A stretch of 64,000 bases of DNA, from NCBI RefSeq assembly GCF_921293095.1, contig NC_060247.1:52735111-52799110 (forward strand), read 5' to 3'. This document shows positions 1 to 64,000 of the stretch, piece by piece. This DNA is from Ischnura elegans (taxonomy: Eukaryota; Arthropoda; Insecta; Odonata; Coenagrionidae). The position numbers were made by a program, and so were the translations under genes. Below the pieces are notes generated by a model. It was not told the origin of the DNA, did not search any database, and saw nothing but the letters and a program-made list of their open reading frames with translations. Numbering within the stretch: position 1 is the first letter of the stretch; each line of letters begins with the position of its first letter.

Positions 1-987
1 GCAGCAATTCGATTATATCGTGCATTGCCTTATCTTCATGATCTTCTGGGTTCAGTCTCTTGAAGAGTTGATATTTTTGAATAATGAAAGCACTCGTCCG
101 CATGTCTGTAGGTTGTGTGTCTGTGAATAGCTTCTTCTTCACTGCCCTCTTCACCCCTTCCGAATCAAACCGTGCAATGAATTCTCGTTTGAAGTCCTCC
201 CAATCCAGATTTAACCCTTTTAAATTTTGCCACCAAGTAGCTGCTTGCCCCTTCAGCTGTTGTGACACTATTTGTGTATAAATGTCAGTAGGTAGGTTAG
301 TTCTACCTAACAAACTGAGTGATCCTTTAATAAAACTCGTTGGATTTTCTTCCAGTCTTCCATGAAATTCTGGAAGGCAGTCTTTCATCACTTTTGGGTC
401 TAAATGTCCACTTGTATAAGGTAGAGTGACTGATGGTGGTAATATATTCCTCACTTGATCACTTACTTGTTCTTGTAACTGTAAAAATCTGGAGTCAACT
501 TCTTGCTTAACCATCTCCATGTTATGCTTTACCCTGTCCAATTCATTTTCTACTGTTACCATCCGGATTTCTGATGTTTCCACGCACTGTTCTATTTGGA
601 TGACCCGACCTTCAATTTTTTTAATAGATTCCATGTTTCCAGTAATAGTAGTCATTTGGTCTGACAACTGAGATGTAATCATCAAGATCTTCTTCTCCAA
701 GTCGTGGTGAACGTCGGACATCTGGATGCCTAAGTTTTGTACCAAACTCATTACACTGGCAAGCACCTCTCTGACACCTACTTCCTCATTGTCCGATGAT
801 AGTTGCTGCTCCACTTCTACGTAGAAGCTGTCAGTATCTCTATTTTCTTTCCTCAGATGGTCTTCCAGTCTCAGAGACAAATCTGTCTTTGTTCCCCTTT
901 AGAAATTCCAAAGCCATCAAGCTGTTCCTTCAGCTGAACTATGGTTAAATCCTTGAAAAATACCATCATCTTCTTAATTTCAGCCAT
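1..987 (-). pseudogene. Broken Gag gene of a Gypsy-type LTR retrotransposon with an N-terminal SAP-like domain
   Basis: Read on the minus strand from an ATG at 985-987 (MAEIKKMMVFFKDLT...). The first ~40 residues, with a pattern like LTIVQLKEQLDGFGIS followed by TDLSLRLEDHL, resemble a SAP domain, a small helical nucleic-acid-binding fold found in some retroelement Gags. A coiled-coil-rich stretch rich in Q, E and K follows, then a capsid-like part containing LKGQAATWWQNLKG and DWEDFKREFIARF, the signature of Ty3/Gypsy Gag (Retrotrans_gag). A frameshift near 895-901, in a G/A run, breaks the frame between the SAP segment and the rest, so this copy is not functional. The frame runs off the window at position 1, so nucleocapsid and pol are not visible. 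It lies antisense in the last intron of the HDDC2 gene. The Gypsy assignment is firm. The SAP call rests on pattern only. Confidence 0.82.
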
Positions 988-1001
988 CTTCTAATACTTT
1001 T

Positions 1002-1019
1002 GTCCTGTCACGGTCGCCA
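1002..1019 (-). other. Retrotransposon primer binding site matching tRNA-Arg(UCG)
   Basis: The minus strand reads TGGCGACCGTGACAGGAC, 15 bases upstream of the Gag start codon. This is the reverse complement of a tRNA 3' end of the form GTCCTGTCACGGTCG plus CCA. As I recall them, arthropod tRNA-Arg(UCG) genes end in this way, pairing with a GACCGTG acceptor 5' end. A PBS at this place marks the inner edge of the 5' LTR, which should therefore begin at about 1020. Confidence 0.7.
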
Positions 1020-1340
1020 ATTTAACGTATCACAGCGATTAAACTCAAGGTAAATATCACTTGACACACTGTATTTTAATCTTAATCTTATTGTACATCC
1101 ACTTCAAGATGGCTCTCCTCTTAACAATCTCTTATTTATCTCTCATCACCATAGCATCAAATCAGCAAAAAAATCAAAATAAAAACAAACATTCTCACAG
1201 ACAAAACAAACAGCAAATGAACTCAAAAATAGAAAACAAACTAAACATATACAAAAGTGATTGCGGTCATAAAGACACATACATCAAACTATACCCAAGG
1301 TTTGGTCTTCTGCATATGAAAATGCCCATCAGCTCCACCT
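1020..1340 (-). repeat. Probable 5' LTR of the same retrotransposon; outer boundary uncertain
   Basis: The sequence directly upstream of the primer binding site must be LTR if the element inserted intact. I see no second LTR in the window to define the outer edge. The limit given simply stops short of the polypyrimidine/acceptor region of the HDDC2 terminal exon at 1395. It is A/T-rich with no coding frame that resembles a known protein. Confidence 0.4.
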
Positions 1341-1394
1341 GAGGTTTCTGAAAGGGTTAAGTAAATCTAAGCTGATTTGTTTCTTCTGTTATAG

Positions 1395-1625
1395 GAATAT
1401 GAAGATCAGTCTACACCAGAGGCAAAATTTGTCAAAGACCTTGATCGGTTTGACATGATATTGCAAGCCTTTGAGTATGAAAAGGAAAGCAAGAAGCCAC
1501 GTAGTCTTCAAGAATTTTTTGATTCTACAAATGGAAAATTTACTCATCCCATGATTGTTGCTCTTGCTGAAGAAGTGTATAAGCAAAGACTAGAATTTGA
1601 GGGAGCCAGTGGAGAAGCATCTTGA
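1395..1625 (+). CDS. HDDC2: HDDC2 (HD domain-containing protein 2, 5'-deoxynucleotidase), terminal coding exon
   Basis: This exon opens after a good acceptor (TTCTTCTGTTATAG at 1381-1394) in phase 0 and encodes 76 residues before TGA at 1623-1625. It starts EYEDQSTPEAKFVKDLDRFD and includes MILQAFEYE, LQEFFDSTNGKF and HP, a close match to the C-terminal part of HDDC2/YfbR-like HD-domain proteins. These are metal-dependent nucleotidases that remove the 5' phosphate from deoxynucleoside monophosphates. The segment covers the last helices of the HD fold, including the conserved KDLD near the metal site. The catalytic H and HD residues lie in upstream exons outside the window. The gene runs left to right and converges on the arrestin gene. 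An LTR retrotransposon occupies its last intron. The identity is strong from the protein pattern; the gene symbol follows the animal orthologue. Confidence 0.9.
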   Translation, partial: EYEDQSTPEAKFVKDLDRFDMILQAFEYEKESKKPRSLQEFFDSTNGKFTHPMIVALAEEVYKQRLEFEGASGEAS

Positions 1626-2380
1626 TGAAGATAGATGATCAGAATAAAAAAATTTTAGGAATTGAAGAGTTCTGTAAAGTATTATTTCCTGGTATTCAAT
1701 CCTTTTGAAGTTTTTAAGTTATAAACAAATTTATCTCTTGACAACCAGGAGTTCTGCTTTACTTTGAAAATTTACAAAAATGGCTTACGTATGTACTCTT
1801 GACTTTGAAGACCCCTGATCTCCTGAATCAAAAAATGCATTGTCATTACCAAGCAATGTCTTAATTTATCCGCAAATATGGAGTGATCAATTAACTGAGT
1901 CTAAAAATAGTTTTATTAGAACTTGCCCATTTCAGATTTTGTATTCATGTGCCCTTGGATCAGTGAAACCTATTGCTCAGCATTCCACCATCAGAAGTCA
2001 TAGTGGCTGCATGAAGTCAGTGGGACCTATGTCTGATTAATGTCCTTGAAAAAAATGTGTGCAGTATGTGTCTGTTTGTGCCACAATTGTTTTGTCCTAT
2101 TGTATGATATTTTAACTATCAAATATACCATGTATATGAGTTATTGCTATTTTACACCTTGCTTCTATTAGCCATTATTGAAATGAACAATGGTGTTCAT
2201 GGACAATCTTCTAAAAAGATTTCTATGCTGGTAATCCCGTACTATTATACATAGTTAGGTGCAGTCCTATAATAAATGTCAATTTTTTTTTCTGCAAAGT
2301 ATCTAGGTTTTATTGTAAGAGAAAGATAATTAATTTTTTTAATGCTCTACAATTTGACAATCCTTACAACAATAAACTTG
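1626..2380 (+). other. HDDC2: HDDC2 3' untranslated region with candidate poly(A) signals
   Basis: A/T-rich sequence follows the stop codon without a plausible reading frame. AATAAA hexamers occur at 2271-2276 and 2371-2376. The first is preceded by a long T-rich tract-free region and would give a 3' UTR of about 660 nt. The choice of poly(A) site is a guess. Confidence 0.45.
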
Positions 2381-3205
2381 GAATTTGGAAAATATTTACC
2401 AAATTATAGTTATAATCACAAAATGATCCATCAGCTTCACGATGAAGTTAATCCTCAGCATAATGCCTACACGTAAAAAAAACTTAAATCCATTGCTAGC
2501 CAAAAATTTGTTTTCACAAGTGAGTATGAATGTTTGTCATTAAATAAGTTATTATCTTAGAAGCATGATAAATTTCAACTACTGCAGTTAGCTCTTTTGA
2601 GCTTTTGCAAGGGATACTTAATTGCCTAAATGAGAAACTCATCCTTCTTATTACTTCCTTTCATGTGTTTTTGTGCTGTAACTATGCAGAGTCAAACGTA
2701 ACCTGAGTCCCCACCTCATGCAGGGTAAATTTATGAGTAGAATTCCAGTAAGAAACAGATTTTTGCTTCCGCGGGCGCAAATAGTAGCTGCCACATTGCC
2801 TCACTCCTCTCCAACTGGCTGGAGACAACTGCACCAAATGCATTGCTACTCCTCATCAGTTGTGAGAGGTTGATACTTAGTGTGACCTGCTGGTTGGCTA
2901 CTCTGCACAGAATGAAGACTGCCTGTGTCCTACACATAGCTCCAATTGCAGTCTAAATCTGGGAAGGGATTGTCTCAACAGTGACTGTGCTGACACATAG
3001 CTGCAAAGGATGCCAATTGCTGTCTTTCTTGTACAACACACAATTTGCATGAGAGCAGCGTAATACTGTAACCATTTTGCTCCTTCAATATCAACTGCAA
3101 GTCAAAGGATGGCCACAAATTGTTAGATACACACCATATGCATAGACATGCAAGGCCTTGAATATCATAGATCATGAAAACCTCTGAATTAATTTTACGT
3201 TAAGG
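2381..3205. other. Intergenic sequence, nothing recognised
   Basis: Short frames on both strands (for example 2731-2937) show no resemblance to a known family and no splice context. I see no repeat with a clear boundary here. Confidence 0.5.
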
Positions 3206-3207
3206 TA

Positions 3208-4066
3208 TGAGGGTTGTACCCTAAGTAAGGTTCCCAATGAGCTGGGAAGGTGCTGGGCTAAATTCGACAACAGTGCCGTTCGCAATGGTTCCCACCCATT
3301 CCAACTCGCTATGTTGCTCTGTGTTGGCTTTGCAGCCAACAAAGATGGAAATGTTGAATGCCACTTCCACCAAGTGTGAATTTCAAGCATTAATATGCAA
3401 GGAAATTACCACCCATGGAGATTCATCGCCAACTGACTGAGGTTTATGGTGAAGAGTTCTTGTCCATTTGGCACATCTGCTATTGGTGCAGGGCTTTTGC
3501 TGAGGGTTGCATTGAAGTTCACGATTTAGAATGGAGAGAAAGACCAACCCTTACAGATCTATGCGATTGTCCAGAAGATCAACAGTAAGCCGCTCAAAGA
3601 TCGGAGGGACACTTTCTGTGAACTTGTTTAACGCATTGAGTAGAGGTCACACACTCCCTCAATGGTTTGGTGGGAGACTTCTTTCACTTAGGAATACAAA
3701 AGCTGAACCATTGTTTTCAAAAGTGAGTCAAAAAAATGGAAATTATGGTGAAAAATAGACAAAAGTGCTACCATTTTATTTGTAGTGATTGCTACACTTC
3801 ATAACACTTTAGTAACGATTACTACGATGAATAAATCACTTGTGTGGTTTCTGCAGTGGAGCGTTTATTGCAGTGGAGGTTTTCAATGAATTATCATCAT
3901 CTGATTTGAGCCTGAAGATGATGATAATTCATTGAAACCTGGGTTGTGCTCTGTAAGAAAGAAGTGGTATAAGTAATTGTGTTATATCCAGGAAAACTTA
4001 ATCACAAAAAACAATGTTTTCTATTTGTAAAAAGGTATGGGAACATTACTTTAGGTACAACCCTTG
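3208..4066 (+). mobile_element. Internally deleted mariner-like element (Tc1/mariner) with TA target duplication
   Basis: The ends are inverted repeats: left AGGGTTGTACCCTAAGTAAG from about 3210, and right, read on the other strand, AGGGTTGTACCTAAAGTAAT. TA lies on each side (3206-3207 and 4067-4068), the mariner target duplication. Inside, the plus strand around 3380-3540 encodes a broken transposase N-terminus of the mariner/SETMAR type: a helix-turn-helix segment with EIHRQLTEVYGEEF, W.RAFAEG, EVHD and RERPTL. Frameshifts and stops interrupt it. The total of 859 bp is well below the ~1.3 kb of a full mariner, and the DD34D catalytic region is absent. It is therefore a dead deletion derivative. 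Confidence 0.82.
3881..3937. repeat. Perfect 22-bp inverted repeat inside the mariner remnant
   Basis: Arms at 3881-3902 and 3916-3937 are perfect reverse complements separated by 13 nt. The arm begins TTTCAATGAATTATCATC. It lies in the right half of the mariner derivative, where transposase sequence would be expected, so it is probably part of foreign sequence that replaced the catalytic region. Confidence 0.75.
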
Positions 4067-4394
4067 TACATTTAGTGCATCCCTGAAATTTGTTTCCCAT
4101 TTAAATGATGATAAATGATAAGCTATTTGCATTTGCAAAGCAGTGAATTGACTACTAAATGCAGCCCTATACATATAATTCAGCTGCAGGATATGCACAA
4201 GGTCCTAGAACTGTCCCCTTTCCTCCTGTTCATCTCATGTTTTTCATGCTTTGCCAGAATGTATTTTCATCATCGGCTAAGAACATAAGCCTCAAAGAAA
4301 TCCATGTAATAAAAATTAAAAACGCATCCTAACATGCAATTGAAGCCACTGCTTCGTTTCTCCCCAGTGACCTCAAAGACTTGTAGTGATGACC

Positions 4395-4560
4395 TTCTTA
4401 TCATCACTGGCCAATGATCCTAAGATTGGTTTGATGCAGCTCTCCACGAAATTCTCGCGTTAGCTAATCTTTTCACACCTGCATATTGCTTCTATTTCGC
4501 ACATTTCTTTACCTATTCCATATATTTTGAGTTCTTCCTCATCTGTTCTTGCAGATTGCA
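4395..4560. repeat. Degenerate dispersed arthropod repeat
   Basis: The stretch containing TTGGTTTGATGCAGCTCTCC, followed by pyrimidine-rich text, resembles a degenerate retroelement-associated sequence common in insect genomes. I recognise the wording but not the exact family. No ends or target duplication are visible. Confidence 0.35.
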
Positions 4561-7500
4561 ATAGGGAGCTATAAGAGGCTACAGTGATGGTTGTATTGTA
4601 TGATGACTTATTACGAATATTAGTAGTTGGCAGAGGAATTAGGGAATATCTTGGTGAGAAATGGGTATTTTTTTTGTCCCTGGACACACTACAGGCTATG
4701 GAGCTGCAAAGAAAAAGGAAACTATCCAGAAAGAAGGCTGTAAGTTGTTCAAGGCTAATGCAAGTGCCTCCGTATTCAACGCTTACCACATGGTAACACA
4801 TTATCTTCGTTGGTGATATTCCCTTGTATCTATTGTTTCAATTTCATTTATTGGGACATAATTTTGCCATTGTTATATGCCTGATATGAAGGTCATTGAT
4901 GTTAACCAGTTAATGTATTGCATTTCAACCCACTTGCAATTAACATTATAGTCCATCTGACTTTACATAGGAGCCCATCTGTTTGTAGCCTCCAATGGAC
5001 TGTAGAGCCGAACTGCAGCTAGCTTCAGCCAAGGTATCACGGCAAAGTGCCGAGCCTGATATCCTTTAATTTTTAATATTCATGGTTGTACAACTTTGGT
5101 TCCAACACCTAATGGCAAATTTCTTTAAATTTTTAAATTTGAAAATATGAAATAAAATCAAAATGCTCTTCCGCAAAATATTTAAACAACTGAATTTGAA
5201 ATAAATTTCTTGGATACATAAAAAGTAGAGCATTACATTAGGGGCCATATTCGATCCCATAATGCTCTTCAAAGATATCACTTAAGTTTTGAATTAGCAG
5301 GCATAAGGTATGTATGGAAGAAATGAGAAACATTTCTCTGAAAAGTGGTAAAGATTCTTCATGATAAAGTATCTCTCCATGTAATGCATTCAATAATAAT
5401 TGGTTAAGATAGAGTGCAAAGGAACAATTAGCTATAAAAGGAGCAGTTAGAAACAATGCAAAATAGAATTAAAGGCTGGATTTTATCTATGAGAGGAAAC
5501 TACAGAGACAATCCAAAAAAATCACCCATCAAATCCATTGAATTACACAAAAAATATTGCTGAAATTAACCGTAGGGTATCTGGAATTGGTTAAAAAAAT
5601 CAACAGAACAAATAAGATTGGTTTGTAATTTTAATCAAATTAAACAAATAGTTCCCAGAAGCAACGAAGCATGGGTTCCCAATATAATCAATGCAAATTA
5701 AATATATGTAAACCATTTACTTCTTCAACGTCCATTGATATATATTACATACACAAAGTTTTCACAACCAATATTGTGCTCGTAAGATGCAAAAAACATG
5801 CATAGCAAAGTTAAAAGAGACTCTTTACGTAACTGAATAAGCAGAGTCAATTAATTTCACATAAAATACAAGGGATGTCTTACACATGCCTCAAAACATC
5901 CCTTCACATGAAGACCATTAAAATAATAATTTTATACTGAACACATTGACAAAATATTTTCTCGTACACCTTATGAATAAAATATTTATATGGTAACAGC
6001 ATACATAGTAGTCAGCATATTGCTTTATTACCAATAGTAAAGAGTGTACTCAAAACATCAAATATTGCATGAAATCCCACTAAAATACACTGAAGAAGTC
6101 AGAGGTGGGAATTTGATGGTAAAAACAGTTCAGGTCCATTCATTTCAAAGGACTACAGCCAAATGACTAATACCGACTAACCACGGCATAAATAGAAAAG
6201 CACCACCCATTATCATTATAGATTCTCACTCATATTATCATGGCACAATCCACATGAAAACGAACTTCCCACATTTCATTGGCCAAATTTGTCATGTATT
6301 TCATTCACTATCAAGTATTTGAATGCCATTCCACCTTAGCATGTCAAAAATGTTGACAGTCAAGATTTTACATAAAAAATATTCAAACTACCTTCACAAT
6401 ATAAACCAGAGTGAGATGTCATATATTCAACCAAAGGCAAGTGCAAAAATACCTTTTTTATAAAATTAGCCCATCCTCCATTAGTCACAAAAGTTCCAAT
6501 GAATTTTTTTTCTCACAATCAGGTGATGGCTGTTACCAAATACCCTGGATACCTGCACAATAAGCATACCCAGAGGCATACTGTATAATTTACGTGGTAA
6601 AATGACTTCATACCTACAATAATGTCATAGGGCTATAGAGAAAGGCACCACTACACTCCATCCATCTTATATCCAAGACTATGCAAAGAAAGACTGATGA
6701 AAAATGGAGGGATTGTGAACAATTTAAAAAATATTGTAAAAAAACCACAGCATCACCACCTACTATTCCATATGAAGACATACTATGTTTCCTGTATAAT
6801 AATATTTTGTATTCAAGTTCATATGGTGACGATTATAAAATGGGAATATATCTTTTTTGTTTACCAATAATATGATTTGATTTATCTACATCCAATTAAT
6901 TACTTCCATGATTAAATGAAAATATATAATGCTAGTCCAAAATTAATCATTTCATGAAATATACAACATGAGGCACTTACTGCAGGCAAGTGACTGTAAA
7001 ATCAAAAACCAGTGTAGAAAGTGGTCAAATAGTTACGAAATATTGTGATTGATATGTCTACCAATATAAACTGTATAATATAACTTAAAAAACACAATGC
7101 AACCCTCTGATATTAACGAAAATTTTTCCATGATATGATAAAATTATAGTATTCTACTGGCCTCTTTAAATTTATTCAGTAATCAATTTTCATAATTAAT
7201 TTACTGAATCAACCAAATTACAATGGTCAAGGGTTTAAATATTTTACTACCATAAGAAGAAAATCTAAAATTCAACGATTAAATTATAAAACAATGCAAT
7301 AATAAATACATTAATTTAAAAAGTATACACCTGCAATTTGATTACAAATTTGAAGTTTTTTGTGCATTCTTCATAAATGCCTTCAAATGAGCAGTTAACT
7401 GAAAACACAAATAATAAGTAATCCAACAGGAGTAAAAATTAGTGAAATCAATTTTCACATAAATGCCCAACTAGAACCCTCATACACATCCAAAAGTCCT

Positions 7501-8515
7501 GGGTAGGTATTTTTAAATAAGATATAACAATAATTTCATTAAAAATCTAAGAAGTAATCAACCAATATTGACAAAAATAAATACTTAGGGGGAAAAGATG
7601 TACCAGAAAAAGGCAATCAAGTGTGCAAACTATAGTTTCCAAAGCTATAGATCTACAACCAAATATTTTAGCTTGGAATTAGTCACAAAAGGTATATGAA
7701 CTGAATCCTTTTCGTGCTTTTGTGCGACTTTAAAACAACTTAGGCCTCTTTCTTTATTCACCAAAAAGAAAGGAAAATAAATTTAGATATTTAAGCTATG
7801 CAAATAGAAGGAAACATTTCCTTTCTTGGTAAAAAAAAAAACAATAAAACTGATTCACAACTAGCAGCTTATAGTAAGACAACTGCATAGTAAATTATAA
7901 GAGGAATGTACCGTTGGAAAATAATGACAAATGTACAGTACTTAAACATTGTCAGATTTTAAAAGTACAAAGAAGGCCATGCAGTCTTTCATGAGGTGAA
8001 ATAGTATCTTCAATGATATATAATATTGGAAAAATAAATTAAAGTATTAAATTACTAATATAAAGTAGACAACTTACAGCTCAAAATTAGAGCTTGCAAA
8101 CAGAAACTTTCAAAATCAAATGCGTCATTTTCACATTAAAGACAAATAATAGTGTGAGGGGCAATATAGTGATATGAATTGATTTGTAATGGAGTGACAG
8201 TATCAAGGCTCAATAAATTCCATCATTACATAACATGTTAAGACAAAAGAACTAACTCACGGACAAAGGAAGTTATCAAATAATGTCTTAAACTCGGATT
8301 ATTCCAGGAAAACACTTGTAAGCAACAGTTCTGAAATTAGAATTTGAAGAAAGATAATTAATAATATAAAATCTTTAACTTCTTAATGTTCAATGAGGGT
8401 ACATCAAAGAATCCCCAGGGCTAAAAACTTATCAACCCATTCAAAATCCAGATCCAGTGTACCATTTGCAAGCCATTACCATCAACACACTGAACTCATC
8501 AAATACATATGATAT
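4561..8515. other. AT-rich intergenic region between convergent genes, no gene recognised
   Basis: I see A/T-rich sequence with many short frames (for example 4460-4801 minus, 5066-5456 minus) that carry no family signature. A TTTATT at 7753-7758 is an AATAAA hexamer on the minus strand and could terminate the arrestin transcript. Confidence 0.5.
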
Positions 8516-8748
8516 TTAGCTGAGAAAAAAATGGAATGACAAAGAAGCCTCAAAATAACCGATGTCAAAGGCAGTGATTTCTTGGTGAGCTAATCCTTCC
8601 AAAGCTGTTACAACCATTACATTGTTCTCCAACCACAGAATGGAACTCAGCTTGCTTGGTTGTATTTCCGATAGTAGCTTAGCTTTCGTAGTAGAAATGC
8701 CTTCATCATATGATGAAGACGAAACTGACCCAGACACCAGGTACTGCA
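8516..8748 (-). CDS. Possible exon of unknown product, or open frame in the arrestin 3' UTR
   Basis: On the minus strand a frame of about 76 residues runs from just after a TTGCAG acceptor-like site (near 8749) to TAA at 8516-8518. It includes KAKLLSEIQPSKLSSILWLE and VTALEGLAHQEITAFDIGYF. Its composition is more protein-like than its neighbours, but I do not recognise a family. No partner exon is evident on this strand between here and the arrestin stop codon at 9192. If the arrestin mRNA ends at the AATAAA near 7753, this frame would simply be untranslated. Confidence 0.22.
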
Positions 8749-9191
8749 ATCCACTACCAACATCAAAATTCAAATAACAGATCATTATGACGTAAAACCT
8801 AGTTTGACAAAGATGCAGTACATATGCATCAAAATTTCAAGTTTCAAATGAGGAAATAAAAATACAAAACAACGAAAAAAATATACATAGACGGTTAAAT
8901 AACAAGAGGGGAAACAAAGTGTTCAAAACATTTCAGAACATACTTCACAGATTTTAAATGCAATGAAAGTCACATGAGATGATTTAGCAGGCAGAAAGGG
9001 ATGACTAATAAGAAAGGAGTGTAGTGATGGGGAGCTCTCTCTTGTATCAAACTCCCATGGACCAGCTGTTCAACATAGGCATCTGGCAGATTAGTCGTTC
9101 GTACAGAAGGAGAATGAGAGAGAGAGTCATGCATGCATTACACAGAAGGTTAAGGAAGACGAGGAGAATGAGTACCCATCTCACTCTCTCC

Positions 9192-9282
9192 TTAGGCCTC
9201 TGTTTCACCACCTTTGAGTCTGAGTCTAGCAAAGTCCTCAAAGATGATGTCATCATCCTGATCCAACGTAGGAACACCATCA
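9192..9282 (-). CDS. krz: Arrestin exon 12 (C-terminus with AP2-binding motif)
   Basis: Follows a CAG acceptor at 9283-9285 and ends at TAA (9192-9194). It encodes [20 protein letters not shown] and then RLKGGETEA. The [16 protein letters not shown] segment fits the [DE]xxFxx[FL]xxxR motif by which beta-arrestins bind the beta2-adaptin appendage. The last strand also supplies the Arg of the polar core in the basal state. Confidence 0.93.
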
Positions 9283-11460
9283 CTGAAAAAAAATTCAATC
9301 TTTAACAACCATTCACATTAACAAAGCATGCAGAAGTAGGTAAGAATAACATGGTTTTCGGAATGGTTTTTCCTCCCCCAACAACTTTCTGAATGTGTTT
9401 TTATTTAACTTTGAAATTAAATTTACTTTTCATTCCATTGCAAAATTAGTTAAATTCTTTTGCAAAAATTTGACAAGATTTGCACAGAAAGTCTAAGGCC
9501 TTCAACGTAACAATCTCCAGTAATGCAAGGTGGGATACGTAATTTTTTTTTAATGTAAGTGAAATGATAACAAAGAAAAATGCATATATGAGCTACGAGC
9601 ATTAATTTTCAAGTATTACAGCATTGGTTGCTGAGGAATAAAGCACAAATAGCCCAATAAGAAATGAGACAAAAATTTCTACTTAGTAAATCCAACCATA
9701 TCACAGGGTGTAAAAGGAGATATGCTAAAAGAGTACTCTTCAACTCGCAGGTAGGCAAGTACATGGTGCACTCTGATAGAGCCAGTTGGATAAAGTAAAA
9801 TCCATAACCATCATCTCATCGGGGACTGCAAAGCCCAAACAGTACTATTCACAATAATGTAGTTTTTACGGAAGATGGCCACCAGAATATTATCATTTCT
9901 CTTGACTTGGAGAAAGGATCTATCCCATGTCACTCACCGCATCACTGTCTCAGTGGATGAATGGTAATCTAATGACAATATTAGGTAAAGAATTCTTTAG
10001 AATCATTACCTCATAAGGAGTTAAAATATATCAGAAATATTTCACAGAGAGGTAGTTGACTGCTTGTAATGGTTATTTGCAGATGATGAAGAAGTCTACA
10101 TGGAAATTAGCATTGATCAAGCAAGTTCTTGATTCCATTAAATATGGGCCAATTCATTTCAGCCTACATCCATACAAAAGACCAATATATGTACAAACAT
10201 CAACTTCAGTTTATGTATTCACATCATTGTGCTAGTACTAAAATAAATTCTTCAATTACTTACGTGTCCAATTGAATTAGATTAGTGTCATTAGAAGGAG
10301 TTGTTTCAGGTTGAACAGTTGGGCTACCATCAGAAGGGGCATCTCCTTCACTTGTTACAGCATTCAAAGGCGGCAAAGAAGAAGATTCTTCCTCAGGCTC
10401 AGGATGCATAAGGGTAAATGGTAGCTCAGCCACCAAATCACTAAAAATTGATTCCAAAAGAATTTCTTAGAAGAAAATCTAAAGTTGAGGGGGCTAAAAA
10501 TTAATTACACTAAAACCACCCTTACAAACTCCTGCTAAATGAAAAACTCCAATTAATAAATGAAAAGGTACTATTGGTCCCACCGGCTATCAACAAAATC
10601 ACGTTAGTAATCTAATAATTTTCGTATCTGCTCTTGTCATGTTCAGTTGTGTTTTCCTGGATCTCCGAGTTCCTCAAAAACAATGAACAGAGTGAACATG
10701 GGTGTTCTATACCCTGAGAGTTTGCTTGACAGTCAAGCAGAATTCGGAGAATTTTTCTTGCAAAGTATGTAGAGAAACCTTTTACACATATATTGTATCT
10801 CTCTCTGAGTCTTCTTTGATCTAATTTGATTCTGATACCCATTTCAATTACCTAATGTGCATAAGAGTGTAATTTATTTATAGGCAGGGCTGGGCACAAT
10901 ACAGGCTGAGGAGTATTTGAAATAAAAAATACTTTTGACTTGGGTATTTGTAAAACAAACTACAAAATAATATTTGAAATACCTTTCAAAATACAAAATA
11001 CATTTGTATGGAAACTAAGAGGTCTTAAAAAAAATTTAACCAGCCTTGGAACGTTATGGATAGTTGCAAACATGAAGAAAACGATTCTAACGAAAACAAA
11101 GTAATATCTGAAGCATAATGTTACCAAAGTGTTATCACAGCTACTTCAAAACTATTTTACAATGTATTTTTTATTTGACAATGGAAAAATGCCAAAAATT
11201 GGTTCTTAAAATACAAGTTACATTCAGGTTGTGTAATTGAAATACCAAATACAAATTACATGTATTTCAAATAAGTATTTTAAAATTCTTGTATTTGAAA
11301 TACTGTCCAACCCTGTCTATAGGTAAATCATATTTATGACGCAGGTTAATTTCATCAAATGTTTTAAAGTTCTATACCTTTACCTTCATTTATTAAATTC
11401 ATGTTTTGATTAATATTCACAGCAAAAAGTAAAGATACATGTACATTAGTCATGAGTATA

Positions 11461-11491
<31 letters not shown>

Positions 11492-14400
11492 ATTCAAAGA
11501 ACTTATTTAGTGAAAAGAAGTAAAATAAAATCAATAAACAGTGGAACCTCGATTTATCGTTTTTCAGGGGGATGGATGAAAAAAACGATGAATGCGGGAA
11601 AACGATCAATGCGGGAATGGTTGTCCGGGTTGCCTATGTCCCAGGAAACGCTGGATTTTTGCGAATTATGGCATTCATTAATGGATTCAAAAAAGATTTT
11701 AGCTGATTACAGGAATATTATTCCTGTAGCGAAACAATTAGGTCATATTGTTGATTCGGATTATATCTCTTTCAAATATCCTGAAGGAACACGCCGCCTT
11801 GCTAAAAAAATGTTTTACTCCACTCGGAATTTTCACAGCTATTATGAATTTCTGTCCGATGTAAAAATTCTTATCCATCAAATGCCATTTCAAGTACACG
11901 TATTTACGAGAGAAATGTGCGTGTTATGCCTCAAACAACTGATTTCGCCGTCGCAGTGATTGGTTACAGGATGTATCAAGAAGGCCAAAAATAGTTTATT
12001 ATTTGAAATGTTCCTTTCTTGCGATTACATTTTTAATATGATTGAGGCAATGTGGCGTTAATCGTCAGCGGCACGCCCACCTGATCCTCGGCTTCATCCC
12101 ACTTCTTGCTTTTCACCAGGGATCTCGCTCTACCCCCACCCCTGCCGTCATGTACTAGCGGACATACCGAGGCGTGCTGTAATATTCACGCATTTCTAGC
12201 CCGGATTCTTTTCTTCGTCTTCAATTATTTTCAGTCTATCTTTTAAAGTTTTCACTTGTGTCTTCGGAAGGGCCATGGTCCGAAGACGAATTAGAATAAA
12301 ACTAATGAAAATGAAACCGGACTCTATTGAACCCACACGGAAAACACTCGCCGGTTTTAAGTCAAAGAACCCTGGAAAGTACGGAACCACTCGCACGAGG
12401 TGAAGTTCGGCACTAATGCTATCGCGTACGGCGTGAGCAGAGCTTACTGCAGAGGGTGAAGCATGACCAAAAGACTGCGCAATTTTTTTTATTCTATGGA
12501 GAAGGTAGCTTACCCACTCATTGTAACAATAAGTTGCGTAGCTCTAGATGAGCAGATGAATTCAGATTGCTAGTAGGGAGAAACAAAAAATATTCTGAGA
12601 AGGCATCGCTTCGTTAGCACCTCAGACAGGTGAGACTTGTAGCATAACTCGTAAATTGTAACCAGACGCCGAAAAAAAATCGCATCAACTGCCGTGAAGC
12701 TCATTATCAGCTGCAAGGATATCGATATTCGCCAGAAATCACCATCTTATTATTCCAACTATTTCCTTGCTTAAAATGGTTAAATAACGTTAGAAATATG
12801 TCGTGTTTGGTATCAATCTTTTTTTAATTACGTGCACATCACTAATATCTCAATCTAATAAAAGTATAATACCAATTGCCAAAATTCATTTTTACACACC
12901 TTTTGGGCTAATCGGTGATTCGTGCAGCAGTTCACCTCCAGAGGTGGGGATCTTCGAAGCAAGTCAGCTAAAAAAAAGTCAGTGGTCGAGAAAGGGGGAA
13001 GCATGAAAAAGGTCTTTTTTGTTCTCGAGTAACTTGATATTTTCTTTCGAAGCTAAGGTCTTCATAATAAGATCCCTGCTCGAGCTGGGATCTTTATTTT
13101 ATTTCGGAGAAGAAGAAGAAAGCTTCAACCGGGGGGGAGGCGATCGCCTCGAGTGCTGAATGGAGGGGGATACCGGATCTTGGGAAATGCGCTAATGTAA
13201 CTATCCCACGGCACTCTGCTTCTCCCTATCGTATTTCAATCTCCTGGGGAAGATTCAAACTTTGTGTCTGTCGTTATTAGCCATAAACAACACGTTGTAA
13301 ACACTTTGTCTTATTTTTGTCAAACGATGAATGCGGGAAAATTATACGACGGGACCGCGATCTTCAAACGATCAATGCGGGAAAACGATACTTCGGGGAA
13401 CGATAGATGCGGGAAAAAATTACATTGTCTTTATGGAACTTAATTAGGGACCAGGAGCGGCAAACGATGAAGGCGGGAAAACGATTAATGCGGGAACGAT
13501 AAATCGAGGTTCCACTGTAATGACATAACATTTCTATATTGCAATAAACTCAACCCAGGTACAAAGACCCAGAGTGACCAGTTATGTAAGTTTTGGGGTG
13601 CAATCAGTTGAGGGTTAATCTGTACACCCCATGATTTTTACACGCTCTACATTTGATTTTTCCAACCACGTTTGGCTGCTATTTTCCCATTCTTGCCATC
13701 GAAAAGCTATTGTACCACAGATGACAGCACTCCGTATTCACACAGTAGATCTATTAGATGACAGAAGTGACACAAGTACAGTTTTTTTGATAATGCTACA
13801 GATGATGCTAACGCAGTCGCAAGGCCAGACTCATGAAAACTTAACAAGTAATTTTTCTCGAATTTTGGAAAAAAAACACTGCAGTCCAGGGATAACAGAA
13901 TTTTTCAGTTTTTAGTATCATAATTCGTAACTACCAACGCTTCGAGTTCATTTGCTTAAGGCTCCTCAAGTTACTTCCCCACCAACTATTAAATACTCTC
14001 AAGAGGTGGAATTAGCTTTGTCCCACGTTTTTGTCATAAGTGAGGGCAAGGAACATAAAACATGCTTGCTTTAATTTGCATGCCCCTCGCATGGCACATT
14101 GCATTCCAAAGTCCATCACCTCCAGGGAACTAACTCCTGATTAATGAACTGGCAAAGGCAAAATTTTGATCCCAGGTAATTCATTAATGAGAAGTATCAC
14201 TGCTCAAAACAGAATACATACAATCCAGCATGCAACAAAGAATTTCAAACCCAAAAATGTTTAAATATAAAATAATTGTCAGGCTTGTCTCTTTACAGAA
14301 CTTATTCATTTTTGGTCAGTTGCATTCTGCTATACATTTACCATGTAATTCAATGTTTTGTAAAGTGAATAACAATTCAATAAATAAATGTAAAGAGCAC

Positions 14401-17400
14401 TAGCACTCCCATCTGTCACATTTTGTCCCAATGTATATGTATTAAAATTAATAATCATAAAAGCTTACCCTCCAAGAGGCCCAAGACAAAGCTTCACCTT
14501 AACTCGGTACTGTACGATGATTCCCAAGTTCTCTCGTTGTGAGGGGTCAGCAATTCTAAGGAAAATAAGAACATATGATCATGCTACAGTTCTATGAAAG
14601 TTAACGAAATACTTTTATGCACATATATTATATCCACCATAATCTCTAGTATGTCTCATTCATTGCATTGAAATCATTTCTTTAAATTCAAATGTCTAAC
14701 ACCAGAGCAAATTTGATATACTAATTAACAGGGAAAATCTCTACTTTTTTAATGTGCATAATTTTATAAATTCACAGATAGGGAAGCATGTAAAAGGGAC
14801 CTGAGCTGGAGACAATAAAGAAGAATTATATGCTATAACAATAAAATTGAGAATTTCCCCAACGCTCAACTAGAATACACAATTGCACCAACAAGAATTT
14901 ATAGTTTTCCCTCGATCCATCAACAATATGAGAGAAAATAACAGGGAATCCCAATTTTCAATTATTTGATAATTTTTATAGCACTAGGCAAAAAATTTTT
15001 ATCAGAAATCCTATAGTCCATGAGATTGGTACATACATTAGTTCTGGCTAACTCTCATCAGCCAACTATCTCCCATACATTTGACAGCACATGATACTTT
15101 ATAGAGATTTAAGTATGATGTTGACGACAAAATTTCTCAGCAGGATAGCAAAATGAACCATGAAAGATGTTACATAACTACAGTCCAATAATAAACAAAC
15201 CTCCAAAGTCAAATTTATGGGCTGGCACATTTAAGAGGAGGAACATACACATGATTTTAAAAAATAACCTTAGTTATGTTCTGGAAACTTTGTTCAAAAT
15301 ATCTACTGACTTCACCTGATGCTCACAGTCAGGGAAACTGTAATGAACTAATATGTACTATCTTTTAAAAATAATGGAAGAAGTCCAACTCTAACAGAAC
15401 AATTATGAATAAAGGTAAATATTTGATAACTAATAAATGGAATAAAATAATCAGTTATTAGATACTAGTAAATATTTAAAAATTAACTAGCATTAGTTTT
15501 GCAAGCCAACTCAGTTCAGAATTTAGTAAATTTGGTGGGTAAAATTTTATACCGGTATCCCTCACGTTACACTCTACGTTCCTATAAAGAGTTGCATAAA
15601 GCAAATTTTGTACTAAGCGAGAGGTACACATATATTTGGTAGTATAATTCACACTGTGTGCCACAAACTGACTTTTCTTGGGGCTATTTTAAATCCATGG
15701 TCATCAATATCATACAGTGAAAAATCCAAGAGATCGCTATCTTTTATAAGACCAATTACTTCATGAATATATCAACATACTTGTGTTATTTGCTTTTCTC
15801 CTGCTTATAAAGAGGTAATGTGTGAGTTTTGGCAAGTTCCTTAGTCGAGGTAAAGCAGGTTGATTGCTTGAACAAATAGAGGGCAATCTCAAAACCCAGT
15901 CGTAGAATACCGAAAACGGTGTGAAGCAAATTCATGTTAAGTGAGGGATACCTGTATTTGCTACCCATATTTAAAATTGCTCAATTTTTTTAAATACAGA
16001 CACAAATGGAGACTTTTCAACGCCAGTGATAAAAGAATAAAACATCATTGCCAACATCCCATAAGCCAGAGAGGTAAATAGTCAGTACCTCATTGAGGAG
16101 ACAAACACAGTTGAAGTGAATATACATACATACACATTACAATAAAATTAAGATTTTGTTAGTCAATAGCCAAATAAGTATAGCGATAGCAGTTTTTATA
16201 GTTAATACTATAGGAAGGAAAAAATTTAGACACATACAAAAACTTAGACACTGCATGAATCTCAGTCTCCTTTGCTAATAGCTGCAGTATTTATAATAAT
16301 ATAATCTAAAATAGATTACATATAGCAACAAAAGAGCTGTATCTTACCTATGCATTACTTATTTCTACAAATACAACACAGAAACTTAAATAAACAATAA
16401 TTTAAGGGTTCTTTTGTTGGTAGAATATTGTGTTGGTTTTTTTGCAGTGAAAAATTTTCAGTGCTTCTTACAAATGTGATTGGCAATCAAGAGGAGAATA
16501 AGCACTCAATTTTAACCTACTCCATACAATCACAGTTCACAGCCTCTTGAAACTAAGAATCACCACCAACATTAATTTTATATCATAATAACAGCTATGT
16601 TGTGCTTTCACGAATACTATGACAGAAGTTTAATTTCATAGCTTCAATTAAACAAGAGTTGTTGCCAATTTTGTGCCATAGGTTTGCCATTTCCAGACTA
16701 TGAGACTCACATGTGCATTGCCATTGGGTAAATGTCTAAATGCTTGAATGTGAGAATGAATGCCAAAATGCACTGTGTAACTGCACAACTTGTGCTAATG
16801 CATACACAGAAAATTGAACCTGTTCTAATTTGGTTCATACATTTGTACATGTTCCGTTCCAGTCCACAAAAATCATTCATGCAAATAGACATTAACTCGT
16901 ACGTGTTAATGTATCGTGTAAAAAGGCCTTAAGATGTAATTTTTTCACTAATTCACCTAAAATCACAAAAAACGCAAAATTTCGTTTCTATTTACTGATT
17001 TAGCATTATTTCGTGTTATTTTGCGATATCGCATCTTGCGAATTTTGCAGATCTCTACTAATTAGCCATCTGCTTATTCGGCTTATCTGGCTTAAAAATA
17101 ATCTCACGAGGACTCTTGCCATAAGTTTAGGGATACAAATAGGGTTGCGATGACTAAGTCCTCCAACAGCTAACTTTCCAATGCTACCCACAATAGTTGT
17201 AGGTGTACGTTAACAGAAAACAAGGTGACAGATCTGGTGACTCAGAACATTTTAAAAACATTTACCAATATTTTTTTTAACAACCAAAATTTATTTCACT
17301 TATCTTGATGGTTTCAAAACATTTGAAAGTATGGGGCCGGTTGATATTCTTTTTTATAATAATAGAAGCATCCTCAGAATAGTTATGCCAATGCTCCAAA

Positions 17401-20400
17401 TTTGTGGAATAATCTCAAAATGAGTGGATATCAGCCTGATACAACAAAAATTGACAATTTCTAAGTAAAAACTAAAAATATAAAGTAGGTTTAAACAGAA
17501 AGCATTAATATAAAATTGTTTGCTGCACTGAAATTCAGATGCTGACAGTGATGCTCTGGTTGCCAAGGTAACTTGTGCTCAGGGCTGGTTCTAGACATTT
17601 TTCTAGCGTAAGCAAACAACATTCCAGCCATCCTCTCAAAAATAATTTGAGATGTACAAGGATTAGTACTGAAAATTGGACTGAGCTTTTAGGCACCCCC
17701 CTTTTGATTGGCACCCTATGCAGCCGTATATTTTGCTTACCGCTTAAACCGACCCTGCTGAGCTTGAATATAGCCTTCCTTATAAGACAATTTTCTCCTT
17801 AAGATTTGAGTAAACCAACCAATTTGGCCTTACATCTCATTTTAGTCAAAATATATGACTCCAAATTATCTCTAACTTAGTAAATAGGAGGAAAAATTTA
17901 TCAAGGCTAAGCAAATATATACAAGCATGCAGTACTGACTGAAAACCTAGAGTAAGATGAAAAGGTAATGTGTAGTATAAAGTGGATCAGAGTAACGTTA
18001 TAATACATATATCTTATTATTTCCAGCAACAAAATCACAAGTCCGAAATGCTACTCAAAATGAAATTAATTTTTTTAACAACCAAAATTTACCTAATTTT
18101 CCTTATTTCTGAATTGGTTTTCGAGCTATGCCTCCATAGCCATTATGGTGGTAGCGAAATTTAACCGTTTCAACTTCAGCCTGGCATGAGGATGCCTACA
18201 CCAGAGAATTCACAAGAATTGCCACAAGACATAATTCTCCTTGACTGGGAATTGAACCACATATCTTTGGCTTTCCAGGCCACTGCACAAACTATATTCT
18301 ATCCAGGTACCATGATTTCCAAGGCAATTTACTGAGATTTCATGTTGGTAAATGTTAGGCCCTCGTGGTCCATCAAGAAAGGCAATGCAGGGGAATATAG
18401 ACTTCAAAATAGCCACTACCAGTGATGTACACCAAACCTGCACTAAGGCAGTGGATGGCAGTGAGTGTGATTTATGTCTAACCTGCCACGTTAATGACAA
18501 TGAAATTCACAAGCATTACCATGAGAAAAATTCTCCTGGACCAGGAATTGAACGACAGACTTATTGCTTTCCAAGCTAAGAAATATCTATCATACAGCAG
18601 AGAGGGAAAAACATTGCCATCACCATGATGACATCACAGACAACCATGTAAAGCCAATGCATTGGTTCAAAACAATGGTGCAAAACCCTTGTTAGACTCT
18701 CCAGGGTTCCCACTGTAACTACATTATAAAATTCACGGTTTTTTCCAGGTTTTCACGGTCTGAATGTCATCAAATTCACGGTTTGTAGATAAGGCATTTT
18801 AGGCAGAAATATTGATCACGTAACCATCATCGGCCGCACGTTAACTAAAAATGTAACAAACGCGACAAATGCCTTGAATGCAAATGCAGCAATGACAGTG
18901 CTATCTCTCATGACGTCACCTATCATTAGCAAAATTCATGTCCGGCTAAAAGGGTTTGAGTGGGAAAATGAAGAGAGCAGGGAAGTGAAGAAGTGCCTGA
19001 TTTTTTGCCAGGGTTAATGTCTTCCAATCGCAGGCTTAAGGTCAATGTGCTGTCATGGCACACACGGACTAATTAATAGTTGCGCTTTCGAATACACGTG
19101 TGCAGGTAAATGCGTGGACATTGCCTGCACATGAGTGACCTTGAAACATGATTGAAATATCGTTTTTTCCTTTAATCCCGTCTATCGTTGTTCTACAATC
19201 AAGTTTGAGAGATAATTAAGGTTTTATGACGAAATTCACGGCTATTTCCAGGTTTTTTCACGGTAGACGAAATTCACGGCTTATTCACGGTTTTAAGGTT
19301 TTCACGGTTGAGTAGGAACCCTGCTCTCCCATTTTGAAAGTACAGTTCCAGTACTGTTATGATCTACATGGTAAGAGAACATTGGGCTTTCACATTTTTA
19401 GCACACAAAAATACTAACTGACCCATCAATATACACACACACACATACATATTTTTCAATTAATAAAAAAATATCATTTTATCTCACTGGTAGCAGAAAC
19501 TGGCAATAACTTCCTATTAATGGACATCTTTAGAATATAGAGGCACACTGGACTTCAGCAACACGACAAGTCTATTAGTTTCAATCACCATGTGTAAGCA
19601 CATCTTAGTATGTTCAATGAAATTTGAAAAATAAATAATCTTACTATAACCATTTAAATTTTCCTACCTATTTCAAAAATGCACAACATGTTACTCACAG
19701 AAGCAGCAATCTGGAGAGCCGTAGAGTAATGAATAATTTGTAAAAGTCTATCAATTATAATGCTTTGCCTTTGCCAGAAGTATTTCTAATTATAAAGTTT
19801 TAATAAAAAGTTACATTACTTAACATGAGCTAAAATAAAGCTAGTTCTAAGAAGTGATTTTTCCATCACTAAACTAGTAAACAACAGTCTTCTCACCAGA
19901 GGTATTCAACTGTTAAATGATACTTTAAGATGGTTTCCTCAGCCATGCAAATTTAAATGGAAAAAATAGCTAGGTACATACTAGTTAAATCACTTTCTAA
20001 GATGAATTCAGGTATAATTCTACCCAAGTAAGTCACACTCAAAAGATGATAAAAATTAGGTTTTAAACAAGAAAGGCATTAAAAACAGAGTTTATCAACC
20101 GACAAATCATACAAAGTACAAATGAAAATGTCTAAAGCTGTGCCAAAATAGAAAAGTAATTAACAAAGAAATATAAATCACCGCCTCATTGGCATGATTA
20201 ACTCCTTATCTGTATTTCTTTATTAGCACTAACAAAAATAATTGCACTAACCAGAGTCTCCAGGAGGATGAAAACGAGACCCTTAACTTTAGAATTTAAA
20301 CTTTAACAATGACACATGAAAAGTGTACATTAAATGCCAAACAAAATCATAACTGCTTATAGCCCTAATTTAAGCATGCTATCTGCAAGACTTAATTTGA

Positions 20401-23400
20401 CTTTCTACGACAAGCTGTATTTACCTTCACCTAAAATAGGAAGAAATAATAGCCACCAACTAAGCAATACCACGGCACCTCTTTCAGAACAATACTTCAA
20501 CCCAAACTATCAGCCTCAGGAAGTTAGTTCATTCATTTTGTTCCACACAAAAAATAACCCAGAGCTCTACACAGAACGCAAGACTTGAAGCATTTCACAT
20601 AATGAATAATTAAGAAACTTATCGAACAATCCGATGGCTCTTGCTCTCTTAGTATCATTAAGGTTAGAAGTTTTTTATCCACACTCCAAGATATGCCATT
20701 TTCTTAAGATTCTTAAGACTAAAAGAAGAGTAGCGTAAAACAATACGGAAGTTATACAAAATCCATATTAAGATTTAGAAAAGAGAACAAGGAATTTAAG
20801 ATCATTTACTAAATTGCTTAACTCAGCAACTTTCTGGAGCAATTACAGATTTTAAAAATGAAAAATAACCATCGCTTTACTCCTATCATGGGCCCAGGGA
20901 ACTACTCCAACATTCTATGGTTCTGGCAAAGCAGTTCACATTCACAAAAAGAAGACGGGGAAATGAATATTAAATATGGTTCCCTCCAATATTGAAAAGT
21001 TAGATACAGACTAAAAAATTAAATTTCCACAGTGAACAATTATCTACTAAATATATGACGATTCCAAAAATATCAATAGTGTGACAAAGCTTTAGTGACC
21101 TTTTATCACCAATCCCAACATTGATGGCATTTTGCTATAGGGCTCAATGAAATGAACATTTGACTTCTAAAATATCTTTTTTCAATGGGGTCATGCACAC
21201 TGTCCTTCCTCGTTGACCTTAAGATTCACCTTCTATATCCTCCCAGGAAATACCAAAATTATTAAGCCATTAATTTTTAAATATTTGTCATGAGTTTTAC
21301 GCAAAGCCAGAATATATAACGATTCTGTTTAGAGGACATTTGATTTTAGGTTTGTACACATGTTACAGTTAATACCGTCATTTTTATCTAATCAATAAAA
21401 AAGTCCAGTCCATCCAGTGGTAGACAATCTAAACCATGAGGTATTTCATGAGATAATTATATTTCAGAAATGAACTTAATAAGATCAGCATAGTAATCCA
21501 TTAACAGGGCTGTGCAAGTCTCAACTTCTCAAGATTCAAGTGAGATTAAGGTACTACTTTGACTACCACTTCACTTCAAGATTAATATGCTTCAAAAATC
21601 AATGCCATCTTCAATGCCAACTGACATTTGACCGCACATTCAGTAGACAGGATAGGGATTCATCTCTCCACAACACAGCAGGTTTCAACTTCCCCCTCTT
21701 TTTTTCCCCAACCTTCCCCTCTTCAAATGTGGATTTTGACAGCCTCAAACTTTAGGGAGCCACCACATTTAGTTGCGAATAGAACTGTTTTCATGAGTTT
21801 TCGGCTAATATTTAACTAAAATCTTCCTGGTAGAAATAAAAATACATTTAATATGTTCAATAAAACGATGAAGCAATTGTGGTGGAATGCTATGCCGTCT
21901 TTCATTGCCTAAGCCACAAACCATTAGTCTACTTTCACTGCATTTAAAGTGGTGAATAGTAATCATCTTGTACATTAAAGGGAATTTCATATTTACATTT
22001 TAAATATTATAAATAATAACTATGATAATTATTTTAATATTAGCTAAAATTTTTGTTCATCGATTTACTTCTCTGCCCGCAAAGCAAACATTTTAATGTT
22101 GATAAATAATTTACTGCATTACTCTGCACGTTTACCATGCATTGACCAGCTGTGGGTATAGGTTATAAAAATTAAATAAAAACATTCAATGCCCTTGTTG
22201 TTCCAACAATTTCACCTAATAGATTAAATTCAAATTAACTCAATTACTGTAGCCAAATGAATGCCATGTGTGCCCATTGATGCCTAGATACAGGATGAAT
22301 AATGTTTTATTGAGAAATAGAGGTGATCAAAACTTCATAGAAAAAAGCCTCAAATAAGGACGAAAATATAGAATCTTGAGCTCAAATCTCACTTGGGATT
22401 GAAGAATTTTTTTTCAAATTCTCAGTCACTCGCTTGACTAAAAAAAATCCCTGCTCACACAGTCCTATCTATTAAAGAGTTAGAAATACCTGGCATTCAT
22501 TTCTTTAAACTATGCAGTTTCTTCTGTAAGAAAGCATCTAAAATCTCAACACAATTATATATTATAAATTATAATGAACACATAAAAAGGATACAGAAGA
22601 GCCTCAATTATCCATCATTTGAAAACGCATTCATTAGATACCTATCCACCCTCAAATTCTATCCTAATCTCCATTTCATCATAGTAAGGCAAAAACAAAA
22701 GAAAAATCATTACAAATGGATAATTTGTATCTTTAGACTCCTATTGGACTTTTCCCTTTTTTTAAATTGATAAACCAAGTTATACTATACTGCTTTTATT
22801 TTTTACTCATTCATTTGTTAGAATGCTGAATTTCATAACTCCTCATATATCAAAAAAAAAATGTTCTCATAGGCCTACTATTGAAACTTTTTCCCTTTGA
22901 TACAACTAAAAATCATGCAAATAATATTACAGCAAGCCTTAAGGAAATGCCAACTCATTTCACATGCTCCATATACTTTTACCATGTAGCTTTATGGAAC
23001 TACCAAATCAGAAAAATTTACGTTTTACATAGAAACTTGAAAGTAATTGGTCTCAAGTTCCATCAGCTGGAACTTGATATGAAAAAAGAGCTCTTATACA
23101 CAAAAGTAAGTACACGACTTGATCCAGATTTTAATGAAGATCACATCATCAAATGAATGCCACAGTTCACCTTGAATTTCAACATAATAATATAGAATTT
23201 TAGTGCATTACATATCATCAGAAAGTACATTTTTTTAATGTTTAAATTATGCCTACTGGTATGCATTTATTTTTATCGTTAGAAAATAAACATGCTTTGC
23301 GGGGATTTAATCAATTTATAGTGTCTAAATTAACAAAGATCTAGCTGATGACAAAAATTTTAACATAATATCAGGAATGCATCATAAAGTTGGTGCACAA

Positions 23401-26400
23401 GAAGAAATTGAACGAAGTCAAGAGCTCCAGCATCTAAATCATGAATTCTATTAAAATGCAGTGGTCTTCATTTGAGTTTCTCCTGATAATAGCTTCATTC
23501 ATTCATTAGCTATTATATAACGCATTAAATAACATGGCAAGCATTATTACCATATGAATCCACATCAAAAATTCCTAACACATAACAAAATAATTAAGTC
23601 TCTCATTTCTTTGACCAGCCCAGAAGCCCAAAATGTACCCAAAACACTTCTGTCTACATCACTAGGAATTGAAGGAGAGATTCCTTCCTATGTTTCAATC
23701 GTTTTTGCACAGTAGACCCCCGCATTATGATGGGATCGACTTAGGATGTCTTCAACATGCGATTAGAGTTGATTTTGTATGTGATTAATAAAATTTAAAT
23801 TTCACGGATTTTGTTTTCATCGATTATGAAATTCTATACCTTATTTGTTAAAAAAACACATTTTTGTTACATATCAATCTATGCATGTGCTGATGTTAAT
23901 TGTACATCCCTATTTCATTAATGACAATCACAACACAATTATAATGTGATTATGAAAATAATGGAAAAATTACCAATGAATGACAAAATTGAGTAAGAAT
24001 ATATCTATTATTGAAAGAAAATCGATAAATTTATTTTACCAGAAAGCTGGAAAAATTGGCCCTTGAGTTAATAGATTTCAACTAACTTTGGCAAAGCGTC
24101 ATCTTTTGATTAGAAAACGAAAAACTGTATTTTTGTAATGCGCACAACCAAGGGGGGACAAGCCATGGTCTAGGGGAGGTCAAGCCAGGTTATGACATTT
24201 TAGCATGGAAAAGGTGAATGAAACCAACATTTTAAGAAAATTATAACAGCGCTTTCTTAGTCTATGAGATTATTTCCTTGAAAAAAATTGCTTTATTTTT
24301 GTTGCTTATCTTATACTAATGCATATCATTTTTCGTGGGTTTAAAGAAAACTTGTTCAATACTTTCATTTCAATTCAGCACTGATTTTGCTTTAAGACTT
24401 TAGCGATTATTGCTTCTAGGGAGGGGCAGCTGCCCCCCCTGCCCCTCGCTGGGTATGCCCATGTGCACAACTGTTCACAAAGTAGTGCAATATTGTAGAA
24501 CTGAAATTTTACAAAAGCATCCGTGCACCAGATGCAGACTGATTCAAATTTAAAATGGTAATGATAAATCATCAATTTCAATTTGAATCATTCTTTTCAA
24601 CTTTCTGGCTATGAACTATAAATCATGTTCATCCTGAATCAGGTAGAAAATGCAGTGGCAGTGGATATTTTTATCAAAAAGTGCATGCTTCCGCCTCTAG
24701 TTATCACTACGTCAAAAATATGTCAGAATGCGTGAACGTCCACTAAACTTAAATGCTGACCTAGCAGATGACAGAATGTGGACTTAATAAATATCAGTTA
24801 TCAATCTATAATATTTAAACCAGTGATTCACACACTTACTTTCAGCAAAAATCCTACTACCTCATATAGTTTATTGAATTTGTCCTGTGAGGAGTTGAAG
24901 TACAGGAGAAAGGGAAGAATGGCAAAGGTAGACCACAGACGAGATGCAGAGAGCAGTTGATTGATAAATAGAAAATTTTGTATGTGTTAAAAGATTAGCC
25001 AATATGAAACTGAGTGGATGAGGGATATCTTAGATTGGACCACTCTTAGGACTTATGATGATACTATCTTACGAAGCATATATGTAAACTGAGATATATA
25101 AACCTTTCTGGCTTAGTGGGTCTTGATACTAGCTACTATTTAATTATTTTTCTGGGAACTAATGATTAACTTCGCATCTTAATGGACCGTGCACTAAAGC
25201 TCACATTATGTACCATTCTGATCTAACTACTTTTCACAACACATTGGACTACTTATTTAATAATTGCAATGACATGAATCATACATCTAAACCAATTACA
25301 ATTCAACATTTCTACAAAAATGCATTGCACTGTAAAAAAGCAAGCAATGAATGATTTCTATACATAAAATCTCAAAAGAGCTGGATGCAGAAATGCATGA
25401 AAAATGTAGTATAAATTTGCAAGAAAAGTCATGAGTCCGAGAAAAGATTCATAAGAGCAAAGCATTGCATTAGCATGAGGCAAAAAATTACAATTGACAG
25501 ACTATAAATATGCAAGAGCATTAATCTTGCAGCACTTCTGCAAATGGAGGGAAGTGTGAGCGGTGATTAGAGATCATCAAAACCACTATCACCTCCTCCA
25601 AAGCAAACATTTACTCACGGAGTGCTCGATGCCAGGTTGGTGTCCTCATGCTTTAACTGGCCGTCGAGGGCAAGGCCCCACTTATCCTTATTGTCGGCCA
25701 GCAAGGGCATCAGTGTGAATACCTTAGAAAGCGTGAACCCAGGTCCTATTGGGCACCCCTCTCTGCAAAGAGGCGGCAGGAAACGGAGGAAAAGGCAAGG
25801 GGGTAGGGGAGGAGAGGAGAGGGTGGGCTCAGTCAACCCGAACCCTCTCCCCTGCACCTGTGGGGGGGCCCACCTTAACACATACCAATGGTGGGAAACC
25901 CCCCTTCACTCACACAGTAGAGGAGGCGAGGTTGGTGTCCTCATCTTTGAGCCGACCATCCAATGCCAGGCCCCTCTTATCGCGGTTGTCCAACAGTCGC
26001 GGAACAAGTCGATGAACCTTGGACAGAGTGAAACCAGGGCCAACAGGGCAACCGTCTCTGCAAAGAGATGGCCGTGGGGCACTGCCTGGCGGTCCTTCCC
26101 ATTCCAACCCACCCACACCCAACAATACACCAATAACCCAGCCAGACCTACACCCTCCTGGCTCCATCCTCCATACCCAGATTCTTAACAGGCTGGTAGG
26201 ACTAGTGATTAAGCTATCACATTTAATACAGAGGAAATATAGAAGTTCAAAGGAAAAGAGGGAATAATAACCTTCGTTCTATTTGAAAAATAAAATGTGG
26301 AACAAAATAGCTTTAAAATACAAAGGAATTGATCTGCAAACAACTTTCATGTAAAAAAATCAGAAGGTTGCTTAATAAAATGTAGAATTCCATCGACTTG

Positions 26401-29400
26401 AAGGGAACAAAAGAAAATATTGAATAGAAGTCGAAACATAAAAGATTCAAAATTACTGACAAATATGTCCTTCTGAAATGTTAACCTCAAAAATGGAAAA
26501 TTAATTTGCTCACATGAATACAATTTTTAATTTGTTACACCATACAAATATTGAAAATTTTAATGGTGCAGAAAAAAATTTAATTTCAAATGATACGATC
26601 CAGTTCCTGAAACAGCAACTGACACTTGAAATTACACATTATTAACAAGAGATCTTCAGACATACGTAGGAAAATATTGAAATTAACTGCCCTTGAGATG
26701 CAGCCAAAAAAATAATTTAACAGCATGAATATCCTGAGGAACAGATCCAATTCATATAATAGGGCTGAGTGGTTGAATGAAACCTTTCTTAATAGCAAAA
26801 TAGAATTCAGAGCAAAGCTGGATATCCATGGGTATTATTTTTAGCAAGTTCATTTCACAAGCACTTGTAGAAGAATTTAAATGGACAAAAAATCTTTCAG
26901 ATTTTAGCAGAAATTGGTTGCTGTTTAATAGCAACAATAAGCAATTGCAAGCATCTCACATGAAATGAACATGTTTGAGAGAATGAGTTTATAGGAAACA
27001 AAGTGCCCACTACATTAACGAACATAAAATAATTCAATGGAACTTGATTTAAAAACCGCAATAACATAAAAAATTCAGTGAAAAATTTTAACTTCCTAAT
27101 AATGGATTTTGCAAAAATGAAGCCATTACTTCCTGGCTCTCTCAACACTATTAGTGTTTACCATCTTCATGGGGTACAGCAATAAATACTGATGGTAATT
27201 TAATATAATATACCTATAACCTTCGGAAAAAAACAAATGACAAAGCTAATTTTTTATCTTTCGATATGTTTTTTTTATTTCAAGTAGGACTAGTCAAAAA
27301 TAATAATAAAGTATTTTTATACTGACTGAAAAATAAATTTAACCATAGCAATGCCATAAATTTTAACAATATATTTTCACCTTGGCGATATATCGGTCCA
27401 CCACAATGAGTGGGTTAAATTTTGTTAAAACAAGCTTCTACTGTAGAATAGTACAACTCCAATTACCCTGGAGTATCCAATACTCCGTTATGTGAGCTTA
27501 ATAATCCAAGGGAATATGAAATACAGAGATGCAATTCATCGATGGCTAGTATCACGTAAAAGAGCATGGGAATTTACACGTTTTCGAATCACCAAGAAGG
27601 CATCAAAACCTATGCTTGCTTTCAAATGAGTTGTTACATACAAGATGCCATGTGCCGATTTCTAAGGAAGAATGACAAGAAACAGTACTAACAAAAATAC
27701 TGTTTCCTTTTTACGCTTTTTAAGGAACTAGTGAATTGAAAATCAGAAGATTGAAATATCACAAGGGATTCTGGAGCTATGGAGGAACTATTCATTGACA
27801 GCATTTTCTCTTTAGCTCAGTGGAAGTTCTAGAAAATGTAGCACATAAATTGGAATAAGTAATTTTCTTGGATTTTCAGACTCAAGTTTTTCAATACTGA
27901 TGAATAACAAACATTAAAAAACAACAGATATTTATGTAAATTTGTAACCAAGAAATATATTTCCATCGGTAATACAAGATGCATCAGAGAATATACTGAT
28001 TTTCCTCCAAAAAGGTGGTGGTAATAAAGTCATTCAAAGAGCATATTAAGATAAGGTTCCACTCAACTTCAAAAAAATTAGCCCTAAAGTTCAGCCCTCA
28101 TCTTTAATACCCAATTTGTATCTGCTATCAGCAGTGAATAACTTAAAAGATGAATCAAAATGTTAATTTAAAAAATGCATACATCCCCTATGTAAGCTGA
28201 ACAATGACCTTTCATAATCAATAATAATACAAGCTGTCCCCAAGTTACACATCTTCAATATTGATAAATATACGATGTAAATACAAATTCAACATTTCTT
28301 AAAGAAAGAATAAAAGAAATTTCCTATTTCGTTGTGCTAATACGACCCTAGTAAAATTGTTCAAATTCTAGAAAATGATTATCAACTACATGTATCATTT
28401 AATAACTATGTATTAGAAATACATTGATAAATTCAGGGAGGTTGTATGAATGGTTTAAATAAAGATATTTCTTCCTGGTCAAATACTGATGCCTCTTGCC
28501 CTTCCAAAAACAATTGGTATATTTAAAAGTATTCCTTCGCACCCACTTCTACCTACAAGCATAGACTCACATGACAACACACAGCAATATTTGAATAAGA
28601 GCCAAAGTTCTAAGGCCTTAGTTGCCCTCTATTAGAGATTAAAAGTAATAATTAAATACAATTTTAATTAATGGAAGCTAGAAAGTTACAACAATATTTA
28701 TGCAATAGTATCATCGCATAGTAGTATCATTGCATAGTAGTATAATGCATATCTTAATTATTGAATTTGGTGGAAAAATGCTGTCCACATGCATCAATCA
28801 TTTTCAGGGAAAATGATTTCATAGTAAACTCCCCATGATGATTCCCCACTATTCCACAGTAAACTGATTAATTCCAACTAACCACCTAAAAAAATATTTA
28901 AACAAAGGAATTATCTGAGATCACCTAAAGGTACTTTAAATAATAAAGTCAACAGCTTTTTAGAAAGCAGAGTGGTATCCTGCTTTTTCCATGAACTATT
29001 TACAAAAAATGAGACCATTTCGTTCTACTCCTTTTAGGAAGTTTTGAACAAAATTAAATAATTTACCTCTAGCACTAATGTAAGGGTTGACATCCTAACT
29101 CTTAGTGCCAAGATGAGATGCAAATGCTAACAAAAAAAACTATTCTACTTCACCAGCTTGGCCAATTCTACCTAAATGGTTAACAGATAACAAACAAGCC
29201 TTGTAACACATAATAAGCGCAAATTGAAGACAGCTTGTATACTATCATTTATTCTGAGAAGCCAATAAATCACCAGTCATTCCAATATCTAATAAATTAA
29301 AGTTAAGATGAAACATAAGTGCTCCCATTTTTTAAACAATACTTACTCGCTTTCTATTTCAGCAACTGTGCATTTGTATTGTGCAGTAGAAAAAAGGCAT

Positions 29401-32400
29401 ATATCCGCAAACTGACGAACTGAAAATGATAATTGAGAGCATTTCAATTAGCTAGTATTCCCAATTATTACTAATTCAACATGGATACAAAAGAGGTATT
29501 AAAAACAACTAAGGAAGTATTTAATCCTTAAACGAAGGAGTAAATACTTCCTTAGTTGTTTTTAAAAAATAGATAAGAAAGAATTTAGCTAAAATCAGTG
29601 GTAACAAATAACAGAAAAGAATTTAAGAATTCTTGAAGCCCCAAAAAAAATGTTTTGAAATATATTTTAAATACATTTAACCCTCGCTTTACCATAATAA
29701 TCCGTTCAGGGGGACCAATCTTAAAGTAAATTCCGTCGTGTGTTGAATAGTCATTATTTTCAAATGTAGAAGCAGTTAAAAGAGCACCAGTAATTGTAAA
29801 TTTGGGAATGTTATTTTTGGAAAACATACTCCAGTTAAACTTAATGATTTTTCACATAATGACGTCAATTCTAAGGAATGGTTGACAATCCACACCCGTC
29901 TTTCTTCAGATTTGGGAAAGATAAAAAAAATTGCAATTGACTCTCATCGACCTTAGAATGCCCACTAATGAAGCAGATTCTGCAGATGTTGCAACCATAT
30001 TTCTCCTACACCTTTGACTAAATATGCCACAAGATACATCTCAGGGCACTTCTCAAGGGTGTCATTTTCACCAAAATCACAAGCATCTCACAGAGGTTGT
30101 TGCCTTGTTGAGGTTAGGGATAAAAAAAACACCCAAAGAGGACTGGGATGATAATAGACATTTTACATGAACCCAGCTATCTCCAGGCATATTTGCTCTA
30201 CTAACAAGAACAGAATTAAATTGGAATGATTTGAAACCAAAACCATCAAACTGCTCCTGTGGAATGTGCTGCAACCACGTGCTTAATTGAAACAAGTCAC
30301 AGCGCAATGTAGGCAGCTCTTGGCACTGCATACAACAACAATGCATGGAGAAGAGGTAATAATAATAATCCTCAGTGGATTCAACAATAGTGATATTCGC
30401 TCCATTTCATATTGCCCTTATTATACTGCACAGTGAGCACTCAAGTTATTCCTTTTTCTGTTCTTTAACTAACACTACATACATAAAATAACAGTAAAAT
30501 ACTAATTTTAATTACAGTTTTTTTTTAACTTGAGCATCATCTTATTTAATAATAAGTAGAAAAATATTTGATAAATTAACAACAATTGCATTATTAATGA
30601 TTTCTAACACTTGGTGAATATTTTTATCAACCAAGAAAATCACCATTGAAATTTCAAGTGAAATCATTATTAACTATGGCAAAAATACTCATTGCAAGGA
30701 TAATTGATAGGAATTGAAGGCCAGCACTCAAAAGGTGTTCAGTAAGATATTACGAAGGCTACTCACCAGAAACCTTAATCTTTCTCACTGTGCGATTAGA
30801 ATTGTTTGCAATGTGGACATTAACAGCTATGTTTTCACCGTGGTGATACAACTAGAAAAAAATGAAATAATTATTGTACACAAATCAAAGTAGAATAAAA
30901 ATTAAAATTTCAAAACCACATATTAAAAAACATAACATGTCAGTGGAATAAATTAGAGATGTGCAAACACCCCATTTTTTACTCAAAGCCAGCCAACCAA
31001 TACAAAATCTTTTGTTTGCATCACGCTCCAAAGTCAAATCAATATTTTATGGTTTTTGAGAAAATTAAGATCGAGAGGTGGCTGCTAAGTTGAAATGGCA
31101 AATGGGCCCATTGCAACAGAAGAGGAATAAATGTATGGGATGGGATAGGGAGTTAGGTAGTCATGGGTGCTTACAGGAGAGAGGAACAAAGAAAGTCCCA
31201 TTACTATACATGTAATCCAATGTAGGCAGCTGGACTTCATCTCGATAGACCGGAAGCCATAGTTAAAGCACTCGCCTGCGCACTGAAAGTCACGTGTTCG
31301 TATCCCAATCTATGCAATTAATTTTTTTTCTCTGTTGAATTTTCGCACAACGAGTTATAATTAGGAGATATATTTAAAGATGCGACAATAATAGCTGTTT
31401 GTCATTTTCATACCAAATAAAATAGTGCAATAAAAATAACCGAGTATGTGCAAAAACAGATAAAAATCTAACCCCATTATTTTATGTTATTTTAACCTAC
31501 ATAACTCGAGCCATTGATAATAATGGACACCTATTTCAACCTAATTTAATCACAGTATTTCCTTCCAGCATACCTTCACTTTTATGGAAATTTTTTTAAA
31601 TGTTTACGGCATATCATGAAGGCCATAACATCATTTATGATGATCAATATTCATATTGAAATAAGATACACAATGAAAATATGACAATTTGGTTAAACAA
31701 CTGAGTAAGTAAACCATATGTTGCCGGAAAATATGATGGATTTCACCACTATCTGTAGTTTAGTTCTTACGATACACAAACTTATCAATCAACTATGCTC
31801 TCATGACAATGAAAGAACAAACTCGTTTAAAATTTACCTTCATTCCCGTAATTTGCTCAAAACGACAGGTGATTACCTTAAAAAAAACCACAGACGGGCA
31901 ATCCTAACATAATTTACCCCGCAACAACATCAATTATGTGATAATGTATCAATTAGCACTTATGTATGCCCGTATATACCTTTCGCCTCTCTTGTGAAGT
32001 GTCAAACCTGGCGGAAGGTTATTTTTGCTGCTCACTTGTCTCTTGAAAACCGTGGCGTTTTAACATTTCCCCTTTAGGATGACTGTTGACGTCATACCAA
32101 AAGTGGAACGCTTTCCGATAGTATGTGTGAAACGAAAGGAAGACGAGTGTAGGATAGGTTCCCAATCGACTCGGATTGAATCCGTATCCGACGCTGCCAC
32201 TCCTATGAGACTCTGAAACACCCTCCAAAGTTAATGCCAAAAATTACCTCAACAACTCCTGCCCTGAGTCTGCTTGTCTAAGCACTGCCACCACACAGTT
32301 GCATTCAAAATGTGGTTGTGAAACAGTGAAAATTTACTCAGTACTAGTAGGCAAAATGAATATTTAGCCTGGGTTGCACCAATAATTTTCTTGAGATTAA

Positions 32401-35400
32401 GTTCATAATTAAGTGATGGGAACGTTCACTCAAACCCAACATCGCAATATAATAAAATAATTCAGTGGATGAATGGGAAAGATAAGTTATGACAAAAAAA
32501 AAACATTGTATTTATTAAGCCCTTCTCTCATAACTTGAGAATGAAAAAATGCATAAGTGCCACCCACTTTTCATTAGTTAGAGACGTCATTAAAGTTCTG
32601 GTTCATTAACCCTTTTAGTGCTATCCTCCTTCTAAGGGTAGAGGCGAGAAATGCGTAGGGTATTTTCATGAAATTTAGGGCATTTTTGGGTATTTTCATA
32701 AAATGTAGCAACCAGGAAAAAAAAACAATAGAAAGCAATTTTATTACTTATCCATAAGCAGTGAAATAATTTTTTTTTAAATAGTGAGGTAAAACTGGTT
32801 AATATTGACAAAATACTTTTACGTTTACTGAAATAAAATATATCAATGTGATAAGTAGGGACATGCAAAAGTCGCAAATGCGATAACACGAAATTTAGCG
32901 CGAATTCCGGGGTTTCCCCACGAATACGCAAATTTCTTGTTAATAGCGATTTTCTCCAATTCAAGAGCGATTTTCACCAACTCAGACGCAATTTTCATCA
33001 ATTTTTCATCTGCTCATGCTTCTCCCACAAAATTGTTTTTCAAGGCGTATATTTAAGCCGTAATTTTTTCACTGCATTGGCCGCTTTACTACGGAATGAA
33101 TTTCTACGGGCCGCAGTTCACACCCAGCACCATGAAATCCAGAGTGATGTCTCATTTGAAAGCGGCCTGAATTTCATGGCTCCGCACTGAGAACTGCAGC
33201 CGGCGAAAAGTCGTAGCGTCTGAAAGTAGCCTCAAGGTAGCACTGTGTGTATTTCACGTCATAGATGGCACACGAGATTGAAATGGGAGCCTTGCAGACT
33301 GTCGACAACGCCGTGCCGTCAACTGCACAAATCGACTCGTTTGAAAAAATACATTGAGACCAATTGTTACTTGAAAGCACGGTACCGTGCTGTTGACGAC
33401 GGCCGGAGCAAAGCCGATTCGTCTGAAAGCGGCAAAAAGCGGCGGTGCACCATCTATGCCGTGAAATACACATGGAGCTATATTGAGGCAGCTTTCAACG
33501 ATTTACCGCCAGCTGCCGTTCCCGGCAAAGCACCATGAAATTCAGACTGCTTTCCGACAAGACGACTCTGGATTTCACGGTGCTGTGCCGTGAACGGAGC
33601 TCTACAGAAATTCGTCGCGCACTATCCTAATGCACACATATTATATAGAGAGTTAACCCTTTTGCTACTAATGACGAAAATATGTGGCAGGGCATTTCTT
33701 GACCCGGGAGACCAAAGCCGCAAATTTTCGACTAAGATTTTTCTACGTAGGAGAACGAATGCCGAAAATATACATTTACTTACTCTCCCCCTTTCGTGAC
33801 GGTCGCGGGTTCGCGAAGTCTTAGTTCCCTCAACCTCCTGACCCCCCAACTAGTGTTTTCAACTTACCGTATTTCTCCAAATACAGTCCCTCCCCCTAAT
33901 TTTGAGGCTTCAGTTTCAGGAAAAGTTAAAAAAATGCGTTCGAATATAGTCCCCCCCTTTACTTTTACCACAGGCATTTCTGGAAAAAAAGGGGGGACTA
34001 TATTCAGACACATACAGTATATACTGGGCTGAGCTGACTGTCTTACCATTTACGAATAGCATACAGACTTCTATCTAGGTGGATTGACTATTTAAATATA
34101 TCTCCAATAATGAGCAATAAAGCACAACTGCAGATCCACATTAGCTCAAAAATTCTTCCACACACATCTTCTGCCACACTGCAAACACTCATGAAGAGTT
34201 TATTTCAGTCACCCACTTCAGCATAAATTTGCCAGCTTAAGAGGATAATTTAGATTCTTGTGGGCAATTCGTTATTCTTACCTCCTTGTCCAAAGAAGCT
34301 TCTAGGTGTAATTTGTTGGGACTCATCATGAACTCTTTACTAACTTCCACAGAAGGTTGATCCCCTTGCACACTTGGCGCATACATAATTTTTCGGATTG
34401 CCAGCCTGACAGAATTTCTGGAAATAGATAAATTAAACATATTCAATTAAACAAAATATCTGCTTTGTTGGCAATGATTCATATCTTCAACTAGAAAAAT
34501 TGAACATACAAAGATTTCATACACAACATTAATAATAAAATGTATACGCTAACATATGCGTATCATCAACAAGAACAAATCCACCAAAACATTAGCTTGC
34601 AGGCAAAAGTAAAACTTGCAACACTAGAATTGACAGCTTGGATGACTGGAGAAATAATACACACAATCCCTGATTAACATTGATCTAGTTAGTACTATTC
34701 AGATGTTGAGAGCTTGTTCCAGTTATTTGCTCTTGAAAATTCTACAATTTGTAGGAATCACTGCACCCCGTGCACCCATTCGATTTACGAAATTACAAAC
34801 CTCAGTCCCGGTAGTTGCAAAATGAACTTCATTACGAAGTTTCACGCATAAGCAATGGCATTTAGGTGGATATTCACTATGCTAAGCTTTAATAATCACG
34901 TAACATTTAAGTTCTTCTAGTGTACTGTGCCCAAGAGCGTCAATTATGATTCTGTATTCAGTATACACACAACATCATATAATAAGCTTCATTCCTGTGG
35001 TGTCACGGTAACCCACTCATAACCGCTTGTCAATTGGACGTACAGTTAGTCCTCTTCCTACGCACATTAGATTTACGAATTTTCAGAGATACAAGCATTC
35101 AAAATTTTCAAATTTCGAATTTGGTGCCTTTAGATTTGGCCGATGCTATGCGGTGTGGCGCAGAGGAACTCTAACTGTGGGCACAATCTGAACAAAGTGT
35201 CATTGAATCCGGTGTGAATTTAGCAACTGCTCAGCATTTCGCCCATTCTTTGTCACCGCTGGGAGCTATTCTTTCGGCTCCAAATGCATCACATGCCCAG
35301 CTAGATCAGTTCGTCACAATCGTAAGTTAGCTCATTAGTGTACTGTAGTATTGCATTCTGCAGGATAACTGTACTCCTCGATTCCTTGCATACAGTCCGG

Positions 35401-38400
35401 CCGGTGAGAGTTGTCCGATGACGGCACAAAAGGAGGGGCGGATAACCCTGCGCCAGCACAGTTACAGCCAATCGCTGTCCCCCAAACGCCCCTCACACCC
35501 TCGCCTAGTCATAAAATGTTGTCACATACATATTGAGCACCAAAATAAGCCTGATCCACCAAAACAAACCCTTTCTTCGAATCAACAAAACAAGTGATTC
35601 TTCCTCTGGGTCCTTCACGCTCATCGTCCCTTCTGGCTCCTTTCTTCACGGAACCCTTTTATTTACAAGTGAAGTAGGTGTTTCCCTTTCTTTCCAGGCA
35701 ACCATACCCCCTACCCCAACCTAGACCATTCTGCCTATCATCGGACAACTCTCGGCGGCGGGACTGTAGATTTATCAACTTAGGAACAAGGCCTTGGAAT
35801 GCATCTATTTCGTATATCAGACTTCTGTATTCGGAAAGATATCAACCCTCGATTGCGTCATGCCACATTCTTCTGTTGAGAATCTGAAACGAATTTTCCT
35901 GTTTCTTTATATTTCTGTGATCGCATTTACTTTTTCTGTTTTTTTTCGATAATTCCTAAAAGAACTCTAAGAACTCTTATGAACCTCCAGTTTTTCGGTC
36001 CCGTGAACTTTGTAATAACGAGAGCCTACCGTATCTCAATTAGAACTGTATTCAGCTTTAAGTTTAAAGGCAAATTGCAGATTTTAAGCTTTTACAACAG
36101 AAAATTGTAATTTATACATTGTATCATAGAAGAAAAACAATCAAGATTTTCATAAATGCTGAAATCATATCTACAAAGCCTGAAAAGGTAAATAATATCA
36201 CTTGGTGTGAAGTTAAAAGTTTTGCCAAGTCTAGATGCTTGACAACAAGACATTTATGCAAAGCACCTTCATAGTTCTAGTCATATTGGTCAACTACTTC
36301 TTTCCTTTAAATCCTTTCTATTATTAAACTTATTTCAAAACTCTCCTACTGAATCTGTTCTCTCCTATTAAATCCCATGTAAGACATTTACACAATTAAT
36401 TATTGTCGAGTCAAGACCTCTATTATGCAATTTGTGCAGTGCATTTGTGATTAGCAGTGTGTAGTAATTAGTAATACCGTATAAGCGCGTGTAACAGGTG
36501 CACCTTTATTCCCAGAAATTGCAGCCAAAAAGGGGGGTGCGCCTCTTACACAAACTTCTATCTTCCCCTACTCCCTTTTTACAATGCTCCTGTTTGCGTT
36601 TCTTACACTTAAGCATCGTGCCGTCACGTCGTTACCTCAGATGTGAACATGGAAAAGATCGCACAGGGTATTTCGCTCCAGAGGGCGCGCTAAATTTACT
36701 GCTACGTGCTACGAGTGGGAATACCGTGGCATTTATACAGCATATAGTAATCGCTTATCAAACATAGAAAAACGCACAGTTTTGAAGGACAATACCTGAT
36801 CAAAAGTCAACATCTGTCTTGCTGAGTACCGTATTTGCACGAATCTAAGACGAGGTTTTTTTTCCTCCTAACTCCTGCAGAAAAGAGGGTTCGTCTTACA
36901 ATCGTATGCAAAATTCTCGACGTCAATCGGGTTGCATAATTTACGTCGGAAAAATTATGGACACCTGAGTTTGCCACCTGATAGCTATACAACGAAAAAT
37001 CAACGTCAAAAAAAGCTTAACAGTAATTTAGCATATTTAATTTTGTGTTCAAGTAAAAAAAAAACATTTTCCACTTTTGGGCAGCAGGCAAAAATTCGGT
37101 GCGTGCCGATCAGCCGCCGGGTGCACTTCTGCCGCGTCCGCGAGATTGCCTGCTTTACCCTGGGTTCGGCTCCATTCAAGTTAAAGCTCGATCAACTCAC
37201 AAAATGTTTGTGTGATTGGTTACAATTTACCTAAATTGTAACGTTAAAGCCTCAATGCCATCGCGGAATAAACTGCTACAAAGTCGTTGCATTTTTCTCA
37301 GAGCAACGGTAAGAAGGCAACATGATTTGCCTCTGATTAGAGAGATCGATTCCGTTGCCTTTCAGAGTATTACGATGGTAGAGAAAAGAAGTTATTACAC
37401 TCCCGCTTTCAAAAGAAAAGTTATTCAGTGGAATCCCGATCTATCGTACCCATATTGATCATTTTCCCGCATTCATCATTCGCCGTTTCTGGTCCCAAAT
37501 AAAGTTCCATATAGGCAATGTAATTTTTTCTCGCATCTCCGAAGTATCGCTTTCCCGCATATATCGTTTGAAGATTGTGGTCCCGACGTATAATTTTCCC
37601 GCATCCATCTTTTGACGAACATGAGACGAAATAAATACAATGTGTCATTTATGGCTAATAACGACAGGCACATAGATTAAATCTTCCCCACGAAATGAAA
37701 CCACCATTGGGAGAAGCTCAAAGCCACGGGGTAGTAACATAAGCGCATTTCCCAAGATCAGCTATCCCCCTCCATTCAGCACTCGCCTCCCCCCTCTGAC
37801 GCTTTCCTCTTCTCCAAAATCAAACAAAAGGTCCAACCTAGCGCAGGGATCGTGTTACGAAGACCTTGGCTTCGAAAAAAATATCAAGTTACACGAGAAC
37901 AATAAAAACGTGTTTCACGCCCCTCCTACCCACTGACCTTTTTCAGCCTACCTGCTTCAAAGTTCCTGGTTTCTGGAGGCCAACCGCTGCATGAATCACC
38001 TATTAGCTCAAAAGGTGTCTCACAATGAATTTCGGCAATTGGTATTATACTTTTATTAGGCTGAAATATTTGCAATGTTTTGAAATATTTGTAACTCAAA
38101 AAAGAACGAGACCAAGCACGACGTATTTCTAACGTTATTTAAGTATTTGCAAGGAACTAATTGGAAAAATACGATAATGATTTTTGGGGAAACTCTATAT
38201 CCTCGTAGCTGAGCTTCTTGGCAGTTAATGCGGCATTTTTTTCCGAAAACAGGATATCAGGTTATTATCAGTTGTCAATTTACGAGTTATACCATAAGTC
38301 TCACTTGTCAGAGTTACTGACGAAGGGATATCTTCTCAGGATATATTGTTCCTCCCTACTAGCAATCCGAATTCATCCGCCCATCTGGCGCTACGCTAAT

Positions 38401-41400
38401 TAGAAAAACATGGGTATCTTTGGGACAAAAAATTTCATGGCGCAGTCATATGGCCATGCTTCACCATCAGCAGGATACTCTGCGTACGCCGAACGCGATA
38501 GCATAGCTCGTACGATTGGTTCCCTACTTTCCAGGGTGGCTTGCCTTCATACCACCGAGTGTTTTCCGTGTGGGTTTAATGAAGTCAGGTTTCATTTTCA
38601 CTAGTTTAATTTTATTGGTCTTCGGACCATGGCCCCTCCAAAGAAACTTTTAGTCGAATCAATAATAAGACCTAAGTGTCTCGATAAAGTACTACTATTC
38701 CTGTCATTATGCGCCAAAAATCCTGCGTTTCCTGGGACATAGGCAACCTAGCCAAACATCCCCGCATTGAACGTTTTCCCCTAGAAAAATTTTTTTCCCA
38801 TAGTGGAGTTCCAAAAAAGGGGGGGTCGTCTTAGATTCGTGCAAATACAGTAATTTCCATTACGCTCGCTAAGGGCCTGATTTTTCAAATATCATCTTCA
38901 GATGCTATGGTTATTGCAATTGAAAATTATATTGGTGCCAAAACCTGCTGTTTAAAAAATTCAAACAAGTGTGTACATTGTGGGACTAAAAGGCATATAG
39001 AATAAATCAGAAATGCTTATAAGTGAAGAGCACTGAAGGAAAGGCAGAGGGGAAGGTGTGCTCTCCCTCCGTATTTTAAGAAACTAGGCTACGGGCGAAG
39101 TATAAAGGGAAGAACACGTCTGATCTTGCATGACACGTCGTTGCCTTCAAAGCGAAGGGGCGAAGGCACAGCAATGTGATATACAGTGGAACCTCGCTAA
39201 AGCGAGTACGGGCTATAGCGACACTCCCGCTATAACGAGAGATAGCCGATGCACCGTCAATTGACCCTACAATAAGCGTGTTAAAAAATTCGTTTTTACG
39301 AGACCCTTTTGGTGTTGGCTCTCGCCATAGCGAGGGTTTCACCGCCGGAAGATTTTCATCAAGACTCCTTAACCTCTGTAATTGCTAGCGATCTGTTAGA
39401 AATGAAGTTAATGGAGTGCTCAGTCTCAAATTTATGTGGTAAACCGTCTTTCGATAAATAAGTAGTTAATTTTGGTGAAAATATTGTGGCATTAGCATTC
39501 GCGAATGCTTAATCTTCTTTTGTTCCTCGGGCGGCAGAAAGCAGTCGGCAGCATACCCGCACGTCCGTGAGTTGCGTGAATAGAAAGCATTTGATGGCAG
39601 TCACCATGGCCAAAAAAACACCAAACACGTCTAAGCGAGAAAATAAAAATAAAGGAGTAATATGAGTGTCGAAATTAAATTTATCTTCCTATTCGCTCTG
39701 CAACATTAAAAAAAACAAAAGCGCCCAAGGAATGCAGACGATGAAGAGTTATAAGGAGCTTTGTTCGGGTGGTTTTGCCCATTCAAATCTGCGGGAACTT
39801 CTGAGAAAGGGGCTAGGCCCAAGCCTGAAGCGGAGTATTTTAGGGATAGATTGCGAATCGAGAATTTTAAGAGTGCGGAAGGTTGATTATACTAATGCGA
39901 AGCACCAAAGCGTTATCTCCCCTCACAACTCCCCTGGTGATGCCTGCGGTGTAAACCTGAAGTCGTGGAAGAGAGGACTCCGATCATAAGTATCTTTAGA
40001 AGTATTCCCCGCGTCATATAACATAGACGAAACGGAACTTTTTTTTTATATACAACTCCCCGACAAAACCCTTGCAGTATGATTACTTGCAATGATGCCT
40101 CTAAAGGTAGGTAGTGCGCCTTAGCGATGATGTAGGATGTACGAAGCAATGATACTCAGCGTGAATTGTCCGGATGGACGTATTTATTCTCCGTTGCGGA
40201 TTTACAAGGGTGAACTATTCGGGTCATTGGTCGGAGTCGTACTGGCGCTCTCTTTTGTTACGTAGGTAGCCGAACATCCCCTGGTGGCCGCTGGAAGAAC
40301 TCACAGAACAACTAACTCTCGTTTGCAGTGCCGTGGTAAACTCGGTGTATCATTTCAAATACGTCGCGAGCGTAAAACTCAAAAAGAAACTTTTTTTCAA
40401 CAACGGTAATTTTAATCACGTCATTTTTCAAGCTTAGCAAACTTTTTACCGTAGATGATGAAGATATTACATTATCTGATAGAAAAAGTCTTCCAAGGCG
40501 GGAACGTTATACAACCTTCCACCGGTAGAAACAAATGTAATGCGTTATTTCACTTCACTGCCGGTTAACGTACAGAAACAATAAACATACACCAATGGAA
40601 ACCTTTGAGGCATTAAATAACCGCGATACTGTTTTGTCAGTTAATTTTTGAATTTTCAGTGGAAAATACCAAAATAATAGAATGATCACGTAAATGAACT
40701 AATTAAGTGCATAGAAAAATGACTTCGTCGGTTGTGCATTAGCATAATGATTGACGAAACAATGCTTTCCATGATTTTTATTCAGTGCGGCGCTTATAAA
40801 TGGTTTGAATAGTTAGTCGTTGTTCGAGTAAGGAAATTTCGTGATGCAAAAAACATCGCCTTTCGTCTGGATTTATGCTTACGTTTATCGGATAGATGTT
40901 TATCTGTCGCCGCACCACTCCTGTTCCTGTATATCTGTCCGCAACAGGTATATTGGCTATTATTTGCTCCACCTCCGGTAAAGCGACAATTCGCTATAGC
41001 GAGTGTTTATTAGTGCACCGTGGGGTGTCGTTATATCGAGGTTGCACTGTATGCAGTTTGAGTTGCCTGAAGTTTCCAGTCCATCTTGCCTTATAAATCT
41101 TTGTGTCAATCAATTAGAACTTAAATGCTGTCAGATATGCATTAGATCACTTTCTTTTACGAACCTCGTGCATATCATACAATTATTGAAAGCTATCGAG
41201 ATATCTTCAGGCTCAGTAGGTGACTCACCTAGCATTTGGACTCCAGAAACTGGGAGACCGAACAAGGTCAGTTGGTAAGATGGGGTAGGGATGAAACGTT
41301 TCCATTGTTCCCGCGTAACTTGATATTTTCCTTTGAGGCAAGTGATTTATGGCCTGTGGGTTCTCGGAAAGGAAAAAAAATGACAAAAGCATGGGCTGAT

Positions 41401-44400
41401 GTAGGGCCGGGGGTGATTTTGTGAAATCTACGCCGTGGTTATTATCTTATGGCACTGAGATACCCCCGATTATTGTCCAATCTCTTGGGAAGATTCAGGC
41501 TATGTGCCTGTCGTGTTTTGCTTTAAAATTTTCCACAGCTGAAACTCTATTGCAATACTCCTACGAGAGCTTTTAAAAAAAACTGTCCATGAGCAGGACA
41601 AGCATCGTAGTGCAACAGCGTATGTGAAGAGAGGGTCGGAACTCTTTCTACTCCCTCTTATGGGAAACGAAATTACGGGAATCGAAAAAAATTCACGAAA
41701 GCATTGATTGAAAATTTCGGATTCAGATTCAATTTCTTCGACGAATTTGGATCCGAAGTACATTAAGGTGAAGGGCATTATTAGTGGATATTTGGATCTG
41801 AGGTATCCGATCCCACCGTCCCTAGTAAGCATCATAAGGTTAAGACTAAAAGTGAATACCTACTCACCTCTGAGCGCCATACATATTGTGTAAATTTAGC
41901 AGAAAAATGCCGCATGAATTATTGGTATTGAAAGTGAAAATTTTGATGACTGTCGAAAGTCCAGGCATAAGTCTGCAACACCGTGCGATAGTATTAAAGA
42001 AAATGCCGAAAAGTTGTTTTTTTCTTTAGCTCCGATGCTCCACTGAATGCAACTACATTATATTCTAGTCAATTTAGATACATTAGAACTAGGGTAGTTA
42101 GCCCTAGTTAAAATAACATAAGATCGTAGGCTTTCCCAGCAAATAATATCAGTAAAACCCTATCAGGTTTGTTACGGGATAAGCCCTTAAGTAGCCTTAA
42201 CCAGTACCAAACACAAGAATATTGAACAAATATTTATGCACACTTCCCCAACTTTTCACACTTTATGGGGTCACTAAAAATAAAAAAGGATTTTCACTGA
42301 AACTGAAACCCACTGTTAATAACATAAAGAGAATATATTTTTCCAACCCCTGCATGATATAATTAATACTACAATTATCCAATTACCGTTTATGAGGTTT
42401 GTCGTCCCGTGTTTCACCAACGAATGCTTTTAACTCATAATCTACACCACAGGGTTTTCCCGTATCTCCTGGAGCAGGTTGTAGGGTAACAGATGCAGGG
42501 CAGTGAGGGGGAAGCTCAAAATAAAATGGATAGGCATTGGGTCCCAACTTCTTCACTAGCCTTTCCTGAAATGAAGAATAAGGATAATAAATGCAATTTA
42601 AGGAATCATATTTTACACAACATTTTCTACAAAAACAATTTTCAAGGACATCAAGACTGATTATCATAATAAAATATGTGGTAACGTACAAATGGACAGA
42701 TAAATAACAAACATTAAGTATGTGTACAAATTTATATGGAGAGTTTTCCTACATACGGTTCTTAATCCCCTCCATTTCCTCTAGGGAGTTATTAGTCACC
42801 TTGCTTCCTTTTCTACACATCACCCTACCCTTACCTTATGCATATCTGCAATTTAGGAAGCCTAGTGCCTATTGTAGGATTAGATGACATGCAAATCAAA
42901 ATATTGCACTTTCATCTTTGACCATGAAAAACAACTTAACCTTGACAGAAGATGCAATTTTATCAAAGAAATTCTTCTGGTTATATAATGTCTTATCTAC
43001 AATATTAATAACTGTTTGGATAATATTTACATTATTTTATAAATTAATTGCCTGTCAATCCACATCAACTATGTCATGAATTGCACTTCAAGCATCATTT
43101 GTTTACACTTCAAAAAAACCAGAACAGAAACTTTTTAGATCAAGATCTTCAAGGCTATTTTCATTTTACTTAAATGCATACTTTCTACACAATTACGAAA
43201 AACATTAAAAATAGCGATAAAATCACTTTAAGTACTAGTTGCCCTTCCGACTGAGGCAAACAGATTTTCCATGACCAAAGGCCCTGTGCAAGCCAGCATC
43301 TTATTAGTAATTGGTCATGGGTAAAATAAAAATGGTGTCCACTAATTTTTCTGAGTAACCATTATGTACGGCAATGCCTTTGATGGTGCAGTGTTCTTAG
43401 CTAAAAAGGACACAGCAAAATAAAACCAGTATTTTACAATAACCAAACTCTGAGAAGCATACTCGAATCGCCTAAGGACAAGGAAATTCGGGAAGAGCAG
43501 AGTGGAGTGTATCTCCTTAATTGCACCGACTGTGACACGATTTACATTGGACAAGAGTTTTTCCACATGAGTGGCCAAGCACCACATGTCACCAGACACA
43601 GGGAAGAAAACTCTCAGTTCGCATAAAATCTCATTGACATGGGCCACAACAGTGACTTCATCACAACCATTCTGCCCAGAAAGAATGCAGATTACACCCC
43701 CTGGAAGAGCTGGAAATTTTAAGCCACAGGGACTCATATCTAGTTTATTACCAACTTTATCCTTCTTGCTCCCCCTGCTCCACTTTCCCACTCATTCATC
43801 CAACCCTTCACCCACCCCACCCACGGTGACGTCTACCCAAGCACCGAGCCCAACCACCACCTCCCCCTGTCCACCCCTCAGCACCCGAAAATTTCCCATT
43901 CCATTTTTTAATGCAATATATACCACTCAATTTAGCTGTACTCCTCACCTTGAAAATGATACATGGTAAAGAAACCATGATCGGACAAAATAAAACACCA
44001 TATGGAAAAAGCCAAGTTTTTACTCCTACTATACAAATGTCAACCAACAAATAATTTTTCCCCCATTGAATTCTGCACATTATGTGCACTTACATGCGAC
44101 TCCAAAAAGGTGTACTGCTCATTAGTCTTGAGACTTTCCAATAAAATTGGCACCCTGCTAAATACTAAATTATATGTTGATGCATACATACCTGAAGTCG
44201 AGTAAGTGGTCTTCTTCCTCCTGGCTTATGCCAGGATGAAGCAGTTGGAGTAGTTCCACCAGTTGAACTGTCCTGTGTTTCTGTTGATCCAGCAGGTGGG
44301 GGATAAACTTGCTCTGAAGCGAGGTAGAGGTCTTTCCTAAATGTAAGACCCAAAACATCCAAATCCTCTCGTCCATACCGAAATGCTGCCAAAACATGTC

Positions 44401-47400
44401 CAAAAACCTTTCGATCTTGAACATAGTCTGGATCAACAAGCACTACACCATCTAGAAACACAATAAAAGATAATAATTAGAATGAAATTTAGAAGTTTTG
44501 AAATACCAATACGTACATAATTCTATAGAACATTCCACATTCAGTTGTCACTGTGGGTTCTTGTGGAGAATCGTTTTCCATATTACTCTCTGTAGTCCGC
44601 TTGATGAATTGTAGCCAAATCTTAGAAATAGCAAATTGTAATAAGGAAGGGAGCTACAAAAGTTAAAATCTTAGAAAACTTTGTCCCATCTTGCTAGCTT
44701 GCTTTCCAAGTGTGCTGAAGAGAGAGAGGTAAGAAAACGAACATGGTATTTTAACACATTGCAGACCAATCATGGAGATCTCCGTATTTTGCGAGCCAAA
44801 TGCTGAGGACCAGCCACAGAGATTTCAGTGTTTTCACATATAATAATGAAACTTACTCTGCTTCTTTTAATATAAAATACATATGTTCACATTTGCTTCT
44901 GGTGTATTTGAGAATGTGCTTTTATTAATTTCGATTAGTCTTATACCATTCAAATTATATATTTTTTAGTATTTTTTAAATGAACGTAATTCACTACTTG
45001 ATATTACTAATGTGTCCGAATAAAATTTCACTAAGCTGTAACAAGTGAAAAAACTTGATAAAACATTAATTTTTCTCTAACAGCAACTCTATAAATTCTA
45101 GAATGTTCTGAAATTACAAATTATAATATTTTAGCTAATGAGAAATAATTTTGGTCTGATTTTTTCGGTCCTTTCAAATTAGCTATAACACAAAATCTAT
45201 TGTTGATGCATGGTGGCGCAAAGTGAATAATGTATATTTCACCTTTGAATGTATATTTTCGGCTGTCCTTCACACCCACCATGGTCTGGATTCTCACAAG
45301 ACATCCTATCTTCAGCCATCAATAATTCCTGTGTATCTTGTCTACTGAACAATTACTCCAATAACAATAAGACCTTATCTGTAGTAATGGTGTCAACTAG
45401 TGGTGGTGCTTTCAGAATGACAGAGAAGGATATATACGAAGAACTTTGTGTTGATGCATTATCGGACGTGCCAGATGATTGCGTAGATGAGAGTGAGAGC
45501 TCAGATAGTGAAATTGGTTTTGATATTGGTGGAAGACAACCTAAAAGAAAAGCTGCACAGTTAGTTTACACTGATGATAGAGCCTCAGATGCAAGTGATA
45601 GCAATGGTAGCTTAGTAAAAGACACCTCGGTGACATGGAATAAAATTAACCTTCCAAGAATTTTGTAAGATTTACAGAGAGTGGCAGTAATCATCAATGC
45701 CCCTGATAATTGTGAATGTGTTTTAGAAGTGAAAAAAATTTTTTACTGGGGATGACCTTCAAAAAATTTGTTTTGGAAGTAGCCAAGGGTTGGGCTACAT
45801 ACGAGGAGGGAAGAAGTGCATCTTTAAGCGATGATGACACGGACTGTGAGATAGAAAGACCGACTCAGCGAGCGCCTTGGCAGGATAACCTGAAGTAACT
45901 TACTTTTCTCACTGTCACTGAATAAATTAGAGCGGAAGATAAAGCTTTCTTTAACACTTTTTTGGAATCTATCTCTTGATCAAGGAGGAGAATCACGAAT
46001 GAGGTATCCTCCATTCTGAATTTCTATCTTCTGAATCAGAATTGAGTAATTTCAGTTCAGAGACATCAGATTCATCTAGTGATGAAACTCAAGAAGTTCT
46101 TAACACTGAGTAGGGTCTAGTAACTACGCGTATGTCCGCACTAGAATTACACTGCCAAGATCTATAGCTGTGATTGTCGGAAAATAACTGTGCAAGTCCT
46201 TTTGATCTGTATAAGTTGTTTCTTACAGATGATATGCTGGAGTATATCATAAGAGAGACTAACAAATACGCTAATGAATTTACAAACTAGCATACTAAAA
46301 ATGAAGTAGGCACTTACCGAAAACATCGCGTATCTAGTAACTACGCGTATGTCCGCACTAGAATTACACTGCCAAGATCTATAGCTGTGATTGTCGGAAA
46401 ATAACTGTGCAAGCCCTTTTGATCTGTATAAGTTGTTTCTTACAGATGATATGCTGGAGTATATCGTAAGAGAGACTAACAAATACGCTAATGAATTTAC
46501 GAACTTGCATACTAAAAATGAAGTAGGCACTTACCGAAAACATCAGAAAATTTGGATACGGGTTACCCTCGGAGATATTAATAAATTTATAGGTATTTTA
46601 CTAATTATGAGTGTTGCTCATCTTCCAAAAATTCGTCTTTATTGGTCGAATGATCCAATGTATATGAACACACTAATAAAAAGTATTATGCCTAGGGATC
46701 GCTTCCTAGCCATTCTAAGGTATTGGCACTTTTAGGAAAACAATCAAAAGAGATGTAAAGATCATTTACATAAGATTAGCTCAATTCTTTATTAAATAAA
46801 TGAGAATTTCCAAAAACATGTGAAACCTGGAAAAGTAGTAGTGATTGATGAAAGCATGGTTCCCTGGCGTGGGCGTCTAATATTTCGCCAGTACATATAT
46901 ACCGGGTAAATGACATAAATACGGCATCAAACTCTATAAGCTCTGCCTTCCCGAAGGCTACACTTATAATGTGATTGTATACTCTGGTAAAAGAAGATAT
47001 TCATCTGAAAAGGGACATGCACATGACATAGCAATGAAGCTCATGAATGGACTCCTGCCTGAAGGTCGCATATTATATACGAACAGTTTCTACACAAGTG
47101 TTCCTCTAGTTAAAGAGCTATCTGAGAAAAATACATACCTGTGTGGAACAGTATGCTCTAATAGTAAACAATTGCCCCAGGCCGCAAAAATCAAACAAAA
47201 AAAGGGTGAGATATTAGGTCTACGAAATTCAGATGGAATCAAAGTAAGTGCCTACTCAGGACTTCGGTTAATTGTTATTCAATTTTTTTTACATCAATTC
47301 CCAAAAACATGCAAGTACTTCATTTGATATTTTGGTTCTGTGTACCACATGGTGACCTAAATTGTCAGGAAGGGGTGGAGGTTTGGCGATACTGTTCTCT

Positions 47401-50400
47401 TTATTTTCTGTACTTCAAATTAAATATGGAAAACCTTAAATATAGTGAGTGCCACTCTAATGATGATTCAATTTTATCAACCACACAATCACATAATAAG
47501 CTCTTACTACAATGAATTCAAAATGCACACAAACCAAAGTCATAAATACAGTGGAACCCCGATCTTTCGTTCCCCCATTGATCGTTTTCCCGCATTCATC
47601 GTTCGCCGCTCCTGGTCCCAAATTAAGTTCCATAAAGACAATGTAATTTTTTCCTGCATCCATCGTTCCTCGAAGTATCATTTTCCCACATTGATCGTTA
47701 GAAGATCGCGGTCCCCTCGTATAATTTTCCCGCATCCATCGTTTGACGAAAATGAGACGAAGTGTTTACAACGTGTTATTTGTGGCTAATTATGACAGAC
47801 ACAGTTTGAATCTTCCCCAGGAGATTGAAATACTATATGGAGAAGCTGAGAGCCATAGGACATAGCACATTTCCCAAGATACGCTATCCCCCTCCATTCA
47901 CCACTCGCCTCCCCCTCTGAAGCTTTCCTCTTCTCCGAAACAAAAAAAAGGTCCCAGCTCGTTCAGGGATCGTATTACAAAGACCTTACAATTAGCTTTG
48001 AAAAAAATATCAAGTTACCCGAGAACAATAGAATCGTGTTTCACGCCTCTCCCATTCTCGCCCACTGAATTTTTTCAGCCTATGAATCACCTACTAGCCC
48101 AAAAGGTGTCTAACAATGAATTTCGGCAATTGGTATTATACTTTTATCAGATTGAAATATTAGTAATGTGCACGTAATTCAAAAAAGAATGATACCAAAC
48201 ACAACATATTTATAACGTTATTTAAGTATTTTAAGCAAGGAAATAGAATAATAAGATGGTGATTTCTGGCCAATCTCGATATCCTCGCAGCTGATTGTGA
48301 GCTTCTAGGCATTTTTTTTCGAAAACAGGGCATCTGGTTATAATTTCCGATTTATGCTACAAGTCTCACTCGTTTGAGTTGCTAATGAAGCGATGTCTTC
48401 TCAGGATATTTTGTTTCTCCCTACTAGCAATCTGAATTCATCTGCTCATTTAGAGCTAAGCTACTTATTGTTCGAAATGAGTGGGTAAGTTGCCTTCTCT
48501 ATAGGATAAAAAATTTCATTGCGCAGTCATATGGTCATGCTTCACCCTCTGCAGTAAGCTCTGCTTACACCACACACGATAGCATTAGTGCCGAACTTCA
48601 CCTCGTATGAGTGGTTCCGTACTTTCCAGGGTGAGTTGACTTAAAACCAGGGAGTGTTTTCCATATGGGTTCAATAAAGTCCATTTCATTTTTATTAGTT
48701 TTATTTTTATTCGTCTTCGGACCATGGCCCTTCCGAAGAAACAAGTGAGAACTTTTAAATATGGACTGAAAATAATTGAAGACAAAGAAAAGAATCCGGG
48801 CTAGAAGCGCGTGAATATTGCAGAGCGCCTCGGGTTGTCCGCTAGCACATGACGGCAGGGGTGAGGGTAGAGCAAGATGCCTGGTGAAAATAAAGTGGGA
48901 TGAAGGGCGTGCCGCTGACGATTAACGCAACATTGTTGACGCTTTATACATTGCCTCAATCATATTAAAAATTTAATTGCTAGAAAGGAACATTTCAAAT
49001 AATAAACTATGTTTGGCCTTTTTGATCCATCTCACAATCAATCACTGCGTCGGCGAAAGCGGCTGTTTTAGGCATAATATGCACATTGCTCTCGTAAATA
49101 CGTGTACTTGTAATGGCGTTTGATGGTTATGGATTTTTAAATCAGACAGAAATCTATAATAACAGTGAAAATGCCGAGTGGAGTGCAAACATTTTTTAGC
49201 AAGATGGCGTGTTCCTTTAGGATATTTGAAAGAGATATAAGTCAAATCAATAATATGACCTAAGTGGTTCGATGAAGTAATAATAATCCTGTAATCAGGT
49301 AAAATCTTGTTTGAATCCATTAATAAATATCATAATTCGTAAAAAATCCAGCGTTTCCTGGGACAGGCAACCTGGTCAAGCATTCCCGCATTGAACGTTT
49401 TTTTCATCCATCCCCCTGAAAAACGATAGATCAAGGTTCCACTGTAACAAATTCCATGATTATCTGAACATAATTCAATATTTACTAATCGAAATCACAT
49501 GAACTGAATAAAATTTCCAAATGGGAAAAACTCTGAGGTCATTAATCAGATGGAGTCACCTGAAACGCATGCACCACGCAAGTGGTGCCAATCTCATTTT
49601 TACAACTTCAGTCATCAAACTCCATTCTTCCGTTACATCAGCAAGTGGAGTTGCACAAGGCACTAAATGTATGCCTAGGATACAAATTAGCATGACGATT
49701 CATAAGAGGTGGGCTGAGTTGCTGGTAGTCGGCCATTTCATGCTGCATCACTCATTGTCAGTCTAGTCAACACCAATCAGAGTTTCACGCCTAACTTCCC
49801 CTTGCACCACATAGGTTACTGCCTACAGTGCAAGCAAACTTAAGTTTTATACAACATCATCCCTCGGGAGACTTCAAAACGGGTTAATGCTTGTGCTGCT
49901 TCCTGTTGATAATTGCCAAGGACCATTGTAAACCCTGTTTCTGAAACATTTTTCCTTCCAACTAATAATTAATCCCTCATTCACTCTTCATTAGTAGATG
50001 TCACATTAAATGCTTTGAACCTCAGACTAATTTGCAAGCACGCAAGAATTTAGGTACATAATAATATGCTATCTTTCTTAAAATTTCTGAGCAACACATA
50101 CATTTAAGAGTAGAAATTATCTTACCAATTGGATCGACATGGGTAACATGGTCCACAAAGTCTCTCTTTCCTAAATACACGGTAATCTGCAAAGAAAATA
50201 CATGAAATAGTTGATTTTTAAACAATTACAAAGTAGAGTATGATGGCATTCAACACTAAATCCTAAGTTGAGAGATGATATAGGTATTTTGTGGAATACT
50301 TCACAAATAAAAAATATTTTTCACGCATTAAAACTAAGTAATTTTATGAAATAATAACACTTAGGAGGCTAATTTAAGACAAAATCTATCCATTGCATTT

Positions 50401-53400
50401 AGCATATATATTTCACTGCAGCATTTATCACAGTGAATTTTATGTAATACCTTTACTCCAACATGAACTTCATTTTCAATACATTGATTTAACAGATAGA
50501 TGAAAAGAAGTTTTTAAAAAATTCCTCAAACATGGATTAACTAAGAAATGAAAAAGAAGCATAGACATTCACAGCAAAAAGTACAGTAGACTCTCCATAA
50601 TACGAATAACATTATTACGAAGTTCTCGCTATCACAAAGCAAATCGTTGGTCCCGAGTCCAAGTAGCAACAGGAACCCACCACACACCCACTAGCCCTTT
50701 TTTTCAATCCTGCTTCCTTTACCCCACTTCCCCTTTCCCTCAACTCACGACACGTCCGACTTGGACGAAACCCTCTTCAAACGAACCCTCCCCTCCCCCA
50801 GTCAAGGTGAGTGTTACAGGAGAAAGTGAAATGGCAAGAGAAGAGAAGGAATGACGGAAGTACTGGACATGGCAAGAGGAAACAAAAAAGGTATGGAACA
50901 AAAAAATGAATAAGATTAAGGGTAATGAGATGGGCTCTTTGATTTTCGCAAACGTGAAATTTTGCAATTGTCCACCAATTATGGCACGTTTTCAGTTTTT
51001 ATGCGAATTTTAATGTTTTTGACATTTTGCGATTTTTTCACGATTTTGAAGGGATTTTTGATCATTTTCGCTACTTTTTAAATTTGAAACAGCAAAAATC
51101 GCATATTATTTTTTTATCCGAGAATAAAGTTGCAGCTGGGAATTTAAACCACGGACTCTCGACACCGCCGCATTACCTCATCCAAAAACTCATTCAAAGA
51201 GTCATCGACATCGCTACGCCGCCAATAAGCTCTTTTTCCCAACCAACTAACCATCGCTTGTCCCAACAGGTGTCGTGAAGAAGAGCTCGCAAAGCAGCTG
51301 ATAGTATGTTAAAGTCACGGGTGCATTCAGGAGGAGTGAGCGCTAGGTCGCAAAGCGCATTGGAGCCCGCTGCTACGGAACCTCCCTGACTGTGAGGGCA
51401 CCCAAGCTTTTGCTTTTATACCTTATAGCAACACGCCCCTAGTACAACGGATTACTTCAGCGACATCGACTGCTAGAGCAAGAAGGGGCCTCAAATAATT
51501 TTCCGAAAAACAACTCTCCCCTCGTAGCGAATGCATTCAGGGCCGTGGCTACTACTGTTGTGCTCTGGGAGCCCACAACCCTGACTGTGTCCAAACTAGG
51601 TGGTATGGTGGCATACTTGGAATCAAATGCAGACGTGCTGCGACGTATTTCAACTAAGATCAAGTATTTTAATTACTTATAAAGACGATTTTTTCAAGAT
51701 GGCCACCGTGCGCAACAATTTCCAAAGCTCCTTTTCTGGCATTCCTCCATTGCGTCTGAAATTCGTACCTGGGAAATCTCTTGATTTTTGTTAACAATCA
51801 AGAGGTTAACACATGGATTAACAGTGAAATTCATATTGCTAAGGATGATTTTTTTTGCTGCTTAGAATGCCGAAATTGGTGTATTGAAATCCAAGTATGC
51901 TGGCGAAGGATTTTATGTTTTTTGACAGACAAAACCAAATTGTCATGTACGAATTTTGCAATGCATTGATTGGATATTGAGGATTCCTGACAGAAGCACC
52001 TAGCCACAGTTCTTCAGAAAAGCAAGGAGTTCCATGAATCTGGATCATTGGCACAAGAGGTTTCACTAATAGACTTTAGATAAATCATAGACAACCAAGC
52101 TACATGAAGAGCAATTCAACTATGATTTAACAGAAGCATTTATAAAGGCTGTTATACTACTCGAAAAAATAGAAAATCTTGCTCTAAGACGTTTCCTCCA
52201 CAAAATGGCCAGGTTAGTTTTTCTCAGTAGTTAAAAGAAGCATAAAAGATAAGCAAGTTGGAATAATGTGCGACGTAACTACTGACCGAGCAGGGAAATG
52301 CGTCCTCATTGTTATTATGTAGCCACTTAATTGCTCAAGTAAGAATTTATATTGGTAGAGTTAGGGTTTTGGAGAACACAAAGAGGTGCAGTATATTCCA
52401 GAGCAATACTGAAAGTGGTTACTAAGGGCCCACGTGCACTGGCAGCTTTTTCAAAGCAACTATTTAGTTGCTAAAAACCCACATGGTCTATTCCTGAGAG
52501 CAACAATTTACTCACCCTCGGAATAGTTCCAGATGCAATTACTCAGTTGTGGCAACTAAAACATTGCCGCCACAGGCACGAGGCCACAGTCAATGCCGTG
52601 TGTTTCATTGGAACTTCCTCAAAGCAAATACATATATAGTTCCTTTATAAAAGTTGCCAGTGCGTGGGGGCCCTAAGACTAAGGCATTAAGTTTGAAACT
52701 ATAGTAGCAATAGCGACATATTCTAATAGGTATATGATTATGTACATGTCTTGACTCTTTAACACTTTGAAGCCCATGATATTTTCATGTGCAGGTTGTG
52801 AGAAACCCAGGGCTTTTATTGTTTCTTTATAAATTATTTCCCAATGTGAAAAATTACATATTTAGGAGCCACTAAGTGACAGCACCTGCCATACAAGAAG
52901 ACCAGATAGCTATAGAAAGAGGCTAAATAGTTCAGGCCCGAGAAATACAGTTAATATATTTTTCCCTGGCATCAAATACGAAAGCCTGAGTTCTACTCAG
53001 GCTCGGATCCGTGGCAGAATATATACATCCCGAGGAATATTCGGGCTCGGGCTTCGAAGTTTTAATGGTACTATTTAATGAAGACATGGTATATATACAG
53101 TACTGGGCTTACAAGCTCAACTTGGTAGCCAACATATATGATCTAAGCAACTTTAGGAGCTCTACTGGTGTACTATGTATTGGTACACTATGAAAACTTT
53201 TGCACTTGAAGAAAGCATCGATACCTGTCACACTTAAGGAACAAGTACCCTAATGGAGAAAAATGACCCAACTTGTTGCCTATTCCTGTACAAACGAGGT
53301 GGACATGTTAACGAGGTCAGCGGAACACATTAAATAATATTGTATAAATTAATAATTTTGGTCAACTTTGAATGAGAAGATTAGTTATATGCTATAAATT

Positions 53401-55340
53401 TGCATGGACAAGTAGACTGTTCATTATTTTTTATGTTAGGAAGTTGCTAAGTTAAGTTTGAAGGTTTCACAAAAATCCATCTGTTGATGTCATAATTTAA
53501 GCATCAATATTGTTTATTACCTTGTGATCAGTATTTCCTCCTTTGATATGTGTTGCTTGAGAGCATTTGACTCGATAATAGTTTATTTTTGTTCTTGGAA
53601 AAGGATTCTTTACTTATTTTTTTAGGATTTTTTTACTTTTAGGATTTTTTTTACCACCTTTATCGTAAATTAGGTCTTTTTACCAACACTATATACTGAA
53701 TTTCAGTCCATTTTTATACCGCTAATTGAAGCTTTTATTTACCATTATCTAGGAGCCCTAGTAATGAGCCTTATGCCAACCTGAAGAAGGATATTCAATG
53801 TGGGAAAGGAAAAGGCCAGGGTGACTTGATCCATATAAACTTTAACAAGTAGAATAAACCATGTAAATGAAGGAACAAGATAACAATTTATCCCAATTCC
53901 TTATAGATATTTAGTTTCTTTGAGACATATCTCACCTTTCCATTTGGAGAACTCTTCTTGAAGACTCTGAAAAGTAGACAAAGGATAATTTTCAATAAAA
54001 CTTGAAAACCAAAATCACCATTCAAGATTATCAACAATAAATACCAAATTGCCCACAAATATCACATTTACAATAAAACCTTTTTTTATTCTTATTAGAG
54101 GAGTATTCTTCATGCGAGGAACTGGCCAGAACCAAAAAAATTCAATGTGACTCATGAAAGGCATAAAATAGGTGTGAAACATAAAAAAATTAAATGAAAA
54201 ATTGAAGACTGATACAAAACAAAATTTGAAAATAAATTACTTATTACTGCCCCTCCCACTTAATAGCATTTGAATGCAAAAAACAATGATTTACATTTAG
54301 CAGGAAGAACTGTTTCTGCATTCCTTAGGTTTTACCTCTTGCAGCTTAAGAGCCTTTTTCCATGATCCTTCAGCTATGACTAATTATGCCTTTCCCTACA
54401 TTTTTCACCTCTGGAAATGCAGAGGAATGCAGAAACAGTTCTTCCTACTAAATCTAAATCGTTGTTTTTTGCATTCAAATGCCATGAAGAGAACTCTCTT
54501 TGATCTCAAGGAAGAATATTACAAAAATTTTCTCACACTTACAGCTTTAAATCTTTACAATCCAATGCAGATAGTTTTTAGATTTTCCCAAGCGAGCAAA
54601 ACAGGGTTGATTAGTCCTTACAATTCAACATGAATTCAAAGATATTTGTTCAAACATGATCAAGAAGTTTTGTTTCTATTCACCCTTGCTTCTCTTTAAT
54701 AGTAATAAGCAAATACTTTCCGCTGATAAAGGGAGTCATCTTTATTTCCAGATGAATTTAGGCCCTCTATCATACTTAACTTACACAAACACACATCCAT
54801 GGATTCGAATTCGAGACCTAAGGATTAACAGGCGAGAATGTTACCCCACCACTTCTGAGGCCAATACGATTACATAGGCTTGGAAACTACCTGAAGGGCC
54901 CTAAGGTTCAAATTCCAAGTGAAGTCATCAGATACCACCAAACGAAATCCTCAAATTGTAAGGTGGCCATTGGAAAAAAATTGCCCCCCCCCCTCCCTAA
55001 ATATCTGAGAGACACATACTTGTGACTTTATCAAAAGAGAAATGCTGTTAAGTTTCAATTAAAACTGCATGCGGTTCAAACAGTAGGTGTAGCATAAAAA
55101 TAAATGAAAAACATGAATACATTCAAGTAAATTCCCCGGTTTAGATGAACTTGACCAAACATAAAATGTGGATACTTCTTAAATATTTTACACGGAGCAT
55201 TGAGTATGGATATTCAGTAAAATTAACGTCAGCCACTTTTGTTATGACTCGACAGTGTATATTTGTCATGCTTATATCACCACTCAAACTTACCTAGTAG
55301 CTTGTCTTCTTCCACCACTACCTCCTCCACCATCCTCCAT
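9192..55340 (-). CDS. krz: Non-visual arrestin (beta-arrestin, kurtz orthologue), whole gene, 12 exons used per transcript
   Basis: Beta-arrestins bind active, phosphorylated G-protein-coupled receptors, stop G-protein coupling, and link receptors to clathrin and AP2 for endocytosis. Joining 55294-55340, 53936-53966, 50126-50186, 44192-44451, 42387-42565, 34282-34417, 30767-30851, 29347-29419, one of 25914-26057 or 25619-25762, 14469-14555, 10264-10440 and 9192-9282 gives a continuous 456-residue frame with GT-AG at every junction. Family marks in order: [20 protein letters not shown]; finger loop [13 protein letters not shown] (72-84); RPLTRLQERL; phosphate-sensor segment [11 protein letters not shown] (193-203); lariat loop with the polar-core Asp pair (LALDG 324, EDTN 331); clathrin box LIQLD (422-426); AP2 motif [11 protein letters not shown] near the C-terminus. 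Length is slightly above the usual 400-430 because of a Ser/Thr/Gly-rich loop in exon 4. Identity is very secure; the symbol is by orthology to Drosophila kurtz. Confidence 0.95.
10264..10440 (-). CDS. krz: Arrestin exon 11 (end of C-domain, flexible tail, clathrin box)
   Basis: Acceptor TTTTTAG directly above 10440; donor GTAAGT at 10258-10263. It encodes [18 protein letters not shown], the last C-domain strand, and then a low-complexity acidic Ser/Pro/Thr tail ending NLIQLDT. LIQLD is a textbook clathrin box (L-phi-x-phi-[DE]). Confidence 0.94.
10885..11315. mobile_element. hAT-type MITE with 8-bp target duplication (arrestin intron 11/10 region)
   Basis: It begins CAGGGCTGGGCACAATAC and ends (reverse strand) CAGGGTTGGACAGTAT. 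The flanking 8-mers are TTTATAGG on the left (10877-10884) and TCTATAGG on the right (11316-11323), differing at one base, as expected for an aged hAT insertion. The 431-bp interior is built of AAATAC/GTATTT words and has no coding capacity. Confidence 0.85.
11539..13517 (-). mobile_element. Tigger/pogo-like element, copy A (1979 bp)
   Basis: Terminal inverted repeats CAGTGGAACCTCGATTTATC at both ends. The left flank is AA and the right flank TA, so the TA duplication has decayed. Both ends carry multiple copies of a word close to AAACGATNAATGCGGGAAAA (about 11570-11615 and 13321-13500). Inside, on the minus strand, is the start of a CENP-B-like transposase (see next entry). Copies B (37.4 kb) and C (47.5 kb) share the same ends and interior. 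Confidence 0.85.
12199..12276 (-). pseudogene. CENP-B-like (pogo/Tigger) transposase N-terminus, broken
   Basis: An ATG at 12274-12276 opens [20 protein letters not shown], followed by EEKNPG and a stop. The pattern and the following out-of-frame residues ([12 protein letters not shown]) match the first helix-turn-helix of CENP-B N-terminal domains in pogo-family transposases. The copy at 48725 (plus) stops at the same codon, so the stop predates amplification of this family. It therefore needed transposase in trans. Confidence 0.65.
13518..14468. other. Arrestin intron 10 sequence (between exons 10 and 11), no gene seen
   Basis: Only short chance frames (for example 13631-13915 plus). A/T-rich, no recognised repeat ends. 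Confidence 0.5.
14469..14555 (-). CDS. krz: Arrestin exon 10
   Basis: Acceptor CCTTAG above 14555; donor GTAAGC at 14463-14468. It encodes [20 protein letters not shown] followed by KLCLGPLG, two strands of the C-domain that are highly conserved in beta-arrestins. The first base completes the codon begun by either alternative exon 9: Val after 9a, Pro after 9b. Confidence 0.94.
14556..17579. other. First part of the large intron below exon 9b, no gene recognised
   Basis: A/T-rich intron. At 16935-17065 lies one copy of a dispersed repeat described separately. Frames such as 15476-15664 and 15786-15968 on the minus strand show no family signature. Confidence 0.5.
16930..17065 (-). repeat. Dispersed repeat end, family with GCGAAAT/GCAAAATTCGCA words
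   Basis: On the minus strand it reads TAGAGATCTGCAAAATTCGC and then GATGCGATATCGCAAAATAA. The same order of words occurs at 32855-33010 on the plus strand (GGGACATGCAAAAGTCGCAA, ATGCGATAACACGAAATTTA) and more loosely at 50945-51075. I read these as fragments of one transposon family; the class is uncertain. Confidence 0.45.
17580..17757. mobile_element. Short hAT-like MITE
   Basis: Begins CAGGGCTGGTTCTAGACA and ends (reverse strand) CAGGGTCGGTTTAAGCGGTA. The 178-bp body contains GGCACCC/GCAGCC text that is widespread in arthropod genomes. No clean 8-bp duplication is visible. Confidence 0.6.
18205..18600 (-). repeat. Two tandem tRNA-derived SINE units
   Basis: On the minus strand, GTTCAATTCC (a pol III box B core) occurs in two related contexts, near 18248-18258 and 18541-18551. 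Each is followed by closely similar text: CAGTCAAGGAGAATTATGTC in one and TGGTCCAGGAGAATTTTTCT in the other. The one near 18300 keeps an upstream box A-like stretch (AGTTTGTGCAGTGGCCTGG). About 290 nt of SINE body links the two. Together they look like a head-to-tail dimer. Confidence 0.6.
18702..19323. mobile_element. hAT-like nonautonomous element with internal TTCACGG repeats
   Basis: Ends are CAGGGTTCCCACTGTAAC and (reverse strand) CAGGGTTCCTACTCAACC. Both flanks contain CTCTC, but no exact 8-bp duplication remains. The outer ~80 bp at each end is packed with AATTCACGG and TTTTCACGG words, likely subterminal repeats. The 622-bp interior is non-coding. Confidence 0.72.
19324..25618. other. 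Remainder of the intron between exon 9b and exon 10, no gene recognised
   Basis: A/T-rich. It has a short CA microsatellite near 19432-19450 and a low-complexity G-rich repeat remnant at about 24150-24470 (CCCCCCCTGCCCCTCGC and similar words, frequent in arthropod transposon ends). An isolated pogo-like end, CAGTAGACCCCCGCATTATG, begins near 23712. No coding exon is supported. Confidence 0.5.
25619..25762 (-). CDS. krz: Arrestin alternative exon 9b (lariat/gate loop, canonical-like version)
   Basis: Acceptor CTCTTTGCAG above 25762 and donor GTGAGT at 25613-25618. It is 144 nt and starts and ends in the same phase as exon 9a. It encodes [20 protein letters not shown], then [15 protein letters not shown] and [14 protein letters not shown]. 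This is close to the consensus of animal beta-arrestins, including the polar-core Asp residues (LALDG, HEDTN) and the gate-loop K-H pair. One oddity is Trp in NKDKWG, where the family normally has Arg. G/C content is high compared with all other exons. Used with exon 8 and exon 10 it gives a complete 456-residue arrestin. Confidence 0.92.
25816..25850 (-). other. Potential RNA hairpin in the 151-nt intron between exons 9a and 9b
   Basis: GGAGAGGG (25816-25823) is complementary to CCCTCTCC (25843-25850). A further GGG/CCC pairing inside (25825-25827 with 25837-25839) is possible. The intron (25763-25913) is unusually G/C-rich for this gene. A G7-C3 run near 25862-25872 may form a second small hairpin. 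A role in splice-site choice is inference only. Confidence 0.5.
25914..26057 (-). CDS. krz: Arrestin alternative exon 9a (lariat/gate loop, divergent version)
   Basis: Acceptor CTCTTTGCAG above 26057, the same ten bases as at exon 9b, and donor GTGAGT at 25908-25913. It is 144 nt, in the same phase as 9b and open throughout. It encodes [20 protein letters not shown], then [15 protein letters not shown] and [14 protein letters not shown]. Against 9b it has 16 replacements in 48 positions. Several add positive charge before the lariat loop (H306, R307, R311, R316), and one changes the gate-loop His to Asp (KDED instead of KHED). The polar-core Asp residues and all Gly/Pro landmarks are kept, which argues against a decaying duplicate. 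It lies upstream of 9b in transcription order. Confidence 0.88.
26058..29346. other. Arrestin intron 8, no gene recognised
   Basis: The first ~120 bases above exon 9a (to about 26180) are G-rich on the transcribed strand, with many GGG triplets of the kind that act as intronic splicing enhancers. The rest is A/T-rich. A short tandem of an ~18-bp unit (ATCRCATAGTAGTAT words) lies at 28705-28745. Confidence 0.5.
29347..29419 (-). CDS. krz: Arrestin exon 8
   Basis: Acceptor TTTTCAG above 29419; donor GTAAGT at 29341-29346. It encodes (V)[20 protein letters not shown] followed by IES, the conserved C-domain strand pair ahead of the lariat loop. It ends in phase 2 (GA), so either alternative exon 9, or neither, would keep the frame. 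Confidence 0.93.
29499..29565. repeat. 25-bp perfect inverted repeat just upstream of arrestin exon 8
   Basis: Arms at 29499-29523 and 29541-29565 are perfect reverse complements around a 17-nt loop. The core is ACAACTAAGGAAGTATTT. In the pre-mRNA the hairpin would end about 80 nt upstream of the exon 8 acceptor. The perfect match suggests a recent origin or selection. Confidence 0.85.
29566..30766. other. Arrestin intron 7, no gene recognised
   Basis: Contains a degenerate transposon-end-like stretch near 29680-29720 (ACCCTCGCTTTACCATAATA). No other recognised feature. Confidence 0.45.
30767..30851 (-). CDS. krz: Arrestin exon 7
   Basis: Acceptor TTTTTCTAG above 30851; donor GTGAG at 30762-30766. 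It encodes [20 protein letters not shown] and then TVRKIKVS, the first strands of the C-domain, with the conserved YxHGE and N-x-S/T-N-K/R-T-V patterns of arrestins. It starts in phase 0. Confidence 0.94.
31240..31330 (+). repeat. tRNA-derived SINE head
   Basis: CCATAGTTAAAGCACTCGCC followed by a box B-like GTGTTCGTATCCC, in tRNA-like spacing, marks a degenerate tRNA-related SINE promoter. The A/T-rich tract after 31320 is consistent with the element tail. It does not fold well enough to call a functional tRNA. Confidence 0.5.
32855..33010 (+). repeat. Dispersed repeat, same family as 16930-17065
   Basis: Begins GGGACATGCAAAAGTCGCAA and carries repeated GCGATTTTC/GCAATTTTC words. The order of words matches the minus-strand copy near 17 kb. 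Confidence 0.45.
33098..33613. mobile_element. Foldback-type element, nearly palindromic over 516 bp
   Basis: The left outer arm (GAATTTCTACGGGCCGCAGT, then CACCATGAAATCCAGAGT) matches the reverse complement of the right outer arm (GAATTTCTGTAGAGC, then CACCGTGAAATCCAGAGT). The inner parts also match in inverted orientation: TGTGTATTTCACG near 33244, and its complement near 33463. As a result the two strands each open a frame starting MCISRHRW (33473 minus, 33245 plus). There is no protein of its own and no clear target duplication. Confidence 0.75.
33657..33850. mobile_element. Partial copy of the TTAA-flanked piggyBac-like family also present at 59.8-60.64 kb
   Basis: A TTAA at 33653-33656 is followed by CCCTTTTGC. 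Words then occur in the same order as in the reverse complement of the right end of the 60.6-kb element: TGACCCGGGAGACCA, a spaced ACGAA, and CTCTCCCCCTTTC with GACGGT and GGGTT. The other end is not seen. Confidence 0.55.
33867..34017. mobile_element. Small TA-flanked MITE
   Basis: Left end CCGTATTTCTCCAAATACAG, and right end (reverse strand) CTGTATGTGTCTGAATATAG, both followed by TCCC and a C run, with TA on each side (33865-33866, 34018-34019). It is 151 bp and non-coding. Its ends resemble those of the larger element at 36829. Confidence 0.65.
34282..34417 (-). CDS. krz: Arrestin exon 6 (phosphate sensor strand)
   Basis: Acceptor TTTCCAG above 34417; donor GTAAG at 34277-34281. With the split codon it encodes [20 protein letters not shown] and onward to SLDKE. 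The Arg in NSVR corresponds to the polar-core phosphate-sensor Arg of arrestins. [16 protein letters not shown] links the N- and C-domains. Confidence 0.94.
35043..35371. mobile_element. Possible degenerate TA-flanked MITE
   Basis: CAGTTAGTCCT at the left and CAGTTATCCTG (reverse strand) at the right, each next to TA. The inverted match is short, so this is tentative. Confidence 0.3.
35393..35766. mobile_element. 374-bp TA-flanked MITE (Tc1/mariner/pogo type)
   Basis: Left end CAGTCCGGCCGGTGAGAG, right end (reverse strand) CAGTCCCGCCGCCGAGAG, both continuing TTGTCCGATGA. TA lies on both sides (35391-35392, 35767-35768). The inverted repeats are about 29 bp with few mismatches. The interior is C-rich and non-coding. 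Confidence 0.8.
35980..36035 (-). repeat. Isolated pogo-like terminal sequence
   Basis: On the minus strand CGGTAGGCTCTCGTTATTAC, then AAAGTTCACGGGACCGA, resembles the end near 50585 on the plus strand (CAGTAGACTCTCCATAATAC ... TTATTACGAAGTTCTCGC). Probably two remnants of a third pogo-like family. Confidence 0.4.
36829..38850 (+). mobile_element. Pogo/mariner-like element, split by a nested Tigger copy
   Basis: Ends are CCGTATTTGCACGAATCTAA on the left and CTGTATTTGCACGAATCTAA (reverse strand) on the right, both continuing GACGA, with TA at 36827-36828 and 38851-38852. On the plus strand an ATG at 37375 opens [17 protein letters not shown], which looks like the start of a pogo/Jerky-type transposase. 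This frame is cut after about 17 codons by the Tigger copy B insertion at 37426. The rest of the transposase is missing. Confidence 0.72.
37426..38795 (+). mobile_element. Tigger/pogo-like element, copy B, nested and right-truncated
   Basis: The left end CAGTGGAATCCCGATCTATC is followed by the same subterminal words as copies A and C (TTTTCCCGCATTCATC, CGCATCCATCTTTTGACG). The interior matches copies A and C in order. It carries ATGGCCCCTCCAAAG at about 38629, a counterpart of the transposase start, with a deletion just after it. The right inverted repeat is lost near 38795. It interrupts the transposase frame of the surrounding element. Confidence 0.7.
39184..41049 (+). mobile_element. Second Tigger-like family, 1866 bp, TA-flanked
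   Basis: Left CAGTGGAACCTCGCTAAAGC, right (reverse strand) CAGTGCAACCTCGATATAAC, with TA at 39182-39183 and 41050-41051. Subterminal words GCTATAGCGA/GCTATAACGA recur at both ends. An ATG at 39607-39609 opens [17 protein letters not shown], a basic start typical of Tigger/CENP-B-like transposases, but it stops soon after. Later frames (39666-39989) are fragments. The copy is dead. Confidence 0.75.
41270..41525. mobile_element. Fragment of the first Tigger family
   Basis: Words such as GTAACTTGATATTTTC, CTTGGGAAGATTCA and GTGCCTGTCGTG appear in the same order as near 13026-13275 of copy A. No terminal repeats are present. Confidence 0.5.
42387..42565 (-). CDS. krz: Arrestin exon 5
   Basis: Acceptor CAG above 42565; donor GTAAT at 42382-42386, slightly weak. 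It encodes [20 protein letters not shown], then [20 protein letters not shown] and [19 protein letters not shown]. This is the N-domain helix and the core strands, with the classic SVTLQP and GVDYE motifs. Confidence 0.95.
43440..43700 (+). pseudogene. Penelope-like element GIY-YIG endonuclease fragment
   Basis: The plus strand around 43451-43560 encodes [20 protein letters not shown] and then YIGQ, matching the GVYxLxCxxCxxxYIGQ start of the GIY-YIG nuclease of Penelope-like retroelements. [13 protein letters not shown], a stop, then NLIDMGH follow, as in the next helix. There is at least one in-frame stop. No reverse transcriptase is attached. Confidence 0.62.
44192..44451 (-). CDS. krz: Arrestin exon 4 (finger loop; Ser/Thr/Gly-rich insertion)
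   Basis: Acceptor TTTCTAG above 44451; donor GTATG at 44187-44191. It encodes residues 47-133: [20 protein letters not shown], then [32 protein letters not shown], and after a loop [20 protein letters not shown] is the finger loop that enters the receptor core. Between YPP and RPLTRLQ, where most beta-arrestins have only a few residues, there are about 27 extra ones rich in S, T, G and P (residues 99-126). The frame is open and codon use is unremarkable, so the insertion looks genuine. Confidence 0.95.
44755..47430 (+). pseudogene. Decayed piggyBac transposon with transposase remnant
   Basis: TTAA at 44751-44754, followed by CACATTGCAGACC, marks the 5' end. A transposase can be followed through several frames from about 45390. 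There is an acidic N-terminus ([21 protein letters not shown]), then [49 protein letters not shown] with the first catalytic Asp region, [20 protein letters not shown], and [17 protein letters not shown]. The latter corresponds to the family's TDNFYTS, so the second catalytic Asp is lost. Several frameshifts and stops occur, and a 217-bp direct duplication breaks the middle. The 3' end is not found. Tigger copy C begins at 47549. The element lies antisense to the arrestin gene in intron 3. Confidence 0.85.
46116..46544 (+). repeat. 217-bp-offset tandem duplication inside the piggyBac remnant
   Basis: 46116-46327 and 46333-46544 are near-identical (starting TCTAGTAACTACGCGTATGT, ending GCACTTACCGAAAACATC), with only a handful of single-base differences. 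It duplicates the part of the transposase around [11 protein letters not shown]. Confidence 0.9.
47549..49444 (+). mobile_element. Tigger/pogo-like element, copy C (1896 bp), with TA duplication
   Basis: Ends CAGTGGAACCCCGATCTTTC and (reverse strand) CAGTGGAACCTTGATCTATC, with TA at 47547-47548 and 49445-49446. At least four copies of a word near TTTTCCCGCATCCATCGTTT lie in the first 200 bp. A CENP-B-like start ([20 protein letters not shown]) opens at 48725 on the plus strand and stops at the same codon as in copy A. Only this copy keeps both clean ends and the TA duplication. Confidence 0.87.
49447..50125. other. Arrestin intron 3 sequence, no gene recognised
   Basis: No open frame with a family signature and no clear repeat ends. 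The missing 3' end of the piggyBac remnant might lie here but I did not find it. Confidence 0.45.
50126..50186 (-). CDS. krz: Arrestin exon 3
   Basis: Acceptor CTTTGCAG above 50186; donor GTAAG at 50121-50125. It encodes [20 protein letters not shown] and one base of the next codon. KRDFVDH carries the N-domain Asp of the polar core. Confidence 0.95.
50585..50660 (+). repeat. Isolated pogo-like terminal sequence
   Basis: CAGTAGACTCTCCATAATAC followed by GAAGTTCTCGCTATCACAAA. It resembles the minus-strand end at 35980-36035. No matching right end nearby. Confidence 0.4.
50945..51075 (+). repeat. Dispersed repeat with GCAAA/GCGATTTTT words
   Basis: Loosely matches the family at 16930 and 32855 (TTCGCAAACGTGAAATTTTG, TTTTGCGATTTTTTCACG). 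Just beyond, 51125-51170 shows a tRNA-like box B complement (GGGAATTTAAACC), possibly a SINE head on the minus strand. A G/C-richer segment without a recognised gene then runs to about 51600. Confidence 0.35.
52426..52673. mobile_element. 248-bp MITE, PIF/Harbinger-like, TAA target duplication
   Basis: Left end GGGCCCACGTGCACTGGCAG, right end (reverse strand) GGGCCCCCACGCACTGGCAA, then CTTTT in both. TAA lies on each side (52423-52425, 52674-52676). A 3-bp T-A duplication with GGGCC ends fits PIF/Harbinger. Confidence 0.75.
52677..53935. other. Arrestin intron 2 sequence, no gene recognised
   Basis: A TTAA at 52759-52762 followed by CACTTTGAAGCCC looks like a solitary piggyBac-type end. A partly palindromic C/G-rich patch around CGGGCTCGGGCTTCG (53040-53056) is also present. 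Nothing else recognised. Confidence 0.4.
53936..53966 (-). CDS. krz: Arrestin exon 2 (31-nt microexon)
   Basis: Acceptor TTTTCAG above 53966; donor GTGAG at 53931-53935. It completes an Arg codon and encodes [10 protein letters not shown], the conserved start of the arrestin N-domain (strand I). At 31 nt it is a microexon, but both splice sites are good and the frame joins exactly to exons 1 and 3. Confidence 0.92.
53967..55293. other. Arrestin intron 1, no gene recognised
   Basis: A/T-rich. Near-identical 20-40-base words occur in inverted orientation around 54241-54330 and 54410-54485 (GGAATGCAGAAACAGTTCTT against its complement, and TTTGCATTCAAATG), suggesting an old inverted repeat. Confidence 0.5.
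54785..54875 (-). repeat. tRNA-like SINE head
   Basis: The minus strand reads GGGGTAACATTCTCGCCTG, then TCTCGAATTCGAATCC, which resembles pol III A and B boxes in tRNA spacing. Degenerate; not a functional tRNA. Confidence 0.45.
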
Positions 55341-55409
55341 TGTGGGCGCACAAGGGCCTTAGAAGCCTGGCTCCTTTGCGCCCTCACTTCAAATTTCCAC
55401 ACCAGCTAA
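55294..55409 (-). CDS. krz: Arrestin exon 1 of coding part (start codon 55338-55340)
   Basis: The ATG at 55338-55340 sits in a good animal start context (CCCACAATGG). It encodes [15 protein letters not shown] and two bases of an Arg codon before the donor GTAAGT (55288-55293). 55341-55409 is 5' UTR. A likely acceptor TTGTAG at 55410-55415, with a branch-point-like TTACTAAT just upstream of it, suggests at least one non-coding exon before this one. The Gly/Ser-rich start precedes the conserved [10 protein letters not shown] and is longer than in vertebrate beta-arrestins. Confidence 0.88.
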
Positions 55410-56339
55410 CTACAATAGATTTGGGAATTAGTAAGGGTATATGGCATTAATACTACGATCTTACAAAGTCGCAAATACATCAACAATTAAGATAACAGCA
55501 ATATTATGAAGATGCCGCAACACAAAAAGTAAAATTCAGAAAGTTACGCTGCAACCGCAATCAAGGGACTCGACTCCTAGAAAAATTATAAAGAGCCACA
55601 AAATAATAAGCGTCTTATGAAAGAAGTCATCAAAGTACATAAAGTTGACTTTTCACGCCCTTATTTTAAATCACCTCTCGCACGTCGAAACAAACTGCAT
55701 TAAGCCAGCACAGAGATTATTACGTATTCGCAGGATTTACCGTACAAATTATCACAAGCTGATGAAAAATAACTGGGTACCAGTGTTTCTGTGTCCTGCA
55801 ACTTCCTCACCGATTACAATCACGCCTCTCTAACCTGTATTATTATTATTGGGTACAACAGTAAATAAAACCACCATGTTGTACACATACACCGACACAA
55901 TCACGATCCTCTCGCATTTTGTTTACCAATGTTCACGTCATATATGGCATGTACCACCAATTCCGAATTGTTGTGAGTTAACATAGATGGAATCTTAATG
56001 CTTTCTCATTGATTTCTTCTCAAAAACCTACAGCTAGCAAGGAACTAAACGGTTCCCTTCATAAACAGATAGATTCAATAATAATCGCTAAGTATTTTAC
56101 CTCGAAGACAGTTCTACTGGAATATACATTGTAGGGTTATACAAAATCGCACCTTCTGGTGACCTCGATACCTTAACCGTTGGTGTTTCCATATCCGACG
56201 CTTGTAAAGACAACTTCACTTAGGGAACCGGTGTAACCTTTACACCATACAATCAATTATATACAAAAACAATACAAAAAGACAACCACCAAATGATTAC
56301 TTACTAACCACAGCAGAGCTCAATTTATCGTATCCTTAC

Positions 56340-56580
56340 CTGTTTATTGATATGGACAAAGGCAAAGCTATATCCCCAGAACAATATTCGTAATCTGCAA
56401 TCAACACATTTCTATCAAAAACAAATATTTCACATAAATTCCACAAGATCACTCAGCTTTCGTCCCTTGAAACTACGGAAGTCACGTGATTACTTCCGGA
56501 AAAGTCCCTTTTTTTCCTCGTATTCTCGTAACACGCCCACCAAATTCAATCAACACTCAGGTTGACTCACGATTCTCTCC
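56340..56580 (-). promoter_or_regulatory. krz: Likely non-coding first exon and core promoter region of the arrestin gene
   Basis: A strong donor, CAG|GTAAGG, at 56334-56342 on the minus strand would splice to the acceptor at 55410 across a ~930-nt intron. Upstream of it is a stretch with a CACGTG E-box (near 56483) and a CCGGAAGT ETS-type site next to it (about 56493-56500), the kind of elements found in broadly expressed promoters. The transcription start itself is not identified. Confidence 0.4.
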
Positions 56581-57635
56581 GAAGCCAGCGGCGAGCTATC
56601 AGATATTTCAGATAACAGTTCGCCAAAAATAGTAGGAACTTTCGCCGACGTAAATATTCTACCATTCATTGAAATACAGGTAGCAATATCAATGCGTTAT
56701 TTTTTCGCAGCCAACAAACCCTACGTATTCAAACACTTCTCTCATGTTTAATTTAAATTAGTATTATAGCAGGAAAGAACGCCATTTCCTTACGTAAATA
56801 AGCGGGACTTTTGAATTTTGTTACTATGAGACCACAGCGATAAAATTAAACTTCTAATATTTTACCATTATAAATGAAACATACATTTTATAAATCACGT
56901 AAAAAATAACATCTCCAAACTGAGTGAAAATGAAATTAAATTCGATAATGGATACTTAATATGGAATATGCGCGCTCGAAACTTCCTTGTTTTACGTATG
57001 TTCAAGAATGAGGAAAGGTTTGAGTCATGAGTCCGCATTTACCTCCAAATTTTATGCTTCTCATGATAGGTTGACATACATTCTGAATTTTAAGCTAATA
57101 CTTTCACAGTATATAATTTCGGTACTTAGGTAGAAGCACGTTTTCAGTGCGATGAATGAAAATGCGATATGACACTCCAGAATTTAATTTTATCTCTAGA
57201 AAAAGAATTTCAGTGCGATCTGAGAAAAATTCAATATGACACTTCAGAATTAAATTTTCCTTCTAGAAACAGAATTTTTGATCGCTGAGATATTGCAAAA
57301 TATGTATAGGCAGCCAAATAATAGACAACAAGAAAAAGAAATAATATATTTAATCGTTCATCTCTTGAATGAAAGGCCACATTTAATGCATACCAACTTT
57401 CTCCGTTAATTTATATGAATTCCAACCAGATCACACGAATTATCTCCGTTGGTTTCAGGTGAAGCAACCATTTCAAACATCATGTATATATTAACATACA
57501 GTTTAATGATTCTATTTCCCCTGCCTCTAATCTGAAAAAGATTATTCAAGTACCATCAGATATAAACCAGACGTTTGCCAGACTGTGTATAGGTTTTGAA
57601 GGTCAAGTATTGCCCCGTGTGTACCCCACATAGCA
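56581..57635. other. Sequence upstream of the arrestin gene, no gene recognised
   Basis: A duplicated word pair around 57139-57290 (AGAATTTCAGTGCGAT / CACTTCAGAATTAAATTTTC type) hints at an old short duplication. Otherwise featureless. Confidence 0.45.
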
Positions 57636-57639
57636 CAAA

Positions 57640-57804
57640 ATATCTTCTAGATGTATAGAAAATATCTTCAATGTCCTGGATATTTTAAATATCTGCTAGA
57701 TGTCTAGAAAATATCTTCAATGTCTTGGATATTTTAAATATCTACCAGAAGTCTAGAAAATGCCTTCAATTCGTGGATATTATAAAAATCTACCAGATGT
57801 CTAG
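57640..57804. repeat. 49-bp tandem repeat, about 3.3 units
   Basis: The word ATGTCTAGAA (with variants) recurs at 57651, 57700, 57749 and 57797, a 49, 49 and 48 bp period. Each unit contains ATATCTTCAATGTC, GGATATTTTAAATATCT and TAGAAAAT. It lies directly beside the Penelope insertion. Confidence 0.85.
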
Positions 57805-57854
57805 CATCTGTCTTTTTGAGCAGAGACCTTTTTTGTATATGTCTAGTGAAATCA

Positions 57855-57887
57855 AAATTGATAGGTAACTCAGTTACCTATCAATTT
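57855..57887. repeat. 16-bp perfect palindrome with 1-nt centre
   Basis: AAATTGATAGGTAACT, then C, then AGTTACCTATCAATTT. It sits exactly at the end of the minus-strand Penelope coding block. Confidence 0.9.
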
Positions 57888-58220
57888 ATAGGCACTTTGG
57901 CAAGGATTTTGGCTTCCTTGAGGTCGATTGTGTGGCTAAATGCTGCATGTTCGGCTACCGCAGGCTTTGTTGATTGCCCCAGTCAAATCGCTCTCTCGAG
58001 CTCCTCTAGGCGTGTTTTGACTAATCTGCCTGTTTTGCCAATGTAGTTCTTCCTGCAGGTCTGGCAAGGAATTTGGTAGACGCCTTCCACTTGTAGTGGA
58101 GTTTTATCATTGAGAGTTTTTAGGAGATGTTTTATCTGTGTGTGAGGCAAGAAGATTGTCCTAATCTGGAATTTTCGTTGGATATTTCCTATTATGTCAG
58201 TCATCCCCTTAATGTATGGC
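57885..58220 (-). pseudogene. Penelope-like element, RT end and GIY-YIG nuclease, minus-strand half
   Basis: The minus strand encodes PYIKGMTDIIGNIQRKFQIR, then LLKTLNDKTPLQVEGVYQIP, CQTCRKNYIGKTGRLVKTRL, EELERAI, a TGA in place of a residue, and LGQSTKPAVAEHAAFSHTID with KEAKILAKVPIN. GVYQIPC..C...YIGKTGR and AVAEH..F..H are the GIY-YIG endonuclease motifs of Penelope-like elements. PYIKG belongs to the end of the reverse transcriptase. One in-frame stop and the sudden end near the palindrome show that it is dead. Confidence 0.85.
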
Positions 58221-58518
58221 AGGATACGACACGCAGAATTACGACGCCTCTATGGGGAAGAATTCCGACAGCGATCGAAGAAATTCGACAAACTCCGAAT
58301 CAAGAAGTCATCGCTTCTATGCCAACTATTTTTGCCAAAAGAAAAGGTTTTAAACAGAGACTCATCAGAGAAGCCATTGAAATATCCAAAAAAGAAAAGA
58401 ACAATTTCAACAGGGACACCGCCATTAAAATTAGTCGTACTTGGCAACCTGTAGTGAGAAAAAACAATCAGGAACCCACTCCTCCAACCTCCCACTCCCC
58501 TCCCCCCACCGCCTGACA
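58221..58518 (+). pseudogene. Penelope-like element, C-terminal end of the endonuclease, plus-strand half
   Basis: The plus strand encodes TAIEEIRQTPNQEVIASMPT, then KGFKQRLIREAIEISKKEKN, NFNRDTAIKISRTWQPVV and a proline-rich end with TGA at 58516-58518. RLIREAIEI and NFNRD...S.TW.P are what normally follows the GIY-YIG core in Penelope proteins. It is therefore the continuation of the preceding minus-strand block, but in opposite orientation. Confidence 0.78.
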
Positions 58519-59200
58519 CAGATACCTATCCTAGATACGTTACTGATGCAACACCCTAAATGCCTGAGTTCTTGGGGGCTGCAGTCACAATCAGCTGATT
58601 GGAACTGGACCCCACTGAACCAAGTGCTTTATCTTCTAGGAATCATTTCTTACATCCAGTCAGGTTTGTATACACCATACCCTTTGTCCCTCTGCCATAT
58701 GAATTTTTGACACAATCCTTTTCCAAGAAAGGCACTTCCCCACCTGCCCCTCTTCTACCTTGGTGCCTTCCCTTGGTACATGTAACCGCTTGGGGATGAA
58801 GAACTCCAGTTGATGGTTTCCAGATGTGGTTTTCTGAGTTCTATCATACTAAAAGACAGTCATGAGGACCTCAGGACCAAGAAGATGGTCTAAGTATTTA
58901 TACTACATATCACCGGACAATAAATTTTCACCATAAAAAATCAGAGTTAAATTTTTATTTGGAGCACCAAATTATGAATGATCTATCATCCCAGTACCAG
59001 GATCCATGGAACCTAGTCGGTCATTCAAAGGCAAAATGCAAATACTTCACTTAACTCGTTGTTTACTATTAATTTGGCCTTGGTGTCTTTTATGGTTATC
59101 TTATTAATCTCATAACTGCTGGTGGTACTATACATTCTCCGTTTGCTTTTTACAGTCCATTTTGATTGAGTTGAGATTTGACTATATTTAACTGTCTGAA
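58519..59200. other. Probable Penelope 3' flank and intergenic sequence
   Basis: No frame with a family match. The sequence directly after 58518 may be the element's 3' UTR; no end is visible. Confidence 0.35.
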
Positions 59201-59224
59201 GTGAATAATAAGAGTTATAAATCT

Positions 59225-59560
59225 ATCTTGGCCGAACATTAACAGCTGCAAGGCTGACTTAGGGCCACCATTCTGCCAATCAAAGCCAAGGTCTGGCAAT
59301 TAATTGCTTAGTGTTGAACCACTAGCTATCTCCTATTGGCAGAATGTAGGTCTGATAGTGAGCCACCATTGGAACAATGTTGGGCTGATGGCAGGCAACT
59401 ATCAGACCAGCATTGGGCTTCTTGTTGGCTGAACATCAGCAATTGCCACATTGCCAATAAAGGCCCCAAGTGGAGAGCCAATGCTAGACTGACATGTTGC
59501 CGATCAAAAGTCTATGTTGGGCCAACACTGGGTTGCCACCTGATAATTATATGCAGGTTC
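59225..59560. repeat. Degenerate internal repeats of GCCAATGTTGGGC-type words
   Basis: Words such as TGTTGGGCTGATGG, CATTGGGCTTCTTGTTGGCT, GCCAATGCTAGACTGAC and GTTGGGCCAACACTGGG recur on both strands about every 30-60 bases. This looks like an old satellite-like or self-complementary repeat. Confidence 0.5.
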
Positions 59561-59807
59561 ACTCATTGATCTGAATGCTACCCATTTCTTCATAAATTTT
59601 GGTAGAAAGTATTTGTTTCATCCCTGCCAGCCCTTCTGAGAAAATCAAAGGCAATGAATGCAATGCACACCCACCCAAAAATTCCTAGTTATTTTTAAAA
59701 TAAAATATTCCAAGCAAAAGTGCTTTCAATATTGTTAGTGCTCCACTGTGTTGCATAGTGAAACACATTTTTTAAATAAAAGGAAAGGTAATGAATTCAA
59801 CCATTAA

Positions 59808-60641
59808 CCCTTTCGAGACCGCGGAGTTTTCATCTTAGCTTGACTGCTGTACCGAGCCCCAAGAGACTCTTCTTTCTCGTGGTACGGAGCATTTTTGGAG
59901 GGCATTCGTTAAGAAGGGTCTCGCTGAACCTTTTTCGACCCCTCCACGGTGGGACTCCGTATTATCTCGGACTCCAAGAGTAGTTGTGCTCCCTCCTTTC
60001 CGGGTTTACGACCATACCTGCGGCATTGGTTCGCGGTCAACTTATGTATTGCTTATATGTATTTAGCAAATGGATAATTGTTGCTTGCACGTAAATTACA
60101 GACATTGAATATAATTCCTCATTTTTATCTAAGCATTGTCAAATTTTAAACAAAGTTCTAAGGCCATTATCAAAGCATTTAACGCAGCAACAATTTCCAT
60201 GTTGATGTTTATACATAACTCGAGATATAAGTTAATATTTGTCGTAGAATTTCGTTTAAAAATTGTAAACGCTGCTCAAAAGACAAACAATTCAATTCTT
60301 AGTTTATATTTCTTGAGAAATGAACAAATATTTATTTCGAAAATTGACTCTATAAACAATTGTATGACCGCTGTCCCTTACCGCTGAGAGAGGTTATAAA
60401 AGACGAAGGGTTCGGGTACCTGCTCCCGGATTCGGAGGGTTAATCCTAAACCCCGAAGCGTTGGGTCCCGAGACAAAGGCGACCTAAACCCACAACCGTC
60501 CTGAAAGGGGGAGAGCTCGAAAACGTATATATACGGGTTTCGTTTTCTTGACCGGGAAAATCTCACAGGTACATATACGCCCGTGGTCTCCCGGGTCAGG
60601 AAACGTCCACACGTATATATACGTGTACGGTAGGGAAAAGG
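59808..60641. mobile_element. TTAA-flanked nonautonomous piggyBac-like element (834 bp)
   Basis: TTAA at 59804-59807 and 60642-60645. Ends are CCCTTTCGAGACCG and (reverse strand) CCTTTTCCCTACCG. The body has G/C-rich outer thirds with repeated ATATATACG words, and an A/T-rich middle without a transposase. A partial relative lies at 33657-33850. Confidence 0.6.
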
Positions 60642-60645
60642 TTAA

Positions 60646-61560
60646 AAACGAAGGGAGAAGATACAAACTAAACTATACAAAGCCATATGCGACAAGTCCT
60701 TAACAGAAGATGAAACATGGACTTTCATGAAGAACATTATCCAGTGGTGGATTAGGAGGAAGGATGGCCATCCCCCTCCTTCCCATAATTTTTGAATAAA
60801 TTGAAAAAATTGCAATCCAAAGGCGGCTCTCCAATGAAAGTTTTTATTTCACCAGCTTAAAAACAGTCCGTCAAATAATTGATTAATATCTAAAATAGCT
60901 ACTTGTCAATGCATATTAGACCTTTGGCAAATTATCACTGAAAGGTATTGCATAGCAAAAAGGCACTGCGGAAAGTGAACAACCGCCCAAAAGAACAACT
61001 TTGATCTGCCCCTGACATCATCATTGTTATTGCAAACAAGAATAGAGCAGAGAAACGTGATCATTTTGCCACCTTTATTACTTGCCTGACACATGCATTG
61101 AAGTTATTGAAAATAATCACATACGGGAGATTAGAACATAACAAAAGGGTTCCTGGATCAGGACCTATTTGGATTTAAGAAAAGCACGGACAAGAGAATC
61201 ATAATTAGCCCTTAGATTGCGCTTAAGGTAGAGAATGGAGAAAAACAATACCTTAACAATGCACATGGACTTTAAAAATATAATTTTAATAGGGTGCATT
61301 GAAATTGTAAATGAAATTTCTGTACACTTGAAAAACTTGAGTTCACAGTATATGTTAAAATCAAAAAGCTGCAATCACGCTTATACCCAGCAATGGAGAA
61401 AGCAATATATAATAAGAAAAGGTGAGAGACAAATCTCTGTACTTTTTTCACCATAATTTTCAATGTTATCACCCAGAAAAGCCATCCATGAAACAAAGAA
61501 AAAGTGAATATACGACAAATGACCAACTATCCACAGAGAAACAATTGACATGCTGATATT
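60646..61560. other. Intergenic sequence, no gene recognised
   Basis: Short frames (61235-61456 plus, 61272-61572 minus) overlap on opposite strands and carry no family signature. Confidence 0.45.
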
Positions 61561-61599
61561 CACCAACAACATATCAAAGACAGGAAGATTTTAAGAAGA

Positions 61600-61850
61600 T
61601 TCTATTAAGAATGGAAAAGACAATGTCAAACTGCAAATCACTTTGAAGAAAACTAAAATGTTAGTCTGCAGCAGAAGAGAGGAGACTTATTGTAAGACCA
61701 ACATAAAACTAAGAGGTAAAAACTTGAGGATGTTAAATACATATTTTTGCTACCAGGGAAATCAATAACCAGTTAAGGAAAGGCAAAAAGGATATGGTTC
61801 ATAGGATAGTCCAAAAGGAAAAAGGGTATTCTTCAAAAAGCACATCTCAT
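61600..61850 (+). pseudogene. Fragment of a non-LTR retrotransposon reverse transcriptase (C-terminal part)
   Basis: The plus strand around 61638-61745 encodes LQITLKKTKMLVCSRREETY, then TNIKLRGKNL. K-T-K-x-L-V/M-x-x-S-R followed by I-K-L-x-x-x-x-L is typical of the segment just after the catalytic core of LINE reverse transcriptases. The expected F-KYLG motif follows out of frame. No intact frame remains. Confidence 0.5.
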
Positions 61851-61929
61851 AGCTGGGAATACTTACAACTTTGAGCAAATCTAGTCTCACCCTTTTCTTC
61901 TACATGTGGAAACTCTGGCACAAACTTCT

Positions 61930-62110
61930 GTGAGAGCCCTTCTTCCAGCAAGTGTTTCATCACCAGAGATGACTTTTCACCTTTCATGAAGCACTTATTT
62001 GTTTATCAGTCCTGATTTGAATGTTTCTCCCAGTTTTTCCAATGTACGATTTTTCACTGCACTTCATAAACCTCAGATTTTGAGTTGGTTTTAATAGGGT
62101 CTTTGAGATC
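61930..62110 (-). pseudogene. Penelope-like element GIY-YIG fragment, third locus
   Basis: Allowing a frameshift, the minus strand reads LKDPIKTNSKSEVYEVQC, then KSYIGKTGRNIQIRTDKQ and SLVMKHLLEEG. GVYE-x-x-C...YIGKTGRN is again the Penelope-type GIY-YIG motif. Heavily decayed. Confidence 0.55.
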
Positions 62111-62646
62111 ATAAAGTTACCACCACGCAGTCTTCAGAAGCACTAGAGAAGGTTCACCACAGGAGGAAATGTTTTATTTTTTGACCATGTGTTTTTTTAA
62201 CTCCTCACCTCTTCTCTCCATGCAATTCCTGATCCACTCTCCAAAATAGAAACATTTCTCATTTCCCTCAATTCTCATTCAATCCAAACTCCTCCACCAC
62301 CAATTTTTATTTAAGGGTTTGAAAACGGCATTAATCAGCACAACTTCTTAATTTACAGTTATATCCTGTCTTCTACCCACCCCACGTGACTTCATTCCCT
62401 ATTTTATTTTTTAAAGATTGGTTCAACACATTCAATTTGGGCCCGATTTTCATTAAAGTCATCAAAATCGGCCGTTAAAATAAGACTGAACAATAGAGGG
62501 AGGTTTTCGTGCCATAACTTCTCTTCAAATACTGCTTTTTACAAATGGCACACACAGTTCGAAAGAGGGAAGCTTTCTGAAGGCCATACACATGATCAGA
62601 AGTGGATATTAGTCACGTACAGAGGTGGAGAAAGGGCTCCCGGCCC

Positions 62647-62728
62647 GGCCCAAGAAAAGAGGTCCATTGACGTGCTCCATATCACGGCTTGGATGGGACC
62701 ACGCCAATTGACCTCTTTTCTTAAGGCC
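62647..62728. repeat. Imperfect ~28-bp inverted repeat
   Basis: Arms at 62647-62674 and 62700-62728 share AAGAAAAGAGGTC and ATTGRCGTG in inverted orientation, around a 25-nt loop. No flanking duplication seen. Confidence 0.6.
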
Positions 62729-64000
62729 ACACCATTTTCCTCACTATAGTTTTCCAACTTGTAACCTTAAATTGAAAATCCGACTCCACTAATGATGAAT
62801 GTAATGAGGTTTTCAATTAAACTGCAGATATGTAAATACCATAAAAATATACTCAGCATTCAAGTGTTTTTATTAGGCCAAAATCAAATTTCTTCTATGC
62901 TGGCATCTACATGGCTATGGTATTTCACCAAATCTGTTACATATGCCCTAAGGCCAAGGAAGTGTGAGTCCAACAAGAGTGGATCACATCAGAGCTTAAC
63001 CCAGGTAGGCCATTTTTGGGAACTTGGAGTAATTTTCCCCGGCAGCCCTGCAGAAGTGACTAGCTCACCAGCTACAAATAACAGCTTTCTATCAACAACT
63101 TAGGATTACCTAAGCTGCACCTAATCTCCGATGTAATCATTGCAAAGACTGATTTACCAATCGCACAAATGTCTATCCTGAAAGATAACAAGGAATATTA
63201 GCTTTCATGTACACATTGGATAATCTTCAGAAGCCCTCCCTGTAGATGATCTCAGGAGTTCTGTTCATTTCCACAGTTACTCTAATTATTCAAGAGTCTC
63301 CGGGAATGTTGGTTAATCCACTAAATAACCCAAAAGAAGCTACTCTGATTACTTCACCAAAATATGCTCACCAATGCTTGATTTCCCTCTAGTCCATTCT
63401 TCACTGCCCGTTGGTTTCTTCAGTCTGCATAGAATAACTCTCCTAATTTTTCGCAAAGAAGGCTCGACAAAGCTGGGTTGGTCATCCCTTCAAGAATGAC
63501 AGATGCTTGAGTGAGAAATTAGGCAACTTAGACCAAGCAGCTACACCTGATTTTCATTTGATAATTCATGGTGGCTCATAATATCCCATAAAAATTCTTC
63601 TGATGTAGTGGACAAAGGTACTAGTGACTAAATCCTCATTTTTAACACAATCATTGCCTTAGTCAAACATTTGAGAATGCTTCCAAGTAATAATAGCTTG
63701 TATCCATTCTGCTCAAGTATAGCATGAAGGCATTACCTCTGCCTGTGCAGTGATTCTTCAAAAGAGAAGATAAAGTCCTGAATAAGAGGCTATTTTTTCA
63801 TTGCTCATCATTCAGTTTGATTTATTCTGAAGGCTACATCAATGTAGGTTCTTACTCGGCACACTTAATGGCTTAGACTAAGAGTAACACAAGGGCAATT
63901 TTTGCTCATCATGAGATGCCAACAGAGAAGAAATCTGTAAACCAGACCAATACCTTCATAACTTTAAGCTAATAACCTTCTTAATTTCCAGTGCTGAGAA
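62729..64000. other. Intergenic sequence to the window end, no gene recognised
   Basis: The longest frame (62792-63103 plus) has no family signature. No splice-bounded exon is evident. Confidence 0.45.

Follow-up and report, generated by a model that had tools for sequence, protein, structure and literature searches.

Tandem alternative exons are a known kind of gene arrangement. In the tandem duplicated exon substitution events described for human genes, with arthropod comparisons, homologous exons of the same length and phase lie in tandem, one region of the protein is swapped and the arrangement is ancient, and the exon pair described here is alike in these respects (PMC9741552, in its accessible part). 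The pair differs in that its probable exclusivity is deduced from protein entries and not from reads, and the word arrestin is absent from the main text of that study. Among arrestins, vertebrate beta-arrestin-1 and -2 have the same domains and the same lariat-loop segment as the gene studied here, and the R type of exon defined below matches their KRGLALDG. Known splice forms of these vertebrate proteins are short inserts elsewhere, and we know of no alternative lariat-loop exon in them. Drosophila kurtz and the beta-arrestins of higher flies are orthologues of the gene; the Musca (P0242) and Bactrocera (P0240) entries carry the W type, which is the only form found for these two flies among the matches listed, and no entry among those matches bears a Drosophila name. 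A kurtz sequence is compared in PMC12733242, the accessible part of which mentions no kurtz isoforms. Within the damselfly genome itself, a paralogous arrestin (C11) has the same exon in the same phase, but as a single copy of the R type (7.5 kb read). The further arrestin genes of this genome (C5, C6, C9 and C11; loci L002, L004, L005, L007 and L018), C11 among them, are presumably visual-type. At the position that distinguishes the two exon types, L004, L005 and L018 have R, and L007 has Q.

Here we describe a beta-arrestin gene of the damselfly Ischnura elegans in which the lariat-loop exon is duplicated in tandem. The gene lies in a 64-kb window, the whole stretch of DNA analysed. We propose, with a probability of roughly 0.72, that the pair (exons 9a and 9b) stems from one early pancrustacean duplication, that its members are mostly used one or the other, and that an arginine/tryptophan (R/W) switch between them retunes GPCR binding. 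The arrestin case, with its switched receptor-contact residue, appears undescribed: among the matches listed for arrestin splicing and Ischnura elegans in openly licensed papers, we found no description of the exon pair.

All coding exons of the gene lie inside the window on the minus strand (Table 1). They were located with a human ARRB1 probe; coding exons 2-12 were then set by splice-site reading, with consistent phases, and the N terminus of P0002, the Ischnura elegans RefSeq beta-arrestin-1 isoform X1, served to place exon 1. The 9b isoform is identical to P0002 at 440 of 440 residues. Both isoforms contain Arrestin_N (PF00339) and Arrestin_C (PF02752) above cut-off, the best named matches of the 9a isoform in a protein search are beta-arrestin/kurtz, and its best solved-structure matches are beta-arrestin-1 and -2. 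The original assignment to a beta-arrestin gene is borne out by these domains and matches and, judged by its sequence, the gene is a non-visual arrestin (beta-arrestin/kurtz), closest to beta-arrestins and not to visual arrestins. NLIQLD and a 16-residue C-terminal piece align, by sequence only, with their human beta-arrestin counterparts, and we take them to be the clathrin box and the AP2-binding tail. The polar-core aspartates of the gate loop (D290 and D297) are kept in both 9a and 9b, within LALDG and EDTNL. AlphaFold2 models of P0002 (9b) and P0003 (9a) have mean pLDDT values of 54.7 and 53.0, and for this reason we base no structural argument or fold search on them.

Table 1. Features of the beta-arrestin gene, listed from its first to its last coding exon; positions are those of the window.
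Feature	Positions	Strand	Basis or match
Coding exon 1 (15 residues + 2 nt)	55294..55340	-	N terminus of P0002
Exon 2	53936..53966	-	ARRB1 probe and splice-site reading
Exon 3	50126..50186	-	ARRB1 probe and splice-site reading
Exon 4	44192..44451	-	ARRB1 probe and splice-site reading
Exon 5	42387..42565	-	ARRB1 probe and splice-site reading
Exon 6	34282..34417	-	ARRB1 probe and splice-site reading
Exon 7	30767..30851	-	ARRB1 probe and splice-site reading
Exon 8, end in phase 2 (GA)	29347..29419	-	Splice-site reading
Acceptor CTCTTTGCAG of exon 9a	26058..26067	-	
Exon 9a, R type, 49 protein letters	25914..26057	-	Identical in Hetaerina P0003
Intron between 9a and 9b, 151 nt, GT-AG	25763..25913	-	
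Exon 9b, W type, 49 protein letters	25619..25762	-	Identical in Ischnura P0002 and in P0004
Exon 10	14469..14555	-	Splice-site reading
Exon 11, contains DTNLIQLD	10264..10440	-	Splice-site reading
Exon 12 with stop codon, 21 protein letters	9192..9282	-	Splice-site reading

The tandem pair itself is confirmed. Exons 9a and 9b lie on the minus strand at the place first annotated, with the annotated common length of 144 nt and spacing of 151 nt, and they share the acceptor CTCTTTGCAG upstream and a GTGAGT donor downstream. Exon 8 ends in GA and exons 9a, 9b and 10 each start with A, while 9a ends in ACT-GT and 9b in ACT-CC, both exons running from phase 2 to phase 2. Because these phases match, 9a, 9b, both or neither can be used in frame, and direct reading of the exon ends upholds the initial annotation on this point. 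The copies are identical at 94 of 144 nucleotides and differ at 12 of 48 residues, a figure that replaces an earlier count of 16 of 48. The same residue is given by 36 of 47 whole codons, in 22 of these 36 through different codons, and the NG86 estimates are a dN of 0.22 with dS saturated. With human ARRB1 as probe, each copy is 66-67% identical to the lariat-loop segment of arrestin. Since both copies match this segment and a like pair is found in 29 of 248 other listed homologues, a chance origin of the pair is excluded. Furthermore, a DNA search of the whole 1.72-Gb assembly found the 561-bp pair region at one place only and therefore gives no sign of an assembly duplicate. As regards composition, 9a and 9b each have a GC content of 0.56, against 37% for the window, and their GC3 values are 0.56 and 0.67, against 0.24-0.45 in exons 2-8 and 10-12. 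The opposite strand across the pair is open for 205 codons (25571-26185).

The residue that separates the two copies in every tandem protein seen, and which the initial annotation had overlooked, is the equivalent of human beta-arrestin-1 R285 (numbering from structure alignment), corresponding to bovine arrestin-1 R291. Exon 9a keeps the arginine and exon 9b has a tryptophan. According to the accessible part of PMC10866553, R285 touches ICL2 in the complexes with the beta1-adrenergic and M2 receptors and ICL1 in those with NTSR1, and is one of the residues always in contact. R285A nearly abolishes coupling to the glucagon receptor (GCGR; PMC10447241, accessible part), while in arrestin-1 the mutants R291A, R291E and R291Q lower selectivity for phosphorylated rhodopsin, and R291A and R291E raise rhodopsin binding (PMC12733242, accessible part). 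The direction of the effect thus differs between receptors, as R285A loses GCGR coupling but R291A and R291E bind rhodopsin more. Tryptophan is not among the R285/R291 mutants reported in the accessible parts of PMC12733242 and PMC10447241. With 9a included, the arrestin would have the ancestral arginine where it meets the receptor core, and with 9b included a tryptophan; outside the exon the protein would not change, and both isoforms keep the two polar-core aspartates. We infer that 9b may encode an arrestin with a retuned receptor contact, and that splicing would in this way switch receptor preference or phospho-selectivity, the choice of exon changing either the range of GPCRs bound or the dependence on receptor phosphorylation.

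The distribution of the two exon types was assessed in a homologue set of 248 different proteins, comprising the best 120 each of 3,320, 3,516 and 3,012 matches from three protein searches; the counts describe the matches listed and not all arthropods. Among these proteins, 130 have the W type only, 82 the R type only, 29 both and seven neither, with no third letter in any single-exon entry. The R type comes first in all 29 listed tandem proteins, and the second copy carries W in 27 and C in two. The latter are from lice (P0026 and P0034), with the cysteine at the contact position of the second exon copy. P0081 (Fopius) is a tandem R-W protein whose second copy reads KWALALDG. Column statistics, which cover 28 of the 29 tandem carriers, show no residue shared between first and second copies at the R/W position; at column 11 (human T275), 22 of the 28 first copies have R or K and all 28 second copies have T. 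Of the seven homologues with neither exon, one (P0203) is a truncated sequence, and the other six are full-length models in which both are skipped (P0158, P0159, P0171, P0173, P0227 and P0247).

Named carriers of the tandem arrangement include a termite, bugs, a mayfly, beetles, Hymenoptera, a sand fly, a shrimp, a crab, an isopod and an ostracod, while separate R and W isoform entries occur in Zootermopsis, Phlebotomus, Bradysia, Lutzomyia and Anopheles. The novelty is therefore not local to this species, as the initial annotation had implied: among the matches listed, pairs are found in insects, malacostracans and an ostracod, and predicted isoforms with one or other exon are already public under RefSeq-style names (isoform X1-X5). 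All 19 named entries from chelicerates (13), myriapods (1) and Daphnia (5) among the matches listed carry R only; as the database is clustered at 90% identity, the absence of W from these groups is provisional.

The alternative that best survives these data, although we consider it unlikely, is that the exons do alternate but encode proteins equivalent in receptor binding, the pair persisting through expression control or through inertia. The large share of whole codons giving the same residue (36/47) would fit such equivalence, as would the presence of the polar-core aspartates in both copies. Equivalent proteins would not, however, lead us to expect a column without overlap between R and W in any of the 29 tandem proteins, nor single-exon entries in which only two letters occur (R in 82, W in 130), at a position that is a known receptor contact (PMC10866553, accessible part). 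We therefore prefer the reading in which the R/W switch retunes GPCR binding. A wider version of this reading, which we put forward tentatively and at rather short of even odds, is that the splice switch could be as old as crown Pancrustacea and provide R285 and W285 receptor readers from one gene. Tissue or stage might then decide between the standard contact and one adapted to other GPCRs or to receptors that are not phosphorylated, and the switch might do part of what two separate genes, beta-arrestin-1 and -2, do in vertebrates. In insects and crustaceans, few non-visual arrestins serve to regulate a large number of GPCRs, among them neuropeptide and amine receptors. If real, a conserved splice choice at a receptor-touching residue would amount to a natural experiment in receptor selection and phosphorylation reading by arrestins, and cell studies that used one insect beta-arrestin clone would have covered one of two proteins.

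The initial annotation had also proposed mutually exclusive use of the two exons. This stood among 52 contig-derived proteins (those with lgn/jgi sources alone), 20 of which carry R, 32 W and none both, although an assembler may break contigs where splicing branches. It did not stand as a strict rule among the 196 other entries, 29 of which contain both exons (five of these with lgn among mixed sources). Many isoform entries are predicted models and, with both exons in these 29 and neither in six full-length models, annotation is not strictly exclusive. On the protein entries as a whole, mutually exclusive use is probable. That 9a and 9b are instead independent cassettes, with double inclusion and double skipping both normal and function altered by the gain or loss of 48 residues in the C-domain, seems to us quite improbable. 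The case for it is made by the 29 double entries, which range from termite to shrimp and include Lygus P0018 (UniRef A0A0A9Y0J1; presumably from a transcriptome), by the six full-length models with neither exon, and by the open frame of every combination. It is opposed by the lack of any double protein among the 52 contig-derived ones, subject to the same caveat on assembly, and by the likely products: two lariat loops where both exons are used, and none, with the polar-core aspartates lost, where neither is, so that a normal arrestin fold would be doubtful in either case.

Several sequence properties bear on how one-or-other use might be achieved. Exons 9a and 9b both have GT-AG sites around the 151-nt intron, and nonsense-mediated decay is not expected to remove the double form, because both copies together stay in frame. 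On a donor matrix, the 9a and 9b donors have the lowest scores of the eleven scored. Of the twelve acceptors compared, that of 9a has the tract poorest in U (0.29), with a mid-range pyrimidine content (0.71), and the 9b acceptor is among the two highest in pyrimidine content. The low donor scores and the U-poor 9a acceptor would fit, weakly, with regulated exons. No RNA structure enforcing exclusivity was found among six pairings and three folds, none of which clearly exceeded what dinucleotide-shuffled sequences gave (the best folding z was -1.69 and the lowest duplex rank was 30 of 300).

R looks ancestral and W derived, since R is also found at this position in human beta-arrestins, in the listed chelicerates and in the C11 paralogue of the same genome. 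The simplest reading is that an ancestral exon of the R type was duplicated once, in an early pancrustacean, and the age implied by such a duplication would exceed 500 million years. We built an exon tree of 47 rows, with 19 tandem proteins among them, whose 43 or 44 columns give little resolution; Bemisia, Lygus, Lycorma and Polyplax (8 rows), together with the single rows of Uloborus and Oppia, are omitted from it. On all 44 columns the W copies form one clade with support 92/89. With the R/W column dropped they are not united and three changes are needed, though one clade is not rejected (p-AU 0.354). A separate exon duplication in insects and in malacostracans, with the downstream copy converging on tryptophan each time, would account for these three changes, for the R-only state of the five Daphnia entries, and for the grouping of malacostracan b copies with odonate a in a 57-row tree (23 tandem proteins plus single rows; in it the human outgroup is displaced by one residue and Bemisia is misaligned). 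We nevertheless regard convergence of this kind as distinctly unlikely: hexapods, malacostracans and the ostracod share the same order, the same joining pattern and the same W, and the clade of b copies recovered on all columns is compatible with the reduced data. We thus retain the single early duplication as our preferred account.

Selection on both copies, as suggested at the outset, is supported from two sides. Between the copies dS is saturated against a dN of 0.22. Among the homologues, exon 9a is identical at 48 of 48 residues to isoform X2 of Hetaerina americana (P0003), all 12 differences between that protein and the window's 9a isoform (440 residues compared) falling outside the exon, and P0004, a contig-derived protein, has 41 substitutions relative to P0002 and none in exon 9b. 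We read this as purifying selection at the protein level on both copies. At 8 of 41 columns odonate 9a does have letters that are seldom or never found in the other R types with a single entry, and it has a D in place of H295; decay of this copy in damselflies, to which these letters and the U-poor acceptor tract might point, is scarcely credible given its open frame, the saturated dS against a dN of 0.22 and its complete identity in Hetaerina.

Further variants of the exon were seen among the homologues. In the locusts Schistocerca piceifrons (P0035) and S. cancellata (P0040) the R-type exon reads KHEGTNL instead of KHEDTNL, replacing the second polar-core aspartate with glycine. By analogy with the arrestin-1 mutant data in the accessible part of PMC12733242, this form is predicted to rely less on phosphorylation of the receptor. 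The gall midge Contarinia (P0243) and the proteins P0182, P0187 and P0249 have KHDDSNL in their R exons. Several Diptera (P0157, P0188, P0199, P0219 and P0170) have an optional 10-residue piece, such as SRTLVDGKYR, directly after exon 9, and Bradysia P0154 and P0158 carry a different 12-residue piece between exons 9 and 10. A motif search of the damselfly 9b-10 and 8-9a introns did not find the dipteran 10-residue piece.

No Rfam family reaches gathering score in the 64-kb window. A near-perfect hairpin with 31-nt arms and a 5-nt loop lies at 29499-29565, upstream of exon 8 by approximately 80 nt. Elsewhere in the window there are two matches to mobile elements. A retrotransposon gag-like open frame occupies 2-898 on the minus strand (PF03732, E 5.7e-9), and a transposase fragment of the DDE_Tnp_1_7 family, which we take to be piggyBac-type, lies at 46914-47324 on the plus strand (PF13843, E 1.6e-20). 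The latter is adjoined by a 217-nt tandem duplication at 46116-46544, the copies of which are 98% alike.
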